A stretch of 64,000 bases of DNA from Polytrichum commune (Eukaryota > Streptophyta > Polytrichopsida > Polytrichales > Polytrichaceae). Positions 1-64,000 of this stretch are shown one piece after another. Both the position numbers and the translations under genes were made by a program. The stretch is from NCBI GenBank assembly GCA_950295325.1, contig OX485805.1:33405501-33469500 (forward strand). Direction: 5' to 3'. The notes under the pieces are model-generated. The model had not been told where the DNA came from. It ran no database searches and saw only the letters and a program-made list of their open reading frames with translations. Numbering within the stretch: the first letter of the stretch is position 1; each line of letters starts with the position of its first letter.

Positions 1-1037
1 ACTTAGCCACAATTTGGAGATCAAAACTTAAGGGAGCTCATAAGAGCTCCAAGAGCCTCATGTTTGTTAAAATCTAGAATTGAAATGCAAACCCTAACAA
101 AAATAAACATGGTAGTCATTGAGGACTATTACCATATGACAATAATGGATGAAATTGTGAATTGGATGAAATTAACATGTATACTTCCAAAAATTCTCTA
201 AACCTTGGGACCCCATTTTGTAAGTCTACCTTTACTCCAATTTTCTTAACAACCTTTCTAAATGCACACACTAAAGGAAAATGATACCTTTCCCTTATGC
301 ATATTATGTGCATTGATACGACCCCTTCTTACACTCATGTTAGTTTGTACGTGATATATAGAGTCCACCCCCTGGGGTTGGAAGTTTCCTTTAGTGTGTA
401 CATTGCAATAAATGCCATGGAATTTTGGTACCAATGAAGGGTATAGGAGGGAAACGAAGTATGCATGAAAGCCACTACACTGATTATCCAAATTAGTGTG
501 TGTTGCTATTTGGAGTTACTCAATGCTATAACTATTTAACAAGAATGTAAGATTCTTCCAAGCAAAGTCATTTATGTTGTATAGTGTCCTAACAACCTGT
601 TGAACTCTTGAGTAAGATGTTATTGCACTGTGTAACTATGAATTGTAAAACATACTAATTGGGATAACCATTGTAGCACCTTGCAATGGGTTCCACTTCA
701 AGTAAATCTCCTCCAATATGGTGCCACTAACCAAGTTTGCAACAACTACAGTACCATTGCTTCCTTGGAGAAGTAACATGCTTAGTTGGCGTTGAAAGCC
801 TAGTAGACTCAGACCAAAATATTTACCTTCCAAAAGGTTTTGATAGCATAAATGTCTAATAGCCCATGCATACTTACTAGTATGGGTCACCATCAAAGGG
901 GCTCCTACCAACAAGGACCGCTTTTAGTTCCAATTTGGCTAGTGAGAGCCACTGGTTGTAACTATTCATTGATGACCCAGACCAGTAAGTGTGGGTGGAT
1001 TATAAATTACAACCATGCATGGAGCTCTTAGGGCCAT
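1..1037. other. AT-rich intergenic DNA, no gene seen
   Basis: Short open frames on both strands show no recognisable domain, no plausible codon pattern and no splice structure. I see no repeat or element border here. Confidence 0.6.
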
Positions 1038-1320
1038 TTCACATGGGGTCCCAAGTCTCACTCATGTCAAGACGTCCCAATATGGAAGCAACGTCCCAAC
1101 TTTTTAGCTTCAAGTAACCATTAAAATATGCTTAATTATCATTAAAGTGGGATCTTGATTATTTTATGCCAAAATATTCATGGGACTTGTGTTGAGAGTT
1201 GGGTCTAGCTTTTTGCTCGACCCAACTCTCAACACAAGTTTTGAGCTTCACCTCCAAAAATTGTTGGCATGTGGGCAACCATGTCATACTTGGGACTTAG
1301 GACTTGGGACCCCATGTGAA
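1038..1320. repeat. Foldback / inverted-repeat element
   Basis: The outer arms at 1038-1057 and 1301-1320 are perfect 20-bp inverted repeats (TTCACATGGGGTCCCAAGTC and its complement). Nested inside is a second perfect 21-bp inverted repeat, 1185-1205 against 1219-1239, with a 13-nt loop. Together these could form a cruciform or a hairpin transcript. No target-site duplication is visible, so a MITE class cannot be assigned. Confidence 0.65.
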
Positions 1321-2152
1321 CCGGTCCTCAATTTTGAGCGAGGCCAACATATTACCCCCCCCCCCCTCCACACACATACAAAAAAAAATGAAAAAAGAAC
1401 ATTGAATCCGAGCTTGCCATTAGGAGTATTCATTTCTAGAAATCGCACCTTGACACTTTGGGGTGGTTTACACCATGGACCATGAAGTTGTCGCAATGTT
1501 ATTGGCTGTTGAACTCGTCCCACGACCACTTTGGTTTACATCAAGGAAAAAATGTCAAAGTGATCATGAAGTTCAAGGTCCCCAAAAGACATATTTTAAG
1601 GCCTACATTATTCATTGATGGATTTTGCATTGGAAGATTAAAATTAAGTACTTTGGTAAGAAAAAAATAGAGGCCTATGGCAGAGAATTGATGTTATAAT
1701 AAATTTTTAATAATTTTGTTTTAGGGCTATGGATATAATGACAACTCCCTTTTAATACATAATAACATTATACTTTGAACCCACAATAGAACATGCTGTC
1801 GTTTGCAGCATTCTCTTATTTATCTTGTATCCATATTTTGGCATGGTCTTGGTAGTAGTGTATCAAGTTTTTTCAAAATATGGAGGGATATATTGCTGAT
1901 GATGCATCACATAGAGAGTCACAAGGAGAGTGGTCAGAGAACTCACAAAGCATCTAAGAAATGATACTTCCAATTTTCAAGAGTAATAATCATTGATTTT
2001 TTCAAATAATGCACGGTTCTAATATGCTCTCTTCTTCTTCTAGTGCATTTTGGCCCCTTCCAATTAAGCCCATGCTCAATTTTTGGCAATGAGGACAATA
2101 AGAGAGTCATTCTTTAACTGTTGGAGGTAGAATCTTCTAAGCAAAAGAAGAA
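1321..2152. other. AT-rich spacer with a poly-C tract
   Basis: A C-run starts near 1357 and is followed by a short CA-rich stretch and a poly-A run. No coding evidence. Purine-rich DNA near 2110-2240 leads into the next feature. Confidence 0.5.
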
Positions 2153-2437
2153 GTGGTAGCAACAACAAACAAAAAAAAATTGCTGGAAAGAAGAGAGGGG
2201 TGTTCAACAAAAGAAGCAAAGAAGATGAAGAAAAATGACAAGAAGGATATGATGGAGATTGGCGAATTTGATGAAGAAAATGACATGGCAAGAATCAAGT
2301 GGAAAGATTTTGAAGTGCATCACCTAATTGTTATTCAAGGCGAGATGGACAAGGAATTTGCGAAAACAACAAACAAACAAGGTCAAAATTTCAAAACATT
2401 AGTCAATTTATTTACAAGAAGTGAATGTAGTGAATGA
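2153..2437 (+). pseudogene. Fragment with trihelix (Myb/SANT-like) motif
   Basis: The 94-codon open frame begins with a highly charged Lys/Glu stretch (about residues 5-45) and then reads RIKWKDFEVHHLIVIQGEMD. This resembles the W-x-D-x-EV-x-x-LI-x-x-R-x-EM-x pattern of plant trihelix or Myb/SANT-like DNA-binding domains, as found in GT factors and in the accessory proteins of some transposons. The usual second and third helix tryptophans are absent and the frame ends soon after, so it is probably a decayed fragment. The assignment rests on pattern memory and is tentative; the charged part alone could be chance in purine-rich DNA. Confidence 0.35.
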
Positions 2438-4858
2438 GGTTGTAAGTAGGCCATAGAAGGCCATAGTTGTAAGCCCATATATCTCCCTCCCCTTGAACAC
2501 ATGTGGCCGTTGTTATGGGGGCTTTGAGTTTACTTACTATATTAAGTTTTTCTGGCACGCGAGTGGACTTAAAACTACTTCTCTTCCATCCAAATTGTTT
2601 CCTCCTCCTTCTAACCACTAGCACATCTCACGTTTTTTGTCCGACCTATTCACATTGTTTTCATATACAATATTATCTTAACTTTGTTTATTATGATTTT
2701 TTATTTATATTTACAAATTCCAAGCTTTTCTTGTTTATATACTGGGTTTTCATTATATATTTTTAGTATTTTATGCATGCATTTCATTCGAATTCGATTC
2801 CTAAACTCTTTTTTCCGTTCAAAAATCCAACAACAAACAATCTACCAATCTGTACATCCATTCTTTGACTCCATATGCTCCTCTCTTTATGTCCCATACT
2901 CACCTAAACCAAGCTCAAGAGTGCAAACTTCTCCCATTTTCCTTGTAAAATCAATGTTTGGATGTCTACAACATGCTTTACATGCATGTACACAAACATA
3001 TATAATCCTAAGTGCAAAATAAGTCTCCCCTTCTCCTCCATTACAATCATGCTTGCTAAAGTTAAAGATGAAAACAAGCAAAAACAAGAAGATAACACAA
3101 GTGAAGACAAGAGAAGACAAGAGAATGGTCAAACTTGATTTTTTTTCAAAACTACCTTTTTGGGCATATATTAAAACAATCAACACATAAGCTTTCTGGT
3201 GCATGATCATTCCGTTTGGTCCACATTTGGTTTACACCTAGTGAGGGGCCCAAAAACTTTGTAAATTGATTATTTAAGAAATCGAAGCATGAAAGTTGGA
3301 CCATCAAGTCGGACTATGAAAAAGGGCCATCTTCCATGATCCATGGTGTAAACCGGCCCTTGGTGGGACTTGGTTCCTTGAGCCGCCTATCTTAAATGCA
3401 AATGACATCATCTCCAACGTCTTGATGTCACTTGGGGTGGTAATTGACATCAGCTTCTGGAGAGCGCATTTATTGCTGGGCCATGTGTCTTTTATATTTA
3501 CTTTGGTTGTTGGCCTTTAACCTATAGACCTTAGCCTTCGTGATTTCCCCGTGACTTCATTGGATAGTCACAACCTGCTTCAATTGACTTTGTCCTATTA
3601 GGCATAACATAACTATTTATAATTGGTTCACTATATAGCCATCTTACTACACTATATTTTATTTAGTGTCATCCAAATGTCAATCATCCATGACAATAGT
3701 TCATTACCTAAATGCTAGTATGCATAACATATCAAAAGCGGATGAACTAAAAGTTTATTGGGGTGCCACTATTTGTAAACTTATTCAAAAGAAGTGTCAC
3801 TAAATAAGTTACCATATGACACATACAAGTGTAGTTGCTCCTACCTTGAGGGATAGAATAGTTGATCATTGGAGCATATACAACCTCAAGGCTACATTTA
3901 ACCTTCAGGTAAGTCATGAATGTTGAGGGGTTACTTCAATGTAATTGTAATGATCAATCCACATGGGTGTATAAAATGTTTATTCCTATACAAGAAATTG
4001 GGAATGCCTTAACCCTTTACTATCACCAGGTTCATCGTATTGAGTTTGGAACTTTCATACCACCATATATGTTGAGGGCAATCCAACCCACTATCGCCAA
4101 TGTATTCTATGATTAGACACTTGTATGTGGAAACTAGCTTCATTATGAAAATCGAAGAATAAAAATACTTGGAGTTTTTCAACAAAGTTTGAGAAGATCC
4201 AGTTGTCATCCACCCCAATGGTTGTAAATGTAGATTATGGGATGGATTCGACCCTTGATAAAATAGATAATATATCTAGAGTGCGCATATGTAATTATTT
4301 AGAGTTCATATGCCTATTCTAGAGGTGGTCGATAGTCATTGACCGGACGATAAGTGTCCCACTCAATGAGTGTGAATGCCAATTTTGAAAGACTTCTTGT
4401 CTGAGGTGTTGTCCACATCATTAAAGATGGTTGATCCTTGCAAAGAGCAACACCATGGGCAAGAAAATTTGCTCCTCTTTCAAGTCTTAGTGTCCTTTTA
4501 CAAGCTTTAAACATACTTTGGAACATCCTTCACATTCAAATTAAAACAAAATTAAACAAGACTTGCACCTATCTATCTATGAAAATATTAAAGAATTTCC
4601 ATGACGAGGGATGTGTGCGTGTGTGTAGATGAAAACACGATGTGGCTCCACGGCAATAAAGAATTAAGGCATGTTAGTGCATCCACTTTGGTGTTGTGCC
4701 CTTAGACATTAGCCTCAATGAGTGTCATGACATAGTTAATTTGATAGTTGCTCATACCCCAACCCTTAGCATTAGTAAGTTATTGGCTCCCAAGGAATGC
4801 AATCTTTAGTAAATCACTCATAGTATGTGCATTCATAGGGTAATAAATGAAGCCCTAA
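2438..4858. other. Intergenic AT-rich DNA, no supported gene
   Basis: Several short frames are open (for example 2503-2766, 2684-3022, 3916-4116), but none has a recognisable motif and most are low-complexity Phe/Leu/Tyr-rich translations of pyrimidine-rich DNA. The part just before 4858 may contain upstream remnants of the element ending at 5296, but I could not follow an open frame through it. Confidence 0.5.
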
Positions 4859-5296
4859 TATACATGTGGCCAACAAAGATGCCATTGCAATGCCAGATTC
4901 AAACTAGATCTTTTATGTGTCAAAGGACTACCATATCAGTCCTCACCCCCAATAGAACCTAATGACAACCTAACAATACAATTCATTGAATTTACATACT
5001 GTAACGATAGAATACCGGATGAAACTATAAACCGTAAAATAGAAAAATATAAACCATTAATGGACAATATTGCCAACAAAGTCTGGAAGATAGACCCACT
5101 AATTGTCATCACTGCAGGCGCTAGGGCTGCCACACATATCCCCTCTATGGATAACATTGAAACAACATTTAAAACCCCTAAGCAGAGCATCAAGAACACA
5201 TTTGAGGCAATTAATGTCATCGCTATACAATATGCTATGTCCATAATTTTGCACAAAAGAAGGATAGAAAATAACGAGCCAATATATACCACTTGA
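4859..5296 (+). mobile_element. C-terminal remnant of a reverse-transcriptase-type element
   Basis: A frame open for 145 codons between a TAA near 4857 and a stop at 5294-5296 reads as a coherent protein tail. It starts with a Cys/His cluster (TCGQQRCHCNARFK), continues DLLCVKGLPYQ, then LTIQFIEFTYCNDRIPDE, a KYKPLMDNI helix, WKIDPLIVITAGARAATH and an Ile/Ala-rich end. The order acidic residue - YCND - KY-x-x-L helix - hydrophobic strand - GARA resembles the nuclease-like C-terminal region that follows reverse transcriptase in some non-LTR elements. No reverse transcriptase core is visible upstream, so this is a 5'-truncated piece. The continuity of the frame is direct observation; the family call is inference. 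Confidence 0.45.
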
Positions 5297-6984
5297 CACA
5301 CAACTACCATAAGAACTCCCAAAACACTAGCCAACCAATAAATAAAAGATATCACAATAAACTAACGGTAGGCCCATGACTCAACATCCACCCCACAAAG
5401 TTATAACCTTTGCCCCTAAAGCACTACAACCGCACTAACACATGGCCAACTTGGTCACCCCAGTTTCTATAGTGCCCACCCCGAAAGGGGTTAGTAGTCC
5501 TGCATCATTGATATTATGTCCAGTGGACATAATATCAAGGGTGGGTCGAACGGGCATTTCAATCATGATGATCCCATCAGGGGTCAACATTTCTTCTCTC
5601 TGGTTAACATGTCCTTGGTTTTAAACCTCTAGGTGTATATATAGTCAATATATGGTTTCAAAATTTAGAAAATCTTTTATTGAATGTACATACTATGCTA
5701 TATATAAATTTGTGCATCCCCAAGGTTTTAGTGATGGCATTAGACTTGGTTTCCATGACATAAGGTAGAGGGTGCTTAAACCAACACTTTAAGCTATTGC
5801 ACATACATATGGCTATGTGGTTGATATATAAAATATATATTCATATTAGCCTTTGGGCTAAAGATAGGTATCAAGAAAGAAAAAATATTTTTAGTCTCAA
5901 TTGAATATTTGATGAATATTCAAAGTCAAAACTACTAGCTTCCTTATACCAATCCATAGGCCCCGTGTATGGCAACCTCGCATATGATGAGGACCCCCAC
6001 CTTCATTGCCCAGAACCAAACACAACATAGCTGGGTACTAGACCCAAACTACATCAAAGCCCAAGTAGTAATGGTATGCAAAGCCACACGGCTAACTCCA
6101 TGATCCCTCCCGGTTCGCTTGCAAAACCATCACCTTGCATCCCGGGAACCAACCCCCTTTGCATCCTGGGAAATGACCCTTTTGTGCTTTGTGGGCCTAC
6201 CTCCTTGGGGTTGTGAATAGAATGACTAGAATAGGCATTGACAAGCCACCCTAATCCCACCTTGAACCAACCCGAGATAGAGTGGAGCCCGTTACATACC
6301 CTACATGAAGGTCATGGAGGCCGCTATGAGGTGGCACCACTAATGGCACCTAAAACCGTCACTTCGTGGGCCCAGACACTCCTACACCGCCGGGTACGGT
6401 TCAAGGTTGTAGAGTGTTGGCAATTGGGAGGCGTTTATAGGTGTTGGTTTTGGATGGGGTGTTGGATTTAGCACCCTCTACCTTAGTGGATTTTCTAGTT
6501 GTTTGTCAGTTGCCCTTAGTAAGCTCCATAACATGGTGAACTTACTAGTTGGTTGTACTTTAGGCTTTATTATCATCAGGAGGTTCACGCCATTGTGAAC
6601 ATATTGGTTGTTTGCACTCTAGCCCTTAGCCATGGTGAGTTCTTGGTCTTAGTGAGCTCCAACCTTTTTTTTTGTAGTATTTTGAATATTGATTGGTTGA
6701 CTTTAGGCAATTGCCGATTGTTGCATATGTGGCTATGGAAAAAATGTTCGGATTATATAAACCTTATATTTTCCACACATTGGCTATACTCGGTGAAAAC
6801 AAGACTAAAGTATACGAGGATATTTATAATAAAAATTTAGTAGCCAAAGGCAATACATAAATTGTTTGAGTTTTAAAAATGTCTATGAGGGCCTAAAGCC
6901 AAAGCTTAAATTGGCTAAAAACATGGATTTTCTTTCATAGTTGGCTCAGGTATCAGGGTAGACCTCCTAGGCATATCAACTTTA
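5297..6984. other. Intergenic DNA with no recognisable gene
   Basis: This stretch contains a less AT-rich patch (5940-6470) whose short frames on both strands have no recognisable motif. The remainder is AT-rich. Confidence 0.5.
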
Positions 6985-7230
6985 CAACAAGGCACAAACA
7001 TGGTAAAGTACACAACTCCATTACCTTGCATAGGTTTAAACGAAAGTGCTTCAAAAATATATATTGACTTTGAGTTTGTAAAGAAAAAAAATCATAAACA
7101 TTTGAAAAACACATTGATCTACAAAGCCAAACAATTTATGTTGACAAATGTTTTTTTTTTCTAGAGAAGTCTACATATTTTAGAAAATGGTGCAAGTACG
7201 TAATTGCTTACATATGATAAAATTGCATCA
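6985..7230. repeat. Dispersed repeat, copy 1 (related to 38,205-38,460)
   Basis: This segment aligns by eye with 38,205-38,460 in the same order. Shared blocks include GGTAAAGT, ACAAAGCCAA-CAATTTATG, AAGTCTACATAT and GATGCAAGT-like words. The start of a third copy is near 43,000-43,070. It looks like an old dispersed non-coding repeat. Confidence 0.5.
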
Positions 7231-7530
7231 AATTGATAATTTTCTACAAAATTTTGTAATAGTGCCCTCAAGTTTATAATAAATTCAAGGAATATGAAGA
7301 GAAAAAAAATCCAATTTCAAAATATCCAAGGTCATGAAATGTACTCCCAAAACTAGATTTAGCCATTACCTTCTAAGCAATACTTTTAATGATAAAATTT
7401 GAGGACATCATCTTGATATTCTATATTTGAGTACCTAACACAACAATATAGGGTGCCAAAAACTATTTTAAGGCATTTACCCAGAAGAATTATGGTTTTA
7501 GTATAGCAAAGCACTTATTCCGTATAGTTG

Positions 7531-7716
7531 ACTGTGCTTGCTAATGGGAATGAGAGAATATAGAGAGACCAACATAGAAAGGAAGTATACAACACACATT
7601 GATTACATACAATGGGGAGAGTGATTAATTCCTTCTTTTATGCCTTTATTTATATGACTAGGTTATAACCAACGTTGGCAATTTATATGGAACAATGCCA
7701 CTAATGCAACCTAACA
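7531..7716 (-). repeat. Possible 3' LTR of the adjacent copia fragment
   Basis: On the minus strand, just downstream of the copia polyprotein end, a purine-rich tract (GTATTGGAGGATAG) is followed by TGTTAGGTTGC. That is the arrangement of a polypurine tract and an LTR starting with TG. The far end is placed near TGTGCTTG (the complement ends in CA) but is uncertain. The second LTR is not in the window because the element is truncated. Confidence 0.4.
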
Positions 7717-7856
7717 CTATCCTCCAATACTCCGATTTTGTAAAGTGACATTGTATTCCAACCCCATTATTTCACTCAATATCTCATGCCTATCTCTTGC
7801 TAAAGTCTTTGTTAGAATATACTCTATTATATATTGCATTGGATAATATTCTAACT

Positions 7857-8810
7857 CTATGATTTTGTTTTCAACTTTTTTATGATGAAATGATGTTGCA
7901 CATCAATATGTTTTGATCGATCATGGTTCGTGGGATTCTTGGTAAGAGCCATAGAACCTTGATTATTACACATGATCGTTATTGCCTCCTCTTGCATACA
8001 ACCTACGTCCTTCATTAGTTGCCTAAGCCAAATGGCCTCCCTCGTGCATTGGCTCATTGCAATGTACTATGCATTTGTTGTGCATTGTGCTATCGTTTGT
8101 TGTTCCACGACACAACCCCCTCTCCAGCAAGAAAGCCGTATCCAAAGGTAGACCTATGGTTTTTTACATCGCCGGCCCAATCCGCATTGGAATACCCTTG
8201 TAGGTTGATATGTTTGACGCCAATGAGCAATCTCATGTCAAAGATGCCCTTCAAGTATCGCATGATTCTCTTGACCGCCATCCAATGTATTGGACATGGT
8301 GTTGACATAAATTGGCTTACCACGCTTACCGCAAATGCGAGGTCCGGTCTTGTGGCCACCATCACGTACATCAACGATCCCACCGCTTCTTGATACAAAA
8401 TTTCTTTAATCACATGCAAATACTCTTCATGCTCCCCCTCCGAAAGCTTTGCCAATGAGGTCTTTGCATCAAGCGAGGTTCCAAAGGGTTTGCAATTCCC
8501 TATGCCGAATTGCTCCAAAATGCTTTCAATTTAATTATGTTGATGCATGATAATAATGCGGGTTACCCTATCCCTTTCAAAATGAATTCCAAGAAAGAAA
8601 TACAACTCGCCGAGGTCACTTATTTCAAATTTGTGTTTAAGGCTACACTTCAATTCGTTGATTATGTCCATATCGTTTGCCAAAATAATAAGGTTAAATA
8701 CATATATGATTATAATCACAATGTAGCGATAAGTTTGCAATAAATACAACGAGTGATCCGCATAATTCCTCATAAAAACTTTGTTCACAAAAATATGTGA
8801 ATGCATTTGT
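7857..8810 (-). mobile_element. Truncated Ty1/copia pol: reverse transcriptase end and RNase H
   Basis: Reading leftward, the translation gives the end of a copia reverse transcriptase (FVNKVFMRNYADHSLYLL, then LIILANDMDII, FEISDLGELYFFLGI), the connection region (LYQEAVGSLMYVMVATRPDL), the RNase H block (GYSNADWAGDVKNHRSTFGY) and its end (MALTKNPTNHDRSKHIDVQH). This order and spacing are typical of plant copia elements. The copy is dead: the frame is broken by a TAA at 8531-8533, by a frame shift with another stop after WNNKR near 8090, and by loss of everything 5' of the reverse transcriptase. The YVDD-like catalytic motif is degenerate (IYVFNLI). Its truncated end abuts the ATG of a plus-strand gene at 8814. 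Confidence 0.9.
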
Positions 8811-8813
8811 ACC

Positions 8814-10088
8814 ATGCCCTCGAGGGTTACTTCGAGGAAGGCCGTTGCCCCGGATACCTCTGCCACATCCTCGAAGAAGCCACATACTCTCTATTTGATT
8901 GAGAATGTGGACATGGGGGAGCTCATTGAGGATCTCATGAAGACCAAGGTTCTCCCTCCAGCTTACTGCCGCATTCAAAAATTCTTTACCAAGGTTTGTG
9001 TTCCGTTCTTTTGTTTTCTTCATTCATTTTATAGGATTCAATATCTCTTTCTTTATCTATATTTCTCTAAAATTTTGTTGTGCAGGTTGGAGCGGGCCAT
9101 ACTCGACTGAACGCCAAGCCAAAGGTTCACACGAGCATTGATATGCTCTTTGTAGACGTGCCCGAAAACATGTGCATGCCAAGAATCTCAACCTCTTCTT
9201 CGGATGTTCATGCGTGGAACAAGTGGTCTACCTCATACTTTGAGGTTTTGTTTGCCTTTGTAAATGCCATCTTCCATGACGACAATGCTATTGTGTTTGC
9301 ACACACCACTGATCATGATGTCTCTAGGTTAATTCACAACTAGGCGCACACATAAGATTTTTACGTTGCTGAAGACTGGTTTGGTATGAATTACCTCGAT
9401 ATCCAATGGGCCACTGTTCCTTTTGAGTTGGTAATTATCTTTAATCCTCCTCCACCTTTATTCTTGTTTCCCTTCTTGCATGATTGTATTCCTAACTCTT
9501 CTGTGCACATTTGGTGCAGACCTGCAAGTTCTTCATCAAGATATTCATTCAAACGGAATATTTCTTGAATGTACATACCTCGGACTTCGAGGAAGAGGAT
9601 TATAATCTCCAGAGGGATGGTTGGCTCAACAACTTCACTAAGGAGAAGAACCAGACTATGAGGGAGGACGGGGTGCCTTGGAAAGGTGCTCGTAAAAAAT
9701 GCTATAAGTTATTCTCCATCATTTTCTCAGGCCTCACGTACAAGGACGACATTATCATGGATTGACAATGTGACGTTAGTTTGTTCTTCAGCTTTGTATT
9801 TTTCAATATTGTACTTTTTCTTATACTTATTGCATTCTCCATTGATTTCAGTGATGTCACCTCATTGCATTCGATGTTTTCAGAGGTTCTATCATTGCAT
9901 GCCGCTCCATTCAATGCCATATTGTGGTGCTCAAGTCGGACATCGACATCTTCAAGGCCCTCCTCCTCCCCATACATGATCCTGAGCTGGAGCCCAATTC
10001 TCGGCATGTTGCTCCACATTGGGGGTCCGATTTTGCTCCTCCTCCTCGGAAGATGGCGAAGCGCAATTTTGATTTGTTGTGTTCGTAA
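8814..10088 (+). pseudogene. Unidentified multi-exon gene with two in-frame stops
   Basis: Four exons can be followed. Exon 1 is 8814-8993 (starts MPSRVTSRKAVAPDT, contains LIENVDMGELIEDLMKTKVL), exon 2 is 9086-9430, exon 3 starts at 9520, and a last coding block (about 9886-10088) contains VVLKSDIDIFKALLLPIHD and a basic PPPRKMAKRN end. The introns have GT...AG ends and the first three junctions are all phase 0, which supports a real gene. Exon 2 carries TAG (9341-9343) and TAA (9353-9355) in an otherwise coherent frame (IVFAHTTDHDVSRLIHN then DFYVAEDWFGMNYLDI), so this copy is probably a pseudogene. I do not recognise the family. Coding-like sequence may continue to about 10,400. Location beside other elements suggests it may belong to a transposon. 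Confidence 0.55.
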
Positions 10089-10404
10089 ATTTGTTGTTTG
10101 ACTTCTAACTTGTTGCCTGTATTTCTTTCTTCTCCGTTCTTTGTTTTTTTTTTTATCTCTGATTATGGTTTTTCTTGTCCTTTGTGTTCAGAGTTCCACA
10201 AGAAAGCCCAATCCGCGTCCTCATTGCGGACATGCTTGTAGGGTTATTTTCTACTCAATATTTGGAGAGGAGGCTTGGAAACACTAAACCCCCGAGGAGA
10301 CTACTGATATTGTCTATGGTCGTCTTCTTACCTCCCAGATTTGAGGCTCTGATGTTTGGCGTTTTTTCTATATACATGGGTGATTTTACAAGTGAGTACA
10401 CAAC

Positions 10405-10594
10405 CACTAGTGATGACAAACTACATAACTAGCTATAGTAATGTTTTCTACACTAATGATTATAGTTGATCATAGCTATGACTTAGTCTTAGTCACGTTT
10501 TCTATAGAAATGACTAGTCTTAGTCATATTTAAAAAAATAATGATTAGAGTCATATTTTTTAAACTAATGACTAATTTTAGTCATATTCTCTAA
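10405..10594. repeat. AGTCAT-type repeat block of a second CACTA-like element
   Basis: Starting at CACTAGTGATGAC, this block holds repeated ATGACTA...TAGTCATATT units (for example 10,520-10,590). They resemble the subterminal repeats of the CACTA element at 16-30 kb but with different spacer words. I could not find a matching opposite terminus, so it may be a single end of a related element. Confidence 0.45.
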
Positions 10595-11044
10595 GGGTTT
10601 TGGATTGTGCACCTTTGCTACGGGTCGTTGACTCGGCCGCGGTGTGAGCTATTCGTGTGACTTTGTCCTCTCGTTGTTGTCATTGTCCTCACTGCCTCCG
10701 GTGCAGAGGTCTTCCTTCTCTGGTCTAACATTGGATTTAGTTATATGTTCCTTGGAAGAAGGTCCACACCCTAGTTTAGAAGAACCATTATAAGGAGTTG
10801 ACCTTCTCTTGCCCGGAATAGGGACATCCTTGAAGCCCTCAAACATGTTAGACAATCAATGCTCAAAATTGAAGCCCTCATATGAATTTCATTTTAAAGG
10901 GCTCTGAAATTTCAGCATTGCAATTGAAGGGCATATCTAAATCTAGGACGTCAATGGAAAATTTTCAAAGAAATATAAAATTTATATTAAAATTATGCAT
11001 GATTTGCATGGTACATGCTTCTAGTACAATGAAATAATGAAGAA
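10595..11044. other. Spacer 3' of the hAT pseudogene
   Basis: A 68-codon minus-strand frame (10,649-10,855, starting MSNMFEGFKDVPIPGKRR) is Ser/Lys-rich and unrecognised. It could be a remnant of a neighbouring element. Nothing else is visible. Confidence 0.4.
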
Positions 11045-12768
11045 TCAACCATCTAACTCCACCTCTTGAAGTGACAATGCCCTACGCTTGTTGGTTACTG
11101 TAGCGGTTTTCCAAGTGTCAAAAATGCCATTCCAATCCATGAATTCAACTCCCAAACTGTTTAGGCTAACCTTCATCAATGCATCAAGTGTGTCAAGGTT
11201 CAGGCATGTTCTCCTTTCGCTCTTAACCCAATTCTGCTTTGAAAAATCACGCTCACAAACAACAGTGCTAGTAGGGAACACAAGTATGGCTTGCCATAGC
11301 GACATTAGGGTTGGCCAATTGATCTTAAACTCTCGGTCACGGCCACAAAAAACCCAAGCTTCATACATACTTTGGTGTTGACAAGTTGAAGATGACATCT
11401 CCACAAATTCGAGCAACAAAGAACAAAGCTCCACTTGAAATGTGTCACCAACCGGTTCAACCATTGCTCAGTTAAAGTGCATCGATCCAATGCATCCATG
11501 GGATAGTATTTTGGGCTAAAAACCCTAGCCGCATTAAAAATAGGCAAGTCGAGGAAACGATCATTTAGTGAGTCAATAACCTTTTGGACGTATAGTTTAC
11601 CAAGGGTGATGCAATCCTCCAACGAGCCCCCTACATCACACCCGGGCATAGAGTCATAGTGCAAAGTATGCACTTTCTCACAACCAAACCTATCAACATA
11701 CAAGATCTCTCCAGTTGGCACCACGTTGCGCAAAAAATTTCCAAATGTTTGGTTGTTGTGCCAAAACTTACACCCAAATAGTGTCTCCGCAACAAATTGA
11801 TTGTCACATCGATAGTAGAGGCTATGTATGTGATATCTACGAGATCAAACTGAAATTTCCGATTGAGCTTGTTCAATTCAAGTAGCACATCAACCAATAG
11901 ATGGATGAAGAATTGGAACTGCAAAGAGGTGATATTTGTGTACCATGCGCGTTCTTCAGCTTATCATGACTCCAAAATTGCAGGTATACAAAAAACCATT
12001 CTCCCCATGACCATGCCGCGTGATAGCCACCGTACGGAATGATTATGCAAAACCATTCGGGTCTCTTCGCGAAATGCAAGTAACAATTTCGCCAACGTGC
12101 CTCGCCAAATCACTGATCGTCCCAATCACTCATACACTTGATTCGTAGCTCGATCAATGAATCCAAGGCATGTAAATTCGTCATTAGCATCCTTCGCAGC
12201 TAAAGCCTCTCGGTGAGCTATGCAGTATGTTCCAACCAAATGGGTTACTAGATCTCGAAGTCGGGCCACCACTCCTTGATGCACACCAGTCATGCACGCC
12301 GCTCCATCTGTAGCTATGGCCACCAGCTTCAGAAGATCGAACCCAAGTCTTTCTAGTAATTCCTTAACGGACTGGAACATGATTTCCCCAGTTCCTCGTG
12401 ATAGAGGCATCAATTCTACGAACTGTACACACGTTGAACCAGAACCAACACCCGTCAAGTACAAACATACACAATAAGATGTGGTTCACATGTTCGATCA
12501 GTTGAATCAATAACGAATAAACTGGGTTGCTTTTGACCTCCTCAATAAGGCTCAAATATAAATTTTGAAATATTGCATCCAAGAACCCCATTGTTAAGGT
12601 CACATTTGCATACGATGAGTACTCAATGGAAGATGACATGTTGGAAGTAGCCAAGTGCATGTGAATTTTGCATTGGTCAACGTAAGCAAGTAATGGTTGA
12701 TTGTTGCTGATAACAAAATACAAGAGCTTCATAACTGTGAGAATTCTTCCATTCTCACGGTCCACCAT
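11045..12768 (-). pseudogene. hAT-superfamily transposase, central and C-terminal part, frame-shifted
   Basis: Read leftward in changing frames, the region contains the hAT core. A block SNPVYSLLI...STCVQFVELMPL is followed by LVAIATDGAACMTGVHQGVV, matching the conserved TDGA-x-x-M-x-G of hAT transposases; then an insertion-domain-like part (DSMPGCDVGGSLEDCITLG), and finally the C-terminal dimerisation domain (INWPTLMSLWQAILVFPTST followed by VVCERDFSKQNWVKSERRT and LDALMKVSLN). This arrangement resembles the ZNF862-like branch of hAT proteins. The coding frame shifts several times (near 12,450, 12,100, 11,900 and 11,700), so no single protein can be made. The N-terminal exon is at 14,849-15,844. 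Element termini were not found. Confidence 0.8.
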
Positions 12769-12979
12769 TGTTCAGAGGCCAGACTCAATGGGCGCCACAT
12801 GTCCCTTGTTTGATGGATGGTGCTTCGCAAGCCACCGTTGTCGTACAAGAAATGGTTTAATAAGTAAATATAGTGTGAAATATTTTGAGAGTAGGGTTTA
12901 AAACAAATAAAGATAAAGCTAAGAAAAATAAAGGTATAGACAAAAGGGAGGGGGGAGATTAGAGGAATGAGGGGGAAGA

Positions 12980-13195
12980 GAAAAAACCGTGGTTATAACC
13001 ACGAAACTTAGAGTCGCATGCTCAGGGGGTAGGTGGCGCCAACTGGTAGTTACTTGCCTAGTTTTCACTAGCAATGCCAAGCCACGTGGCCATTCGCCTG
13101 CTCATACGAGTCCAGAGGGTTTCGAACCTGTACCAGTGCTATGGTGCTTGAAGCATTTTATCAGTTGGGCTTCCGCGGCTTGGCGTTTTTCAGAG
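12980..13195 (-). repeat. tRNA-derived SINE-like sequence
   Basis: On the minus strand a tRNA-like head contains an A-box-like word (AAGCCCAACTG, near 13,165) and a B box (GGTTCGAAACC, near 13,120), with 45-50 nt between them, as in plant SINE Pol III promoters. Downstream the sequence runs to a T-run (complement of AAAAAA at 12,981-12,986) that could end Pol III transcription. A 16-bp palindrome (CGTGGTTATAACCACG) lies at 12,988-13,003 just before it. No flanking duplication was identified. Confidence 0.5.
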
Positions 13196-13305
13196 CATGC
13201 TGAAGGGATTTATATCCCTATCCATTGTTTATATTATTTTTTATTTATTTGACTGGATTTTGAGTGGAAGAAAAAATCATATCTTTTGGGGAAGCTTTAG
13301 AATGA

Positions 13306-13863
13306 CGCCTTCCTACTAGAAAGTATTTAGGTTACAAGACGAAGGACCATTTCAGAGCTTCACCATTTAAATGTGGTTATTTTGATTTTTATATATTTTT
13401 TGAACATGTCGAATTGGAGAGTTTGCCTGAGTCTCAAGATGAAGAACTTCAACCAGAGCTTGAGCTGGACTTTTCTTTATCTCAACTGCCGATTGGTACT
13501 CTTCTGTCACTTAGTCCTTCACCACTGCATAAGCGTCCACAAGAAGAAGCTGGGCCTTCTCGGCCGTTGAAGCAACCTCGTGTGGAGCAGCAATGGCACG
13601 GAAACCTTCAACAAGATGCTCGTGCATTGGTGATTTTGTTGCAGGCTGGATGTGTTGAACCTGACACTCGGGATATGACATTTGGAAGAATTTTTGAAGG
13701 CTTAAATGATGATCAATATTTTTGTTGTCTTAAGTCTGCGAAAGGAAGTTGCGGCCATCAACGTTGGCTACAAGGTCCAGTTAATCCATTGACTAAGACT
13801 GATCATACAGACTATATTGCATTTATTCTTCGACGCATCCTCAAGTTCTTGCAATTGGAGTAA
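13306..13863 (+). CDS. Unknown protein-coding-like ORF
   Basis: The frame is open for 186 codons from a TGA at 13,303-13,305 to a TAA at 13,861. The translation is acidic at first (ESQDEELQPELELD), then Ser/Leu-Pro-rich (SLSPSPLHKRPQEEAG), then has a basic patch (SRPLKQPRVEQQW) and a hydrophilic C-terminal half with Cys residues (DDQYFCCLKSAKGSCGHQRW). There is no ATG near the beginning, so it may be an internal or last exon. I do not recognise it. It lies on the opposite strand between the two parts of the hAT gene, which suggests either an inserted gene or a second gene of the same element. Confidence 0.35.
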   Translation, partial: RLPTRKYLGYKTKDHFRASPFKCGYFDFYIFFEHVELESLPESQDEELQPELELDFSLSQLPIGTLLSLSPSPLHKRPQEEAGPSRPLKQPRVEQQWHGNLQQDARALVILLQAGCVEPDTRDMTFGRIFEGLNDDQYFCCLKSAKGSCGHQRWLQGPVNPLTKTDHTDYIAFILRRILKFLQLE

Positions 13864-13869
13864 AATTCC

Positions 13870-14848
13870 TATTGGAATTATTTTCAACCTCTTTTAGACA
13901 TACATTGATGTTATATGTTTAGTTTTAATATTTACAAACTTCATCTTGTGTGTTTGAAGTTTGGTTAAAAAAAAAAGTAGAGATAGTTTACTATTTCGGT
14001 TGAAATTTTGATGAGTAAACTAAGATTAGGAATAGATTAGCAAGCTAAGACAAAAATTAGATGAATAAGTTAAGGTAATGATGAGTAAGCTAATGGAGGG
14101 AGGTTAGCCAATGACTAGTCGAGGCCCATATGATATAGGTGTGGGCTAGTGTTGATTTTGAGAGGTGGCTAGGGGGTCTGACCCTTCTCTCCTGCAAAGG
14201 GGGGGTTTACAGTTTGGAGGAGTAGTGTGTGGAGAAGGAGAAAAATATTGGTGTACTTGAAAGTTTTTTTTTCTATGAAAATTTTGGGAGTTGATATGTC
14301 TTGTCAGTGTGGTTCTGAAATGAGATAAACACACTCTATTTGGATTTGTATGCGATTTTTATGAGGTTTAGAGGGGAACAATGTTTGTTGCAATGAAATT
14401 TAGAAGACCATGACTTCAAAGGCTTGTAGAAATCGTGTATAGTGTTTTTGTTTATGAAACTCGAGCAAGTGAAGTGGTATTGTATCATCTCTCTATGAAA
14501 CTTTATATTTTTTAATTTAGAATATTGAAGAGATAATTATGGCTTTCAATGCGAAAGGGTAATGAGCTGCCAATTAGATTCGAGAATAAAAAGTGTCTAT
14601 CAACTTCAATAGAGCATAGAAATGTTTGTAGGGGTTTTGAAGATGAATACTTCTTGCATTTTTCTAGTCTCCCATGTCTTAAGCCAAAACTAATTGCAGC
14701 CAAAAATCCAGTATTTTCCCAAAGTAAAGACTTCTCTACCCGACATTTGGTCCTAACTCTACTTGTGATCATCGGACTTCTCATGTTGTTTGACTGTTGA
14801 GAGCTGAATCATTGAACACCCGCTCCCGCCCCATGTTCGTAAATCTAT
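13870..14848. other. AT-rich DNA, probable intron or decayed part of the hAT gene
   Basis: No open frame is convincing. On the minus strand near 14,775-14,800 the words KQHEKSDDHK appear in one frame and would fit the histidine half of the zinc finger begun at 14,849-14,900, implying a frame shift. The rest shows a loose repetition of TAAGNNTAAG-like words (13,990-14,100). Confidence 0.35.
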
Positions 14849-15153
14849 TCATCGAAGTCTGAATTCCTCACACGCTTCACACTTCATCACTTCAACGATC
14901 GGTCCACCAGGAGGCTTTGACCAATACAACCATCGACGTCCAATCTTCCACTTGTTGTTGAATCTGCGTAAGAAAACTTTGGGTGGATTTTGCAGTATAG
15001 TGACTTCACTGGAATCTGGTGTTCCATGTTTACAATCAACCGCATTATCCATATTCGAGTCTCCGTCCTCGCTACTGATCAGTCTAGATTCACCAAAACA
15101 AAAATTCAAGTCTAATTGGCGAGCATCCCGAAGTGGACGTCTGGGACCTCTAC

Positions 15154-15820
15154 CAGGGTTGTCTATCCCGCCGTTATGACGGTGTCGTGCCGTCATGACG
15201 TGTCGTGTCGTGACGGACCCCTCCGTCATGACACAATAGGGTCCACGTAGGGTCAACATAGGGGGAATGGAGTAGGGTGGGTAAAATACTTACCTTCTTG
15301 CCAAGGTGGCGTCCTATGTGGCAGAAAACGCCGACGTGGACGTGGATATGCCTAGCGCCAGGTAAACCATTTTGCCATTCTGTTTACCATTTTGTTAAAA
15401 TCAAAGTAGTAAAAAACGACTAAGGAGGGTGTGGGGCGGACGGGGGACGGGGTGGGGCGGACGGGGGGAACGGGGGCGGGAACGGGGCGGACGGGGGGGA
15501 ATGCGGGGGCGGACAGGTTGGGAACGAGGCGGGGAACGGGAGCGGAGGGGGGGGGGGAACGCGGGGGCGGACGGGGGTTGGATCGGGGGCTAGTAATTTT
15601 TTCCCCACTTTACCTCTACTTTGCTGACATGTCATCACACGTGGACATCTTACATCCTACGTGTCCAAAATGGGGTAATGTAATTACATACAAAATTCGG
15701 TAAAATTCAAGTCCGTCAGGATAAAGACAGCATCCGGCATAATGTCGTGACGGATACGTGTCGTGACGGCACGACATTATGCCGAGATTAGCGTCCGTCA
15801 CGACACAATAGACAACCCTG
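15154..15820. mobile_element. 667-bp non-autonomous hAT-type element
   Basis: The element has 13-bp perfect terminal inverted repeats (CAGGGTTGTCTAT at 15,154-15,166 and its complement at 15,808-15,820) and a perfect 8-bp target duplication ACCTCTAC (15,146-15,153 and 15,821-15,828). An 8-bp duplication with a CAGGG terminus is the hAT hallmark. Subterminal regions are packed with CGTCATGACG and CGTGTCGTGACGG words, likely transposase-binding repeats. No transposase is encoded. The insertion lies in the first exon of a hAT transposase gene. Confidence 0.9.
15425..15590 (+). repeat. G-rich minisatellite inside the hAT-type element
   Basis: Imperfect repeats of GGGGCGGACGGGG-like units on the plus strand. 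Many runs of three or more G lie close together, so the strand could form G-quadruplexes. Open frames across it (both strands) are repeat artefacts rich in Pro or Gly. Confidence 0.75.
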
Positions 15821-15844
15821 ACCTCTACGTGAACTGGACGCCAT

Positions 15845-16455
15845 AATCAACCTTCTTTCACTGCAAAAATTTCTCACCAGCACATGATCCACATGCTCAG
15901 AACTCAGACACCGTGATCACAAGAGAGAGACACAATACTAGCAATGGAACTCTACTGCAACATACACGCCAAAAAAAATCTCCAGGTAAAAAAACTGCAT
16001 GATATCAGTCCAGGTGAGTTAAATTGTGAAAATGCTGACTGGTAATGTTTATTAGTCCAGAATAGCGATCGAAATTTAGTTCGTGAATCAAATTTTTGTT
16101 CCTCATTAATTTTTCAATGGGCTCTGGATTTTGCATAATTGCAGCTCGAGCATGAAAACATTGAGTTGATTGCAGCGACACTCATAACACATGTCAAGCC
16201 AAAACCTAACAGATTATCATATATCCCAGTTGCACAAACTTGACCTCAAACATACACCCTTCTTACGATCCCTCCACAACACACACACACACAATCTGTA
16301 TAAGCAATATACTAATCTCACTCACCCACTTCGAATACTCCCTCCTCGAGTCCTCGTCAAAATTCTTGATCGATTGAATATTCCTTCCGAAATAATAAGC
16401 TGCCGAAAATATAAGCTGCACCGAAGTATAAGCTGCCTGATCGATCAAGCTGCAC
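15845..16455. other. Upstream flank of the hAT gene; target region of the CACTA element
   Basis: Probable promoter side of the hAT gene, without a clear TATA box. From 16,395 there are several copies of ATAAGCTGCAC/ATAAGCTGCC words, which continue on the other side of the CACTA element from 30,514. A short CA repeat lies near 16,278-16,292. Confidence 0.45.
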
Positions 16456-16484
16456 CACTACAATAGATTGGGTATTTTGTGACT
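16456..16484 (+). repeat. Left terminal inverted repeat of the CACTA element
   Basis: 29 bp beginning CACTACAATAGATTGGG, matching the right terminus with one mismatch (T/C at base 9). Confidence 0.95.
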
Positions 16485-16760
16485 AGGGAAATATGACTGG
16501 GGATGACTGGTGACTACATGCAGTCACATTTTTCCAGGCCTCGACCTTTGGGGTGTACGAAATTCAAAAATATGACTCGCAGTCATATTTTACTGTCGTA
16601 TTTGGCAAATGTACTGTATACGGCATATGGGAATGACGACTGCCTTTATAGGGAACGACGGGGAACGTGTATGGTGGACGCACAGTCATATGTGGCAGTC
16701 ACATTTTTCTGCGAGTTATATTCTTCAGTCACATTCTGACTAGGACCATTTTTTTCCTTT
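16485..16760. repeat. Left subterminal repeat region
   Basis: Repeated ATGACT / AGTCAC / AGTCATATT words in both orientations. In CACTA elements such subterminal repeats are binding sites for the element's own TNPA-type protein. From about 16,760 to 17,197 the DNA is AT-rich and probably the 3' untranslated end of the TNP2 gene. Confidence 0.8.
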
Positions 16761-17990
16761 TTTTGGGCAGCCCTTGATAATTTAGGCTGCCCTAGACGGG
16801 CCTCTTGTGTTTTTGCCCCATGACTCATTATCTAGTATTATGGTTTGGATTATTTATTTAATAATGAAAGATTTTGGTCAAAATTAAGTACTTTGTGTGT
16901 TATAGTATGAACGGCAATGAAAATTGGGAATGACCCATGTTTATTTAATGAATAATTAATTGATTGATGTTTTAGGGAGTATAGGGGGGAAATTGGGGAG
17001 GAAATTTGATTCTTACTATTGCCAAAAGACTAATTGAACATGTATATAATTGAACTTAAATATATACCCACCTAAGTTTCATTTATACAACTTCTTGCTC
17101 GGACGGGAAGTCAATCACCGTCCGAGTCGCAAAGCTCGGAGTCATCTACCGATGTGTCGTCCGGTCCCTCTAGACATTCTAATACCTTGGCAACCACTCA
17201 TGGCCCTACTTCCATTGCATCGCCCAATATGGGTGTCTTCGGTACGATATCGTCATGTAAGGCCGTCACTTGTAATCCGGGAAAATCAGAAGTCCTACCT
17301 AGTGCTATGCATTGTACTTCATCTGTTCTTTGTTGTTTGGAGAATACCCAAACCCCTCTCGGTTCCTTACGCAAAACAACTTCCCATCCACTTTTCGCGA
17401 CGTCAGGTGCAAAAAAAACTTGTTTGATATGGAAAGGAAAGGCAAATGATTGTGCTGAGTAAGGAATCAATCTGTCAAAGTTTACAATGGTGAAACCATA
17501 GTCGTCGCGCTTCATCGTCGCCCCATCTCCCTTAATGTTTGCAACGACCCAATTGCAATAGAGGACCACTACCTCGAAGAATCCAGAGTCCACAGAGAGT
17601 ATTTCCTCAACCCAACCCACATACTCCAACTCCGCTGCCTTTGGATTTGTGTCCTTCAGGCCCGAGCGACATAATTGTCGAAATGTTGCGGCCACCCCAG
17701 AGTCCATCGTTGTCAATTGCGCCTGTGCGCTTTGGACACGGATGTGGTTTCCAAACGCATACATGGATCGATACGACTTCGCTGCATCCGATGGAGGTAA
17801 CATCAAGGCCCTAACGTCTTCTTGTACCTCCTCAGTCCCTTCTTCTATGGCGCGCACCACTGCTTTTGGAAACCAAATGTGGAAATCCTCGTCACGCAAC
17901 TCCGCTGGGTACATTATCCGCGCCTTCCGCTTCTTGCGCTTGTATTCATGCCGCTCACATTCCCGCCGTGACATGTCATCCTCGTGTTTC

Positions 17991-18282
17991 CTGCATTTTG
18001 GATACAGCCCAACACATCATTACCCGTGACATTCTGAAATCACTAAGGGCAGTCATATTATGCATACAGCAGTAGTCGTACTGTGTCGCGATAACTACAA
18101 CGAAATGCATATTTTACGACTACATTTTGTGATTGTACTCAGTCATATATCCCAAAATATGACTGAGTGCAGTCATAAATTTTGGTCACAAAAGATGAGT
18201 TTTGTTGTAGTTCGTATGGATTGGACTGTTGTTCTAAGAGAGGTCATGCATTTAAGGTTCTTCCACTAAAATGTGAACTCAC
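17991..18282 (-). repeat. TNP2 intron 3 filled with AGTCAT repeats
   Basis: The intron runs from donor GTGAGT to acceptor ATGCAG and contains several AGTCATA/TATGACT words at 18,045-18,180, the same motif as the subterminal regions. Confidence 0.7.
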
Positions 18283-19181
18283 CTCCTCCATTTTTCCAGT
18301 GGTGCCGCATTGTTCACCACGAACTCATGTATCCATTGTCGAAGGTCGGATGGGAGATGACACGCCCGCCCGCCACCTTCGAGGATCTCATCATACATTG
18401 ATGGGTCTTCTTTGTCATCCTACACTCTTCGAGTGGTGACTGTATATTCTTGCATATACTCTGTACAAAATCCCAATGCCTCTACTATGGCATAGCCTTC
18501 AGCCATGCAACCCTCTGGTCGAGTACGGTTTCGGACATACCCTTTGAGAGTCTTCAGGTACCTCTCTATAGGGTGCATCCAACGTGTATGTACGGGTCCA
18601 CAAATTTCCACTTCCTCCACGAGATGCAGGACCAAATGGCTCATGATGTCAAAAAATGATGGCGGGAATTCTTTTTCCAACATGCATAGTGCTATGGCCG
18701 CTTCACACCTCATCTCATGTATTGTTGCGGGATCAATGGACTTAGCACACACCCTTCTGAATACACGGCTCAACATTATTATTGATGTCCGCACTTCCTT
18801 TTCCATTGTGCAGCGCACACATAGTGCCAACACTTGCTGCATGAGGACATGGTAGTCATGGGATTTTAGGCCTTTCATTGTCCCATCCACGTTTACGCGC
18901 TTCTTCAACTGTCCCACATAGTGAGTGGGGGTTCGCAATGCACGCACTTGCTCCACAAAGACTTCACGCTCTTCTTTCGTCATAACGTAAGAGGACTGAG
19001 GTAGAATCACGCTACCGGGTTTTGTTCCTGCTACGGGCCAAAGATGCGGGCGTATACCCGCCTCCTTCATGTCTAGACGAACTCCAATTGTATCATTCTC
19101 TCCAAATATGATTTTCATTACATTCTCAGCGATGTTTTTCTCACAGTGCATAACATCGAGTGTGTGTCGAATTAGAAGATC

Positions 19182-19357
19182 CTGTACAGTGACTCGAGCT
19201 AGTGAGAAATTTGCCGGCGTGAATCACAATATCACTACGTGCAATCATGTGACTGTACATGACTACGTCCACTCACATAATACTCATAAACAATATTACT
19301 ATATGCAATTATGTGACTACGTCCAGTCACTTAATTCGGCTAATAATATACACGTAC
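19182..19357 (-). repeat. TNP2 intron 2 with AGTCAC/ATGTGACT repeats
   Basis: The 176-bp intron (donor GTACGT, acceptor TGTACAG) contains at least four ATGTGACT/AGTCAC words spaced by about 30-50 bp. Confidence 0.7.
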
Positions 19358-21442
19358 TTTCCAGTATGGAAGGTCATATAGACATGTCCTCCTCTTCACT
19401 CCATGATTGTGTACGGGGTCTGTCGTCTGCCCAGTTTGGTTTCTGTAGTGTTTTTTTGTCCACTCTTCTCGCTTGTTCGCATATCGCAATTGCTCTCGAC
19501 CACTCATCCTTCTTGGCGGTGGTCTCATCTCCGGCTGCCCATCAAAATTGGACCTCTGTCGTCTCCATTGGTGGGTCATTGGCAGTTGTCGTCTATGTCC
19601 AAGGTAAACATTTTTTTTCAACGCTTTGGAACGCCGTGTTGCCACGTTGGGGCCACACACGGGGCAAGCCCTATGTCCTTTTGTTACTTGCCCGGAAATC
19701 AAGCCGTACGCCGGGAAGTCGTTCACCGTCCACAAAAACATGCCATGTAGCTTAAATGTTTTCTCTTTGGAGTTTCCTTGTGATCTGTCCAAGCAGTCGA
19801 TCCCTTTCCAAAGCTCTTGGAGCTCCTCAATCAAAGGTGCCATGTACACATCCACGTTCCTGTCCCTCACACTCTCTTTTCCTGGTATGATTAGCGCAAG
19901 CATCATTACGAAGTTTTTGGTCACTAACCAAGGGGGGAGATTGTAGTTCAGCATGACCACGGGCCAAGTAGAGTGGTTGAGACTTTGGTTCCTAAATGGA
20001 TTTACGCCATCCAGTGCAAGGCCAAGCCTAACGTTCCGTTCATCTTCCGCAAACCACGGCCACCTATTATTTACGTGGTCCCAAGCCTTCAAGTCCACCA
20101 CGGACCTCATCACCTTGTCTTTACTTTTCCCTCCTACATGCCACTTCATTAGCTCCGCGATCCGTGTGCAGCTGTACATCCTTCACAAACGAGGAATCAA
20201 AGGAAAATATCTCATAACTTTGACTGGAATTGTACTGGAGTTCTCTACAAAGCGCGATTTGTGGCATGTTGGGCACTCCGTTGTATTCTCCAATTCTTTC
20301 CGAAACAAACAACATCCATCTCTACACGCATGTATTGAGTTGTAGGACAACCCCAACTTCATCAACAAGCCTTTCGCCTCGTTAAATGATTTCGGTAGTG
20401 TGTTGTCCTTGGGTAAAATTGTCTCCTTCAACAACTTCAACAACTCATCCACAAAGTTGTTTGGTACGGCGAAGGTGGTGCAACACAATAGTATCAAGAG
20501 TGTCGATGTGAGATGGTTCGAGGGGCTTCCCTCATACAGTGGAGTTCCAGCTTCGTATAAGAGATTTTGGTGGTCTACCCCACTGGGGTCCTCACTGTTC
20601 ATGGTACTCCCTCTTGTTTCCATGGGGTCATTCATTTCTTCCCTTTCCCCCTTACTACCATCACTGTCCCTCGTTGTGAAACCATCCTCCCCTTTATCGT
20701 CTTCAACCAATGCATTCCCGAGTTCCTCATGTATGGTGGCTTCGGTTTCGTGTCCGTCATAATTGAGGCCATCGTACTTGCCGAAGCACTCTGCCACTAT
20801 ACGTAGAACCTCAACTTCTCCATCATGTCCATCGTTTGTGTTAGGGTATGTCTGGCTTCTTTGCCCAGTCCGCGGTACATGGGAGAACAAGTCAATCGGG
20901 CTGTACTCGTCCTGCAGAGAGTGATAAATTTGTGCGCACGTTATATATTTTCGCTTTGGCAGAAATATACGATAAGGATTCATAACAATGACAAACATAG
21001 ACCACGGATTGTATATAACATGGACATATTATATACAAATGTATGAAAACGACAGGGAGCAATCACAAGTAGTCTTGTATCACATGGACGAGTCATAAAT
21101 TTGTGACTTCTGTGTTACATGGTTCTGTCATAAAATGCGCGCTGTATCTAACGAGGGGCAATCATGAAACGCCGAATATAACATGAACGTGTAACATGCG
21201 GGGGGGGGGGGGGGTGTTCATCGATTATGAAGACAAGAGTGTGTCAGGTAAAAGAAATTTCATGCAACATACAACGGAAAACCAATGGATGTAAAAAATT
21301 GGTCATGTTCCACGTACACATGTATACCGTGGTCCGGACATGTATACAAAATTTTGTCAAAACAAAACATGACTTGGTGTAGTCATGTTAGTGAACACAT
21401 GGCACACTTACTCATTCCTAATATGGACTAATGGGTGCCAGC

Positions 21443-22341
21443 CTACAATGCGGTGTGCGGGTTCAAAGAGTAGTGTGCATACAACTCTTCTCCGACCAAA
21501 ATGTCCTTTGTGGCTAAGGTGATTACATACCCCCATTCATGTTTGTTCCAGGGTTTTGGCAACATGCAAAATTTCCACACCACATTTCCTATTTCTTTGC
21601 GTCCTATGGAACTATTTATGAAGCCAGCGACATTCCCCTTCATTACATCTCCATCGATGTACAAGTCCGGCTCAACTTGCATCGCATATGACTTCACTCG
21701 AGGTTGTGCCTTCTTCAAAGCTCTGTATTCTCCCAAGGTGTATTGTGGTCCTACAAATGGAAGCAGTTCCTCTCCCTCTTTGGCGGGTTGAAGTGCAAAG
21801 AGACCCCAACCCATGAATGGGAAGTTGGACACCCTTACTTCCCATTCTCTATTCCAGTATGAAAACTTTATAAGTTTTGGGATGGGCCCGTCACACCACT
21901 GTCCGTCATACACGTTTGACCCCCATGTCTGCAAGGCTCGTACTCTTGCAAACGTTGTGTTTGGCATTGACTGTGAAGGCGTTTTGTATCCTCCTAGAAA
22001 CTTTCTCAGGGATGTCTTGCAAGCAGCTTTTACAATGGGTCTCCATCGGGCCTACAAAATTCATGTACACAAAGATGAAAACTCGCTCATAGCAAGACCA
22101 CCCGCTTACGCTCATTCAAAAGTCGTTTCATGGAATGACTCACCAAGATAGACGTTGTAAACACAGGGTCCCTTTTTTTGCTGCGAAGATGCTTTCGGAT
22201 TGTGGCTCGATCGAGGACTTTCCCTCCTGCACACTCCATGCATGGGCATGGGTACTTGGATAGCCGCATTGCGTCTGCTTGGACCTCTTCTTCTTGCCAT
22301 AACTGTAGATGCTTCAAGCTTTCGACCTCCCCTCCTGCCAT
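21443..22341 (-). CDS. SET-domain protein encoded in the CACTA element, sharing the TNP2 first exon
   Basis: Inside TNP2 intron 1 an intact exon (22,051-21,443) encodes 202 residues ending in a normal stop. It is preceded by an acceptor (TTTTGTAG). Joining it to exon 1 (22,341-22,144, donor GTGAGT) removes a 92-bp intron, keeps phase 0 and gives 268 residues: zinc-knuckle start (PCPCMEC, residues 31-37), then a SET-like domain with FMGWGLFA (GWG at 147-149), YIDGDVMKGNVAGFINSS (197-214) and GEELYAHY (253-260). SET domains transfer methyl groups from S-adenosylmethionine to lysines of histones or other proteins. The usual NHSC-x-PN core is changed here to NSSIGRKEIGN, so substrate and activity are uncertain. 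Pre-SET and post-SET cysteines are not evident. The intact frame beside two broken transposase genes is notable. Confidence 0.75.
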
Positions 22342-22471
22342 CCTGTGGTGTGCACGGCATACGGGGCGGGTCAATTTGTGATATGGGGATACCTTACAAG
22401 GAGTGAGTGCTCACATGCGCGCAGTCACTTGAATATGTGGATACATATGAAAGGGGAGTCAAATAACCCAA

Positions 22472-22572
22472 GGCAGTCATATAACACACGGGAGTCATAT
22501 AACACATGGCAGTCATATAACACACGGGAGTCATATAACACATGGAAGTCATATAACACACGGGAGTCATAT
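22472..22572. repeat. 18-bp tandem array next to the divergent promoters
   Basis: About five and a half copies of an 18-bp unit, GGCAGTCATATAACACAC with variants GGGAGTCATATAACACAT. It lies about 130 bp upstream of the shared first exon of the TNP2 and SET genes, so it may be a binding array for a repeat-binding protein acting on that promoter. Confidence 0.85.
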
Positions 22573-23215
22573 ATTGATGGTAATTGAATAATTATTTATG
22601 ATGTCCCTAAGTTTACACGGAATTCAAGGAAATTCAAAAAGTTGAAGCCCAAACTATATTGGGTTATGAAACTTACGCCCATAACCAGATTTACCCTCTT
22701 TTCTTTTGAGCATTAAATTTAGGGATAAGTTTTCATAATCTCATTTAGATATTCTAAATTTGAGTACTTAACAAAAATTCCAATTCAACCCGAGCTGACT
22801 TTTCACCCTGTTTGCCTAATTTTAAGCGGCCCCTAAATATATCATAATCGATTCGGCCTGATTCATATACCCCAGTTATACGTAAGTGTGGTGAAGCCCA
22901 TACTTTTTTGGGTAAAAGTAATTTCAACGAGGCCCTAAGGAAATCCACAATCGGACCCCTTTTTACCCTGTTCTTGAAATCGAGCTGACTTTTCACCCTG
23001 TTTGCCTAATTTTAAGCGGCCCCTAAATATATTGTAATCGATTCGGCCTGATTCATATACCCCAGTTATACGTAAGTGTGGTGAAGCCCATACTTTTTTG
23101 GGTAAAAGTAATTTCAACGGGGCCCTAAGTTAATTCCATTAATTAAAATTTAGGGTTAATTAGGCTTACTGGATATAAAAATTGAGTATTGTAATTACTG
23201 AGATTCCATTTTTAT
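22573..23215. repeat. Spacer with a 190-bp-period direct duplication
   Basis: A block of about 148 bp beginning CGAGCTGACTTTTCACCCTG occurs at 22,791-22,938 and again, nearly identical, at 22,981-23,129. No AGTCAT repeats are present here, so this stretch may be a later insertion in the CACTA element. Confidence 0.75.
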
Positions 23216-23225
23216 AATTTATGAA

Positions 23226-23480
23226 AATCTCTCTCTCCCTCCCTCCCTCCCTCTCCCTCTCCCTCTCCCTCTCCCTCTCTCCCCCTCTGCCTCCCTCCCT
23301 CTCCCTCTCCCTCTCTCCCTCTCTCCCCCTCTGCCTCCCTCCCTCTCCCTCCCCTCCCTCCCCTCCCTCCCCTCCCTCCCTGCGCTCTCTCCCTTCCTCG
23401 GACATCTGTCCTGTAAAGCCGACTCTGTCTCTCTCCCTCCTTCCCTCCCTCCCTCCCCGCGCTCTCTCCCTTCCTCCTTG
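23226..23480 (+). repeat. CT-rich microsatellite
   Basis: Nearly pure pyrimidine DNA of CTCTCC, CCCT and CCTC units. The open frames here on both strands are artefacts of the repeat. Confidence 0.9.
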
Positions 23481-23529
23481 GCCATCTAACCTGTATCGCC
23501 GAACACCTAAAGCTCTCGCCTTCTACCAG

Positions 23530-24310
23530 ATTCGAATTCGGCAGTGCTGCTTGAAGGATTCCGGTGCAGTGCTGGGTTCGGAGCATCAGGTAAGTGTAGG
23601 GTTCGGTGCTGCTTGAAGGATTCCGGTTCAGTGCTGGGTTCGGAGCATCAGAGCCATGTAGGGTTCGGTGTTGCTTGAAGGATTCGGTGCAGTGCTGGGT
23701 TCGGTGCTTAAAGGATTCGGTTAACTTTTTGGGTTCGGTGCTTGAAGGATTGCCTACAATGTTGGGTTCGGAGCATCAGAATAGTGCTGGGTTCGGTGCT
23801 GCTTGAAGGATTCGGTGCCACAGCCAAGTTCGGAGCCGGAGATAAGTGCTGGGTCCGTTTCTAAGTTGAAGGATTCGGTGCAGTGCTCACAAGGAGCATC
23901 AGACAAGTGTTGGGTCCGTTTCAAAATTGATTATGCAGTGCTCACAAGGAGCATCAGACAAGTGCTGGGTCCGTTTCAAAATTGATTATGCAGTGCTCAC
24001 AAGGAGATTCGGTGCAGTGCTGGGTTCGGTGCTCTATTCGGACAGTGGCTACTCGGTGCTGTATCGGTGTGTGGGTGCCCTTGTGAGACTGCATGAAGTG
24101 TCTCTAGTTTCGGCCACAGCTAAGTTCGGTTCAGTAAAGGTTCGGTGTTGGGTTCGCTGCAGTGTCCTCCATTCTTCTACTTCGGTGCAGATCCGGTGCT
24201 GGGTGCACTTTGATCCTTCGGTGGTGGGTGTACTTCCATCCTGTGCTCTGATCGGTGTGTGGATACTTCGGTGTTGGGTCTACCCGGCAGCACCTCTTAA
24301 CTTTTTGGGT
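23530..24310 (+). repeat. Degenerate minisatellite of GTGCTGGGTTCGG units
   Basis: Imperfect copies of a unit of roughly 45-60 bp built from TTCGGTGCTGCTTGAAGGAT, GTGCAGTGCTGGGTTCGG and AGCATCAGA words. It grades from well-kept copies near 23,550-23,820 to scattered words near 24,200. The open frames across it come from the repeat period. Confidence 0.75.
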
Positions 24311-24761
24311 TGAGGGTACCCCTAATTCGGCGTCTCTCTCTCTTCAAGATTGAGAGGGAGGGCTCTCCCTCTGACTACCCTTTTCTCTCACTCTCAAAGG
24401 TTGTGCACTCTCTCATCTCCAAGGCTAAGATTTTAGGTTAACTATTAATACTTCAAAAATCTCAAAACTTGTACTTTGAAAGACAACATGTAAATTGTGT
24501 AATGATCTATCCTAATTCGGACACTAAATCTGGTTTCGGAGTGGATTCCTCTAGATGGCTCATACTAATACCCCACACACACAAAGTAATACGAAGAGGA
24601 GAAAGGTGAGCTCACTTGAATTCGCAACTTCCGCGTCGTTCAGTTGTGGAGGTGCTGGTTGTTCGACACCTCCTCCGCTCACATGTAGCTGGAACAGCAG
24701 CAATGGGGACAGCCTTATTGTCCTCAATTAACACTAATGTGCATTTGGGTATTGTAGAATC
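24311..24761 (+). promoter_or_regulatory. Probable promoter and 5' leader of the rightward CACTA gene
   Basis: A pyrimidine-rich stretch (24,330-24,430) is followed by a leader. An acceptor-like GGTATTGTAG at about 24,748-24,757 lies just before the ATG at 24,762, suggesting a spliced 5' leader. No clear TATA box was chosen. Confidence 0.35.
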
Positions 24762-24959
24762 ATGGAGGAGGAAATTCCGGAGTATGAGAGGATGCGGAAG
24801 AAAAACATCGAGGCCAACAACCAGAAGCTGCGGGAACTGGGTCTGTCACTGATTGGGACTTCTCATTTCAAGAGGCATGAGGACCTCGGGTATGTATGAC
24901 CAAACCCTAATACAACGGACCCGCTACAACTAGGGTTGCTTATGCATTTTGAAACTTTT

Positions 24960-25560
24960 AAGAGTCCTTGTAGTCATAAATTGCATACAACTTGCTGAAG
25001 ACATGACTGTTTGCAGTCATAGTTCATAGTATTATGACTCCCTGTAGTCATAGTTCAGAATATTATGACTCACTGTAGTCATACTTTAAGGTCATTATGA
25101 CACAGTCCAGTCACATTTTTGTGTGTATGACTCTTCCCAGTCCTAAAAATATTGTAATTTCTTCCCACATCCATGTTCTTGTGCATCGGATGTGGCTTCT
25201 ATTGGTTTTCTATGATCGTGCATTTATGATCATGTGTATGAATAATGTTTTTGTTTGATATCACATAATGAATGAATATTTCCTGACTACCCAACAGTCC
25301 AGAGTTACCAAATTTGAAAGGGAATTGTGTATGTGTATGTGTATGTGTTGACAATGTGTATGTGTTGTCAACTTAGCAATAGGTTCTAACAATTACAATG
25401 GAATCCTGAACATAGTTTCAGTAATAGACAATCAATTTCAATTTTTATTTTCAGCCAATCTCATTACATGTTGTGAACAATTTCATGATTATGACTCCTC
25501 CCAGTCATACTAATTTTCACCCACATGACTCATTTGAGTCATGTTTCAGCATTGACATGT
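24960..25560 (+). repeat. AGTCAT repeats in intron 1 of the Ptta-like gene
   Basis: Many TATGACT...AGTCATA pairs, densest at 24,970-25,140 and again at 25,487-25,560. The middle of the intron is AT-rich and lacks them. Confidence 0.8.
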
Positions 25561-26469
25561 GTTGGAGTCACAATTTTTGTGAGATGTAATGTCCGTCTAA
25601 TGATCCCTGCTCGTACTGAACAGTGTGGTTCCCGCGACTTCCACCAAAAATGCCAAAATGAACAATGTACTAGTCAATTTGATAACAAAAATAGTTAATC
25701 TGCCTGATGGCATGCAGGTGGAAGTATTTCGCACAATTGCTAGTTTCCCGGCAATTTCATTGCCGGTTTTGGAAATGACTTCGAATGAGGTTGCGCGTGT
25801 TTTTGAGAGCAGCCGTGGCGTGCCTGTGGGAGAGCCAGGCCCATCTCTAGAGCAGGGTGGTGGCTGGGGTGTGACCACTCGAGCGAAGGGAAAAAAACAA
25901 CTTCCTGAAACGGACCTCGATGATGACGAGGACGAAGAGGACGAAGAGGAGACTTCTGAGGACGAGCGGCCCAAACCAAGGAGGCGGAAGGTGAAAACAT
26001 ACATCTCCGTAGTTTCTTGCATTTGCTTCCGCATTCAGTCGTTCGCGTTACATGACTATAGGTAGTCATATGACTTTGTCCAGTCATATTATGTAACTTA
26101 GTACAGTCATGTAGGGTGACTCCATGCAGTCATATAGTGTATTGTACGTCTGGGTGTGTAGGGAAATGCAAATGAACCCAGGTCATGGCCGTTGCAATCT
26201 AGAGGAAAGAAGGGCAAGGCGGTCAATGAGGAGGATATCCTGCTGTCCCAAGACATGCAAGATACTCTCCGGGCTTGCGAGATGGACGCCAACGACGCAT
26301 CAGTGGACAGCGAGGAGGAAGAGGATGGCGTAGGGCATCATAACGAGCTCCTTGACGAGTTGGAGCTCCGGGAAGTAAGCATTTTGCGGCGTATGGCTAA
26401 AAAAGGAGCCGATCCGACACAACTTCGCGAGAAGGTGCGTTGCCTTGGCCGGACGGCAGAGGTTCAAGG

Positions 26470-28000
26470 TGTGAGCCCAAAATGATGCCCACATGTGGTG
26501 ATTAACTTTTCGAAACCAATTTTAGTTTGACTTTTATGTGTTATGATTATTCACAAAACATAAAAATAGTGAAGTGTGGTTTAGATTTAAGTTTAGGCTT
26601 TAGAATGTGTTGTGTGATTATTTCAAGGTTGAATTCAATAAGAGTATGCCTTGATAATGTGAGTAGGGGGTAAGGTGAAGCAAGGTGAGCTCCGCGGGTT
26701 AAATGCCCACTTTTGGATCCACCTTGTTAGTTTAGGAAGAAGGAAGCTTGGTGGAAGGGGATTAGTCCCTACTTTAGAGGTGAAGGTTAAGGGATTTTGA
26801 TTGGAGGTGCTAATCCTCTCACCCTATTCTTACCTCTCTCTCCCTCTCTCCCTCTCTCCCTCTTTACTACTTAAGGTGGTTTCTCTCTTATTTTTCTCTC
26901 TCTCCATCAAGCGCTCTCAAGGGAGCAAGCTCTTAAGAGCTTGAGCCACGTGTGTGGGTTATTAGTTTTTAGTGAAGTTAATTAGTTAAGCTCTCTCTCT
27001 CAATGCCTCCCAAGTGAGTGCACTCTTAGAGCTTGAGAGTACCTAGGAAGATTAGGTAGTTGTTAGTGACGTTAGTGTGGTAGGTTAGTTCATTAGTTAA
27101 GGAGAGAAGAAAGGAAAAAAAAATAAAAAAAAATAAAAAAAATTAGAGAATGTTTGATTAGTAGATAAGGTGGTGTGTTAAGGGCAATTTAGAGGCAGAA
27201 TTATCAAGTTAGCTAAGGCCAACTGGTAGACCTCGGCTGCGAATGCAGCTCAGCTGCTAGAGGAGGGCAGCACCGAGGACTAATGGGCAGCAGATTGCCG
27301 AGAGCTAATGGGCAGCAGACTGCCGAGAGCTAATTAGTTGCAAGCCACACTTAGGCTGCGACTGCAGCCCAGCTGCTGGAGGAGGATAGCACCGAGGACT
27401 AATGGGCAGCATACTGCCCGAGAGCTAATTAGTTGCAAGCCACACTTAGGCTGCGACTGCAGCCCAGCTGCTGAAGGAGGACAGCACCGAGGACTAATGG
27501 GCAGCAGACTGCCCGAGAGCTAATTAGTTGCAAACCACCATTAGGATATCTATGGGTTAGCAAGGCTAAGCCCAATTAGTGGGCGTTAGCATATAAAAAA
27601 CTAGATTACATTAGGCCATTTTAGGGGTGGCTAAGTAGTTAGACCCATTAGGCTAGTTTGTGCCATGTGTGGGTTTGTATGAGTGTATTTAGCCGTTGAG
27701 AAAAGTGTTTTTCAACACTTGAACCTCCCGGTCAAAATAACTCACTTGCATTATTAATGGAGAATGAGGAAGATTCTTGCAATGACAAGAAAAAGGAAGT
27801 GAAGATTAAACGAGCGAGGGGAATGTCCTTAAGGGCATGTGTGGCTAAAGTCGCGGGTTGGACTTTTGAGAAAGCCAACTCTAGCACAAGCCAAGAGGCC
27901 AACATTAATAAAGCACAATGAGTGAGACAATACGTGTTCATTCGAACATGAAAATTACCTTGCACATGGTTCAATGTTGTAATATATAAATGTGATTTTC
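26470..28000. repeat. Unrelated insertion in intron 3, LTR-like
   Basis: This stretch lacks AGTCAT words. It contains a CT-rich block (26,833-26,910) with a nearby TTTACTACTTAAGG, and a purine-rich block (27,105-27,145), a composition common in plant LTRs. It begins near TGTGAGCCC and may end near CTTGCACA, which would be TG...CA ends, but I could not find an exact 5-bp target duplication. A solo LTR or rearranged remnant is the best guess. Confidence 0.4.
27229..27540 (+). repeat. Tandem repeat of about 95 bp
   Basis: Three copies marked by CACCGAGGACTAATGGGCAG at about 27,271, 27,390 and 27,485, each followed by GAGAGCTAATTAGTTGCAA and GGCTGCGACTGCAGCCCAG; the first copy has an extra internal duplication. 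Confidence 0.8.
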
Positions 28001-28629
28001 AAGTCATCACCCGGACTAGGATGCTTAAGGGTGGTGGATTTGGCCTCACACAAGGCAACGACGGAAACGCGCGGCATCGACAGTCGAAGTTGAAGAACCT
28101 TAGGCGGTCCTTGAAGAAGAGTGACGAGCTGCACACTTCCAGTGGTGGTCAGCGTTTGTGGGTCGACGTCGACGAGGCCGGGTGCCCGACAGGGATACAC
28201 AGGCCTGATTGGCTGACGCGACTACGCAGGTACTCTCGCGACCTCGACTGGAGCGTCGACAACTTTAGGGCACACCCACGGCCCTTGTTGTTGGCGATTA
28301 AAGACAAGATGGCCGCACGATTCGAGTACCGTGGTGGACTCGGAGACGTGCCTGAAGCTATTTTTTTCAGATTTTGCGCCAGCAGATGCGGACTCGCAGG
28401 TCGAACATGAAGAAACTCATAGAGAGTTGTGGCCCGCTCCCACCGTATGTGAAGAAGGCGCACGTCGACAACTTCAAGCGCTTAATTGCCCGGACGGACA
28501 AAATCGCGGAAGCTACGCGCATGAAAGCCGCACGGCAAACCGTGTAGACCTTGTCGTATTCTGGAAGGTCCGAGGAGGAGGTGCGCTCTAGACTGGTAAG
28601 TGATTTTGTGTACAAGTCATTCAAACATA

Positions 28630-28911
28630 AATAGGTGACAACCTGCAGTCATACAATTCAGTCATATAATGAATGATATCACTTTACATAGTCATACCGT
28701 GAGTCATATGGCCATAGATAGTCACATGTGACCTGAATATGACTTCACCTAGTCATATTCAGAGACATATGACTTCACCTAGTCATATGTTGAGTAATAT
28801 GACTTCAGGTAGTCATATTATGAGTAATATGACTTTAGCTAGTCATATTCTGAGTCATATGACTTTACCTAGTCATATTCTGAGTCATATGACTTTACCT
28901 AGTCATATTTA
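28630..28911 (+). repeat. AGTCAT array in intron 4 of the Ptta-like gene
   Basis: A near-perfect tandem array with a period of about 30 bp: ATATGACTT(C/T)ACCTAGTCAT and variants, most regular at 28,735-28,911. Each unit is itself an inverted pair (ATGACT...AGTCAT). Confidence 0.85.
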
Positions 28912-29679
28912 GTATGTTTACGTATTTTTCATGGATCCACAGTTGCTCCTTTCACAGGCCGCAGATTTAAAGCGGCCCCCGACGCAGCTGGAGGTGGAGA
29001 CCGAGCTAGCGACACCCGGGAAATCAGGACGGGGCCGGTCATCGTCGTCCAGAGGGCCACTCCCAAATGCAAAAGCGGGAGATAGAGCCCTCTTTGTTAC
29101 GCGGAGCGAGCTGCACGACTTCCAGGATAGCATGAAGGGGGAGATGGAAGATGTGAAGGCTATGGTGAAGCAGCTGTTGTTGGAGGTGCAGAAGCGAACG
29201 ACGGCCACGAACATGGAACCGCCAGCCACGGCGGAAGCGGGAGTCGACGTGATCCAAGTAACCGCCGAAAAGGTTGCGTCTGTATATCCTCTAGTACTCG
29301 CTTCGAGTACATGTATGGAACACCTTTGCTTCAGCAATATTGTATGTCATGCATGAAGATCGTTCACTAATACACGCCTCATGTGGATCATTAGAATATG
29401 CAGGCAACTGGGAAGTCGGCGGAATCCGGGCATACTGGGTCGACTGCGGCATCGGAGCCCTGCGTAACACCCTAGCAGATATGGGTTGCCAACCCGTCAT
29501 TCAAAAGAAGAAACCCATAGCCAAGAAGAGGAAGGGCGAAGCGGAGAAGCTATTGGCGGAACGCGATGCACGGCCTACCCGGCGTGCAATGGCTCGACAG
29601 AAAGAGGTTGGCATTCATGTCATATGCACATTATACTTGTCGGATAGTTATACTTACGTGCAAGCTTTATGTCTTTAAT

Positions 29680-30484
29680 TTGGCCTCAACATTGGACAGT
29701 CATATGACTATGTCACATAATATGACTCTAGGCATTCATGTTATACGACTATAGGCGGTCATACTATATGACTCACTGCAGTCATAAAACATGAGAAGTA
29801 GCAGTCATATAACATGACATGAGGTTATCACAAGCAGTCATGTAGCACATGACTTGAATATGACGTCATTGCTTGGAATGTGCCACGAAATGTGACTGAC
29901 ATTCAGAATTGCAAGTAATACGAATCTAACTCAATACAGTTACAACAACGCACAAAGAATTACGCAATGTGACTCTCCATCTACGCGAATATCACTCCAT
30001 CATGTCACATTGTGCATCACATGTTACTAAGAATATGACTACAGAACGTCATATAATAATGTCATCCCCGCAGGAAATGTGACCAACGCCCCAAAAAACA
30101 TGACTACAAGCAGTAAAAAAACTAGCAGTCACATTCCACGTGGCCTGCCACGTCGGCAAAATTATGACACATGCAAGTCATATTGCACGTCAGCAGAAAA
30201 CATGACTACATGGAGTCATATGCCACGTCGGTTTGGTATTTTTTCTGCCCGGGCAGGTCAAAAAAAGGCACAGACTCCAAGGCTAGTCAAGGTATGCCCC
30301 ACGTGCAGTGGGGATCGTAGAATCTGTCATTTTATACGCCTCCACAACCGTATATATTCATATGACTCATGTCCGAAGCGACTCGTCGGTAATGACTAGA
30401 CCCAGTCACCGCGCGCGTCATCCTCATCCGGAGCCTCGTCAGTCATATTTTGGGATTTTATGACTTAAGGCAGTCATAAATTAC
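29680..30484. repeat. Right subterminal repeat region of the CACTA element
   Basis: Dense ATGACT/AGTCAT and ATGTGACT/AGTCACAT words, including a block with CACGTGGCCTGCCACGTC (30,137-30,154). A piece of the same region, inverted, lies at 34,629-34,840. Confidence 0.85.
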
Positions 30485-30513
30485 AGTCACAAAATACCCA
30501 ATCTGTTGTAGTG
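30485..30513 (-). repeat. Right terminal inverted repeat of the CACTA element
   Basis: The complement begins CACTACAACAGATTGGG and pairs with 16,456-16,484 with one mismatch; it is followed by the target duplication CAC. Confidence 0.95.
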
Positions 30514-32042
30514 CACCGAAAGGATTTGTATAAGCTGCACTAGATTGAATCAGAAGCTTGAGTGGTCCCAGATCACCGAAAATTTGAAGTTTGAGAAAAA
30601 CTTAGAAACTATAAGCTCCACCAGACTGAATCAGAAGCTTGACTGGTCTAACTAATTGGAAGCTTTCAAGTTTAAACCACCGGAACTTGGAAGCTAAATC
30701 ATTCGGGAATCGGAATTCTCAAGTTTTGAACTAATTCCCATCTGGATCTGAGATCTGGAGCCCAAAGTTAGACAACCGGAGTTAAACAACTACTTGAGAT
30801 GATGAACAATACTTGAAGGGTATTGTTTATCCAACACTTCAAGTGACGGGAGCACTTAGACATGAGGATTATGTTTTGAAGGGTTGTTTTCCTTGAGGTA
30901 TTTTTTGAAGTCCCAAAACCCATTTGAAGGGCACTGAAGACTTCAATTTCGAGCATTGATTCTGGTTTACAATCAAGGACGAGGTGACGGATGATTTGAC
31001 CCACTACACGGCCTCTCATGATGCTTCTTCATCTTGAAATCCCACTTCAAATGATGGCTCCCGTACATTCCAATTTGATTTCACCTGACAAATTCCAATT
31101 CTTCTCACAATATCAAATCGATGCTAATTGAGAGGTGCATTGTTGGTAGGCAAATCAAAGTCAACTTGTCAATTCAAGTTTTGAGATTAGTAAAAAAATT
31201 GGAAATCATTCCTTATATTTCACAAGTTCTCTCTTATAAAGTTTGCACACTTTTCTCTTTAGTTGTGTCCGGTATATTTCTAGGCCTTTGCTAATTTTGG
31301 TAGACTTTCTTATTCTTGATTTCGCATGTCTTTGTTCTAGTCTCTAAGTTTGTTGGATATCTCCAAGCACCTAGGTTAATGTTTCCAAGTTTAGAATTTT
31401 TGATCATTTTGTTGTTATCTCTTAGTTTGGAATTCATGTGTTATTTTGTTGTTCCCTTCATCCTTGGCAATTGCAATCGGCAATTGCAATCGGTAATTAT
31501 TATTATTATTGTTTTCCTATCTTCTAATTTTGAGTAAGCTTTCGGTTGTTTCTTTTAATCTTCAAATTTTAAGCATCTTATCTTTTAATTTTGAATAACC
31601 TTTTGTTCGTTTTACTATCTTCAAATTTTCATGTAACCATTACGTTGTTTTGCCCTATCTTCTACTTTCAAATGATTTCTTGGTCATTTTTACTATCTTC
31701 TAATACTTGGAGTCCAAGTGTTTTGTTGTTCTATCTTCTAAGACTTGGAATCCAAGTTTGGATAATTTCTCTAAGTCCTTTGGCCTTCAAAGGTTTCTCT
31801 AGATGCCCTCCAAGAAGGTTTCAAAAGGTCTTCCTAAAAGTCTTCAAAGAGCCTTCAAAAGAATACGCTTCCGATAGGTCTCTATGGCGCTCACGTAGGA
31901 TGCTTATTGTCAAATGAGGTGCCATATGTGCCCTCTATGCTACCTTTATATAGGGTTTAGAGTATGTGAATTCTTTGATGGGGTGGTTATTCTTCCCTCT
32001 CCTATTATCAAATATTCCAACTACATAACATTATTCATATCT
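30514..32042. other. Repetitive AT-rich flank, no gene
   Basis: 30,525-30,660 has two copies of AGA(T/C)TGAATCAGAAGCTTGA and ATAAGCT words that continue the target-site repeat left of the CACTA element. 31,370-31,790 is a loose repeat of CTATCTTCTAATTTTG-like words at roughly 50-60-bp spacing. Open frames here are Phe/Leu-rich by composition. Confidence 0.5.
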
Positions 32043-32108
32043 ATAACAATGTTATGTGGGACTAACATTATTATGTGGAATATTGTCAGTTCCACATAAC
32101 ATTGTTAT
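32043..32108. repeat. 17-bp perfect inverted repeat (possible small MITE)
   Basis: ATAACAATGTTATGTGG at 32,043-32,059 pairs with 32,092-32,108. Related ACATAACATT words surround it. Just downstream (32,148-32,190) ATGTTGTTATTTAC is repeated about three times. Confidence 0.6.
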
Positions 32109-34628
32109 GAATCTGAGTAATGTTGTACATTTATTTTAAGTACGACATGTTGTTATTTACATGTTGTTATTTACATGTTGTTAGTCACTATATATCTATT
32201 TTTAGAATTTAATACATTTCTAATTAATATCTGGCCGTGAGGGACATGCAACCTAATTCCCATGCATACATAAACGTGTCATGGCCCTTCATTCAATGTC
32301 ATCATCACATTCATTTGAAAAGATGGTTGAGGTAGTTATGTTCATCCAAAACATTATCATCCCTTGGACATGAGTCTCCATACACTCAACTTTTGACCCT
32401 AATATGCTCTTATTCAACCAAGTATTCACACTTATATCTCTAATAAATCTAATGTACTCTTAAGTCCGCCCCCTTGTTTTAGGGTTATGTTTTAGTTCCC
32501 AAGCTTGTTCCTTTGGGTGTCTCACGTTCCCAAGCCGTGGCTCTGTTCCCAAGCTTGTTCCTTTGGCATCTTCACATTCCCGAGTTGTGGTTCTGTTCAT
32601 GTTTAATGCGATACATATTTAATTGGAAAATAAGACATTTGGAGATGGTAATCCTAACACACCTCCTCTGACATATAACATGGGTAGGTGAAAGTGATAG
32701 TTCTTATACATCATATATCCTTGAGGAAAAAAAAACTAAAAATTTGCAAGCCCTAAATCACCAAAACCTTGAACTGACAAGCTGTAAATCCAAATAAAGG
32801 AATCACATATTGTTTGGTGTATCATGACAAACGATGACATTTAACAACAATGCCCAATATCGCAACCCTTGCTAGCTCCCCTTAACTAACTTGGTCATTT
32901 TTTTCAACTCTAGCAAGGGTCACGAGCACTAATCCTTTGCATTCTGCCATGCTAATGGTTAGCTCCCCATACCGCGGACCTTATAGTTCATAGGAGGGGA
33001 ACCAACCTCCTACTTTGCTTTCGGGACTCACCCCTTATTTGGTAACCAATGGTAAGATGTGGATTTCCTCTTATGGAAGTCCAATCTTAATTTGATCATT
33101 GCGTTGCTGAAGCAACACTATAATAACCCGAATCATACTAGGCGACAATACCCCCATGTTGGGCCAATGCCCGTGAAGGTTGTGCCGTTCGGCCTCGGGT
33201 GGGTTTGGCGGGCTACACCACCTCACTCATATAAGCCTCTAGAACTTTTGGCAAGGCCCCTACCCCACCGTCAAGAAACATTTTGTCTCTATACCAAGAG
33301 TTGGGGCCAAGTAAACATTTTCCTTCAGCCGCTGGGGCTAGAAGCCCCCAACAGCCTCAGAACACCATAACTCCTTTGTATGATCTTTGATGCTAACAAA
33401 TGACCACTCCATCATCATCTACACTTCACGTAGATACGGATGGATTCCTCCTTTGCCCCATTCGGCAAGTATTGAGGAAGTTATTCCTATTCAAACCTTG
33501 GCAGTCCCAGGAGCCACTCCCAAGCCACTGTTGCAGAAGGGCGATGTCCTTGGACAACACCTCACTCAAATTGTCATATCTTCTAGCTCACACCTCCGAT
33601 TGAGATGTTCTTGAGCATTCTAAAATCAGCACATCATGAGCTACACATATCTTATGGCCTTACCCTCGTGACTCCTAGTCTCCTTGAGTGGGAGGCATTT
33701 TCAACGCTCGGGGCCCTCACCCACCCTAGGATCACTTGGACCCTCTCAACAATGGCACCACAAATCTTGGGTGTCACTCCGGGGTCCCCCTTGTGCCCAT
33801 GGTGTTTTGGGCACTCCTCATGTAGAGGTGCGTGACACCCAACGTCATCCAATGCGAGAGCACACCATGTGGGCAAATAACATCAAAAAAGAGAAAGAAG
33901 TCTTCGTATAAAAAACAACTTAGAGAAGTTTAGGATGGGCAAACGTTTATTACAAGTAGGAAAAGACAATGTTGCGGACACAACAATGACTTTACCGTTT
34001 GAAGGAGGGCTAACATTGTGCACCTAACAAGCAAACCAGATGGAACTCCATTATTATGCAAATCGGGTCATTGACTTAGATTCCAATTCCAAGAATGAGA
34101 CATATGTACACAATCCATTGTTCTACTTGAAATATTCTTTTAAAAGATGCATCGATGATTGGTACCTACTCATAGTATATTGCTAGAACTTCTAATTCAA
34201 AGTCTCATGCTTTAAGAAAAGTCAAGATGGCAAATATAGTGTCCATAATGGCTGTCATGTTTAAAGCCCACATTCCAATGACCTTAAAATCATTAGCCAA
34301 TTTACCTTAATAATTAAACCAATTAAACTAACTAACCTAAATTAACTAAGCTAATTAGCCTAGTTAAGTAACCTAGATCCCTAGCTAGCTTCTAATTAAT
34401 ATAGCCAACCTACTTAACCAACCCCGAAACCCTAACCCCAAGCTACCCCCAACTAACCCCAAGTAAACTCTAACCAAAAGCAAGTTCAGAGGACGGAGGT
34501 TGGAGGTTGGAGGGAAGAGAACAAGACTTTGTGGACAACAATAGTTGCAATAACATCGGACTTGACTGGCCTTGGAGTCCGTGACCTTCTTTAACTTGCC
34601 TGGGCAGAATAAATAAATAAATAAATTT
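32109..34628. other. Gene-poor spacer with small duplications
   Basis: A tandem duplication of about 66 bp (GTTCCCAAGCTTGTTCCTTT) lies at 32,496-32,590. A less AT-rich patch at 33,120-33,880 has short open frames in several frames without a recognisable domain. 34,310-34,480 is rich in CTAA/CCTAA words but is not a telomere repeat. Confidence 0.45.
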
Positions 34629-34840
34629 GACATGGCATGTGACTTTGTGCAATCATATTTTTTGCTAACGTGGAATATGACTATGACGAGTCATATTTTG
34701 GCTGACGTGGCAGGCCACGTGGAATGTGACTGCTAGCTTTTTTATTGCTTGTAGTCATATTTTTATGAGCGTGAGTCACATTTTTTGCTAGATTGCGAAC
34801 ATTATTTGACTACCTATAGTCACAATCTTGGTGACTATAA
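34629..34840 (-). mobile_element. Isolated inverted fragment of the CACTA family
   Basis: Read on the minus strand it matches the right subterminal region at 30,090-30,240: ATGACTACAAGCA-TAAAAAA, CTAGCAGTCACATTCCACGT and GGCCTGCCACGTC occur in the same order. No CACTA terminus is found at either edge, so it is a fragment or part of a diverged, internally deleted copy. Confidence 0.7.
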
Positions 34841-34867
34841 TGTCTCCAACAAATTTGGTAACCAAGG

Positions 34868-34946
34868 TATGTTTATGTGTGAGTGTGTTTGTATGTATGT
34901 ATGTGGATGTGTTTGTATATGTGCATGTGTGCGTGTGTGTGTGTGA
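34868..34946 (+). repeat. TG-rich microsatellite
   Basis: Imperfect TGTG/TATG repeat (GTGTTTGTATGTATG ... GTGTGTGTGTG). Confidence 0.85.
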
Positions 34947-37364
34947 TTGAAGTTACATTCAACATTGAACTTCATACACACTCACTTTCGTACAATCTTG
35001 AACATATGTATCCATATTTGAAAACTCCCAAATGAAGGTGTGTACGATTCTCAATGTGAAATTTCGAAATCTTGGAATTCATGTAAAGCTGTGCGATATG
35101 TATGATGTAAACATGTATTCATTGTATATTCAGTTTAGAACATCCGCGGGGGGGGGGGGGGAGGGGCACTAGCAATATTTTGAAATGACGTCATAATATT
35201 CATTTGAGGTAAAATTTTAAAGAATTTTATATCAAATATAAAGGGAAAATTAATGTTGGAAACCAATTATAAAAATATACCATGCAATAAATTATGTGTA
35301 AGGGATCACATTTTGCTTCATCAAAGAAGATGAAGGGCTTAATTTTATTCCATGGAGGTTTCTCTTCATTAAGGATCCTTTGAACTCCATTATGCTTAAA
35401 CATTGACATAAAGGGGTATATTGAGACAATATTTGATGCTTGATATTCATTTGCAAATGTTTTACAAACTCTTGCTATCCTGCAAATGTTGGATAGTTGT
35501 GTTTCTTAACACACTAAATTTTAAGGTTGCACTCTACTTGCATTCGTCATTACAATCTTGTTGGTGTAATTAATTTCTATTGTGTTTTCTTCTTGCCATA
35601 TCACAACAATGCAATCCCATTGTTAAAATGCCAATCTATAGTGCAACCCCCCCAGCTAAAAATTAAAGCGTATAAAAAATATATAAGAAAATTAGGGTAT
35701 TCAGTATTGAATGCAATCTAGATTTCTAAATACTAATAGGGTAGTAAAATTTTAATCTTAGTAGATTTTTTTCTACTCAAGGATTCCTAATATTCCAATT
35801 TTGAAAGATAATACCCCCCTTGAAAATAAGTGATTGTAATAGTTGTCTTTAAAAAATAACTATGAATGCCCCCCCCCCCCTCAACCCGGGAGTGGACATT
35901 GGACTCGGCATATGTACCATTTTGGATAAACATGGATACTATACTTTGTGTTTGGAAGCCGAGAAAAGGTTCCAAATCAAAGACAATGACCATCCCCCAA
36001 AAGCACATATATTTTGCCAAAGACAACTTGGCTCATAATGTTGCTGCATGAAATGGTGTTGAGAATGGAAATAAAGACAAAGATGGTCAATGATAACATG
36101 GCAACTTGAGATCAATGTTTGAAATTTGTATTTAATATTCTAGGAATTATATGACATTGGGGTCAAATATTGGATTAGGAGCATTTTTTGAGGTTCATTT
36201 CTAGATATTCAAGTTTATATTCAACATGATTGTATTAGTTTGCGGATCTGGAAACCAATCTTCCATGTGCCATCAAATGTTTTTTACATGTTATGCTACA
36301 TATATTCTATAGTGGCAATAACATATTCCAAAATTTGATTTGGTAATTTATACTTGTATGACATCAATTTATTTTGGGATGTACCATCCTATTCAAAATG
36401 ACCCTTATGTTCTGAATGCGCATCCAAGAATCTATAATTTCAAAACGTGATGGTTGTTTTTGGACTTCATAACTCTTTTTGGTGTAACAAATCCAATGAT
36501 CTAATTTTGTGTCATTGGAATGCCTATTTGGTGCATGTTTTAATTATGATTTGGGTTATTATTATATTTGAAAACACATTTATTTCTCATGCAAAAATAT
36601 GCAAAATGTTATGTTCCCAAAATTCCCAAAGTTCACGTTGTTCCCAATGTTCCCAACATTCACAATATTGGCATCCCAAGTTATGGGTAATATCTATTTT
36701 AGTTTTCCAAAGTCTCCAATCATTGAATATAGTTTTTTTATTCAGATTCGCAGAATGAAATGATAAATAAATCACAAATCATCTTGAGACCAAAAATTGA
36801 CAATTAATTTTGGTAATCTTGAAATACCGAAATTTCATATTAACCAAGTGCAATTGAAATATTTTCAAACTATGTTCAGAAAAAATTACTGAGTGTTGTT
36901 CAATAATGATAATTTCATGATTAATGTTATGGAAGCGATAAATAATTTCACACATATCAGATTCACATTCATAATGGCAAAGGCCAAGTCACAACAAAAA
37001 AACATCTCCATCATGTTAGTATAGTCATATTTGTTTACTTCCACCCTAGGCATCCATTATTTATGGTTTCATGATTTCCGTGAATTTCCATTAGTTACAT
37101 CTATTTCAAGTGACAGTGACCAAATACAATATGTAGAAACTCGGGTTTTTGACCATGAATCTTTTTTTTTGGCACGAATTGAAATTTTAATTGTAAGAAA
37201 GGAATCAACATACAACCACCTCAGAAGAACCAGGGTAAACTGAGGGGAAATCAAGAAATAATCCCCATTTGGGGCCTAACTTTCTACATGACCACTAAGT
37301 TACTCCGGATCCCAATGAGACCTTTGATCCCCACCCCCCCCCCCCTAAATTGAATCGAAATCGC
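34947..37364. other. AT-rich spacer with homopolymer tracts
   Basis: It contains a run of 14 G (35,148-35,161), C-runs near 35,870 and 37,332, and AT-rich sequence without a supported gene. Short open frames (for example 35,866-36,051 and 36,447-36,758) have no recognisable motif. 36,610-36,680 has a small AATTCCCA/ATGTTCCCA repetition. Confidence 0.5.
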
Positions 37365-37830
37365 TTAGGCAACGTCCGGAGCCTTCTCCAAATTTGTGAG
37401 AGTCCGTTGCCACTCAATCCTATCATAACCTTGCAAGGCATCCCAAATGACTTGTCGTATTTTCTCAATGGGCCATTGCAGAGCATTAAACATCATATCA
37501 TTCTGTTGGCGCCAAATAATCCATGGAAGACCACTCCTTAAGAAGAACCAGATGCGGCTAAACCGTTTTAATGTTTTGCACAAAGGTTGGTCAAAAAGGC
37601 ATTGCATCATAGAAATTAATTTCCTCGGGCCAAGGTTCCCTCTTTCGGCAAAGAAATGCCACATGATATTAGCAGCATACCGCTACCCTTGTTGAGCAAG
37701 TGGACAGCTAAAGAACCTATGTTCCACCAATTCCACTGACTGCGGGCTACAGTGAGGGCAACTTTTTTCAAGCTTTTGACCATGAATCAAGTGTTGTGTG
37801 GGATTTGTGGCAGCAAAGTTGGGTATTCAA
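37365..37830 (-). mobile_element. LINE remnant: reverse-transcriptase zinc-knuckle region
   Basis: The minus-strand frame reads HLIHGQKLEKSCPHC...VEHRFFSCPLAQQG-stop-RYAANIMWHFF and continues FSRIWFFLRSGLPWIIWRQQ. This is the zinc-binding domain (C-x-x-C ... H-x-x-x-x-C) and Trp-rich tail found after reverse transcriptase in plant L1-type LINEs (zf-RVT). The TAG at 37,683-37,685 replaces what is normally Trp, a single-base change. The catalytic parts are not present, so this is a 5'-truncated or decayed fragment. Confidence 0.7.
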
Positions 37831-38204
37831 AATTCAAGGGAAAGTTTGAGTGTGCCTAAAGATTGGGGCCCATTATTTCCTAACACCCCCCCCCCCCCAA
37901 AAGTCAAAGAATATGTTTGAAAGGCATTCCATAGCTATTTTCCTATTGTGAGTTACATTTGACAATAGTAGAAGGCCTACTTGTCTCCATACTAAAATGC
38001 ATGTGTTGTCAACAACATGACATGATCTTTGTTGATTCTACATATTCATATCAAAATAGTTATTCTTATCATACATTAGAATCATGTTTTGATATTATAC
38101 TTATTCTTATCATGTCATGTCCATTGTTAAATGTAATTGTCCTTTAGCATGACACAATATGTGGACATTTTTGACTTTATGAAAGTCATATGTGTTTTAG
38201 TAAT
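37831..38204. other. AT-rich spacer with a poly-C tract
   Basis: A C-run lies near 37,888. No gene seen. Confidence 0.5.
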
Positions 38205-38460
38205 TGGGTGCAAGCACGGTAAAGTGGGCAACTCCTGATCTATGCCTAGTGTTAAGTGAAAGTGATGTAAAATTATACATTACCATTGAATTTTGTGAAG
38301 GAAAAACTCATACACATTAAAAAAACATATTGAATTACAAAGCCAAGCAATTTATGATGACAAAAACAATTCCAAGAAAAGTCTACATATGTTAGAAGAC
38401 GATGCAAGTGGTGTGCAAGTAGGTGATATTGAACAAGAAACTGTCTAAAATTTGTTTAAA
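38205..38460. repeat. Dispersed repeat, copy 2
   Basis: Related to 6985-7230 (shared ordered words). The first 70 bp also resemble 43,000-43,070, upstream of the decayed AP2-gene relative, so this repeat may have been carried along in that duplication. Confidence 0.5.
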
Positions 38461-38689
38461 ACACGATAGAATAGCATTAAATAGCTAGTAAGATATCAAT
38501 ATTTTTGCAAGCTTACATCCTCATGAAAAGGTAAGTCGTGCAATGATGTAGTATTGATCACAACTTCAAGTGGCAGAGCCTCAAAAGTCGTTGACATTGT
38601 GTTTTGTTATCTTATTTAATAATAGGGTGGCAACTTTGGGCCACCCTCTTGTAATTGGTAAACAAACTAAAGAGTTATAGAACAGGATG

Positions 38690-39062
38690 CACTTGTATAA
38701 AGAGCACAGTTATTCTCTATTTTCAAACCACACATTTTGTATGGGCTTGTTGCTTGTAAGCCTGAAGAGAAGAACGGAGACTTCTCATCAGCTTAGTTGA
38801 GATGTGTGAGGAATCCACCTCATGATAGTTCTTTGCATCAACTACTTTTTGAGTTTGTTCCTACCCATAGTTTTCCACAACTTTTGAAGACACTCACTTG
38901 TTATGGACGGATTTTTTCAATTTTTATTTCGAGGATGTGAAGTCATATTTAAGGCTGTACATTGTTTGTTGTAGTTGATGCCTCATTTAATATTGTAGTT
39001 GATTGTTGTGAAGAGCTAGTAGTGTTTCTGATATACTGTTTAGATTAAAGTGAACAGAAACG
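38690..39062 (+). promoter_or_regulatory. Putative promoter and 5' leader of the AP2 gene
   Basis: A TATA-like word (TATAAA at about 38,696) lies about 365 bp before the ATG. The sequence between has no upstream frame of interest. The start codon context is AGAAACGATGTG. Confidence 0.35.
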
Positions 39063-40349
39063 ATGTGTGACCTTGTGCCATCAAATTACAATCTAGCGAC
39101 TAATCTCCAATGTGATGAGGATAATGCAGTGCATGAAATTCATATGGAATGCCAAAGTGGTTTTTTCTTCTTGAGAAGTAGAGTCTCATTTGTTCCAAAT
39201 GTCACAAGTCCATACGTCGATCATGATAATGGATTGAGGTTCCTTCACATGTTTGTTGATGTTCACAAAGAAGCAGGCATTCAAGTGACTTTAACAAAGT
39301 TGCCAGAAGACAAGAACATTGTTTCCAATCTGTTCCCAACACATCGCATTGGTTATGATACCTTCAAGCAACTTTCACAAGGCATAGTCGAACCTATCTT
39401 TCAATCACCTGAAATGAAGGAGCACACAAAGATGAGAATCATTTATGCAATAGGACACACATGTGCCAAGATGACTACAGTGGCTCTCACGTCATGGAGG
39501 TGTAAGTATAACTTGGATGTGCAACTAGTTGTCCAAATGGAGATTTATGACTTGAGGGCAACAAAGTTCTCACTAAGAAATGACAAGAAAGCATGGGCAA
39601 TTGAAAGGACACTCACACGGAAAATGGTTAGGGACCAACAATTACGAGCAGGCATTCATGAAAAGCGATACAAAGGTGTTCGGTGGCGTCCGGAACGAAA
39701 ACATCCTTGGGTTGCTGAACTCAAACTCCCAAAGGCAAAGAAGATGTGGATTGGCGATTTTGATACACCTCAAGAAGCTGCGCAAGCTTACGTCAATGTA
39801 GCTGCTATATATCAACAAAACAAATCCAAAGTTAACCTCAACGACAATTTCATGCTTTTGAGGATGTCGCATATCAAAAATTCGGAGGGTTTTACTGCAA
39901 AAACAACCGACATTCAAAGGAATGGAGATCAAGGGGAGTATTCCAAACACCTTACTGGTGCACAAGTAGACTATTTTAACTTTTCAAATTCTCCAAGTAG
40001 CTTGACAATTGGGCAAGGACAACTCTCACATTGTCATACTTTGCTTTCAACACAAATGCAAGCATCCCTTGCTATCAATGATATTGTGAAGAAAGATTTC
40101 ACGCATCCATATGATGCACCTCCCTTCATGCATCCAAATCACAAGTCACTTGATGGAGCAATGTCAAACTTGTACAAGCATGACAACATCATCTCAATAT
40201 ATGAGTTGTGTAAATCATCTACATGGTTCACAACAACGAAGAATATTCATACCATTATGAACTACTCCACCTTTTGTGGTGATTCTTCGCGACTATGGGA
40301 CAAAGGTGATTTAGTGCACATGAGAAGAGCCTCAAATGGGAGTGCATAA
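39063..40349 (+). CDS. AP2/ERF-domain protein, probable transcription factor
   Basis: A single uninterrupted frame of 428 codons, the longest clean host-like gene in the window. Residues about 202-260 form an AP2/ERF DNA-binding domain: RYKGVRWRPERKHPWVAEL, a KKMWIGDFDTPQEAAQAY segment and VNLN at the end, with the YRG-like and RAYD-like elements recognisable (WLG is WIG here). One domain only, so it is ERF/DREB-like rather than a two-domain AP2 protein. Such proteins bind GCC-box or DRE elements in the nucleus. The N-terminal 200 residues (with CQSGFFFLRSRVSFVPNVTS and TSWRCKYNLDVQLVVQMEI) and the C-terminal 165 residues match nothing I know. The DNA is AT-rich like its surroundings. It could be a lineage-specific host gene or a domesticated or element-carried AP2 protein. 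Confidence 0.8.
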   Translation: MCDLVPSNYNLATNLQCDEDNAVHEIHMECQSGFFFLRSRVSFVPNVTSPYVDHDNGLRFLHMFVDVHKEAGIQVTLTKLPEDKNIVSNLFPTHRIGYDTFKQLSQGIVEPIFQSPEMKEHTKMRIIYAIGHTCAKMTTVALTSWRCKYNLDVQLVVQMEIYDLRATKFSLRNDKKAWAIERTLTRKMVRDQQLRAGIHEKRYKGVRWRPERKHPWVAELKLPKAKKMWIGDFDTPQEAAQAYVNVAAIYQQNKSKVNLNDNFMLLRMSHIKNSEGFTAKTTDIQRNGDQGEYSKHLTGAQVDYFNFSNSPSSLTIGQGQLSHCHTLLSTQMQASLAINDIVKKDFTHPYDAPPFMHPNHKSLDGAMSNLYKHDNIISIYELCKSSTWFTTTKNIHTIMNYSTFCGDSSRLWDKGDLVHMRRASNGSA

Positions 40350-41520
40350 AGGACAATGATGAACTCCTTCACTCTTCAAGTAAATTTGTGTAAAGATGAC
40401 ATATATGTATATCATTTGATTATGTGGTATTAGAGCCAAAGATAGTTATTTATATTGGTATTAGAACAAGATGGTCATGAAGGAGATAAATTGTGTGTAT
40501 ATGGGTTCATTGACATGATTTAGTTCAACCTCTTGCAAGGATTGTAGCTCTCATTGCAAGTATTGTATCCAACAACCTATATAATTTGTATTAAAGTTAA
40601 CCTAAAGTGCAATATGAGTGTTGAGATTCATAGATGGAATCTTTATTGAAAAACTTGCTCATCAATTGGTCAACAAATTTCTTACAATTTGATAATCCCT
40701 AAAGGTTGTATTTTTAAGAGCACAACCTTATATTTCCACCCTCGGTCTTGTAACCCCAAAATGCTATGGGTGTTGAAGTCTTCAAAACAATCCATTTTGA
40801 GCACATTCTTTTGAGGATTTTGCAAAGGGGTCGAGGTTACTTTGATATATATATGTAACCATGTGGATTTTAAGAGTCTAAATTTTGTAATGTTTAATGA
40901 TTTTTTTAATTCATGTCACATTTTAGGAGGACATTTGGTATTTTTGGGTCTCCTTTTAAGTCCCTTAAAACGCCCAGATGTATCTCACTTTCAATATGTG
41001 TTGGAAATAATGCCATCATTTTGGCAATATTTAATGGGTCATGATCAATTGCTTCACAATATATGGTCTTCTCAAACCCTTAGTTACCATGTTCAAGGGT
41101 GAAGATCTTAATTTGGATCTCGTATTCCATTGTTTAGGCTAGAAATATTGTTAGCAAGTGGATGCACTACTAAACTAAATTGGCACTCACTTGATGTACA
41201 TCTAACCTATGACGTTTAGCCATGATCCCCACCATTCCACTCACATTTTGTATCTTTCTCATGTCCGATTTTACATTAAAGGTTGAATTGCCTATCATTC
41301 ACGCTAGCCCATACTTGGCGTCAACTCCCTCTCTCTTACTCCTTTCTTTCTCTCATGAATACTCTCCATAGAAAAGTTTACAATATACAAATTGACAACA
41401 ATACCATATGACTTCACAAAAGCTTCCTTGAGGGAGTGGCATTTTTCAAAAAATAATAAAAAATAATAATAAATCAAAATTTTAGAAGGAAATTAAGGTG
41501 TTAAAATCCATCACCTCATA
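40350..41520. other. 3' flank of the AP2 gene, no further gene
   Basis: AT-rich. At 40,425-40,437 TGGTATTAGAGCC differs at one base from the usual initiator-tRNA primer-binding site of plant copia elements, and TTGGTATTAGAAC follows 29 bp later. No LTR end or gag is visible around it. Confidence 0.4.
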
Positions 41521-41661
41521 TTGCATTCGAAATATGAGATCCTCCACATTCATCCATGTCTTTTCCCAAATCTCTTCATACTGTTCTTGTTTCTACATGG
41601 TTTCTACCCGTTGCAAATGCCTAAGAATATAGACAATGTAGATCCTTCATATGCCATGGAA

Positions 41662-41689
41662 ACACACACACACACACACACACACACAC
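41662..41689 (+). repeat. CA microsatellite
   Basis: (AC)n of 14 units inside a short open frame (41,521-41,937) that has no recognisable domain and that I do not call as a gene. Confidence 0.9.
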
Positions 41690-42059
41690 TCCTACTTTAT
41701 CCCTTTAACAAACCTAACACAACAAAATTGATTGGTATTCAAATGCACCCAAACCAATGTCGATGTGAACAATGCAACGTCCATGATGGAGTTACCATGC
41801 CTCCATTTCTAGCATGGGCGTCTCCACGCAACATGGTTGATATAATTCAAGAAACCTTAACATTGCCATTCTTGAACATGCACTGTCCACAATGCCAATG
41901 CCCATACTCTTATCTTCCTACCTCGATATGGATTTGAGTGTACGTAGATGAGTAATTTATTATTGTGCAAAAGCTTCTCTTATAGGAGAGGTGGCATTCT
42001 ACCAGAGCCCAACATTTCCCTTCGAATTTGTACCCATACCCAAACCATGACCATCAGCA

Positions 42060-42200
42060 GCGACCTATGCCCACCCATGCCCACCCATAGCATGACATGT
42101 GTCCACTCATGCCCACCCATGCCCACCCATAGCATGAATGTGTCCACCCATGCCCACCCATGCCCACCCATAGCATGAATGTGTCCACCCATGCCCACCC
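42060..42200 (+). repeat. CCCACCCATG minisatellite, block 1
   Basis: Tandem CCCACCCATG units interspersed with AGCATGAATGTGTCCACCC (unit about 40-50 bp). Its open frames on both strands (Met/His/Pro-rich or Gly/Trp-rich) are repeat products. Confidence 0.85.
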
Positions 42201-42434
42201 ATGCTATTCAAATTGCGCCCATGTATTCAAAAATTGCACCCATATATTCAAAAATTGTGCCAATGTAGTCAACCTTGCCCAGTGGCTTTTGTATTTTGGA
42301 GCTTTCAACTTCACTACTTTGAGAAGAGAAAGTCATAAGGGGTTAGTAGAGGAATCCATCATGTAACACAGTCCGGTCCTCCACGCAACCGTCGAAAGCA
42401 TTTGAATGAGAGCTCATTCAATATGCTTTGCTAT

Positions 42435-42595
42435 AGCCCATGCCCACCCATGAACAATAATATCGCACCCACGCCCACCCATGAAAAATAATATCGCACC
42501 CACGCCCACCCATGCCCGCCCATGAACATAATATCGCACCCATGCCCACCCAAAACCCATGGGCATGGGTGGGCATGGGCATGGGCACCCAATGT
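42435..42595. repeat. CCCACCCATG minisatellite, block 2, with an inverted segment
   Basis: CCCACCCATG units with ATAATATCGCACC spacers run to 42,550. At 42,555-42,595 the complementary GGGTGGGCATGGGC units follow directly, so the end of the block can fold into a GC-rich hairpin. Confidence 0.8.
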
Positions 42596-42639
42596 TGGGC
42601 TCTGCATTCTACCCACTCCGCTGACATTTGAGAGGGCAA

Positions 42640-43090
42640 TCTTGATAAATTATTGCAATGGAGAATCTATGTTGCCCACAAATATTGTGCATCAATTTCT
42701 CATTGCTATTCTTTGACTATTTCTTGGTTAATATATTAACGAATGTTTATTTAGCTATGGCTTCAACCTTGCACTAGGTTATCTATACTTATATGTATTT
42801 TTCCTCCTACTTTCAAGTTCACTAGCAAGAAGGTACACTTTGTCATGTACTTGAGTAAAGAGGTGGATCTTACATTGCTTGGTTGTCAACTACTCACTAC
42901 TTGTTGGCGCTATGTCATGTTGTTGTGTGCATGTCCTTTGTTGGTCAACATATCTCTTATCATCAAATTGTTCTGAAAAGATGCCAATCACATGGTGGGT
43001 GCAAGCATAGTAAACTCGACAACTATGATCCTTGCACATGTTTAAGTGAAAATATATATATTATATTATAAGTTGTTCTATGTCAAGAAC
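42640..43090. other. AT-rich spacer with partial dispersed repeat, copy 3
   Basis: GGTGGGTGCAAGCATAGTAAACTC (near 42,993) and following words to about 43,070 resemble 38,205-38,275. No gene seen. Confidence 0.4.
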
Positions 43091-43099
43091 AACTTCTAA

Positions 43100-44040
43100 T
43101 TGAACTTGTTGAAGATTCAACTCTGAATTTCAAGTGACAACTTGCTTGATTGTTGTTAATGATGTCTATCATGTCAATAGAAAATATAGTCCATCAAGCC
43201 ATCTTCAACATGATGAAAACATTTCATTGAAATATGAAATTTGCATTAGATACATTCGATTTGAACTATTATGCTTGAGGGGCAAAGCTAGTTGTGTTTC
43301 AAGTGTCACGAGTCCACTAATAACACATGATTATGTAAAGAAAATTTCCTCCTATCAAGAGTGAGCTTCATAAACAAGCATGTATCCCATTAGAATTAAG
43401 GACATTGTCAACCAAAAATGTTTACTTATCTCATTTGTTTCCATAACATTGCATTGGTTCCAACACAATCGAGCATAGTTCACAAGGAGAATGTCCATTT
43501 TTCCTTAAATCTCCACAACGCTCATCTTCTTGTGAACCTACAACTGGTTAGTTATACCAATTCGAGAAAAATCCAAAGATAATTTTTTTTTCCTTCAAAT
43601 ATGGCTTTTGATTACAAGAAATCATTCACAACATATTCATTGCACTATTACAATGTCTTAATCCTCTTTGCAAAGACCAATATACCAAGAATAGAATTAA
43701 AAACTTTGAAACTTCACTTTTGAATGAAGATGACAAATCTATCATAGATCACAAGTTGCTTAAGCTTCATTGTTTGAAAATGCCCTCCAAAGGATGATGC
43801 AAGACCTTGCCAAATGTGTTGGATTCCAATCAACAAGGGAACATGACAAACGAGATGACAACATCATGTGCAACTGAAATGCTAGAAGTTGGTCATGCAT
43901 CCATGTACATCTTTAATGATTTATTTGTAGCACCATATTCTAACATGGAAGTTATACCATATGTTGATGATGAAAGTTCAAAGATTTCCAAGGCCATCAA
44001 GATGCCAAGCTCTTCATCAAATCAACATCAATAATCACAA
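43100..44040 (+). pseudogene. Decayed relative of the AP2-gene N-terminal region
   Basis: The frame at 43,134-43,364 reads LQHDENISLKYEICIRYIR, then LLCLRGKASCVSSVTSPLIT. It aligns with the start of the 39,063 gene (LQCDEDNAVHEIHMECQSG, FFLRSRVSFVPNVTSPYVDH). DNA similarity continues for about 150 bp beyond the first stop (shared TTGTTTCCA, CATTGCATTGGTT words). No AP2 domain is visible. Another short frame (43,807-44,034) may derive from the C-terminal part but the match is weak. This looks like an old tandem duplicate that has lost coding capacity. Confidence 0.5.
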
Positions 44041-44730
44041 TGCCCTCAAAATTTCAATATGACTTGTCATGGATTTTTTCCTCCAATAAGTGTTAATACT
44101 GAGGACTTTCAAAAACCAAACTCAAGTATGGAGGCATCCCCCAATATGTTTCACCCAACATAATTTGATTCATGTCCAACTTCAAGTGCGCTTGAATCAA
44201 GAGGAGTGTCATTTGATGGCACACCAAATATGGAAAGTATGATTCATATGGAGCCATGTAGACCTTTTGTGAAAATAACCTCAGCCTTGAACAACGTTTA
44301 ACAATAGACTCATCTATGAGTGTGGAAAGCATGATACCACTTGTAATAGATTATTACAAGAAGCATGGCTTGAAAGTGTTGTTGAGAACCATAGATAACA
44401 ATATTGTAAATCACCTTTAGGAAAAGTTATGGCTAGTAGTTTGAGGTAGAAAATTCCAATTGCTTTGGTTTCAACACATGTCGGGGCATTCTAGAATAAG
44501 ATCCTAATTACAATTTGTATAGGTACATTTCAAATGTTTACATGACATTTAAAAGTATATTAGTCCTAAGTTGTGCCATGACTATTTGAATACGAAATCA
44601 AGTTCCTTTTTACTGGTCTCAAAAAACATGTTCCAATTGCTTTTCATTATTTATTTATTTGTTCGGGTGAAGCATTTAACCTCAAAGGAGGTATTTCTCC
44701 TGCACCCTAACTTACATCTTAAGCTTACAT
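44041..44730. other. AT-rich spacer
   Basis: No gene or clear repeat, apart from possible further decayed sequence of the preceding duplicate. Confidence 0.4.
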
Positions 44731-47700
44731 GATACTTCTTGTATAGGGGACCTCTTCTTGTTTACCAAGAAAGGAGGGCATCGGTTTCATCAATTCTATC
44801 CATCCATTCATCCATCCATCCATCCATCAATTTCATCTCCAAGGTTCACACGAGGAAGGGGGATGTAACTTACATACTTCGGCCATGGCGAACTGGATGC
44901 ACAGCCGGAACAGGGTTTCATAGGTACAACCCACCAGGCAAAACTGCATCCTGAGGTAGAAAGATGGATAATTTTTACAGATTTTTGGGTGTGATATAGG
45001 TGTGGTGCATCCATTGAGGCTAGGAACATCGCCTCCTTGGCTGTGCTGTACCGTGATATGGGGTTTGTCTTTGTAATCTTTTGTGTATCGATAGGGAAAG
45101 CGCGTTCTGAGAAAGAGTGGTAATTGAAAGGTGAAGGTTGCACACAGTTCCAAGTGTAGTTTTTCGGGTGCCTGACATCCATTATGTCTGTGTACTGTTC
45201 TTCTTTAGTTGGAAATGATGGGTAGTGGGGTTGGGTATTGACTTCTACTTGTCTGTGCCATTTGGATGTACAAGAATATTGCTTAACTAGGGTCGAATTT
45301 ACCCTGGTGGAAGTTTGCTTTTGAAGTCTGTGTTCTCAGACTGAGTGTTCAATTCTGGGTTTCTGTCACTTTTTGCAGAAGCTCTTTGGTACAACCACCG
45401 CGGTTTAGTTGCACCAAGAATGTGGGAGGTTAGAGTTTGCACGTATGTGTTTCAAATCTGAACAGGTATTGAAATGCTTTTCAATGGTATTCAGAATTTG
45501 GTTGCATCTAATCTATTTATTCAATAATTATGAGACTCACTTAGATCACGGGTGCATAGAAGCACAAATTGATGGTTAATAGTAGAGATACCAATCACCG
45601 CATATATCCCCTGATGTTTTTGTGTGAAGAGAATGGAAGTTCATAGCCCTGATTGCTCAATGTCCATCTACTATATTGCAAACTTGTTAGAATTTTTTTT
45701 AAAAGCCACTATCAGATGTGATTACAATTTGAGCGGATGTAACCGCCACAGGAACTACAATCCCCAAATTCTTGAAGTATAGACACAACCTATATATTGA
45801 AGATACTGAGCATTAGTGAGCATTTCATGTCTACCACATAGGAGTGCATTTGTCAAAGACTCGGAGTGGAGAGAAGACTTCAGAGACTACAAAGCTATTT
45901 GATTACCTCTGCAGGACCATGATATGGATTCATTTAAGGTCTACCAGTTTTGGGGTCCTGTGCTCTTTCAAGAGCTAAGAATACTCTCCAACTGCAAATG
46001 AGAAAGTGATGATCAATCCATTCTAGCGCTTCATTTCATATACTTGTCTATTTCTAAGTGCCGTTTTCGTTCTTATTGTCACTCAAAATTAAAGCCAGCG
46101 TGTTTTTGGAGGCTCACTTTGAACTCTTTTGGCTTCCTTGTTTGCATGAGGTGGTTCTTTCTTCTTATGAGGATCTGCCTCTGCATACTTCGTTCCTTAT
46201 TACCTGCCTGTCATGATGTGGGGTTATTTTTTTCTTACCAGATGTCTGATGTCTCTGTGGTTGTGGAACGTGAACCTGAAATGGCCAGAGTTTTCACCAT
46301 ATCCCTACGTCCCAAGGACTAACTCTGGAGGGGCACTTTAGAGGGGTACTACGTCACCACATTTTTGCGGTGATTAAAATGCTATCATGGAATGTCCCGC
46401 ATTATACTTATCCTAGAAGTTGGTCATTGCTAATCAACTGACGCACGTTTTTTAGATTTCTCCTTGAATATGTAGATTGCCATACTACAATACAAGATAC
46501 TCTGAATTTCCCCGAAGTAATGCACCAGGGCACTCTATTTGTCGATTGTAATGTTGGAATCAGTTCACACTTGTTTCCATCTTCAGTCACACCTGGGCTG
46601 CAAAGAAACTGGTGTGATAATCTCCTCTTGGGGTCAACGGGTTTTGCAGCTGACAGTTTGATCCTGCTTGTTAGGTGGATTAAGTATATGCCATCGTCAA
46701 ATCTTTGATTCACTCGTTTCCTAATTTTGCCAAGCTGCTACTTATTCTTGATCTTTTCTTGGATACTCACATTCTTGTTGTTGCAATAAGGCTATGGACA
46801 TTGCTCGACACTCACTCTTCCAAGCGCATTGCTGGTAGAAACAGACAATAGAGCTACTTCAGGTTCAAAGAGGGGGACATGTTTTCTGTGCAATTGATGA
46901 CTGAAGCAACAAGTCATAAAATGTTGGAAGATTTGATGTCTCTGTGAGCAATTTTCTTCTCATACAAAGACTCTGATTTTTTTTTTATCATGGAGATTTG
47001 TGAGGGAATTCTTTCACCAAGAAGGATCATTTACAGCGAGTCACAACAATTTCAGTTGATTTTCAGTACTGAAGAAGCCTCAGGTGCTTGGATATTTGAG
47101 AAAATTGCTCATGGGGACATTTAACCTTCCAGCAATCTAGCGGCACTCCCAACGCCACCAACTCAACTTTGGGGCTCATCTACACAGAGGGTAAGCTGAG
47201 GCCTTATTGTAATGCCATCATATATCTCTGAGTATGTTTTTTGTCAAATTTATCCCTTAAAGGTCAAAGGGTGTATTTAATCGTAAATTGAGATGACTTA
47301 AGATGAACGACTTCCAATGCTCAAATGTTATTTACACTAAAAGACAATACTTCACTTGACTTTATTTGGACCCTATTTTCAACTTCATTTGATCAGACGC
47401 TCTTGTTAGAAGAATACTGGTTCTAAGAAATGACAGAAGAAAGCATTGTTCTCTTCGAACAAGGTGGTTAGAAGGTTGCTTTTCTAACTAACAACAAAAG
47501 ATGGAGTTATCAATAACAAAAGTACGTTTTTTTTGTCTCCAAAGCCCCGTTGGCTGTCGCGCTTTTGTGATGTTTAAAAAGTAAGCTTGGGTTTCATGAA
47601 GCTTGATTGTTGGATTGAAATGGGAATTGGTTCATGGGGTTAGCAATTGCAAATCACAAATATTTCCATTTCAACTTTCAGAATTGGAGGTCAGATGCAA

Positions 47701-49190
47701 AAGTTATTAGGGTTGAAGGTGATGAGTCTCTGTTGCTTTAGATGATCGCATAGAATCTACTACCGAGCCTAGAATGGTTGTGTGTACATTTAAGCACAGT
47801 CTAGTCCAATCTCATCATCTCTCATGTCATTTTTAGGGTCCATTATTTACTACAAGGCGCAGTGCCATATACCACTCAAATATAGGTGTCCAACATAATC
47901 ATGTGGGCGAATACCTACCTTTCCTGAAGTAACTTAGTTTATGGGTAGCAGCATGCGGATGCTACTTAGCAATAGCTTTCGAACAGTTTTCTAAAATTGT
48001 CAATCTCCAGATAAATATTTATATTGAGATATTCGTGTAGTTACTGGTTCTCAGTACTGCTTGAAGTCATATGAGTTCCTGATAAGTGTGGATCACACCT
48101 TGAGATAATTGTGGTAGACTGGCCTGAGACACGAGCTCAATAGAATCTTCAGTCAAACCCTAGAGAGCCTTTTCCTTTTGTAAAACCTGCCATAGTTTTC
48201 TGGTCTCCCTAGCTGGGCTCAAAATTTGACAACCCTTGTGCTAGTTTGCCTGAGGTTCTGAAGACATATCCAAGGTAAAACTCAATATTCTAAAAAGAAT
48301 TCATAAATTTCCTTCAAATACCTAGAGACTTCTGCTACTTTAAAGTGGGCAGCAAAGAATCTTCAGCCATTGTGGAGACTAATAAATGCTATGTGTTGGT
48401 TGCAACTCTTTCCGAAAAACCCATACCTCTATCTGGATACAATTTTAAATTTTATCACTAAGGCTATAGGGGCTAACTAACCTTGGTTGTGAGGTAAAAT
48501 GAACCTCATGCAATTCCAATATTGTGTGCACCATGGTCGTGATGGTGTTTAAAAAATTGACAATGATTCCTTTCAAATAACTTTATATTTCTTCTATGGC
48601 TCCGTTGTGCACTTGCTTTGATGATCTGAATGTTAGCCTTGCTGGTATGCAGCTGGTCTCGTTGGATTGGATCTCATTCTGCTATAATTATCATAGTTGT
48701 CTACTCCCTGATGGCTTCATAGAAGTTCTGAAATTCTGATGAAGGTGCACGCAATTGGGGGGACCAGGTCCAATGTGTGCATGAAGAAGCATTCTTCAAG
48801 TTATGTAGGAGAACGAAAACTAGATTTGTTCATCTCAATCGCCAAGAACATTAAATACAAGAATTGATGACTACATTCAAGTCTATCTTCAATAACATTA
48901 AGATGTAGCAACTGTCATGTTTTCAAGTTGACCTCAAAGAATGCGTATAAATATCCATGATAGTGTTTATGTCAATCAACATGAACCATCCCTGCACTTT
49001 CCAATGTACCCAAGGTTCACATTAATCGACAAGAACTGTCCGGTTTTTGCGGTATCCTGATATTTGCAGATTGACTAGCTAGGTAGGGCATAGCGATTGT
49101 GTGGTGTACCTTTTTGGGTAGAGCTCAGTGTGAAGCACTCAACCAGCAACGGCAACTGAGGGAAAAAGGCGGCTCAACTTTTCCAGAGTA
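44731..49190. other. Long single-copy-like stretch without a convincing gene
   Basis: The base composition is noticeably less AT-rich than the surroundings, homopolymer runs are fewer and no transposon motif is visible. A CATC microsatellite lies at 44,804-44,828. Short open frames (46,044-46,322, ending MSDVSVVVEREPEMARVFTI; 46,408-46,713 minus; 46,520-46,708 plus) have no recognisable domain. A possible exon end with a donor is CATCTACACAGAGGGTAAGC near 47,175. It could hold a spliced or non-coding transcript, but I cannot define exons. Confidence 0.35.
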
Positions 49191-50691
49191 ATTTATACCC
49201 CTGGCTTGGGACAGCTTACACATACCTGCTGCAACATCTTCCGTCCATTGGGAATCATGGGAACGATGGGGTTCCACCATGACATTGCTTCCGCAAAATT
49301 TGTCACCGATAGGTGAGTTGTATGTTCTTCAATCAATGTTACCAACAATACACATTTAAACCCATGGGCATCAAATTGTTGTAACGTAGACAACCCTTAT
49401 TCTAGTTACTTATCTTAATTGGACGACCCTGACTTCAAAGGCATTTGAATGGGCGTCGCTCCAAACATGGATACCTAAAAGACATGTGTTTAAAAGATAT
49501 TTGACTATGTGCTCAAAATATGACCATTTAATGAGCATAGATGTCTTCTCTTTCCTAATGAATACAATTATATTCATATGAGCTTCAAAAATTATGAGGG
49601 CAGTGGCTATGACCTTGATTTGAGAAACCATCTCGTACTAGAAGACTTGTCATTCATATGTGTTCGAGTTGCATTAGTCTAGTCCAAAAAATTAACCATG
49701 TAAGATACCTTACTTTTCGGATTTTTATAGTTGGTGGGTACACTCTCGAGGCAACAACCTAAGGTTTCATTTGGTGATTTTCTTACCTGCACCCCTACAT
49801 TTGACTTGTGTGTGTGGTGTTTAGAATCATATAACAAGCACCGGAAAAATCCATGTTTAAATGGACTATGTCTTCAAATTCAAATAGTGAACTCATATGG
49901 AGGACCCATATGCTTAGTTGAGCTTTAAACAAATATGCAATCTTGGTATTCAATACTAATATTATCTAACTTGATGCTTGATGCTAGATTTGTTAAGGCA
50001 ACACAAGTATGGTTCTATAAATCTAATCAATACAGGCTAGAAAATGTTATATATAGATTAATTATGGACATTTAATAGAGCCTAATGGTAGATGTAATGG
50101 TAAAGATTTGAAATAACCATATAATGCACGGCCACCTTATTGTTGAAATGGGTGTTAGGTGGGCAACTCATGCAATGAAAAGGCCAAAGCCACTTTCCTA
50201 AATACTTTGGGAGCATGTGATACAATATACGAAAGAGGAGTTGTCGAATATGAGAATACCTCTCATCCATCCAACAAAAAAACCGTGACCCCCAATAGAT
50301 TTTTGGCCATTTCATATAAAATGAATTGGACTAAATGAATGCAAGGTTTTTAAAGCTAATTCCATTCTCCAATCAACTAAAAGAAGTAACCCTTGAGCTA
50401 CAACTTCCAATTGTGCAATATTCACAAAGAAGCTTCATAGTCCATATATTAACATAATTGATTTGAGACTTTCAGAAGTCCAATTTGACCAAATATGGTG
50501 TGTAAAGATCAACTATTTATAGGTATAGAAACTAATTGTTGAAATAGGGTCTTAGTTCACCAACACATTTTATAAATACATCTACTTAACTTTGAAACCA
50601 TTTTTTTCCCCCTTCTTCATAACCCTGGACCCTGGTGTAGGATCTTTGGGCTTTTAAAGATTAGCCCCTAAAGAATTTTGAATCCTCTCAC
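49191..50691. other. AT-rich intergenic DNA
   Basis: Short frames only (49,193-49,393 minus, 49,410-49,631 minus, 49,731-49,928 plus, 50,082-50,315 minus), none recognisable. Confidence 0.5.
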
Positions 50692-50699
50692 ACTGAATA

Positions 50700-51197
50700 C
50701 ACGGGTAGATCACTTAGTGCATTTTAAAAACGACGTGCGGCATAACATAGAGAGGATTAAAATTATTTGAAATAAAAATTATAAAGGAATTCCAAATAAT
50801 GAAGGGGCCATTAAATGTAGACAATCCCATTATAAGTAAGTTAGATGGACATAAAATGTGGGCCATTATTTTTTGTAAAATTAATATAGGGGTTGAAGAT
50901 AAGGATCCTAGAAGGTATGTTTAGTATGGTATGTAAATGAGTTTAGGACTCATGGGGATGGATGATAATTGGGATTTCCGTCTGTCCAAAATTACTTAAA
51001 AGGAATATAGAGTACAAAAAATTACAGTGACTTGGACAATATAAGTAATGGAAGGGTGCAAACAAATGGGCCATTTTTGAAATTTAAGTAATTATAGGGA
51101 GGCTTTAATTCAACCCTTGAAGGTAAATAACCCCAAAACAAAAAAAACCCCCAGCCGCACGTGGTGCACAAAAATGCCTTAGAGTGATCTACCCGTG
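50700..51197. mobile_element. 498-bp MITE with 8-bp target duplication (hAT-like)
   Basis: The termini CACGGGTAGATCACT at 50,700-50,714 and the complement at 51,183-51,197 are perfect inverted repeats; similarity extends about 40 bp inward to ACGTGCGGC. The flanks carry a perfect 8-bp duplication ACTGAATA (50,692-50,699 and 51,198-51,205). No coding capacity. The duplication length fits hAT-type (or P-type) transposition; the end does not start CAGGG, so the superfamily is an inference. Confidence 0.85.
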
Positions 51198-51205
51198 ACT
51201 GAATA

Positions 51206-51764
51206 TGTATGATAATCAACACTGGGTTTTAGATGTGCCCACACATGTCTCTCATGTTTGTGAAGGCAAGTCATAATTGGGTTCCTTGTCAATTATCATA
51301 AGGCAGAGGTGCTTAAACCAATCTTTTGGCTAGTTTAACTTATTTCAAAGTTAATTTGGATTGGTGGCATGAATGATTGGTTAGCATTTTGGCTTAAACA
51401 TGGTAGAAACAAAGTAAAATAAATTGCACATAATATGAATAGGTATACTACAAATTTTTGAAGTCATTTACTCCTAGCATTCTAAATCTCTCTCTAGACT
51501 CACAATTTTTCCACTGCAAATGATTCACAAAATCATTTGTCTATTCTCTCAAAACCGTACCCATATTGCCCCCGCAATACAATCAACACTTCACCCAATA
51601 AAGAATTTGAGTGCTTATAACTTTTGCATGTGGGATCTTCATGAAAACATATTAGTAATCCACCCCTAGCTACATTCCAACGCTTGCCTAAATCCAATCT
51701 CATTTTTTTCCCAAATCCAACCCCACATTCTCCCAAAATCTCCCCACTCTCCACCCAAATCTGC
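51206..51764. other. AT-rich spacer
   Basis: Ends in a C-run near 51,763-51,775. No gene seen. Confidence 0.5.
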
Positions 51765-52105
51765 CCCCCCCCCCCTTTTTGTGATGTGCATGGCCACATG
51801 TAAAGTGTGAATGTAATTGTGGGCCACTTATTCATTTATTGTTTTATATGTGGTCATTCTTCACTTTATCAAAGCATACATATAGCCTTGGATTTCTCCC
51901 ATGTACAATTAGAAGTCGCCACCCAAATTGACACATAGATTTTGTACATTCACTTGGCATTACTCCTTTTAACTTATCTAAACGTAGCCATCCTAAACTC
52001 CATAAAAAAATCTTTAACTCCACACCTTGGGTGCTCTTGAAGTCAACATTGTAGCCAAACCTACTACTTTTCAAAAAAAAAAACAAATAATAAGGGTTGG
52101 CTCCA
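51765..52105 (+). repeat. Direct repeat, copy A
   Basis: Aligns in order with 52,816-53,101: GCATACATATAGCCTTGGAT, AATTAGAAGTCGCCACCC, AAACCTACT and AATAAGG words. The copies are diverged. They might be LTRs of a small decayed element (about 1.3 kb in total) or a local duplication; clear TG...CA ends were not found. Confidence 0.65.
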
Positions 52106-52815
52106 ACCCTTCTTAATTCTTGCCTTTCACTTACCCCAGGACCGTTTTTTTCTTTTTCTTTTTCTAGCTACTAGTTCCACTTTGCTACAGTGAAGTGAAT
52201 TGGTTTACGCACACAAGTTAAAAAATATAGATTTTTGGCTTGTAAGGTGCCACCTCCACTCTTTGTGAGTAAGAGGTGGCGCCAACTAGCTTCACATGGT
52301 TGGAGTGTAGTCGCCTAAAAGCCAAGACCCACCTTTAAGCTACATTATTTGGAGTAGCCAATGAACTCCATTAGAAGTTGTGGATGGAGCCCATCTTCCC
52401 ATCCAAGAGCTCATGTCACTTAGGGTTTAGTTGGGTGGGGTGAGTGGTGTCGCCACTTTCTCCTTCAATCTCCACCCTTATGGTCACCACCCTCTTGCTC
52501 TCTTAGCTTGTACCTTGTAGCCTCTTCTTTATTCATGTAGTGGCAATTAGTGGCACCACCTTTTGATTGTAGTGGAATTTAAGAACTATGGGGACCAAAT
52601 TTCAAGTTTTGAAGTGGAATGCACTGGTGGTGCTTGAAGGTGCCAACCTCCCTAATTGTACTTGTATGCGTGGTTGTAAGAGTGGTCTTTTTAAGCAATG
52701 ATGTTCATTTTGGGTGTAATCTCTTATTTAAGTGGGTTGGTCCAATGAAGCCTCTAGAGGTTTAAGGGGGGCTAGTGCAATGTTTTCGGAGAGCAAATTT
52801 CAAAATGTAGTCAAC
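52106..52815. other. Sequence between the direct repeats
   Basis: It contains an imperfect hairpin (AGGTGCCACCTCC near 52,239 and AGAGGTGGCGCC near 52,272) and no gene. The word GGTGGCGCCAACT also occurs at 13,033, in the SINE-like sequence. Confidence 0.4.
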
Positions 52816-53101
52816 TCCCCCTTTAGTTTGTGGTATGTGTGGCCACTTGTAGATTGTAAATATAAATACGGAGCCACTTATTATTTTATATGTGAGGCCG
52901 TTATTCACCTTTTCAAAGCATACATGTAGCCTTGGATTTCTTCCACGTATAATTAAAAGTCACCACCCGTATTGACAAATAGGTTACGTGCGTTCGTCAA
53001 ACAATCCCTTTGATTCATCCAAATGTAACCACCTTGACTGCTTTTGACTGAGCATGGAGCCAAACCTACTGCCTTTTTTAGAACAGATAATAAGGACTGG
53101 C
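52816..53101 (+). repeat. Direct repeat, copy B
   Basis: Partner of 51,765-52,105, same orientation. Confidence 0.65.
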
Positions 53102-55918
53102 AAGGACCAAAGTGGGTCAGGAGTTAGTTAGTATTCAGTTAGTTGGTAAGGGTAGTTTGTACTTGAAGTACTTAGTGTGTACTGAGTAAGGCTGTAATCA
53201 GGCACTCAATCGTCTGCCAAACCACTTGAAGTTTGAACTAATCTTGTACCCTAAAAATATTCAGGTAAAGGGGTTAGGTGCAACTTGCAAGTATCTGATT
53301 ATTGTTGCCTCATCAAACGGCCTTCACCTAGGTCCGGGGAGAACCAGCAGTTAGTGACAGATGAACCGGCTGAGTTTGAGAAATAACTGGTTCAGAATTA
53401 CCCATCATTTTAGAGGAATATAGAGAAGGAATATACCCCAAATGAATGAAGCAAAACTGGAACATTATGTTCACATGGAAACTTACCGGCTGGATTTAGA
53501 ATCACTAGGATCTTGACCGACTATCTATGCCCAAAAACTTCCCAGGCACTGGCCTTCACAACTTTGTATGAAGTTCATGCCCACTGGTGGAGAGTCGAGA
53601 GCCGACCATGAAATGCCCAGGGGAATTTAATCCAGTGGAGTCATTTTGTAAACGGTACAATGCATTGATGCAACTGCCCTTTATATATATATATCATAAT
53701 AACTTGTCAACATGCTATAAAAGCTTTGAAAGTAATGTTATGATCAAAACTTGGCATAATATGATCACATGAACATGAGGAATTGTGAAACTCTTCTCAT
53801 ACTTCACTTTTGCAGATCTTGGTTGTTTTCCAAGTCCCAAAAATACCAACCCATTCCAAAAACTTAGATGTTCTTTCACAACCCATTTCGCAAGCTAATT
53901 GCACCTTTCTCCATCTAGATTTGATCTAATCTCAACACTGCCAAACACCAATGGATGTTTGCCCATTGCCATTCTATTGAGACTGAGAATGAGATAAACA
54001 ATAGTTGAGATCAAGTTGTCAAGCATGTCACGGTGGACATCCAATCATGCTTGAAATTATGACCCCAATTGAATCGAACGAATTCCAAATACTAGCTAGT
54101 ACAAACATATGTGAACCATATTTGAGCTAGCACAAAACTTGTGGTGATGCTTGATGACAATTTGGTTAAGTAACCTGGTTGATTCTTGAAACGGGGATGT
54201 AATTCAAATTTGACCATACTCAAAGCTGAGAAATGATCCAAACTTCTCATGTTGTCTCATGTTACATTTTTCAAATAATTTGATGCTAGAATTAACATCA
54301 AAGACACCAAATTAATTTAGTGAGGCACACTTGAAATCAATCAATTACAATACAAGGCACACAATTTGAATATGATGAATGAGAGTTACGTTTGCATGCA
54401 ACAATATTCCCTCACTCATGGAACAATAAAAAAATTATCACCATTTTGCTAACATATATCATTTTATACTTGAAGAATAGTAGTTTATTATTTGGTAAGC
54501 CACCCAAATTTTCGACCCATACATGAAATATAGCGAGCCATGGTATTTTCTATCCACGCTAACTTTCAACTCACAAGACTAGATGTAAACAATGTGGCAA
54601 GTTAAGAGGGAGAGGAAGATTTGAGGAGTGGAGTGAAGTCACTAACTTCGTTGCTTGAGACTTCATTGATTATACGTACATGTGACAATGGGAATTATAG
54701 CCTGGCCATGAGTATTGGAAGAAACAAGGTTTGACTGGTGGGTTTTGAAGGAGAGAAACACAAGTCTACACTGAATTCGGAACAATTCCTTCCTTCCAGA
54801 GTGCAATCTCATAGAATGCAGGCCAAGATGGGGCGAGTGTAGGGTGCACAACTGATGCAGCAATAATGTTAGGTGGGAGTGTTTTCGTAAACCCCACCCC
54901 AAGGGCACATCTCAATCTCATTCCACAATCCAAAAGACCTTCTGTAAGTTAAGTTAGAGCATGTCAGTAGAAGCTCCCATTTCCAGAGTGAATGATGCAT
55001 TTCAATGCGTCGGGTGCAGTGCACTGGTGTGGGCAGACAGGGAAATACCTCTCATTCATCCATCGTTGTTAAACCTCAACCCCTTGTAGGTTTGTGGTTG
55101 ATTCATCTTAAATATGATATACTAGACTTGTTTGGGATCTTCAGGCTAGTTTCCATGTCAAATTGACTTTAAAAAATAACTTTTGGACTGCATTCCGTGG
55201 TGTGGTCTGCCGAAGAAGCTTTGTGTCTCCCTTGCCATCTACATGCATGTCTCCCAAGTTGATTGCATTGTATAAATATGCACACTCCACAATATTATTC
55301 ATGCTTTCTTTGCATGCCAAACATGTTGCCATTCGCACATACATGGTCAACTCCAAACGGAGCCGACACTTAAGTCCCCACAATTTCAACACAACATTAG
55401 CTTCCTAGTTTCCTCCTAAACATGTTTTCAAATCACCATGCCCATGGTCCACCATGTCCGGTCCATGCTACATTGGGAGTGTGGACAAGAACTTGTGCAA
55501 GACCAAACCTCCCAGTTTGCCTCCTCTGCATCCAAATAAAATCCATTTTGTGCCACCAAATTGCAATGGCATAAATTCGTTGCCATCTCGCAATTGCAAA
55601 GGGCTCTTTTACCTAGGTGTTTTGAGCACCACAACCACAGAACTCAAATTCATCTTCTCCATGCATTGGACTTATAAACCACGACTTTGACACCCCCATG
55701 GTTGATGTAGTCAAAGTCCGAGGATTTCAAGCCATCATGGACCCCAAGCATTGTAGAACACACCCGTGCTTGCTCCACAAAACTATCCAAGAGCACATTC
55801 GTGGCCCTCATCACAATGTTTAGTGGTTCATTAGGTTGGATGGTAGCTAGGTGCAATCGATCCACATCCAAGGCATTATGTGTTTGATGGCCTTTGTTGA
55901 GGCGATGGTGTTTGCAAT
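53102..55918. other. Gene-poor DNA left of the pogo element
   Basis: No supported gene. 53,110-53,420 has an LTR-like appearance (mixed composition, TTAGTTAGTATTCAGTTAGTT repetition) but no defined ends. At 55,141-55,964 short frames on both strands lie in less AT-rich DNA; none is recognisable. Confidence 0.4.
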
Positions 55919-55920
55919 TA

Positions 55921-57609
55921 CGGTCTAACTTCGTTAGTATGACACCCTTGATATTACGACACATTTTTGCATGACCAAACTTTTTAGTTCAAAACTCCCT
56001 TTTTTATATGACTACGACACTCGATAATACGACATTTAGAATCTCCGTTTTGTCATATTACAGAGGTAATTAATGCTAAAATTCCTTTCATCTATGTTAT
56101 GTATATTCAAAATACATCCATTTTCACTTGGGGATTACTTGGGAACTTCACTTGTTTTGGGGAACTTAATGATAATTAGGGTTACTAATGTAGAATGGAC
56201 ATGGTTAGGGTTAGAGTGACCTCCTTCTTATTCTTTTGTCAAATTATGAACCTCAAGATGTTTACAACATGGATGAGATTGGATTGTATTTTAGAGCACA
56301 TCCTAATAAAACATTGGTACAAGGGAAGGTGAAGGGTACGTTGGAAGTTACAAAAGGAGCATGTATCACTTGCTCTTGGTGTTAATTCAATTGGGATTGA
56401 TAAGCTGAAGTTGCTTGTGATTTATACGTCCAAGCAACCATGATGTTTTGGAAGGTGGTAGCCTCATGAGTATGTGCGGTAGCACTCAAATGAAACAACT
56501 TGGATGAAGAGGGATATATTTGAAGCTTGGATTTTGCAGCTCAACAATCAGTTCAAAGGTCAAAATCGAAAGGTGATTATGATTTGGGATAATGCATCTT
56601 CATATGTTGTTAGCTCAACCAAAGTTGGTAAGTCTCGTGGTTTGTCAACCTTGGAATTAAGAAACATAAGTTTGGTATTCCTTCCTCCCAATGTTACAAG
56701 CGTAGTTCAACCTCTGGATCAAGGTATAATAGCATCTTTCAAAATTTAGTACAAGAAGAAACTTTTGCATTGGGTTTTATCACAATATGATGATGCTACA
56801 TTGAAGAACTTAAGGAATGTGGTGCTTAGCATCAAACATGCTATCATGTGGAGTTATGAAGTATGGAGCGAGTTGGATGCACAAATAGTCCGGAATTGTT
56901 GGAGGATGGCGGGCATATTACATGCAACATAGAATGTTGATTTTGCCCTAGTTGATGAAAGGGAGGAGAATAGAATGCAAGACGAATCGGATGAACTTGG
57001 TGCTTTGTTTTCAAAGTTGCGATTGGGTGATGATGAGATGTCAATCGAGACTTACATTCAGAGGAAAGGGAAGAGATTACTGAGCTAAAATTGAGTATTG
57101 ATGAGTTGGTGGATGTTGCTTTGGGAATCAATTATGCACAAGGCTTTAATCTTAATGTTGATCTACATTTAGTATATGTGGACGATGTTGCTCCACCTAC
57201 AGTAAAGCTTAGTGATGCTAAACGTCATGCATCGTTGTTGTCTAATTTCTTATTAGACAACTCTTTACATTTTGGGTTAATGAAATTATTAGTTTTCAAA
57301 AGCAAGTAGGGAATTTAGATAAGATGACAATTGCTAACTAGGATAGGCAACACCAAAGATCTTTGAAGTCGTATTTCAAGAGTTCTTGAGAATATTTGTA
57401 TTTGTTTGGAGTTATAAGTTATTATTTCATACAATCTATGTTACTTGAACTTGTTGTATATATTTTTAAGGTCATATTGCTTATGTTTTTGTATTCCCTC
57501 GATAGTACGACAATTTAACGCCATTTGTCATATTAACGAGAAGACGACACCTTGATAATACGACATTTTTTGTGTTTCCCAAACGTGTCATACTAAAGAG
57601 GGAGAACAA
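55921..57609 (+). mobile_element. pogo/Tigger-like Tc1-mariner element, 1,689 bp
   Basis: The ends read CGGTCTAACTTCGTTAGTAT (left) and TTGTTCTCCCTCTTTAGTAT (complement of right), imperfect inverted repeats sharing TTAGTATGACAC. Both are flanked by TA (55,919-55,920 and 57,610-57,611), the Tc1/mariner target. Subterminal copies of GATAATACGACATTT lie at both ends (55,950-56,035 and 57,500-57,575). It encodes a broken DDE transposase, and the N-terminal DNA-binding part seems to be missing. Confidence 0.8.
56230..57309 (+). pseudogene. pogo-type (DDE_1) transposase, frame-broken
   Basis: The translation in shifting frames gives the three catalytic regions in order: YNMDEIGLYFRAHPNKTL (Asp codon at 56,272), VIMIWDNASSY (Asp at 56,588) and LPPNVTSVVQPLDQGIIASF (Asp at 56,717), followed by KKLLHWV and a C-terminal acidic part (DELGALFSKLRLGDDEMS). 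The middle block KLLVIYTSKQP corresponds to the IGKS-x-x-PR motif of pogo/Tigger proteins. A stop after FKI (56,747-56,749), several others upstream and a frame shift near 57,060 destroy the gene. The CENP-B-like helix-turn-helix region expected at the N-terminus is absent. Confidence 0.8.
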
Positions 57610-57611
57610 TA

Positions 57612-59800
57612 TGTCATCTTCACCAATGGGGATGACAACATTATTCATCTTGTATATGTTTCCTTGGCAATGTGTGGTTGTTGTGAAGGAGGCATTCTTC
57701 TATGTGGACATACGTGGTTTGTTTGGTGCCTAGGTCAATGCATGATCCAAGTCAAGTCCTTCCGTGGTATCCACACTCATGAATTACACATTAGGGTCGC
57801 ATCATGTCTTGTGATAGCAGTCCCAAAAACATCATGTCACTGGGGGCCAAATCCAACACTTTGCCTAGGGGAAACCAACACAATCAACCCCTACTCCATT
57901 GTCAAATCAAATATTATTTTGTAATCAACATAATGGTCGATTTCATCGGGAAAATAATAAATTTAAATTTTCTTCCAAGGAAATTTTTGAATTGGTTGAT
58001 CTTGTTGTATGTTAGAAATCAACAAACAAATTACTAAAAAATGATGATAAGCAAAATGCTCAAAAATATGCCACATTTAGAGTCCATGGATTTTCATCTC
58101 TGGTATAAAGTTCATGATTTTATTCTTTAATTACTATGTATGATATAGGGGTAGAAATATGTATTCACTTGGTTTTTCAATGTGCATGGGACGACTTCCT
58201 AAAGATCACACCATGATCCATACATTGGGCCAAAATGGCTATCAAAGATGATCCATACAATATCACAATCAAGATTCTAAACCATAAATATTAGAGTCTA
58301 GAGCCTCCAAAAAAACTACACCTCAAACAACAACTACACATACATGCACTAACAACTTACAACCATTATGCCAAATGTAGTTAGATACTCGTCCTCACCA
58401 TATTGGCATGCATGCTACAATCAAATGGAAACCTCCCTAAGGACGATCCTATGCATACATATTCAAGAATGCCCATCCACTAAGCGCACATTTGCACTTC
58501 AAGCCAACCCCCTCTTAGTAATTACTGCACAAGTTGGAGGGGTGATTCTCTCCTGAAGAATTAACCAACTAGAAAACTCCCACCCTCTATAGTTGAAGAG
58601 AATAAACGTAAAAACTATACTAGATCACCATTAAATTATAACCTCACCTTAATCAAACTAAAACTAGACTGTAAATGGGAGCCAATGCTCCTCCCTTAGA
58701 AATATCCAACTTGTTACCAACATACATTGCCATGGAGCCCACTTGAAAAAAAAATTATTTACTTCCCATAACCTCTTATTTCTCCGCCTACCCCCAACAT
58801 GACTAGCCTCCTAGGGTACATATACGAAAAACAATGAAAATTAGTTGATTCAGCTAGGAAGAGTGGCTTGAAATTTTTGCAATATTTTTCCAAAGATGGA
58901 ATAGAGGAAATGACGAGCAATGCAAGTTGTTATATAATTTTATTCCATGTAGATAATTAGTGATGTTTTCTCAAAGAGGCAAATAAGTCAAATTTCCTAC
59001 TTGTACAATAGAGTCTCCCTAATTTGAGAATCAAAATATCCTGCTCTACATATGAATGCACACAAAGAAGTTAATTGAATGGCATTCAAAAGTGATTGCA
59101 AGTGGTGTGAAACAACACCTATCTGGCCAATTCACTGCATCCTTTTCAAGCCACAACTTTTACAATTAACCATTTTTGGTCCACGCAAGAATCATTGTAC
59201 CCCTTGTCTACTACACTAGAAGTCATCTTCATCTACCCCCCCCCCTCCATTTGAGAATAATCGATAGAAATGAAGAAACATGTATGAGTAGGTATATGAG
59301 TCAAGAAATGGAAATTGATGCCAAATTGAAATGAACATGAGAAATTTCAATAATTCTCAATGAAAATCTTCATGATTTAGACTTAGCATATAATGCTATA
59401 ACAATTTTACTATAAATTCCACTTTTTATACAAACAAGATAAATTTTTGGACATTATAGAACATAAAATCAAACTATAGCATTGCATAGTGCTATCTAGT
59501 AAGTGACAATATTGTTGTAGGTGAAATCTTTGTAAAACTAATGAGGTAATTTTATGCAAATAATATTATGTATACGTGCAAATAATAATTTATCTTGATA
59601 TGAATGGTTTCATACGGGCCCGCATTCTATAAGTTCATATGAAGTATGGGGCATTAGCTAACTTAGCCCCCATCTACTAGAAGATTTAGTTGAGAGCTCC
59701 AAGTTGTATTTTTGGGGAGTTTGATACTTGGAGTTGGCAAATGTAACAAAGCTTGAACTATTCAATCTTCAAGCTCTCAATTAAGGATTTCACATGATGC
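57612..59800. other. AT-rich intergenic DNA
   Basis: Short frames only (57,664-57,924 and 58,368-58,556, plus strand). A C-run lies near 59,237. Nothing recognisable. Confidence 0.5.
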
Positions 59801-60430
59801 CACATCCTATGATAGTGATGTGACGGTGGACCAAAAATGGTCACGTTGGTAGGGTAAATCACTCAATTTACTCAAGGTAAATTAACATGGTCAGCCCTCT
59901 AGTCAATAGTGTGGTCGACTATTACATTGTAATTGACATGGTAATCAACCGCAAAACAAGACTTGACTAAAAAAGAAAAAAATGAAAGTTGAATTTTTTG
60001 GACTATAGATATTGTTGGCTACATGATCCAATGGTTCAAAAATTTTAGAATTTTAGAATTTTTGGTTTAGTAGTTGACCAAAGTAGTTGACTTGAGCAGT
60101 TGACCAAGAGTAATCGACCAAGAATAATCAACTAGCTGGTAGACTACTATTAGTAGTCAACTTCTAAATTTATTAAGAAAAAACAAACCCAAGAAAATGG
60201 AAATCATATGGACACTTAAATCTTGCATCTAACTTAGATCTATGCATATAATTTTAGACCATCTAGAATTATATGGTCTAAAATTTTATAGTTTTTCATA
60301 AGTTTTTGAATTAAAAAAAAATTACAACGTTTGCAAACATCACATCCCAACAAGATGCGATGTGATAGTGTCACGTCATTTGTAACGTGACGTGATTTGA
60401 CGGTTGAGGTCCGCATCACTTACATTTGCA
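59801..60430. repeat. GTTGAC-rich block flanked by GTGACG-rich ends
   Basis: 59,880-60,165 has many GTTGAC/GGTCGAC/AGTCAAC words in both orientations. Flanks near 59,820-59,855 and 60,340-60,415 share GTGATGTGACG/CGTGACGTGA words, including the hairpin GTCACGTCATTTGTAACGTGAC. It may be another non-autonomous element with subterminal repeats; no clean ends or duplication found. Confidence 0.35.
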
Positions 60431-61880
60431 CATCCCTGTTCTCAATAGTTTGACCTACACCGCTTACACTTGTAAATTATTACCAAGTAAAGATGTTAAT
60501 TTATCATAATGTCTAAACAATCAATTCAACCTTTGTTGGTAAAGAAAAGAGATTTATGATAATCAATTACATAACTACATAATTTCAAATAGGATGTGAC
60601 ATTAAACAACATAGTGTAAAGTGGTCATGCTCAATGTAAGATATGAAGGAGGGGGCCTAGAAAATGAGAGGGAAAAGTCCATGGGTAGCTCAAGGTTTTG
60701 ACCTAGAGCTTGTAAAAAATGGCCAACTCTACATAGTATCCATCAAGGTACCATTCAAGCATTATGCACATGGTAAAGTTCAAGCTCCCAACCTAAATGC
60801 TCATGTGTAAAGTTGACATAAGTGCTGGGGGGGGGGGGGGGGGCACTGGCAAAAATGTAGAAAACCACGTGCAAGAAAATGTAAGGTGGATTTTATTCAA
60901 GACACGTAATTTTTATGTTTTTTTTAGATATACAATAGCATCCTTTAAATGTGAATTTGGGAATTATATATGATGTATGGTGTGGTTTAAGTTGTGGTAA
61001 TTTTTTAAAATTTAGATGTAAAGTAGCATAAATAAAATGAAGTTTGGATTTTATTTATTTGTAGGTTCAATGTAAATCATCTGCCATTAGTGGCATTGGA
61101 TAAAAAAATAAGCAAAATATATGTGGACATGTGGATGGATTTGCTCAAACAATCAACTTTGGATGAAAAGTATTGTCATCCGGCGATGGAAGGGTTACTT
61201 GGCTTATTTAGGGTTTCCTAGGGGGTTCAAGAACCATACACAATATGCTAAAGTTTATAGGTGATGGTTGTATGTGTGTAATATGCAAAGTAATATATGC
61301 GCAATGTAATGTATGCATAGTGTATTGTATGCGTAATGTATGTGTAGATTGTTCACACGAAATTTCTACTACTTATAAATAAGATAGGGTGATTATAATT
61401 ATGCGACTCTAAATTTTAAATATAATGATAGGGTGTTAGAAAATACCATCTAGTATAAATTTAGCTACTTATAGGGTGGAAAATATTCAAGGAAGGAAGG
61501 TAACTATCTCCCCCCCTCCCAATAAATAGGGGGTTCTTGCACGTGTATACATAAATCAAGTGTAGGTGCACCCCCCATGCATAAGTGAACTTGAACAAGC
61601 ATGTGTAAGAGGCTCCCCACCAATGAGATGGCTCAATTCTTCACACCAATGAGATGGCTCCTTTCTTCTCAACCTCCCTACATTGAAATATGCAAACAAG
61701 TTGCCCCGGGCTAATTTATTAACGTCCCACACTAATTTTGAGTATTTACTCATACAAAAGACAAATATAGTTATCTATTTTTATTGTAGTTCTATACGGA
61801 TGACATATATGATTTGACCCAAAATGATTTGCATTGGTAAAGAAACAACCTACACGCAAAGACAACCTAATTGCACATAT
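60431..61880. other. AT-rich DNA with a 17-G run
   Basis: The G-run is at 60,827-60,843. 61,265-61,345 is a loose GTAATGTATGCG repetition. No supported gene; a 65-codon minus frame at 61,556-61,753 is unrecognised. Confidence 0.5.
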
Positions 61881-61886
61881 CAATGT

Positions 61887-62189
61887 ACACAAAATATGAT
61901 ATTTAGTGTTTGATTAGATTTAGTGTTTTACCACCCTACTCTGCTCAACACTAATTTTCAATTCTTTGATAATTAGTGTTAGACATAAATGCGCCGCCGC
62001 CGCCTTCCTTGTTGCCACCTCTTTCCTACTAAACACTAAATCCGTGCATGTGACTTTCACATATTACCATAGATGATATTCAGTGTTTGAGTTTACATTT
62101 AATGTTACTTACTTTCATAGGGTTAGTGATATTTAGTGTAGTGTTCGTATTTAGTGTATCTAACACTAAATATCATATTTAGTGTAGTG
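61887..62189. mobile_element. CACTA-like MITE rich in AGTGTT repeats
   Basis: The right end reads as complement CACTACACTAAATATGATAT (ends TAGTG at 62,185-62,189). The left side near 61,887 starts ACACAAAATATGATATTTAG, an imperfect inverted match. About ten ATTTAGTGTT/AACACTAAT words fill the 300 bp. No target duplication is clear and no protein is encoded. Confidence 0.5.
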
Positions 62190-64000
62190 AGTATACTCAA
62201 ATGAGTAGCCCAAACTATAACAAGGATTTCACGTACCTTGAGTTGCATAACAAGAACATGAGACAACTTCCATAAACCTGAGAACTTTTTCTTGAACTAC
62301 ACTAAATTGTCCTATTAGTATGGCTCACCATTTGGAGTTGCGCATTGGTATAACATTTTACTGAGAGTAAGTACCATCTTCTTCTACCCAAGTAACATAA
62401 ATAGTTGGCACGCACACCGAAGAATAAGATAAGAGTTAGTTGGTAGAAAATGTGATTGTTGATAAAAAGTTATAGCATACGTAAAGCAACTCAAAGTCCT
62501 GTACAGTCAGATAACCGCAAAAAGCAACGCAGACGTGGAGCCAAAGGCTGGGAATCTGCCCCCCCTACTACTAAAAATTCAATTAAAGGCAAGTCAACGG
62601 TGCCATGGGGGCAACCGGCTCCCCCACCCAATTGTGCCCTAAGCCGTAGTGTCCACGCGCTCTAGGAAAACCAAGACTTCCAAGCAAGAGTGATTGACAA
62701 CTTTGGCCCCCCCTCCCCCCTTTACTCGTGGCTTCCTATAACAAGTCAATGGCAAATGACATTGCTCCATTATCTCTCTTTATATAGCACTTCCCCGGTT
62801 TCAATACGCATTCGTGGGTGCATTACTACTACAGTTATAAGATATTAACTTGCATTTTCACTCACCCAACACAACTTCTTTTCGGAGTACACTTGGTCAA
62901 CTCCACACTCTAACCTCCCTAATATCATGCTCGTGGTAATCAAAGTGCATGTGATGTTAAGGAAGTTTGCAGTGTTAACATGGGTGCATGATACTATAGA
63001 ATTAGTGTAGCATGTGATATTATGGAATAATACAAAGGCGACATTGCAATAATGACAATGACGACAACGTGATGCGCGCGAGTGTGAGGATAGTGAATTC
63101 TTTGGTGGATTAGTTTAATGTCAAAACCTGTGATATATAGGAGTGAAATGTGACAACAAGGAGGGAGATCTAAGAGAGGGAGTGACATTACAAAGGTTAT
63201 GGTGTAGTGTCATTTATCCAATCATAAAGGCTCAACAATATTCCACCTAACTATTGACGATGATGTATGATATAGGTTGCAGAAAAAAAAACATAAAAGA
63301 CCCTTTAAAATCATAAAATGATAGTAGTATATTTATTTAGAATTTATAGGATGTATTGTCAAATATGTGTAAATTTAGATTTGGATATTGAGATTGTTAT
63401 GACTTGTTATTTGAATATCTACATGTACCTAGGGAAGGGATAATTAAAGTTGTCCCCCTACATGTTCACTTTGAAGAAGTATAATAATAGTAATAATTCA
63501 TGGTATTATAGGATATGAACTCAAATGAGAGAATTTAGGGGTATGTGTATAGAACATGCACATAACCAATGGTTGCAACTTGAATGGTTGAGCACTTTGG
63601 AGTTCATCACAAAGGGCACAAACCATGTGCAAACAAATAGTTTATCCCCTCCTCTTCACTTCCTCTCTCCATCTTTTTCAACCGCTTAAGGTGGCTTCCT
63701 ATGGGTGACTTTCCTAACATATGATTTTCATTCCACCCTACACCTATGATCCACCCCAATCATAGCCGGGATATTTGGGTGAGCCAGATATTTTCAACCA
63801 ACCATGTGGAAACCCAGGGGCTTGCCCTTGGAGGATATAGGTTCCAACTTGCTTGTATAAGGTGTTCACCTTCGAAAGGAGGCAGTAGTTGTTGGGGGGG
63901 CTTCATTCTCATTATGGCCATTTCGGGATTACATATAGATTTAGACCAACTTGAAATTCATAATTCACACCAGTGGCAACATTGGAGTTGTCTTTCTTTC
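62190..64000. other. AT-rich intergenic DNA at the window end
   Basis: Short frames (62,456-62,665 plus; 62,994-63,188 minus) with no recognisable domain. A C-rich patch lies near 62,706-62,720. No repeat structure stands out. Confidence 0.5.

Follow-up and report, generated by a model that had tools for sequence, protein, structure and literature searches.

Two features of the locus described here are already known, each from other elements: SET genes in DNA transposons, and the alternative splicing of En/Spm around an open reading frame (ORF) in intron 1. For maize En/Spm, published accounts describe a large ORF in the first intron which is included by alternative splicing (PMC2613891, PMC1636069), and TNPA is described in the latter as reactivating a methylated promoter (PMC1636069). 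Thus, CACTA elements are already known to influence their own epigenetic state. Among the DNA transposons of Phytophthora, HarbingerS and a SET-bearing MuDR are cited as carriers of a gene for a SET histone methyltransferase (PMC12730594). In plants, the ways in which transposons escape or manage silencing have been worked out in detail for few systems, namely VANC and TNPA.

The window, that is, the whole stretch of 64,000 nucleotides that we analysed, contains a complete CACTA element of 14,058 bp (16456..30513), delimited by terminal repeats and a target-site duplication. The terminal inverted repeats, at 16456..16484 on the plus strand (the side of the transposase gene TNP2) and 30485..30513 on the minus strand, read CACTACAA[T/C]AGATTGGGTATTTTGTGACT and are identical at 28 of 29 bp; they are flanked by the duplicated target CAC (16453..16455 and 30514..30516). 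A pattern search for such ends in the genome recovered the same pair (C3:33421956-33436013). With CACTA-type ends, a 3-bp target-site duplication, a Transposase_21 domain and subterminal repeats, the element has the attributes of the CACTA (EnSpm) type. The motif TATGACT/AGTCATA occurs 60 times in the 14-kb element and 21 times in the remaining 50 kb (4.3 vs 0.4 per kb). By motif count there is a subterminal array at 28660..28914, and a tandem array with the same motif lies at 22454..22573 on the minus strand, 110-230 bp upstream of the ATG of the exon that we call exon 1. Each of 20 other copies of the element that we read has 3-10 such motifs within 400 bp upstream of this ATG.

ORFs on the plus strand, opposite to TNP2, outline a possible second gene of several exons at 24762..29678, which we take to be TNPA-like; a Pfam scan of the ORFs at 24.7-29.7 kb gave no match above the cut-off. 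Inside this region there are tandem repeats with CTGCTGCCCATTAG (27235-27545), perhaps a nested insert. Furthermore, a 149-bp repeat with 98% identity (22791-22939 and 22981-23129) is found upstream of exon 1, within the element. Outside the element, the window holds an AP2-like ORF at 39054-40346 (E=2.5e-7, slightly below the Pfam cut-off) and minus-strand ORFs at 8093-8890 and 11048-12771, presumably Copia and hAT remnants; three ORFs within 11308-12771 had no match in a Pfam scan. The CACTA domains, the AP2-like ORF and the appearance of the SET proteins in the genome all fit a plant host. Rfam and tRNA scans of the 64-kb window found nothing.

The TNP2 gene lies on the minus strand. According to Pfam it consists of exon 2 with Transposase_21 (19358..20911, E=8.7e-72, 3' boundary set by eye), exon 3 with DUF4218 (18283..19181, E=2.5e-36) and a DUF4216-like exon 4 (17111..17990, E=7.5e-7, 30.1 bits against a cut-off of 30.6), the boundaries of exons 3 and 4 being set by eye. 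The first-pass annotation had counted two stops in the TNP2 frame. There are in fact three, namely at 20185-20183 in exon 2, at 18422-18420 in exon 3 and at 17200-17198 in exon 4, the last of which is missing in all 19 other copies with an aligned exon 4.

The first intron of this gene encloses, as had been proposed, an uninterrupted SET-like exon (21443..22051, minus strand), which we read as an alternative terminal exon. Its 202 codons are free of stops (22051-21446) and followed by a stop codon at 21445-21443, and it matches Pfam SET with 36.7 bits (cut-off 22.4, E=6.1e-9). An open frame of at least 202 codons turned up in only 10 of 2000 random sequences matched to the intron in dinucleotide composition. 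With codon usage trained on TNP2, the SET frame scores 61.8 bits, and each of the five other frames -3.6 or less. Another frame across the SET stop (21408-21460) reads IVGWHPLVHIRNE; this could be accidental or the trace of a former alternative C-terminus.

Upstream of both genes lies exon 1 (22144..22341, minus strand), with 66 codons from the ATG at 22341 and a zinc-knuckle-like CPCMEC...HLR, which both putative products would share. Its donor GTGAGT at 22143 is in phase 0 and scores among the best 5%, and of the AGs in the window the SET acceptor at 22052 is in the best 1.2% and the TNP2 acceptor at 20912 in the best 0.03%, the latter having the top acceptor score in the region; note that these scores come from a splice matrix entered by hand. 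The joins of exon 1 to the SET exon (22051) and to the TNP2 body (20911) are both in phase 0, so that the predicted in-phase splicing to either exon agrees with the sequence.

It had also been noted that SET is intact while TNP2 is broken. While the SET frame is indeed open, this contrast in a single copy is no sign of selection: at the stop rate of TNP2, a stretch of 268 codons would escape stops with a chance of 0.49-0.62. Since the intact frame of the window copy is little evidence alone, we rejected it as proof and took the evidence for selection from other copies.

A search of the 407.8-Mb genome (64 contigs) with the SET exon gave at least 140 loci after merging (150 scored of 205 candidates), many of them fragments or decayed. 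We then related SET to TNP2, for which 138 of 658 candidates were scored (one row of 19 residues was left out of the pairing with SET). SET lies upstream of TNP2, on the same strand and within 8 kb, in 77 of the 138 scored copies, and within 8 kb downstream in none of them. Ranked by TNP2 identity, SET is upstream in 36/39 copies at 85% or more, 18/31 at 60-85%, 12/26 at 55-60% and 11/19 at 50-55%; the 61 copies with no SET upstream include all 23 below 50%. Exon 1, scored in 150 of 405 candidates, has a SET match within 1.5 kb in 98 copies, with a median gap of 95 bp and with 75 of the 98 gaps at 91-127 bp. Another 26 copies reach TNP2 without a scored SET between, and the last 26 reach neither. 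Since 61/138 TNP2 copies and 26/150 exon 1 copies do without SET, it is not required for CACTA transposition in general.

The pattern search yielded 114 CACTA ends in the genome and none in the reversed control. From the 100 ends listed we could pair 33 elements: 25 contain SET and TNP2, one TNP2 alone, one SET alone and six neither. Thus 25 of the 27 two-ended elements with either gene hold both, unlike the transposase-less elements of the Pack-CACTA type. The six elements with neither gene are 5.8-7.5 kb long (for example G000:C6:39029013-39036030) and are probably non-autonomous derivatives. Matching 3-bp target-site duplications flank 15 of the 17 other elements for which both flanks were read. 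Judged by such ends and flanks, the family members are mobile elements with SET travelling along. Besides the subfamily of the window copy we distinguish three others, in which SET is 44-58% identical to it. By these counts the SET exon is a trait of the lineage and not an oddity. Furthermore, of 119 scored Pfam SET matches genome-wide, 90 fall in transposon SET loci, and some of the 29 others are fragments or single exons; counts of SET genes in such genomes can therefore mislead annotators. Relatives of SET outside the host genome were absent from the viral contigs, genome contigs and plasmids searched, and relatives of TNP2 from the viral contigs.

Next, we compared the splice layout between copies. 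The close copies are the window copy and 20 others, the best-scoring among 38 further SET loci with at least 85% identity; for the diverged copies we read 20 of about 100 loci in three subfamilies, mostly picked for a full-length open SET. Because the copies read are the best-scoring or most complete ones, they are in better condition than the average, and their intactness is no sample of the family. Among the close copies, 20/21 have GTGAGT or GTAAGT as donor and one has GTGACT, and both the SET and the TNP2 acceptor AG are kept in 21/21. Neither the short intron of 92 bp between exon 1 and the SET exon (22052..22143, minus strand) nor the SET exon itself has an indel in any of the 21, whereas the rest of intron 1 (20912..21442) has indels in 20/20 others. 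In 19/20 diverged copies an exon 1 of the form CPCxxC...HLR precedes SET, with GT right after the same codon; two of these 19 have a stop inside exon 1, and in the copy L046 exon 1 with a donor was not found. By eye, the SET ORFs have no common ATG upstream of the domain, so exon 1 must supply the start. Kept in four subfamilies, this layout is evidently old.

A comparison of dN/dS between SET and TNP2 had been suggested as a check; for SET the values point to purifying selection. SET gives 0.38 (95% 0.22-0.62) in 21 close copies, which is near the 0.26-0.31 of TNP2 exons 2-4 (14-17 copies). In the other subfamilies SET has 0.24 (8 copies), 0.45 (7) and 0.28 (3), with upper bounds of 0.33, 0.68 and 0.51; between subfamilies it is 0.20, with dS close to saturation. 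A site-based test, in which each variable site is counted once, finds amino-acid changes in SET below the unconstrained expectation (p=1.2e-7, equal rates). The pattern of substitutions thus indicates that SET is under purifying selection within four subfamilies. The lowest value belongs to exon 1 (0.067, 0.02-0.16, 19 close copies). Elsewhere exon 1 has 0.22 and 0.28 in two SET-bearing subfamilies and 0.05 in three SET-less copies. As it is less extreme elsewhere, we do not claim that its double use makes exon 1 the slowest part. There is a stop in SET in 6/21 close copies and a stop or indel in exon 1 in 4/21, as expected for aging copies.

Note that dN/dS was calculated pairwise, which ignores the tree and transition bias, and that the site-based test likewise ignores transition bias. 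In the close-copy dN/dS, stop codons were masked and copies with indels dropped (exon 1: L020, L022; exon 2: L010, L012, L016, L019, L027; exon 3: L010, L013, L016, L018; exon 4: L012, L019, L026), after the exclusion of copies with less than 90% aligned (exon 2: L009, L020; exon 3: L019, L020; exon 4: L020); the site-based test retained aligned copies with indels. L043 and L045, with a partial SET, were excluded from dN/dS and from the SET tree.

With moderate confidence, we explain these observations by a long-standing SET exon in a CACTA transposase gene that yields two products and serves self-directed chromatin editing against silencing. We start from what the genome records: the element, its exon layout and the conservation of this layout in four subfamilies, the selection on SET, and an exon 1 in the TNP2 of SET-less relatives. 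In an autonomous-type CACTA lineage, a single promoter and a single first exon would serve both products. Default splicing of exon 1 to the near SET exon would give a protein of about 268 residues, a zinc-knuckle-like module followed by SET, and splicing past SET would give TNP2. From the anatomy of the genome we infer both messages and both proteins. The shared module would probably take the SET protein where the transposase goes, to element DNA or a partner protein; such binding by exon 1 is putative, its domain score being below the Pfam cut-off. The SET domain would most likely methylate a histone lysine, or else one in a transposition protein, and this methylation would keep the element usable despite host silencing. 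The TATGACT/AGTCATA motifs upstream of exon 1 could be the target for self-regulation, as tandem targets are for VANC according to PMC5735166. Every step beyond the splice layout, including catalysis, substrate and the anti-silencing purpose, is conditional in this way. A bolder form is a switch in which one targeting exon is spliced to the transposase or, alternatively, to a histone methyltransferase that keeps the element's own copies open; we offer it only tentatively. It is a similarly speculative part of the switch reading that the system is old enough for transposon SETs to outnumber the other scored SET matches of the genome by about 3:1.

What kind of SET is it? Each of the ten aligned copies has a Pfam SET match with E<=1, the best at 2.2e-10, and across four subfamilies all ten share MGWGL, an Asn in the FIN/YIN motif and the Tyr in GEELxxxY; we read these as the GxG, the NHxxC Asn and the GEELxxxY Tyr of the SET motifs. 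On the other hand, all 25 transposon rows have Ser or Asn in place of the NHSC His, and by eye we see in the transposon SETs neither pre-SET or post-SET cysteine clusters nor the Cys of NHSC. Enzyme activity may therefore be lost or altered. The interpretation of the first-pass annotation is partly supported: architecture and copies agree with a shared exon 1 followed by either SET or TNP2, and the methyltransferase that it named is a candidate by homology in which the His, one canonical motif residue, is replaced throughout the family. PHROGs and NCBIfam searches gave weak matches only. A bacterial SET effector appears at low score in the NCBIfam and PDB lists, which we read as general SET resemblance, and two of the ten copies (A2 members) weakly match Pfam Ntox17 (best E=8e-4), probably by chance.

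Potentially, the SET protein could be real and selected and yet non-catalytic, a binding or decoy module on a SET fold. The replaced His and the lack of visible post-SET cysteines are in its favour, and SET-24 is described as a catalytically inactive SET protein that acts in chromatin (PMC12886896). However, a dead domain need not keep GWG, Asn and the last Tyr of GEELxxxY (Y194 of the SET ORF), which are invariant in 10/10 copies. PRDM-type enzymes are moreover active without an NHSC motif. On balance we hold a non-catalytic SET to be a serious candidate, albeit an unlikely one.

The proposed direction of the effect could also be wrong: the SET protein may silence or tame the element, as a form of self-restraint, or mark insertion sites. 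SET enzymes write repressive marks as well as active ones. In a search of PDB, the profile of the SET family is nearest to SET1 and ASH1L (E ~1e-5), followed by MLL (5e-4), fungal EZH2 (7e-4), SUV39H2 (0.06) and EHMT2 (0.12). SET1, ASH1L and MLL are activating-type enzymes, and the profile may thus lean weakly to this type, with the repressive type close behind; EZH2, which is of the latter type, is also the second-nearest solved chain for the window SET. Maize TNPA, as described in PMC1636069, both reactivates and represses its own promoter. We regard self-restraint or site marking as quite improbable.

To which gene does exon 1 belong? This exon matches Transpos_assoc (PF13963) with E=3e-4 and 21.4 bits, below the Pfam cut-off of 27.7. 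A U-box match (23.0 bits, cut-off 21.4) was rejected: it covers the same residues as the Transpos_assoc match, and joining exon 1 to SET raises the score by only about 1 bit (24.1), while joining it to TNP2 lowers it by 2; it is probably a chance resemblance. Among the seven SET-less TNP2 copies that we read, three (L049-L051) show an exon 1 separated from TNP2 by an intron; in two (L053, L054) a single open frame, of 606 and 615 aa, covers both the knuckle and the TNP2 N-terminus; L055 carries a related knuckle upstream of TNP2; and in L052 a clear exon 1 was not found. As SET-less relatives keep exon 1 with TNP2 alone, it belongs to the transposase, and SET therefore entered, or was lost from, a pre-existing TNP2 intron. 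In the TNP2 tree (14 rows) the SET-less L049-L052 cluster with L058, a copy that has SET (100/98). This suggests that SET was lost at least once or gained a second time; the deeper forks of the tree give no order of gain and loss.

These relatives, and the knuckle and TNP2 in one frame in two copies, also speak against the idea that in practice nothing is shared, with exon 1 spliced only to SET and a different start for TNP2 in SET-bearing elements. In favour of this idea, the donor lies 92 bp from the SET acceptor, as against 1.2 kb from the TNP2 acceptor, so SET would be joined by default. On the other hand, the top-scoring TNP2 acceptor has its AG in 21/21 copies, and we give the absence of sharing a small chance.

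The far less probable case of a fused or two-cistron message, with exon 1, SET as an internal exon and TNP2, can draw on a GTAAGT at 21411, just past the SET stop in the window, and on the maize tnpD mRNA, which is described as two tandem ORFs (PMC1636069). However, the GTAAGT is kept in only 3 of 20 other copies and gone in 17, a stop closes the SET frame and the sites do not match in phase, so we rejected SET as a fused or internal exon.

As to origin, the transposon SETs group in a single clade (100/100), which a long branch separates from the five host SETs and the one fungal EZH2 in the tree. Six host SETs were taken of the 29 non-transposon SET matches, with names such as ATX-like being our own reading, and L064, interrupted by an intron-like stretch, was omitted from the tree. 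The transposon SETs are 24-33% identical to the five aligned, and none is near. For comparison, when a fungal EZH2 core of similar length is the query, human EZH2 and members of other SET subfamilies score 51-69 bits (among the best 60 of 115 matches), whereas the window SET has no match above 20.3 bits against the same protein structures. Hence, SET was not recently copied from a conserved gene of the host. Although CACTA elements do take up host genes (PMC8616336, PMC13317346), a one-off capture carried as passive cargo, as in Pack-CACTA, is contradicted by at least 140 loci, the same layout and purifying selection in each of four subfamilies and the low identity to host SETs, and we dismiss it as very unlikely indeed. 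The search for the SET exon in related elements, which had been set as a check on such an oddity, found it present, often intact, in a conserved splice layout and under purifying selection.

In summary, we see a CACTA family with a histone-modifier-like exon in intron 1 of its transposase gene, which suggests, but does not prove, self-directed chromatin editing. If this is true, a selected SET enzyme inside a transposase gene would be a direct example, open to test, of histone marks written by a transposon.

Among known systems, SETMAR (Metnase) is a host gene fused to a mariner transposase and is not mobile with its SET. It resembles the present case in that a SET domain is joined to a transposase (PMC4593633). 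HarbingerS and the SET-bearing MuDR, compared by description only, differ from the CACTA elements with SET in superfamily and in their oomycete host. A TET/JBP dioxygenase is carried by a fungal EnSpm, among other transposons. This EnSpm is again a CACTA-type element with an enzyme for epigenetic marks and a proposed escape from silencing; its enzyme is for DNA demethylation, its hosts are fungi, and the account in PMC12730594 does not describe sharing of a transposase exon. VANDAL elements of Arabidopsis, with VANC, are plant DNA transposons with their own anti-silencing protein, whose targets are often tandem repeats (PMC5735166). They are, however, of the MuDR type (PMC12730594), and VANC lowers DNA methylation and is not described as a SET protein in the account at hand (PMC5735166). 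In one open-access library, outside which most subscription journals and Repbase Reports lie, we found no SET-bearing CACTA element in print. Maize En/Spm is likewise a CACTA element in which one transcription unit gives several proteins, with an alternative ORF in intron 1 (PMC2613891, PMC1636069), and the window element has the corresponding alternative exon, nested in the first intron and joinable in frame. The products of En/Spm, however, are the transposase and TNPA, whereas the nested exon of the window element is a SET and would share the first coding exon of the transposase. To our knowledge it is this apparent sharing of a transposase exon with a SET protein, kept in four CACTA subfamilies, that is new.
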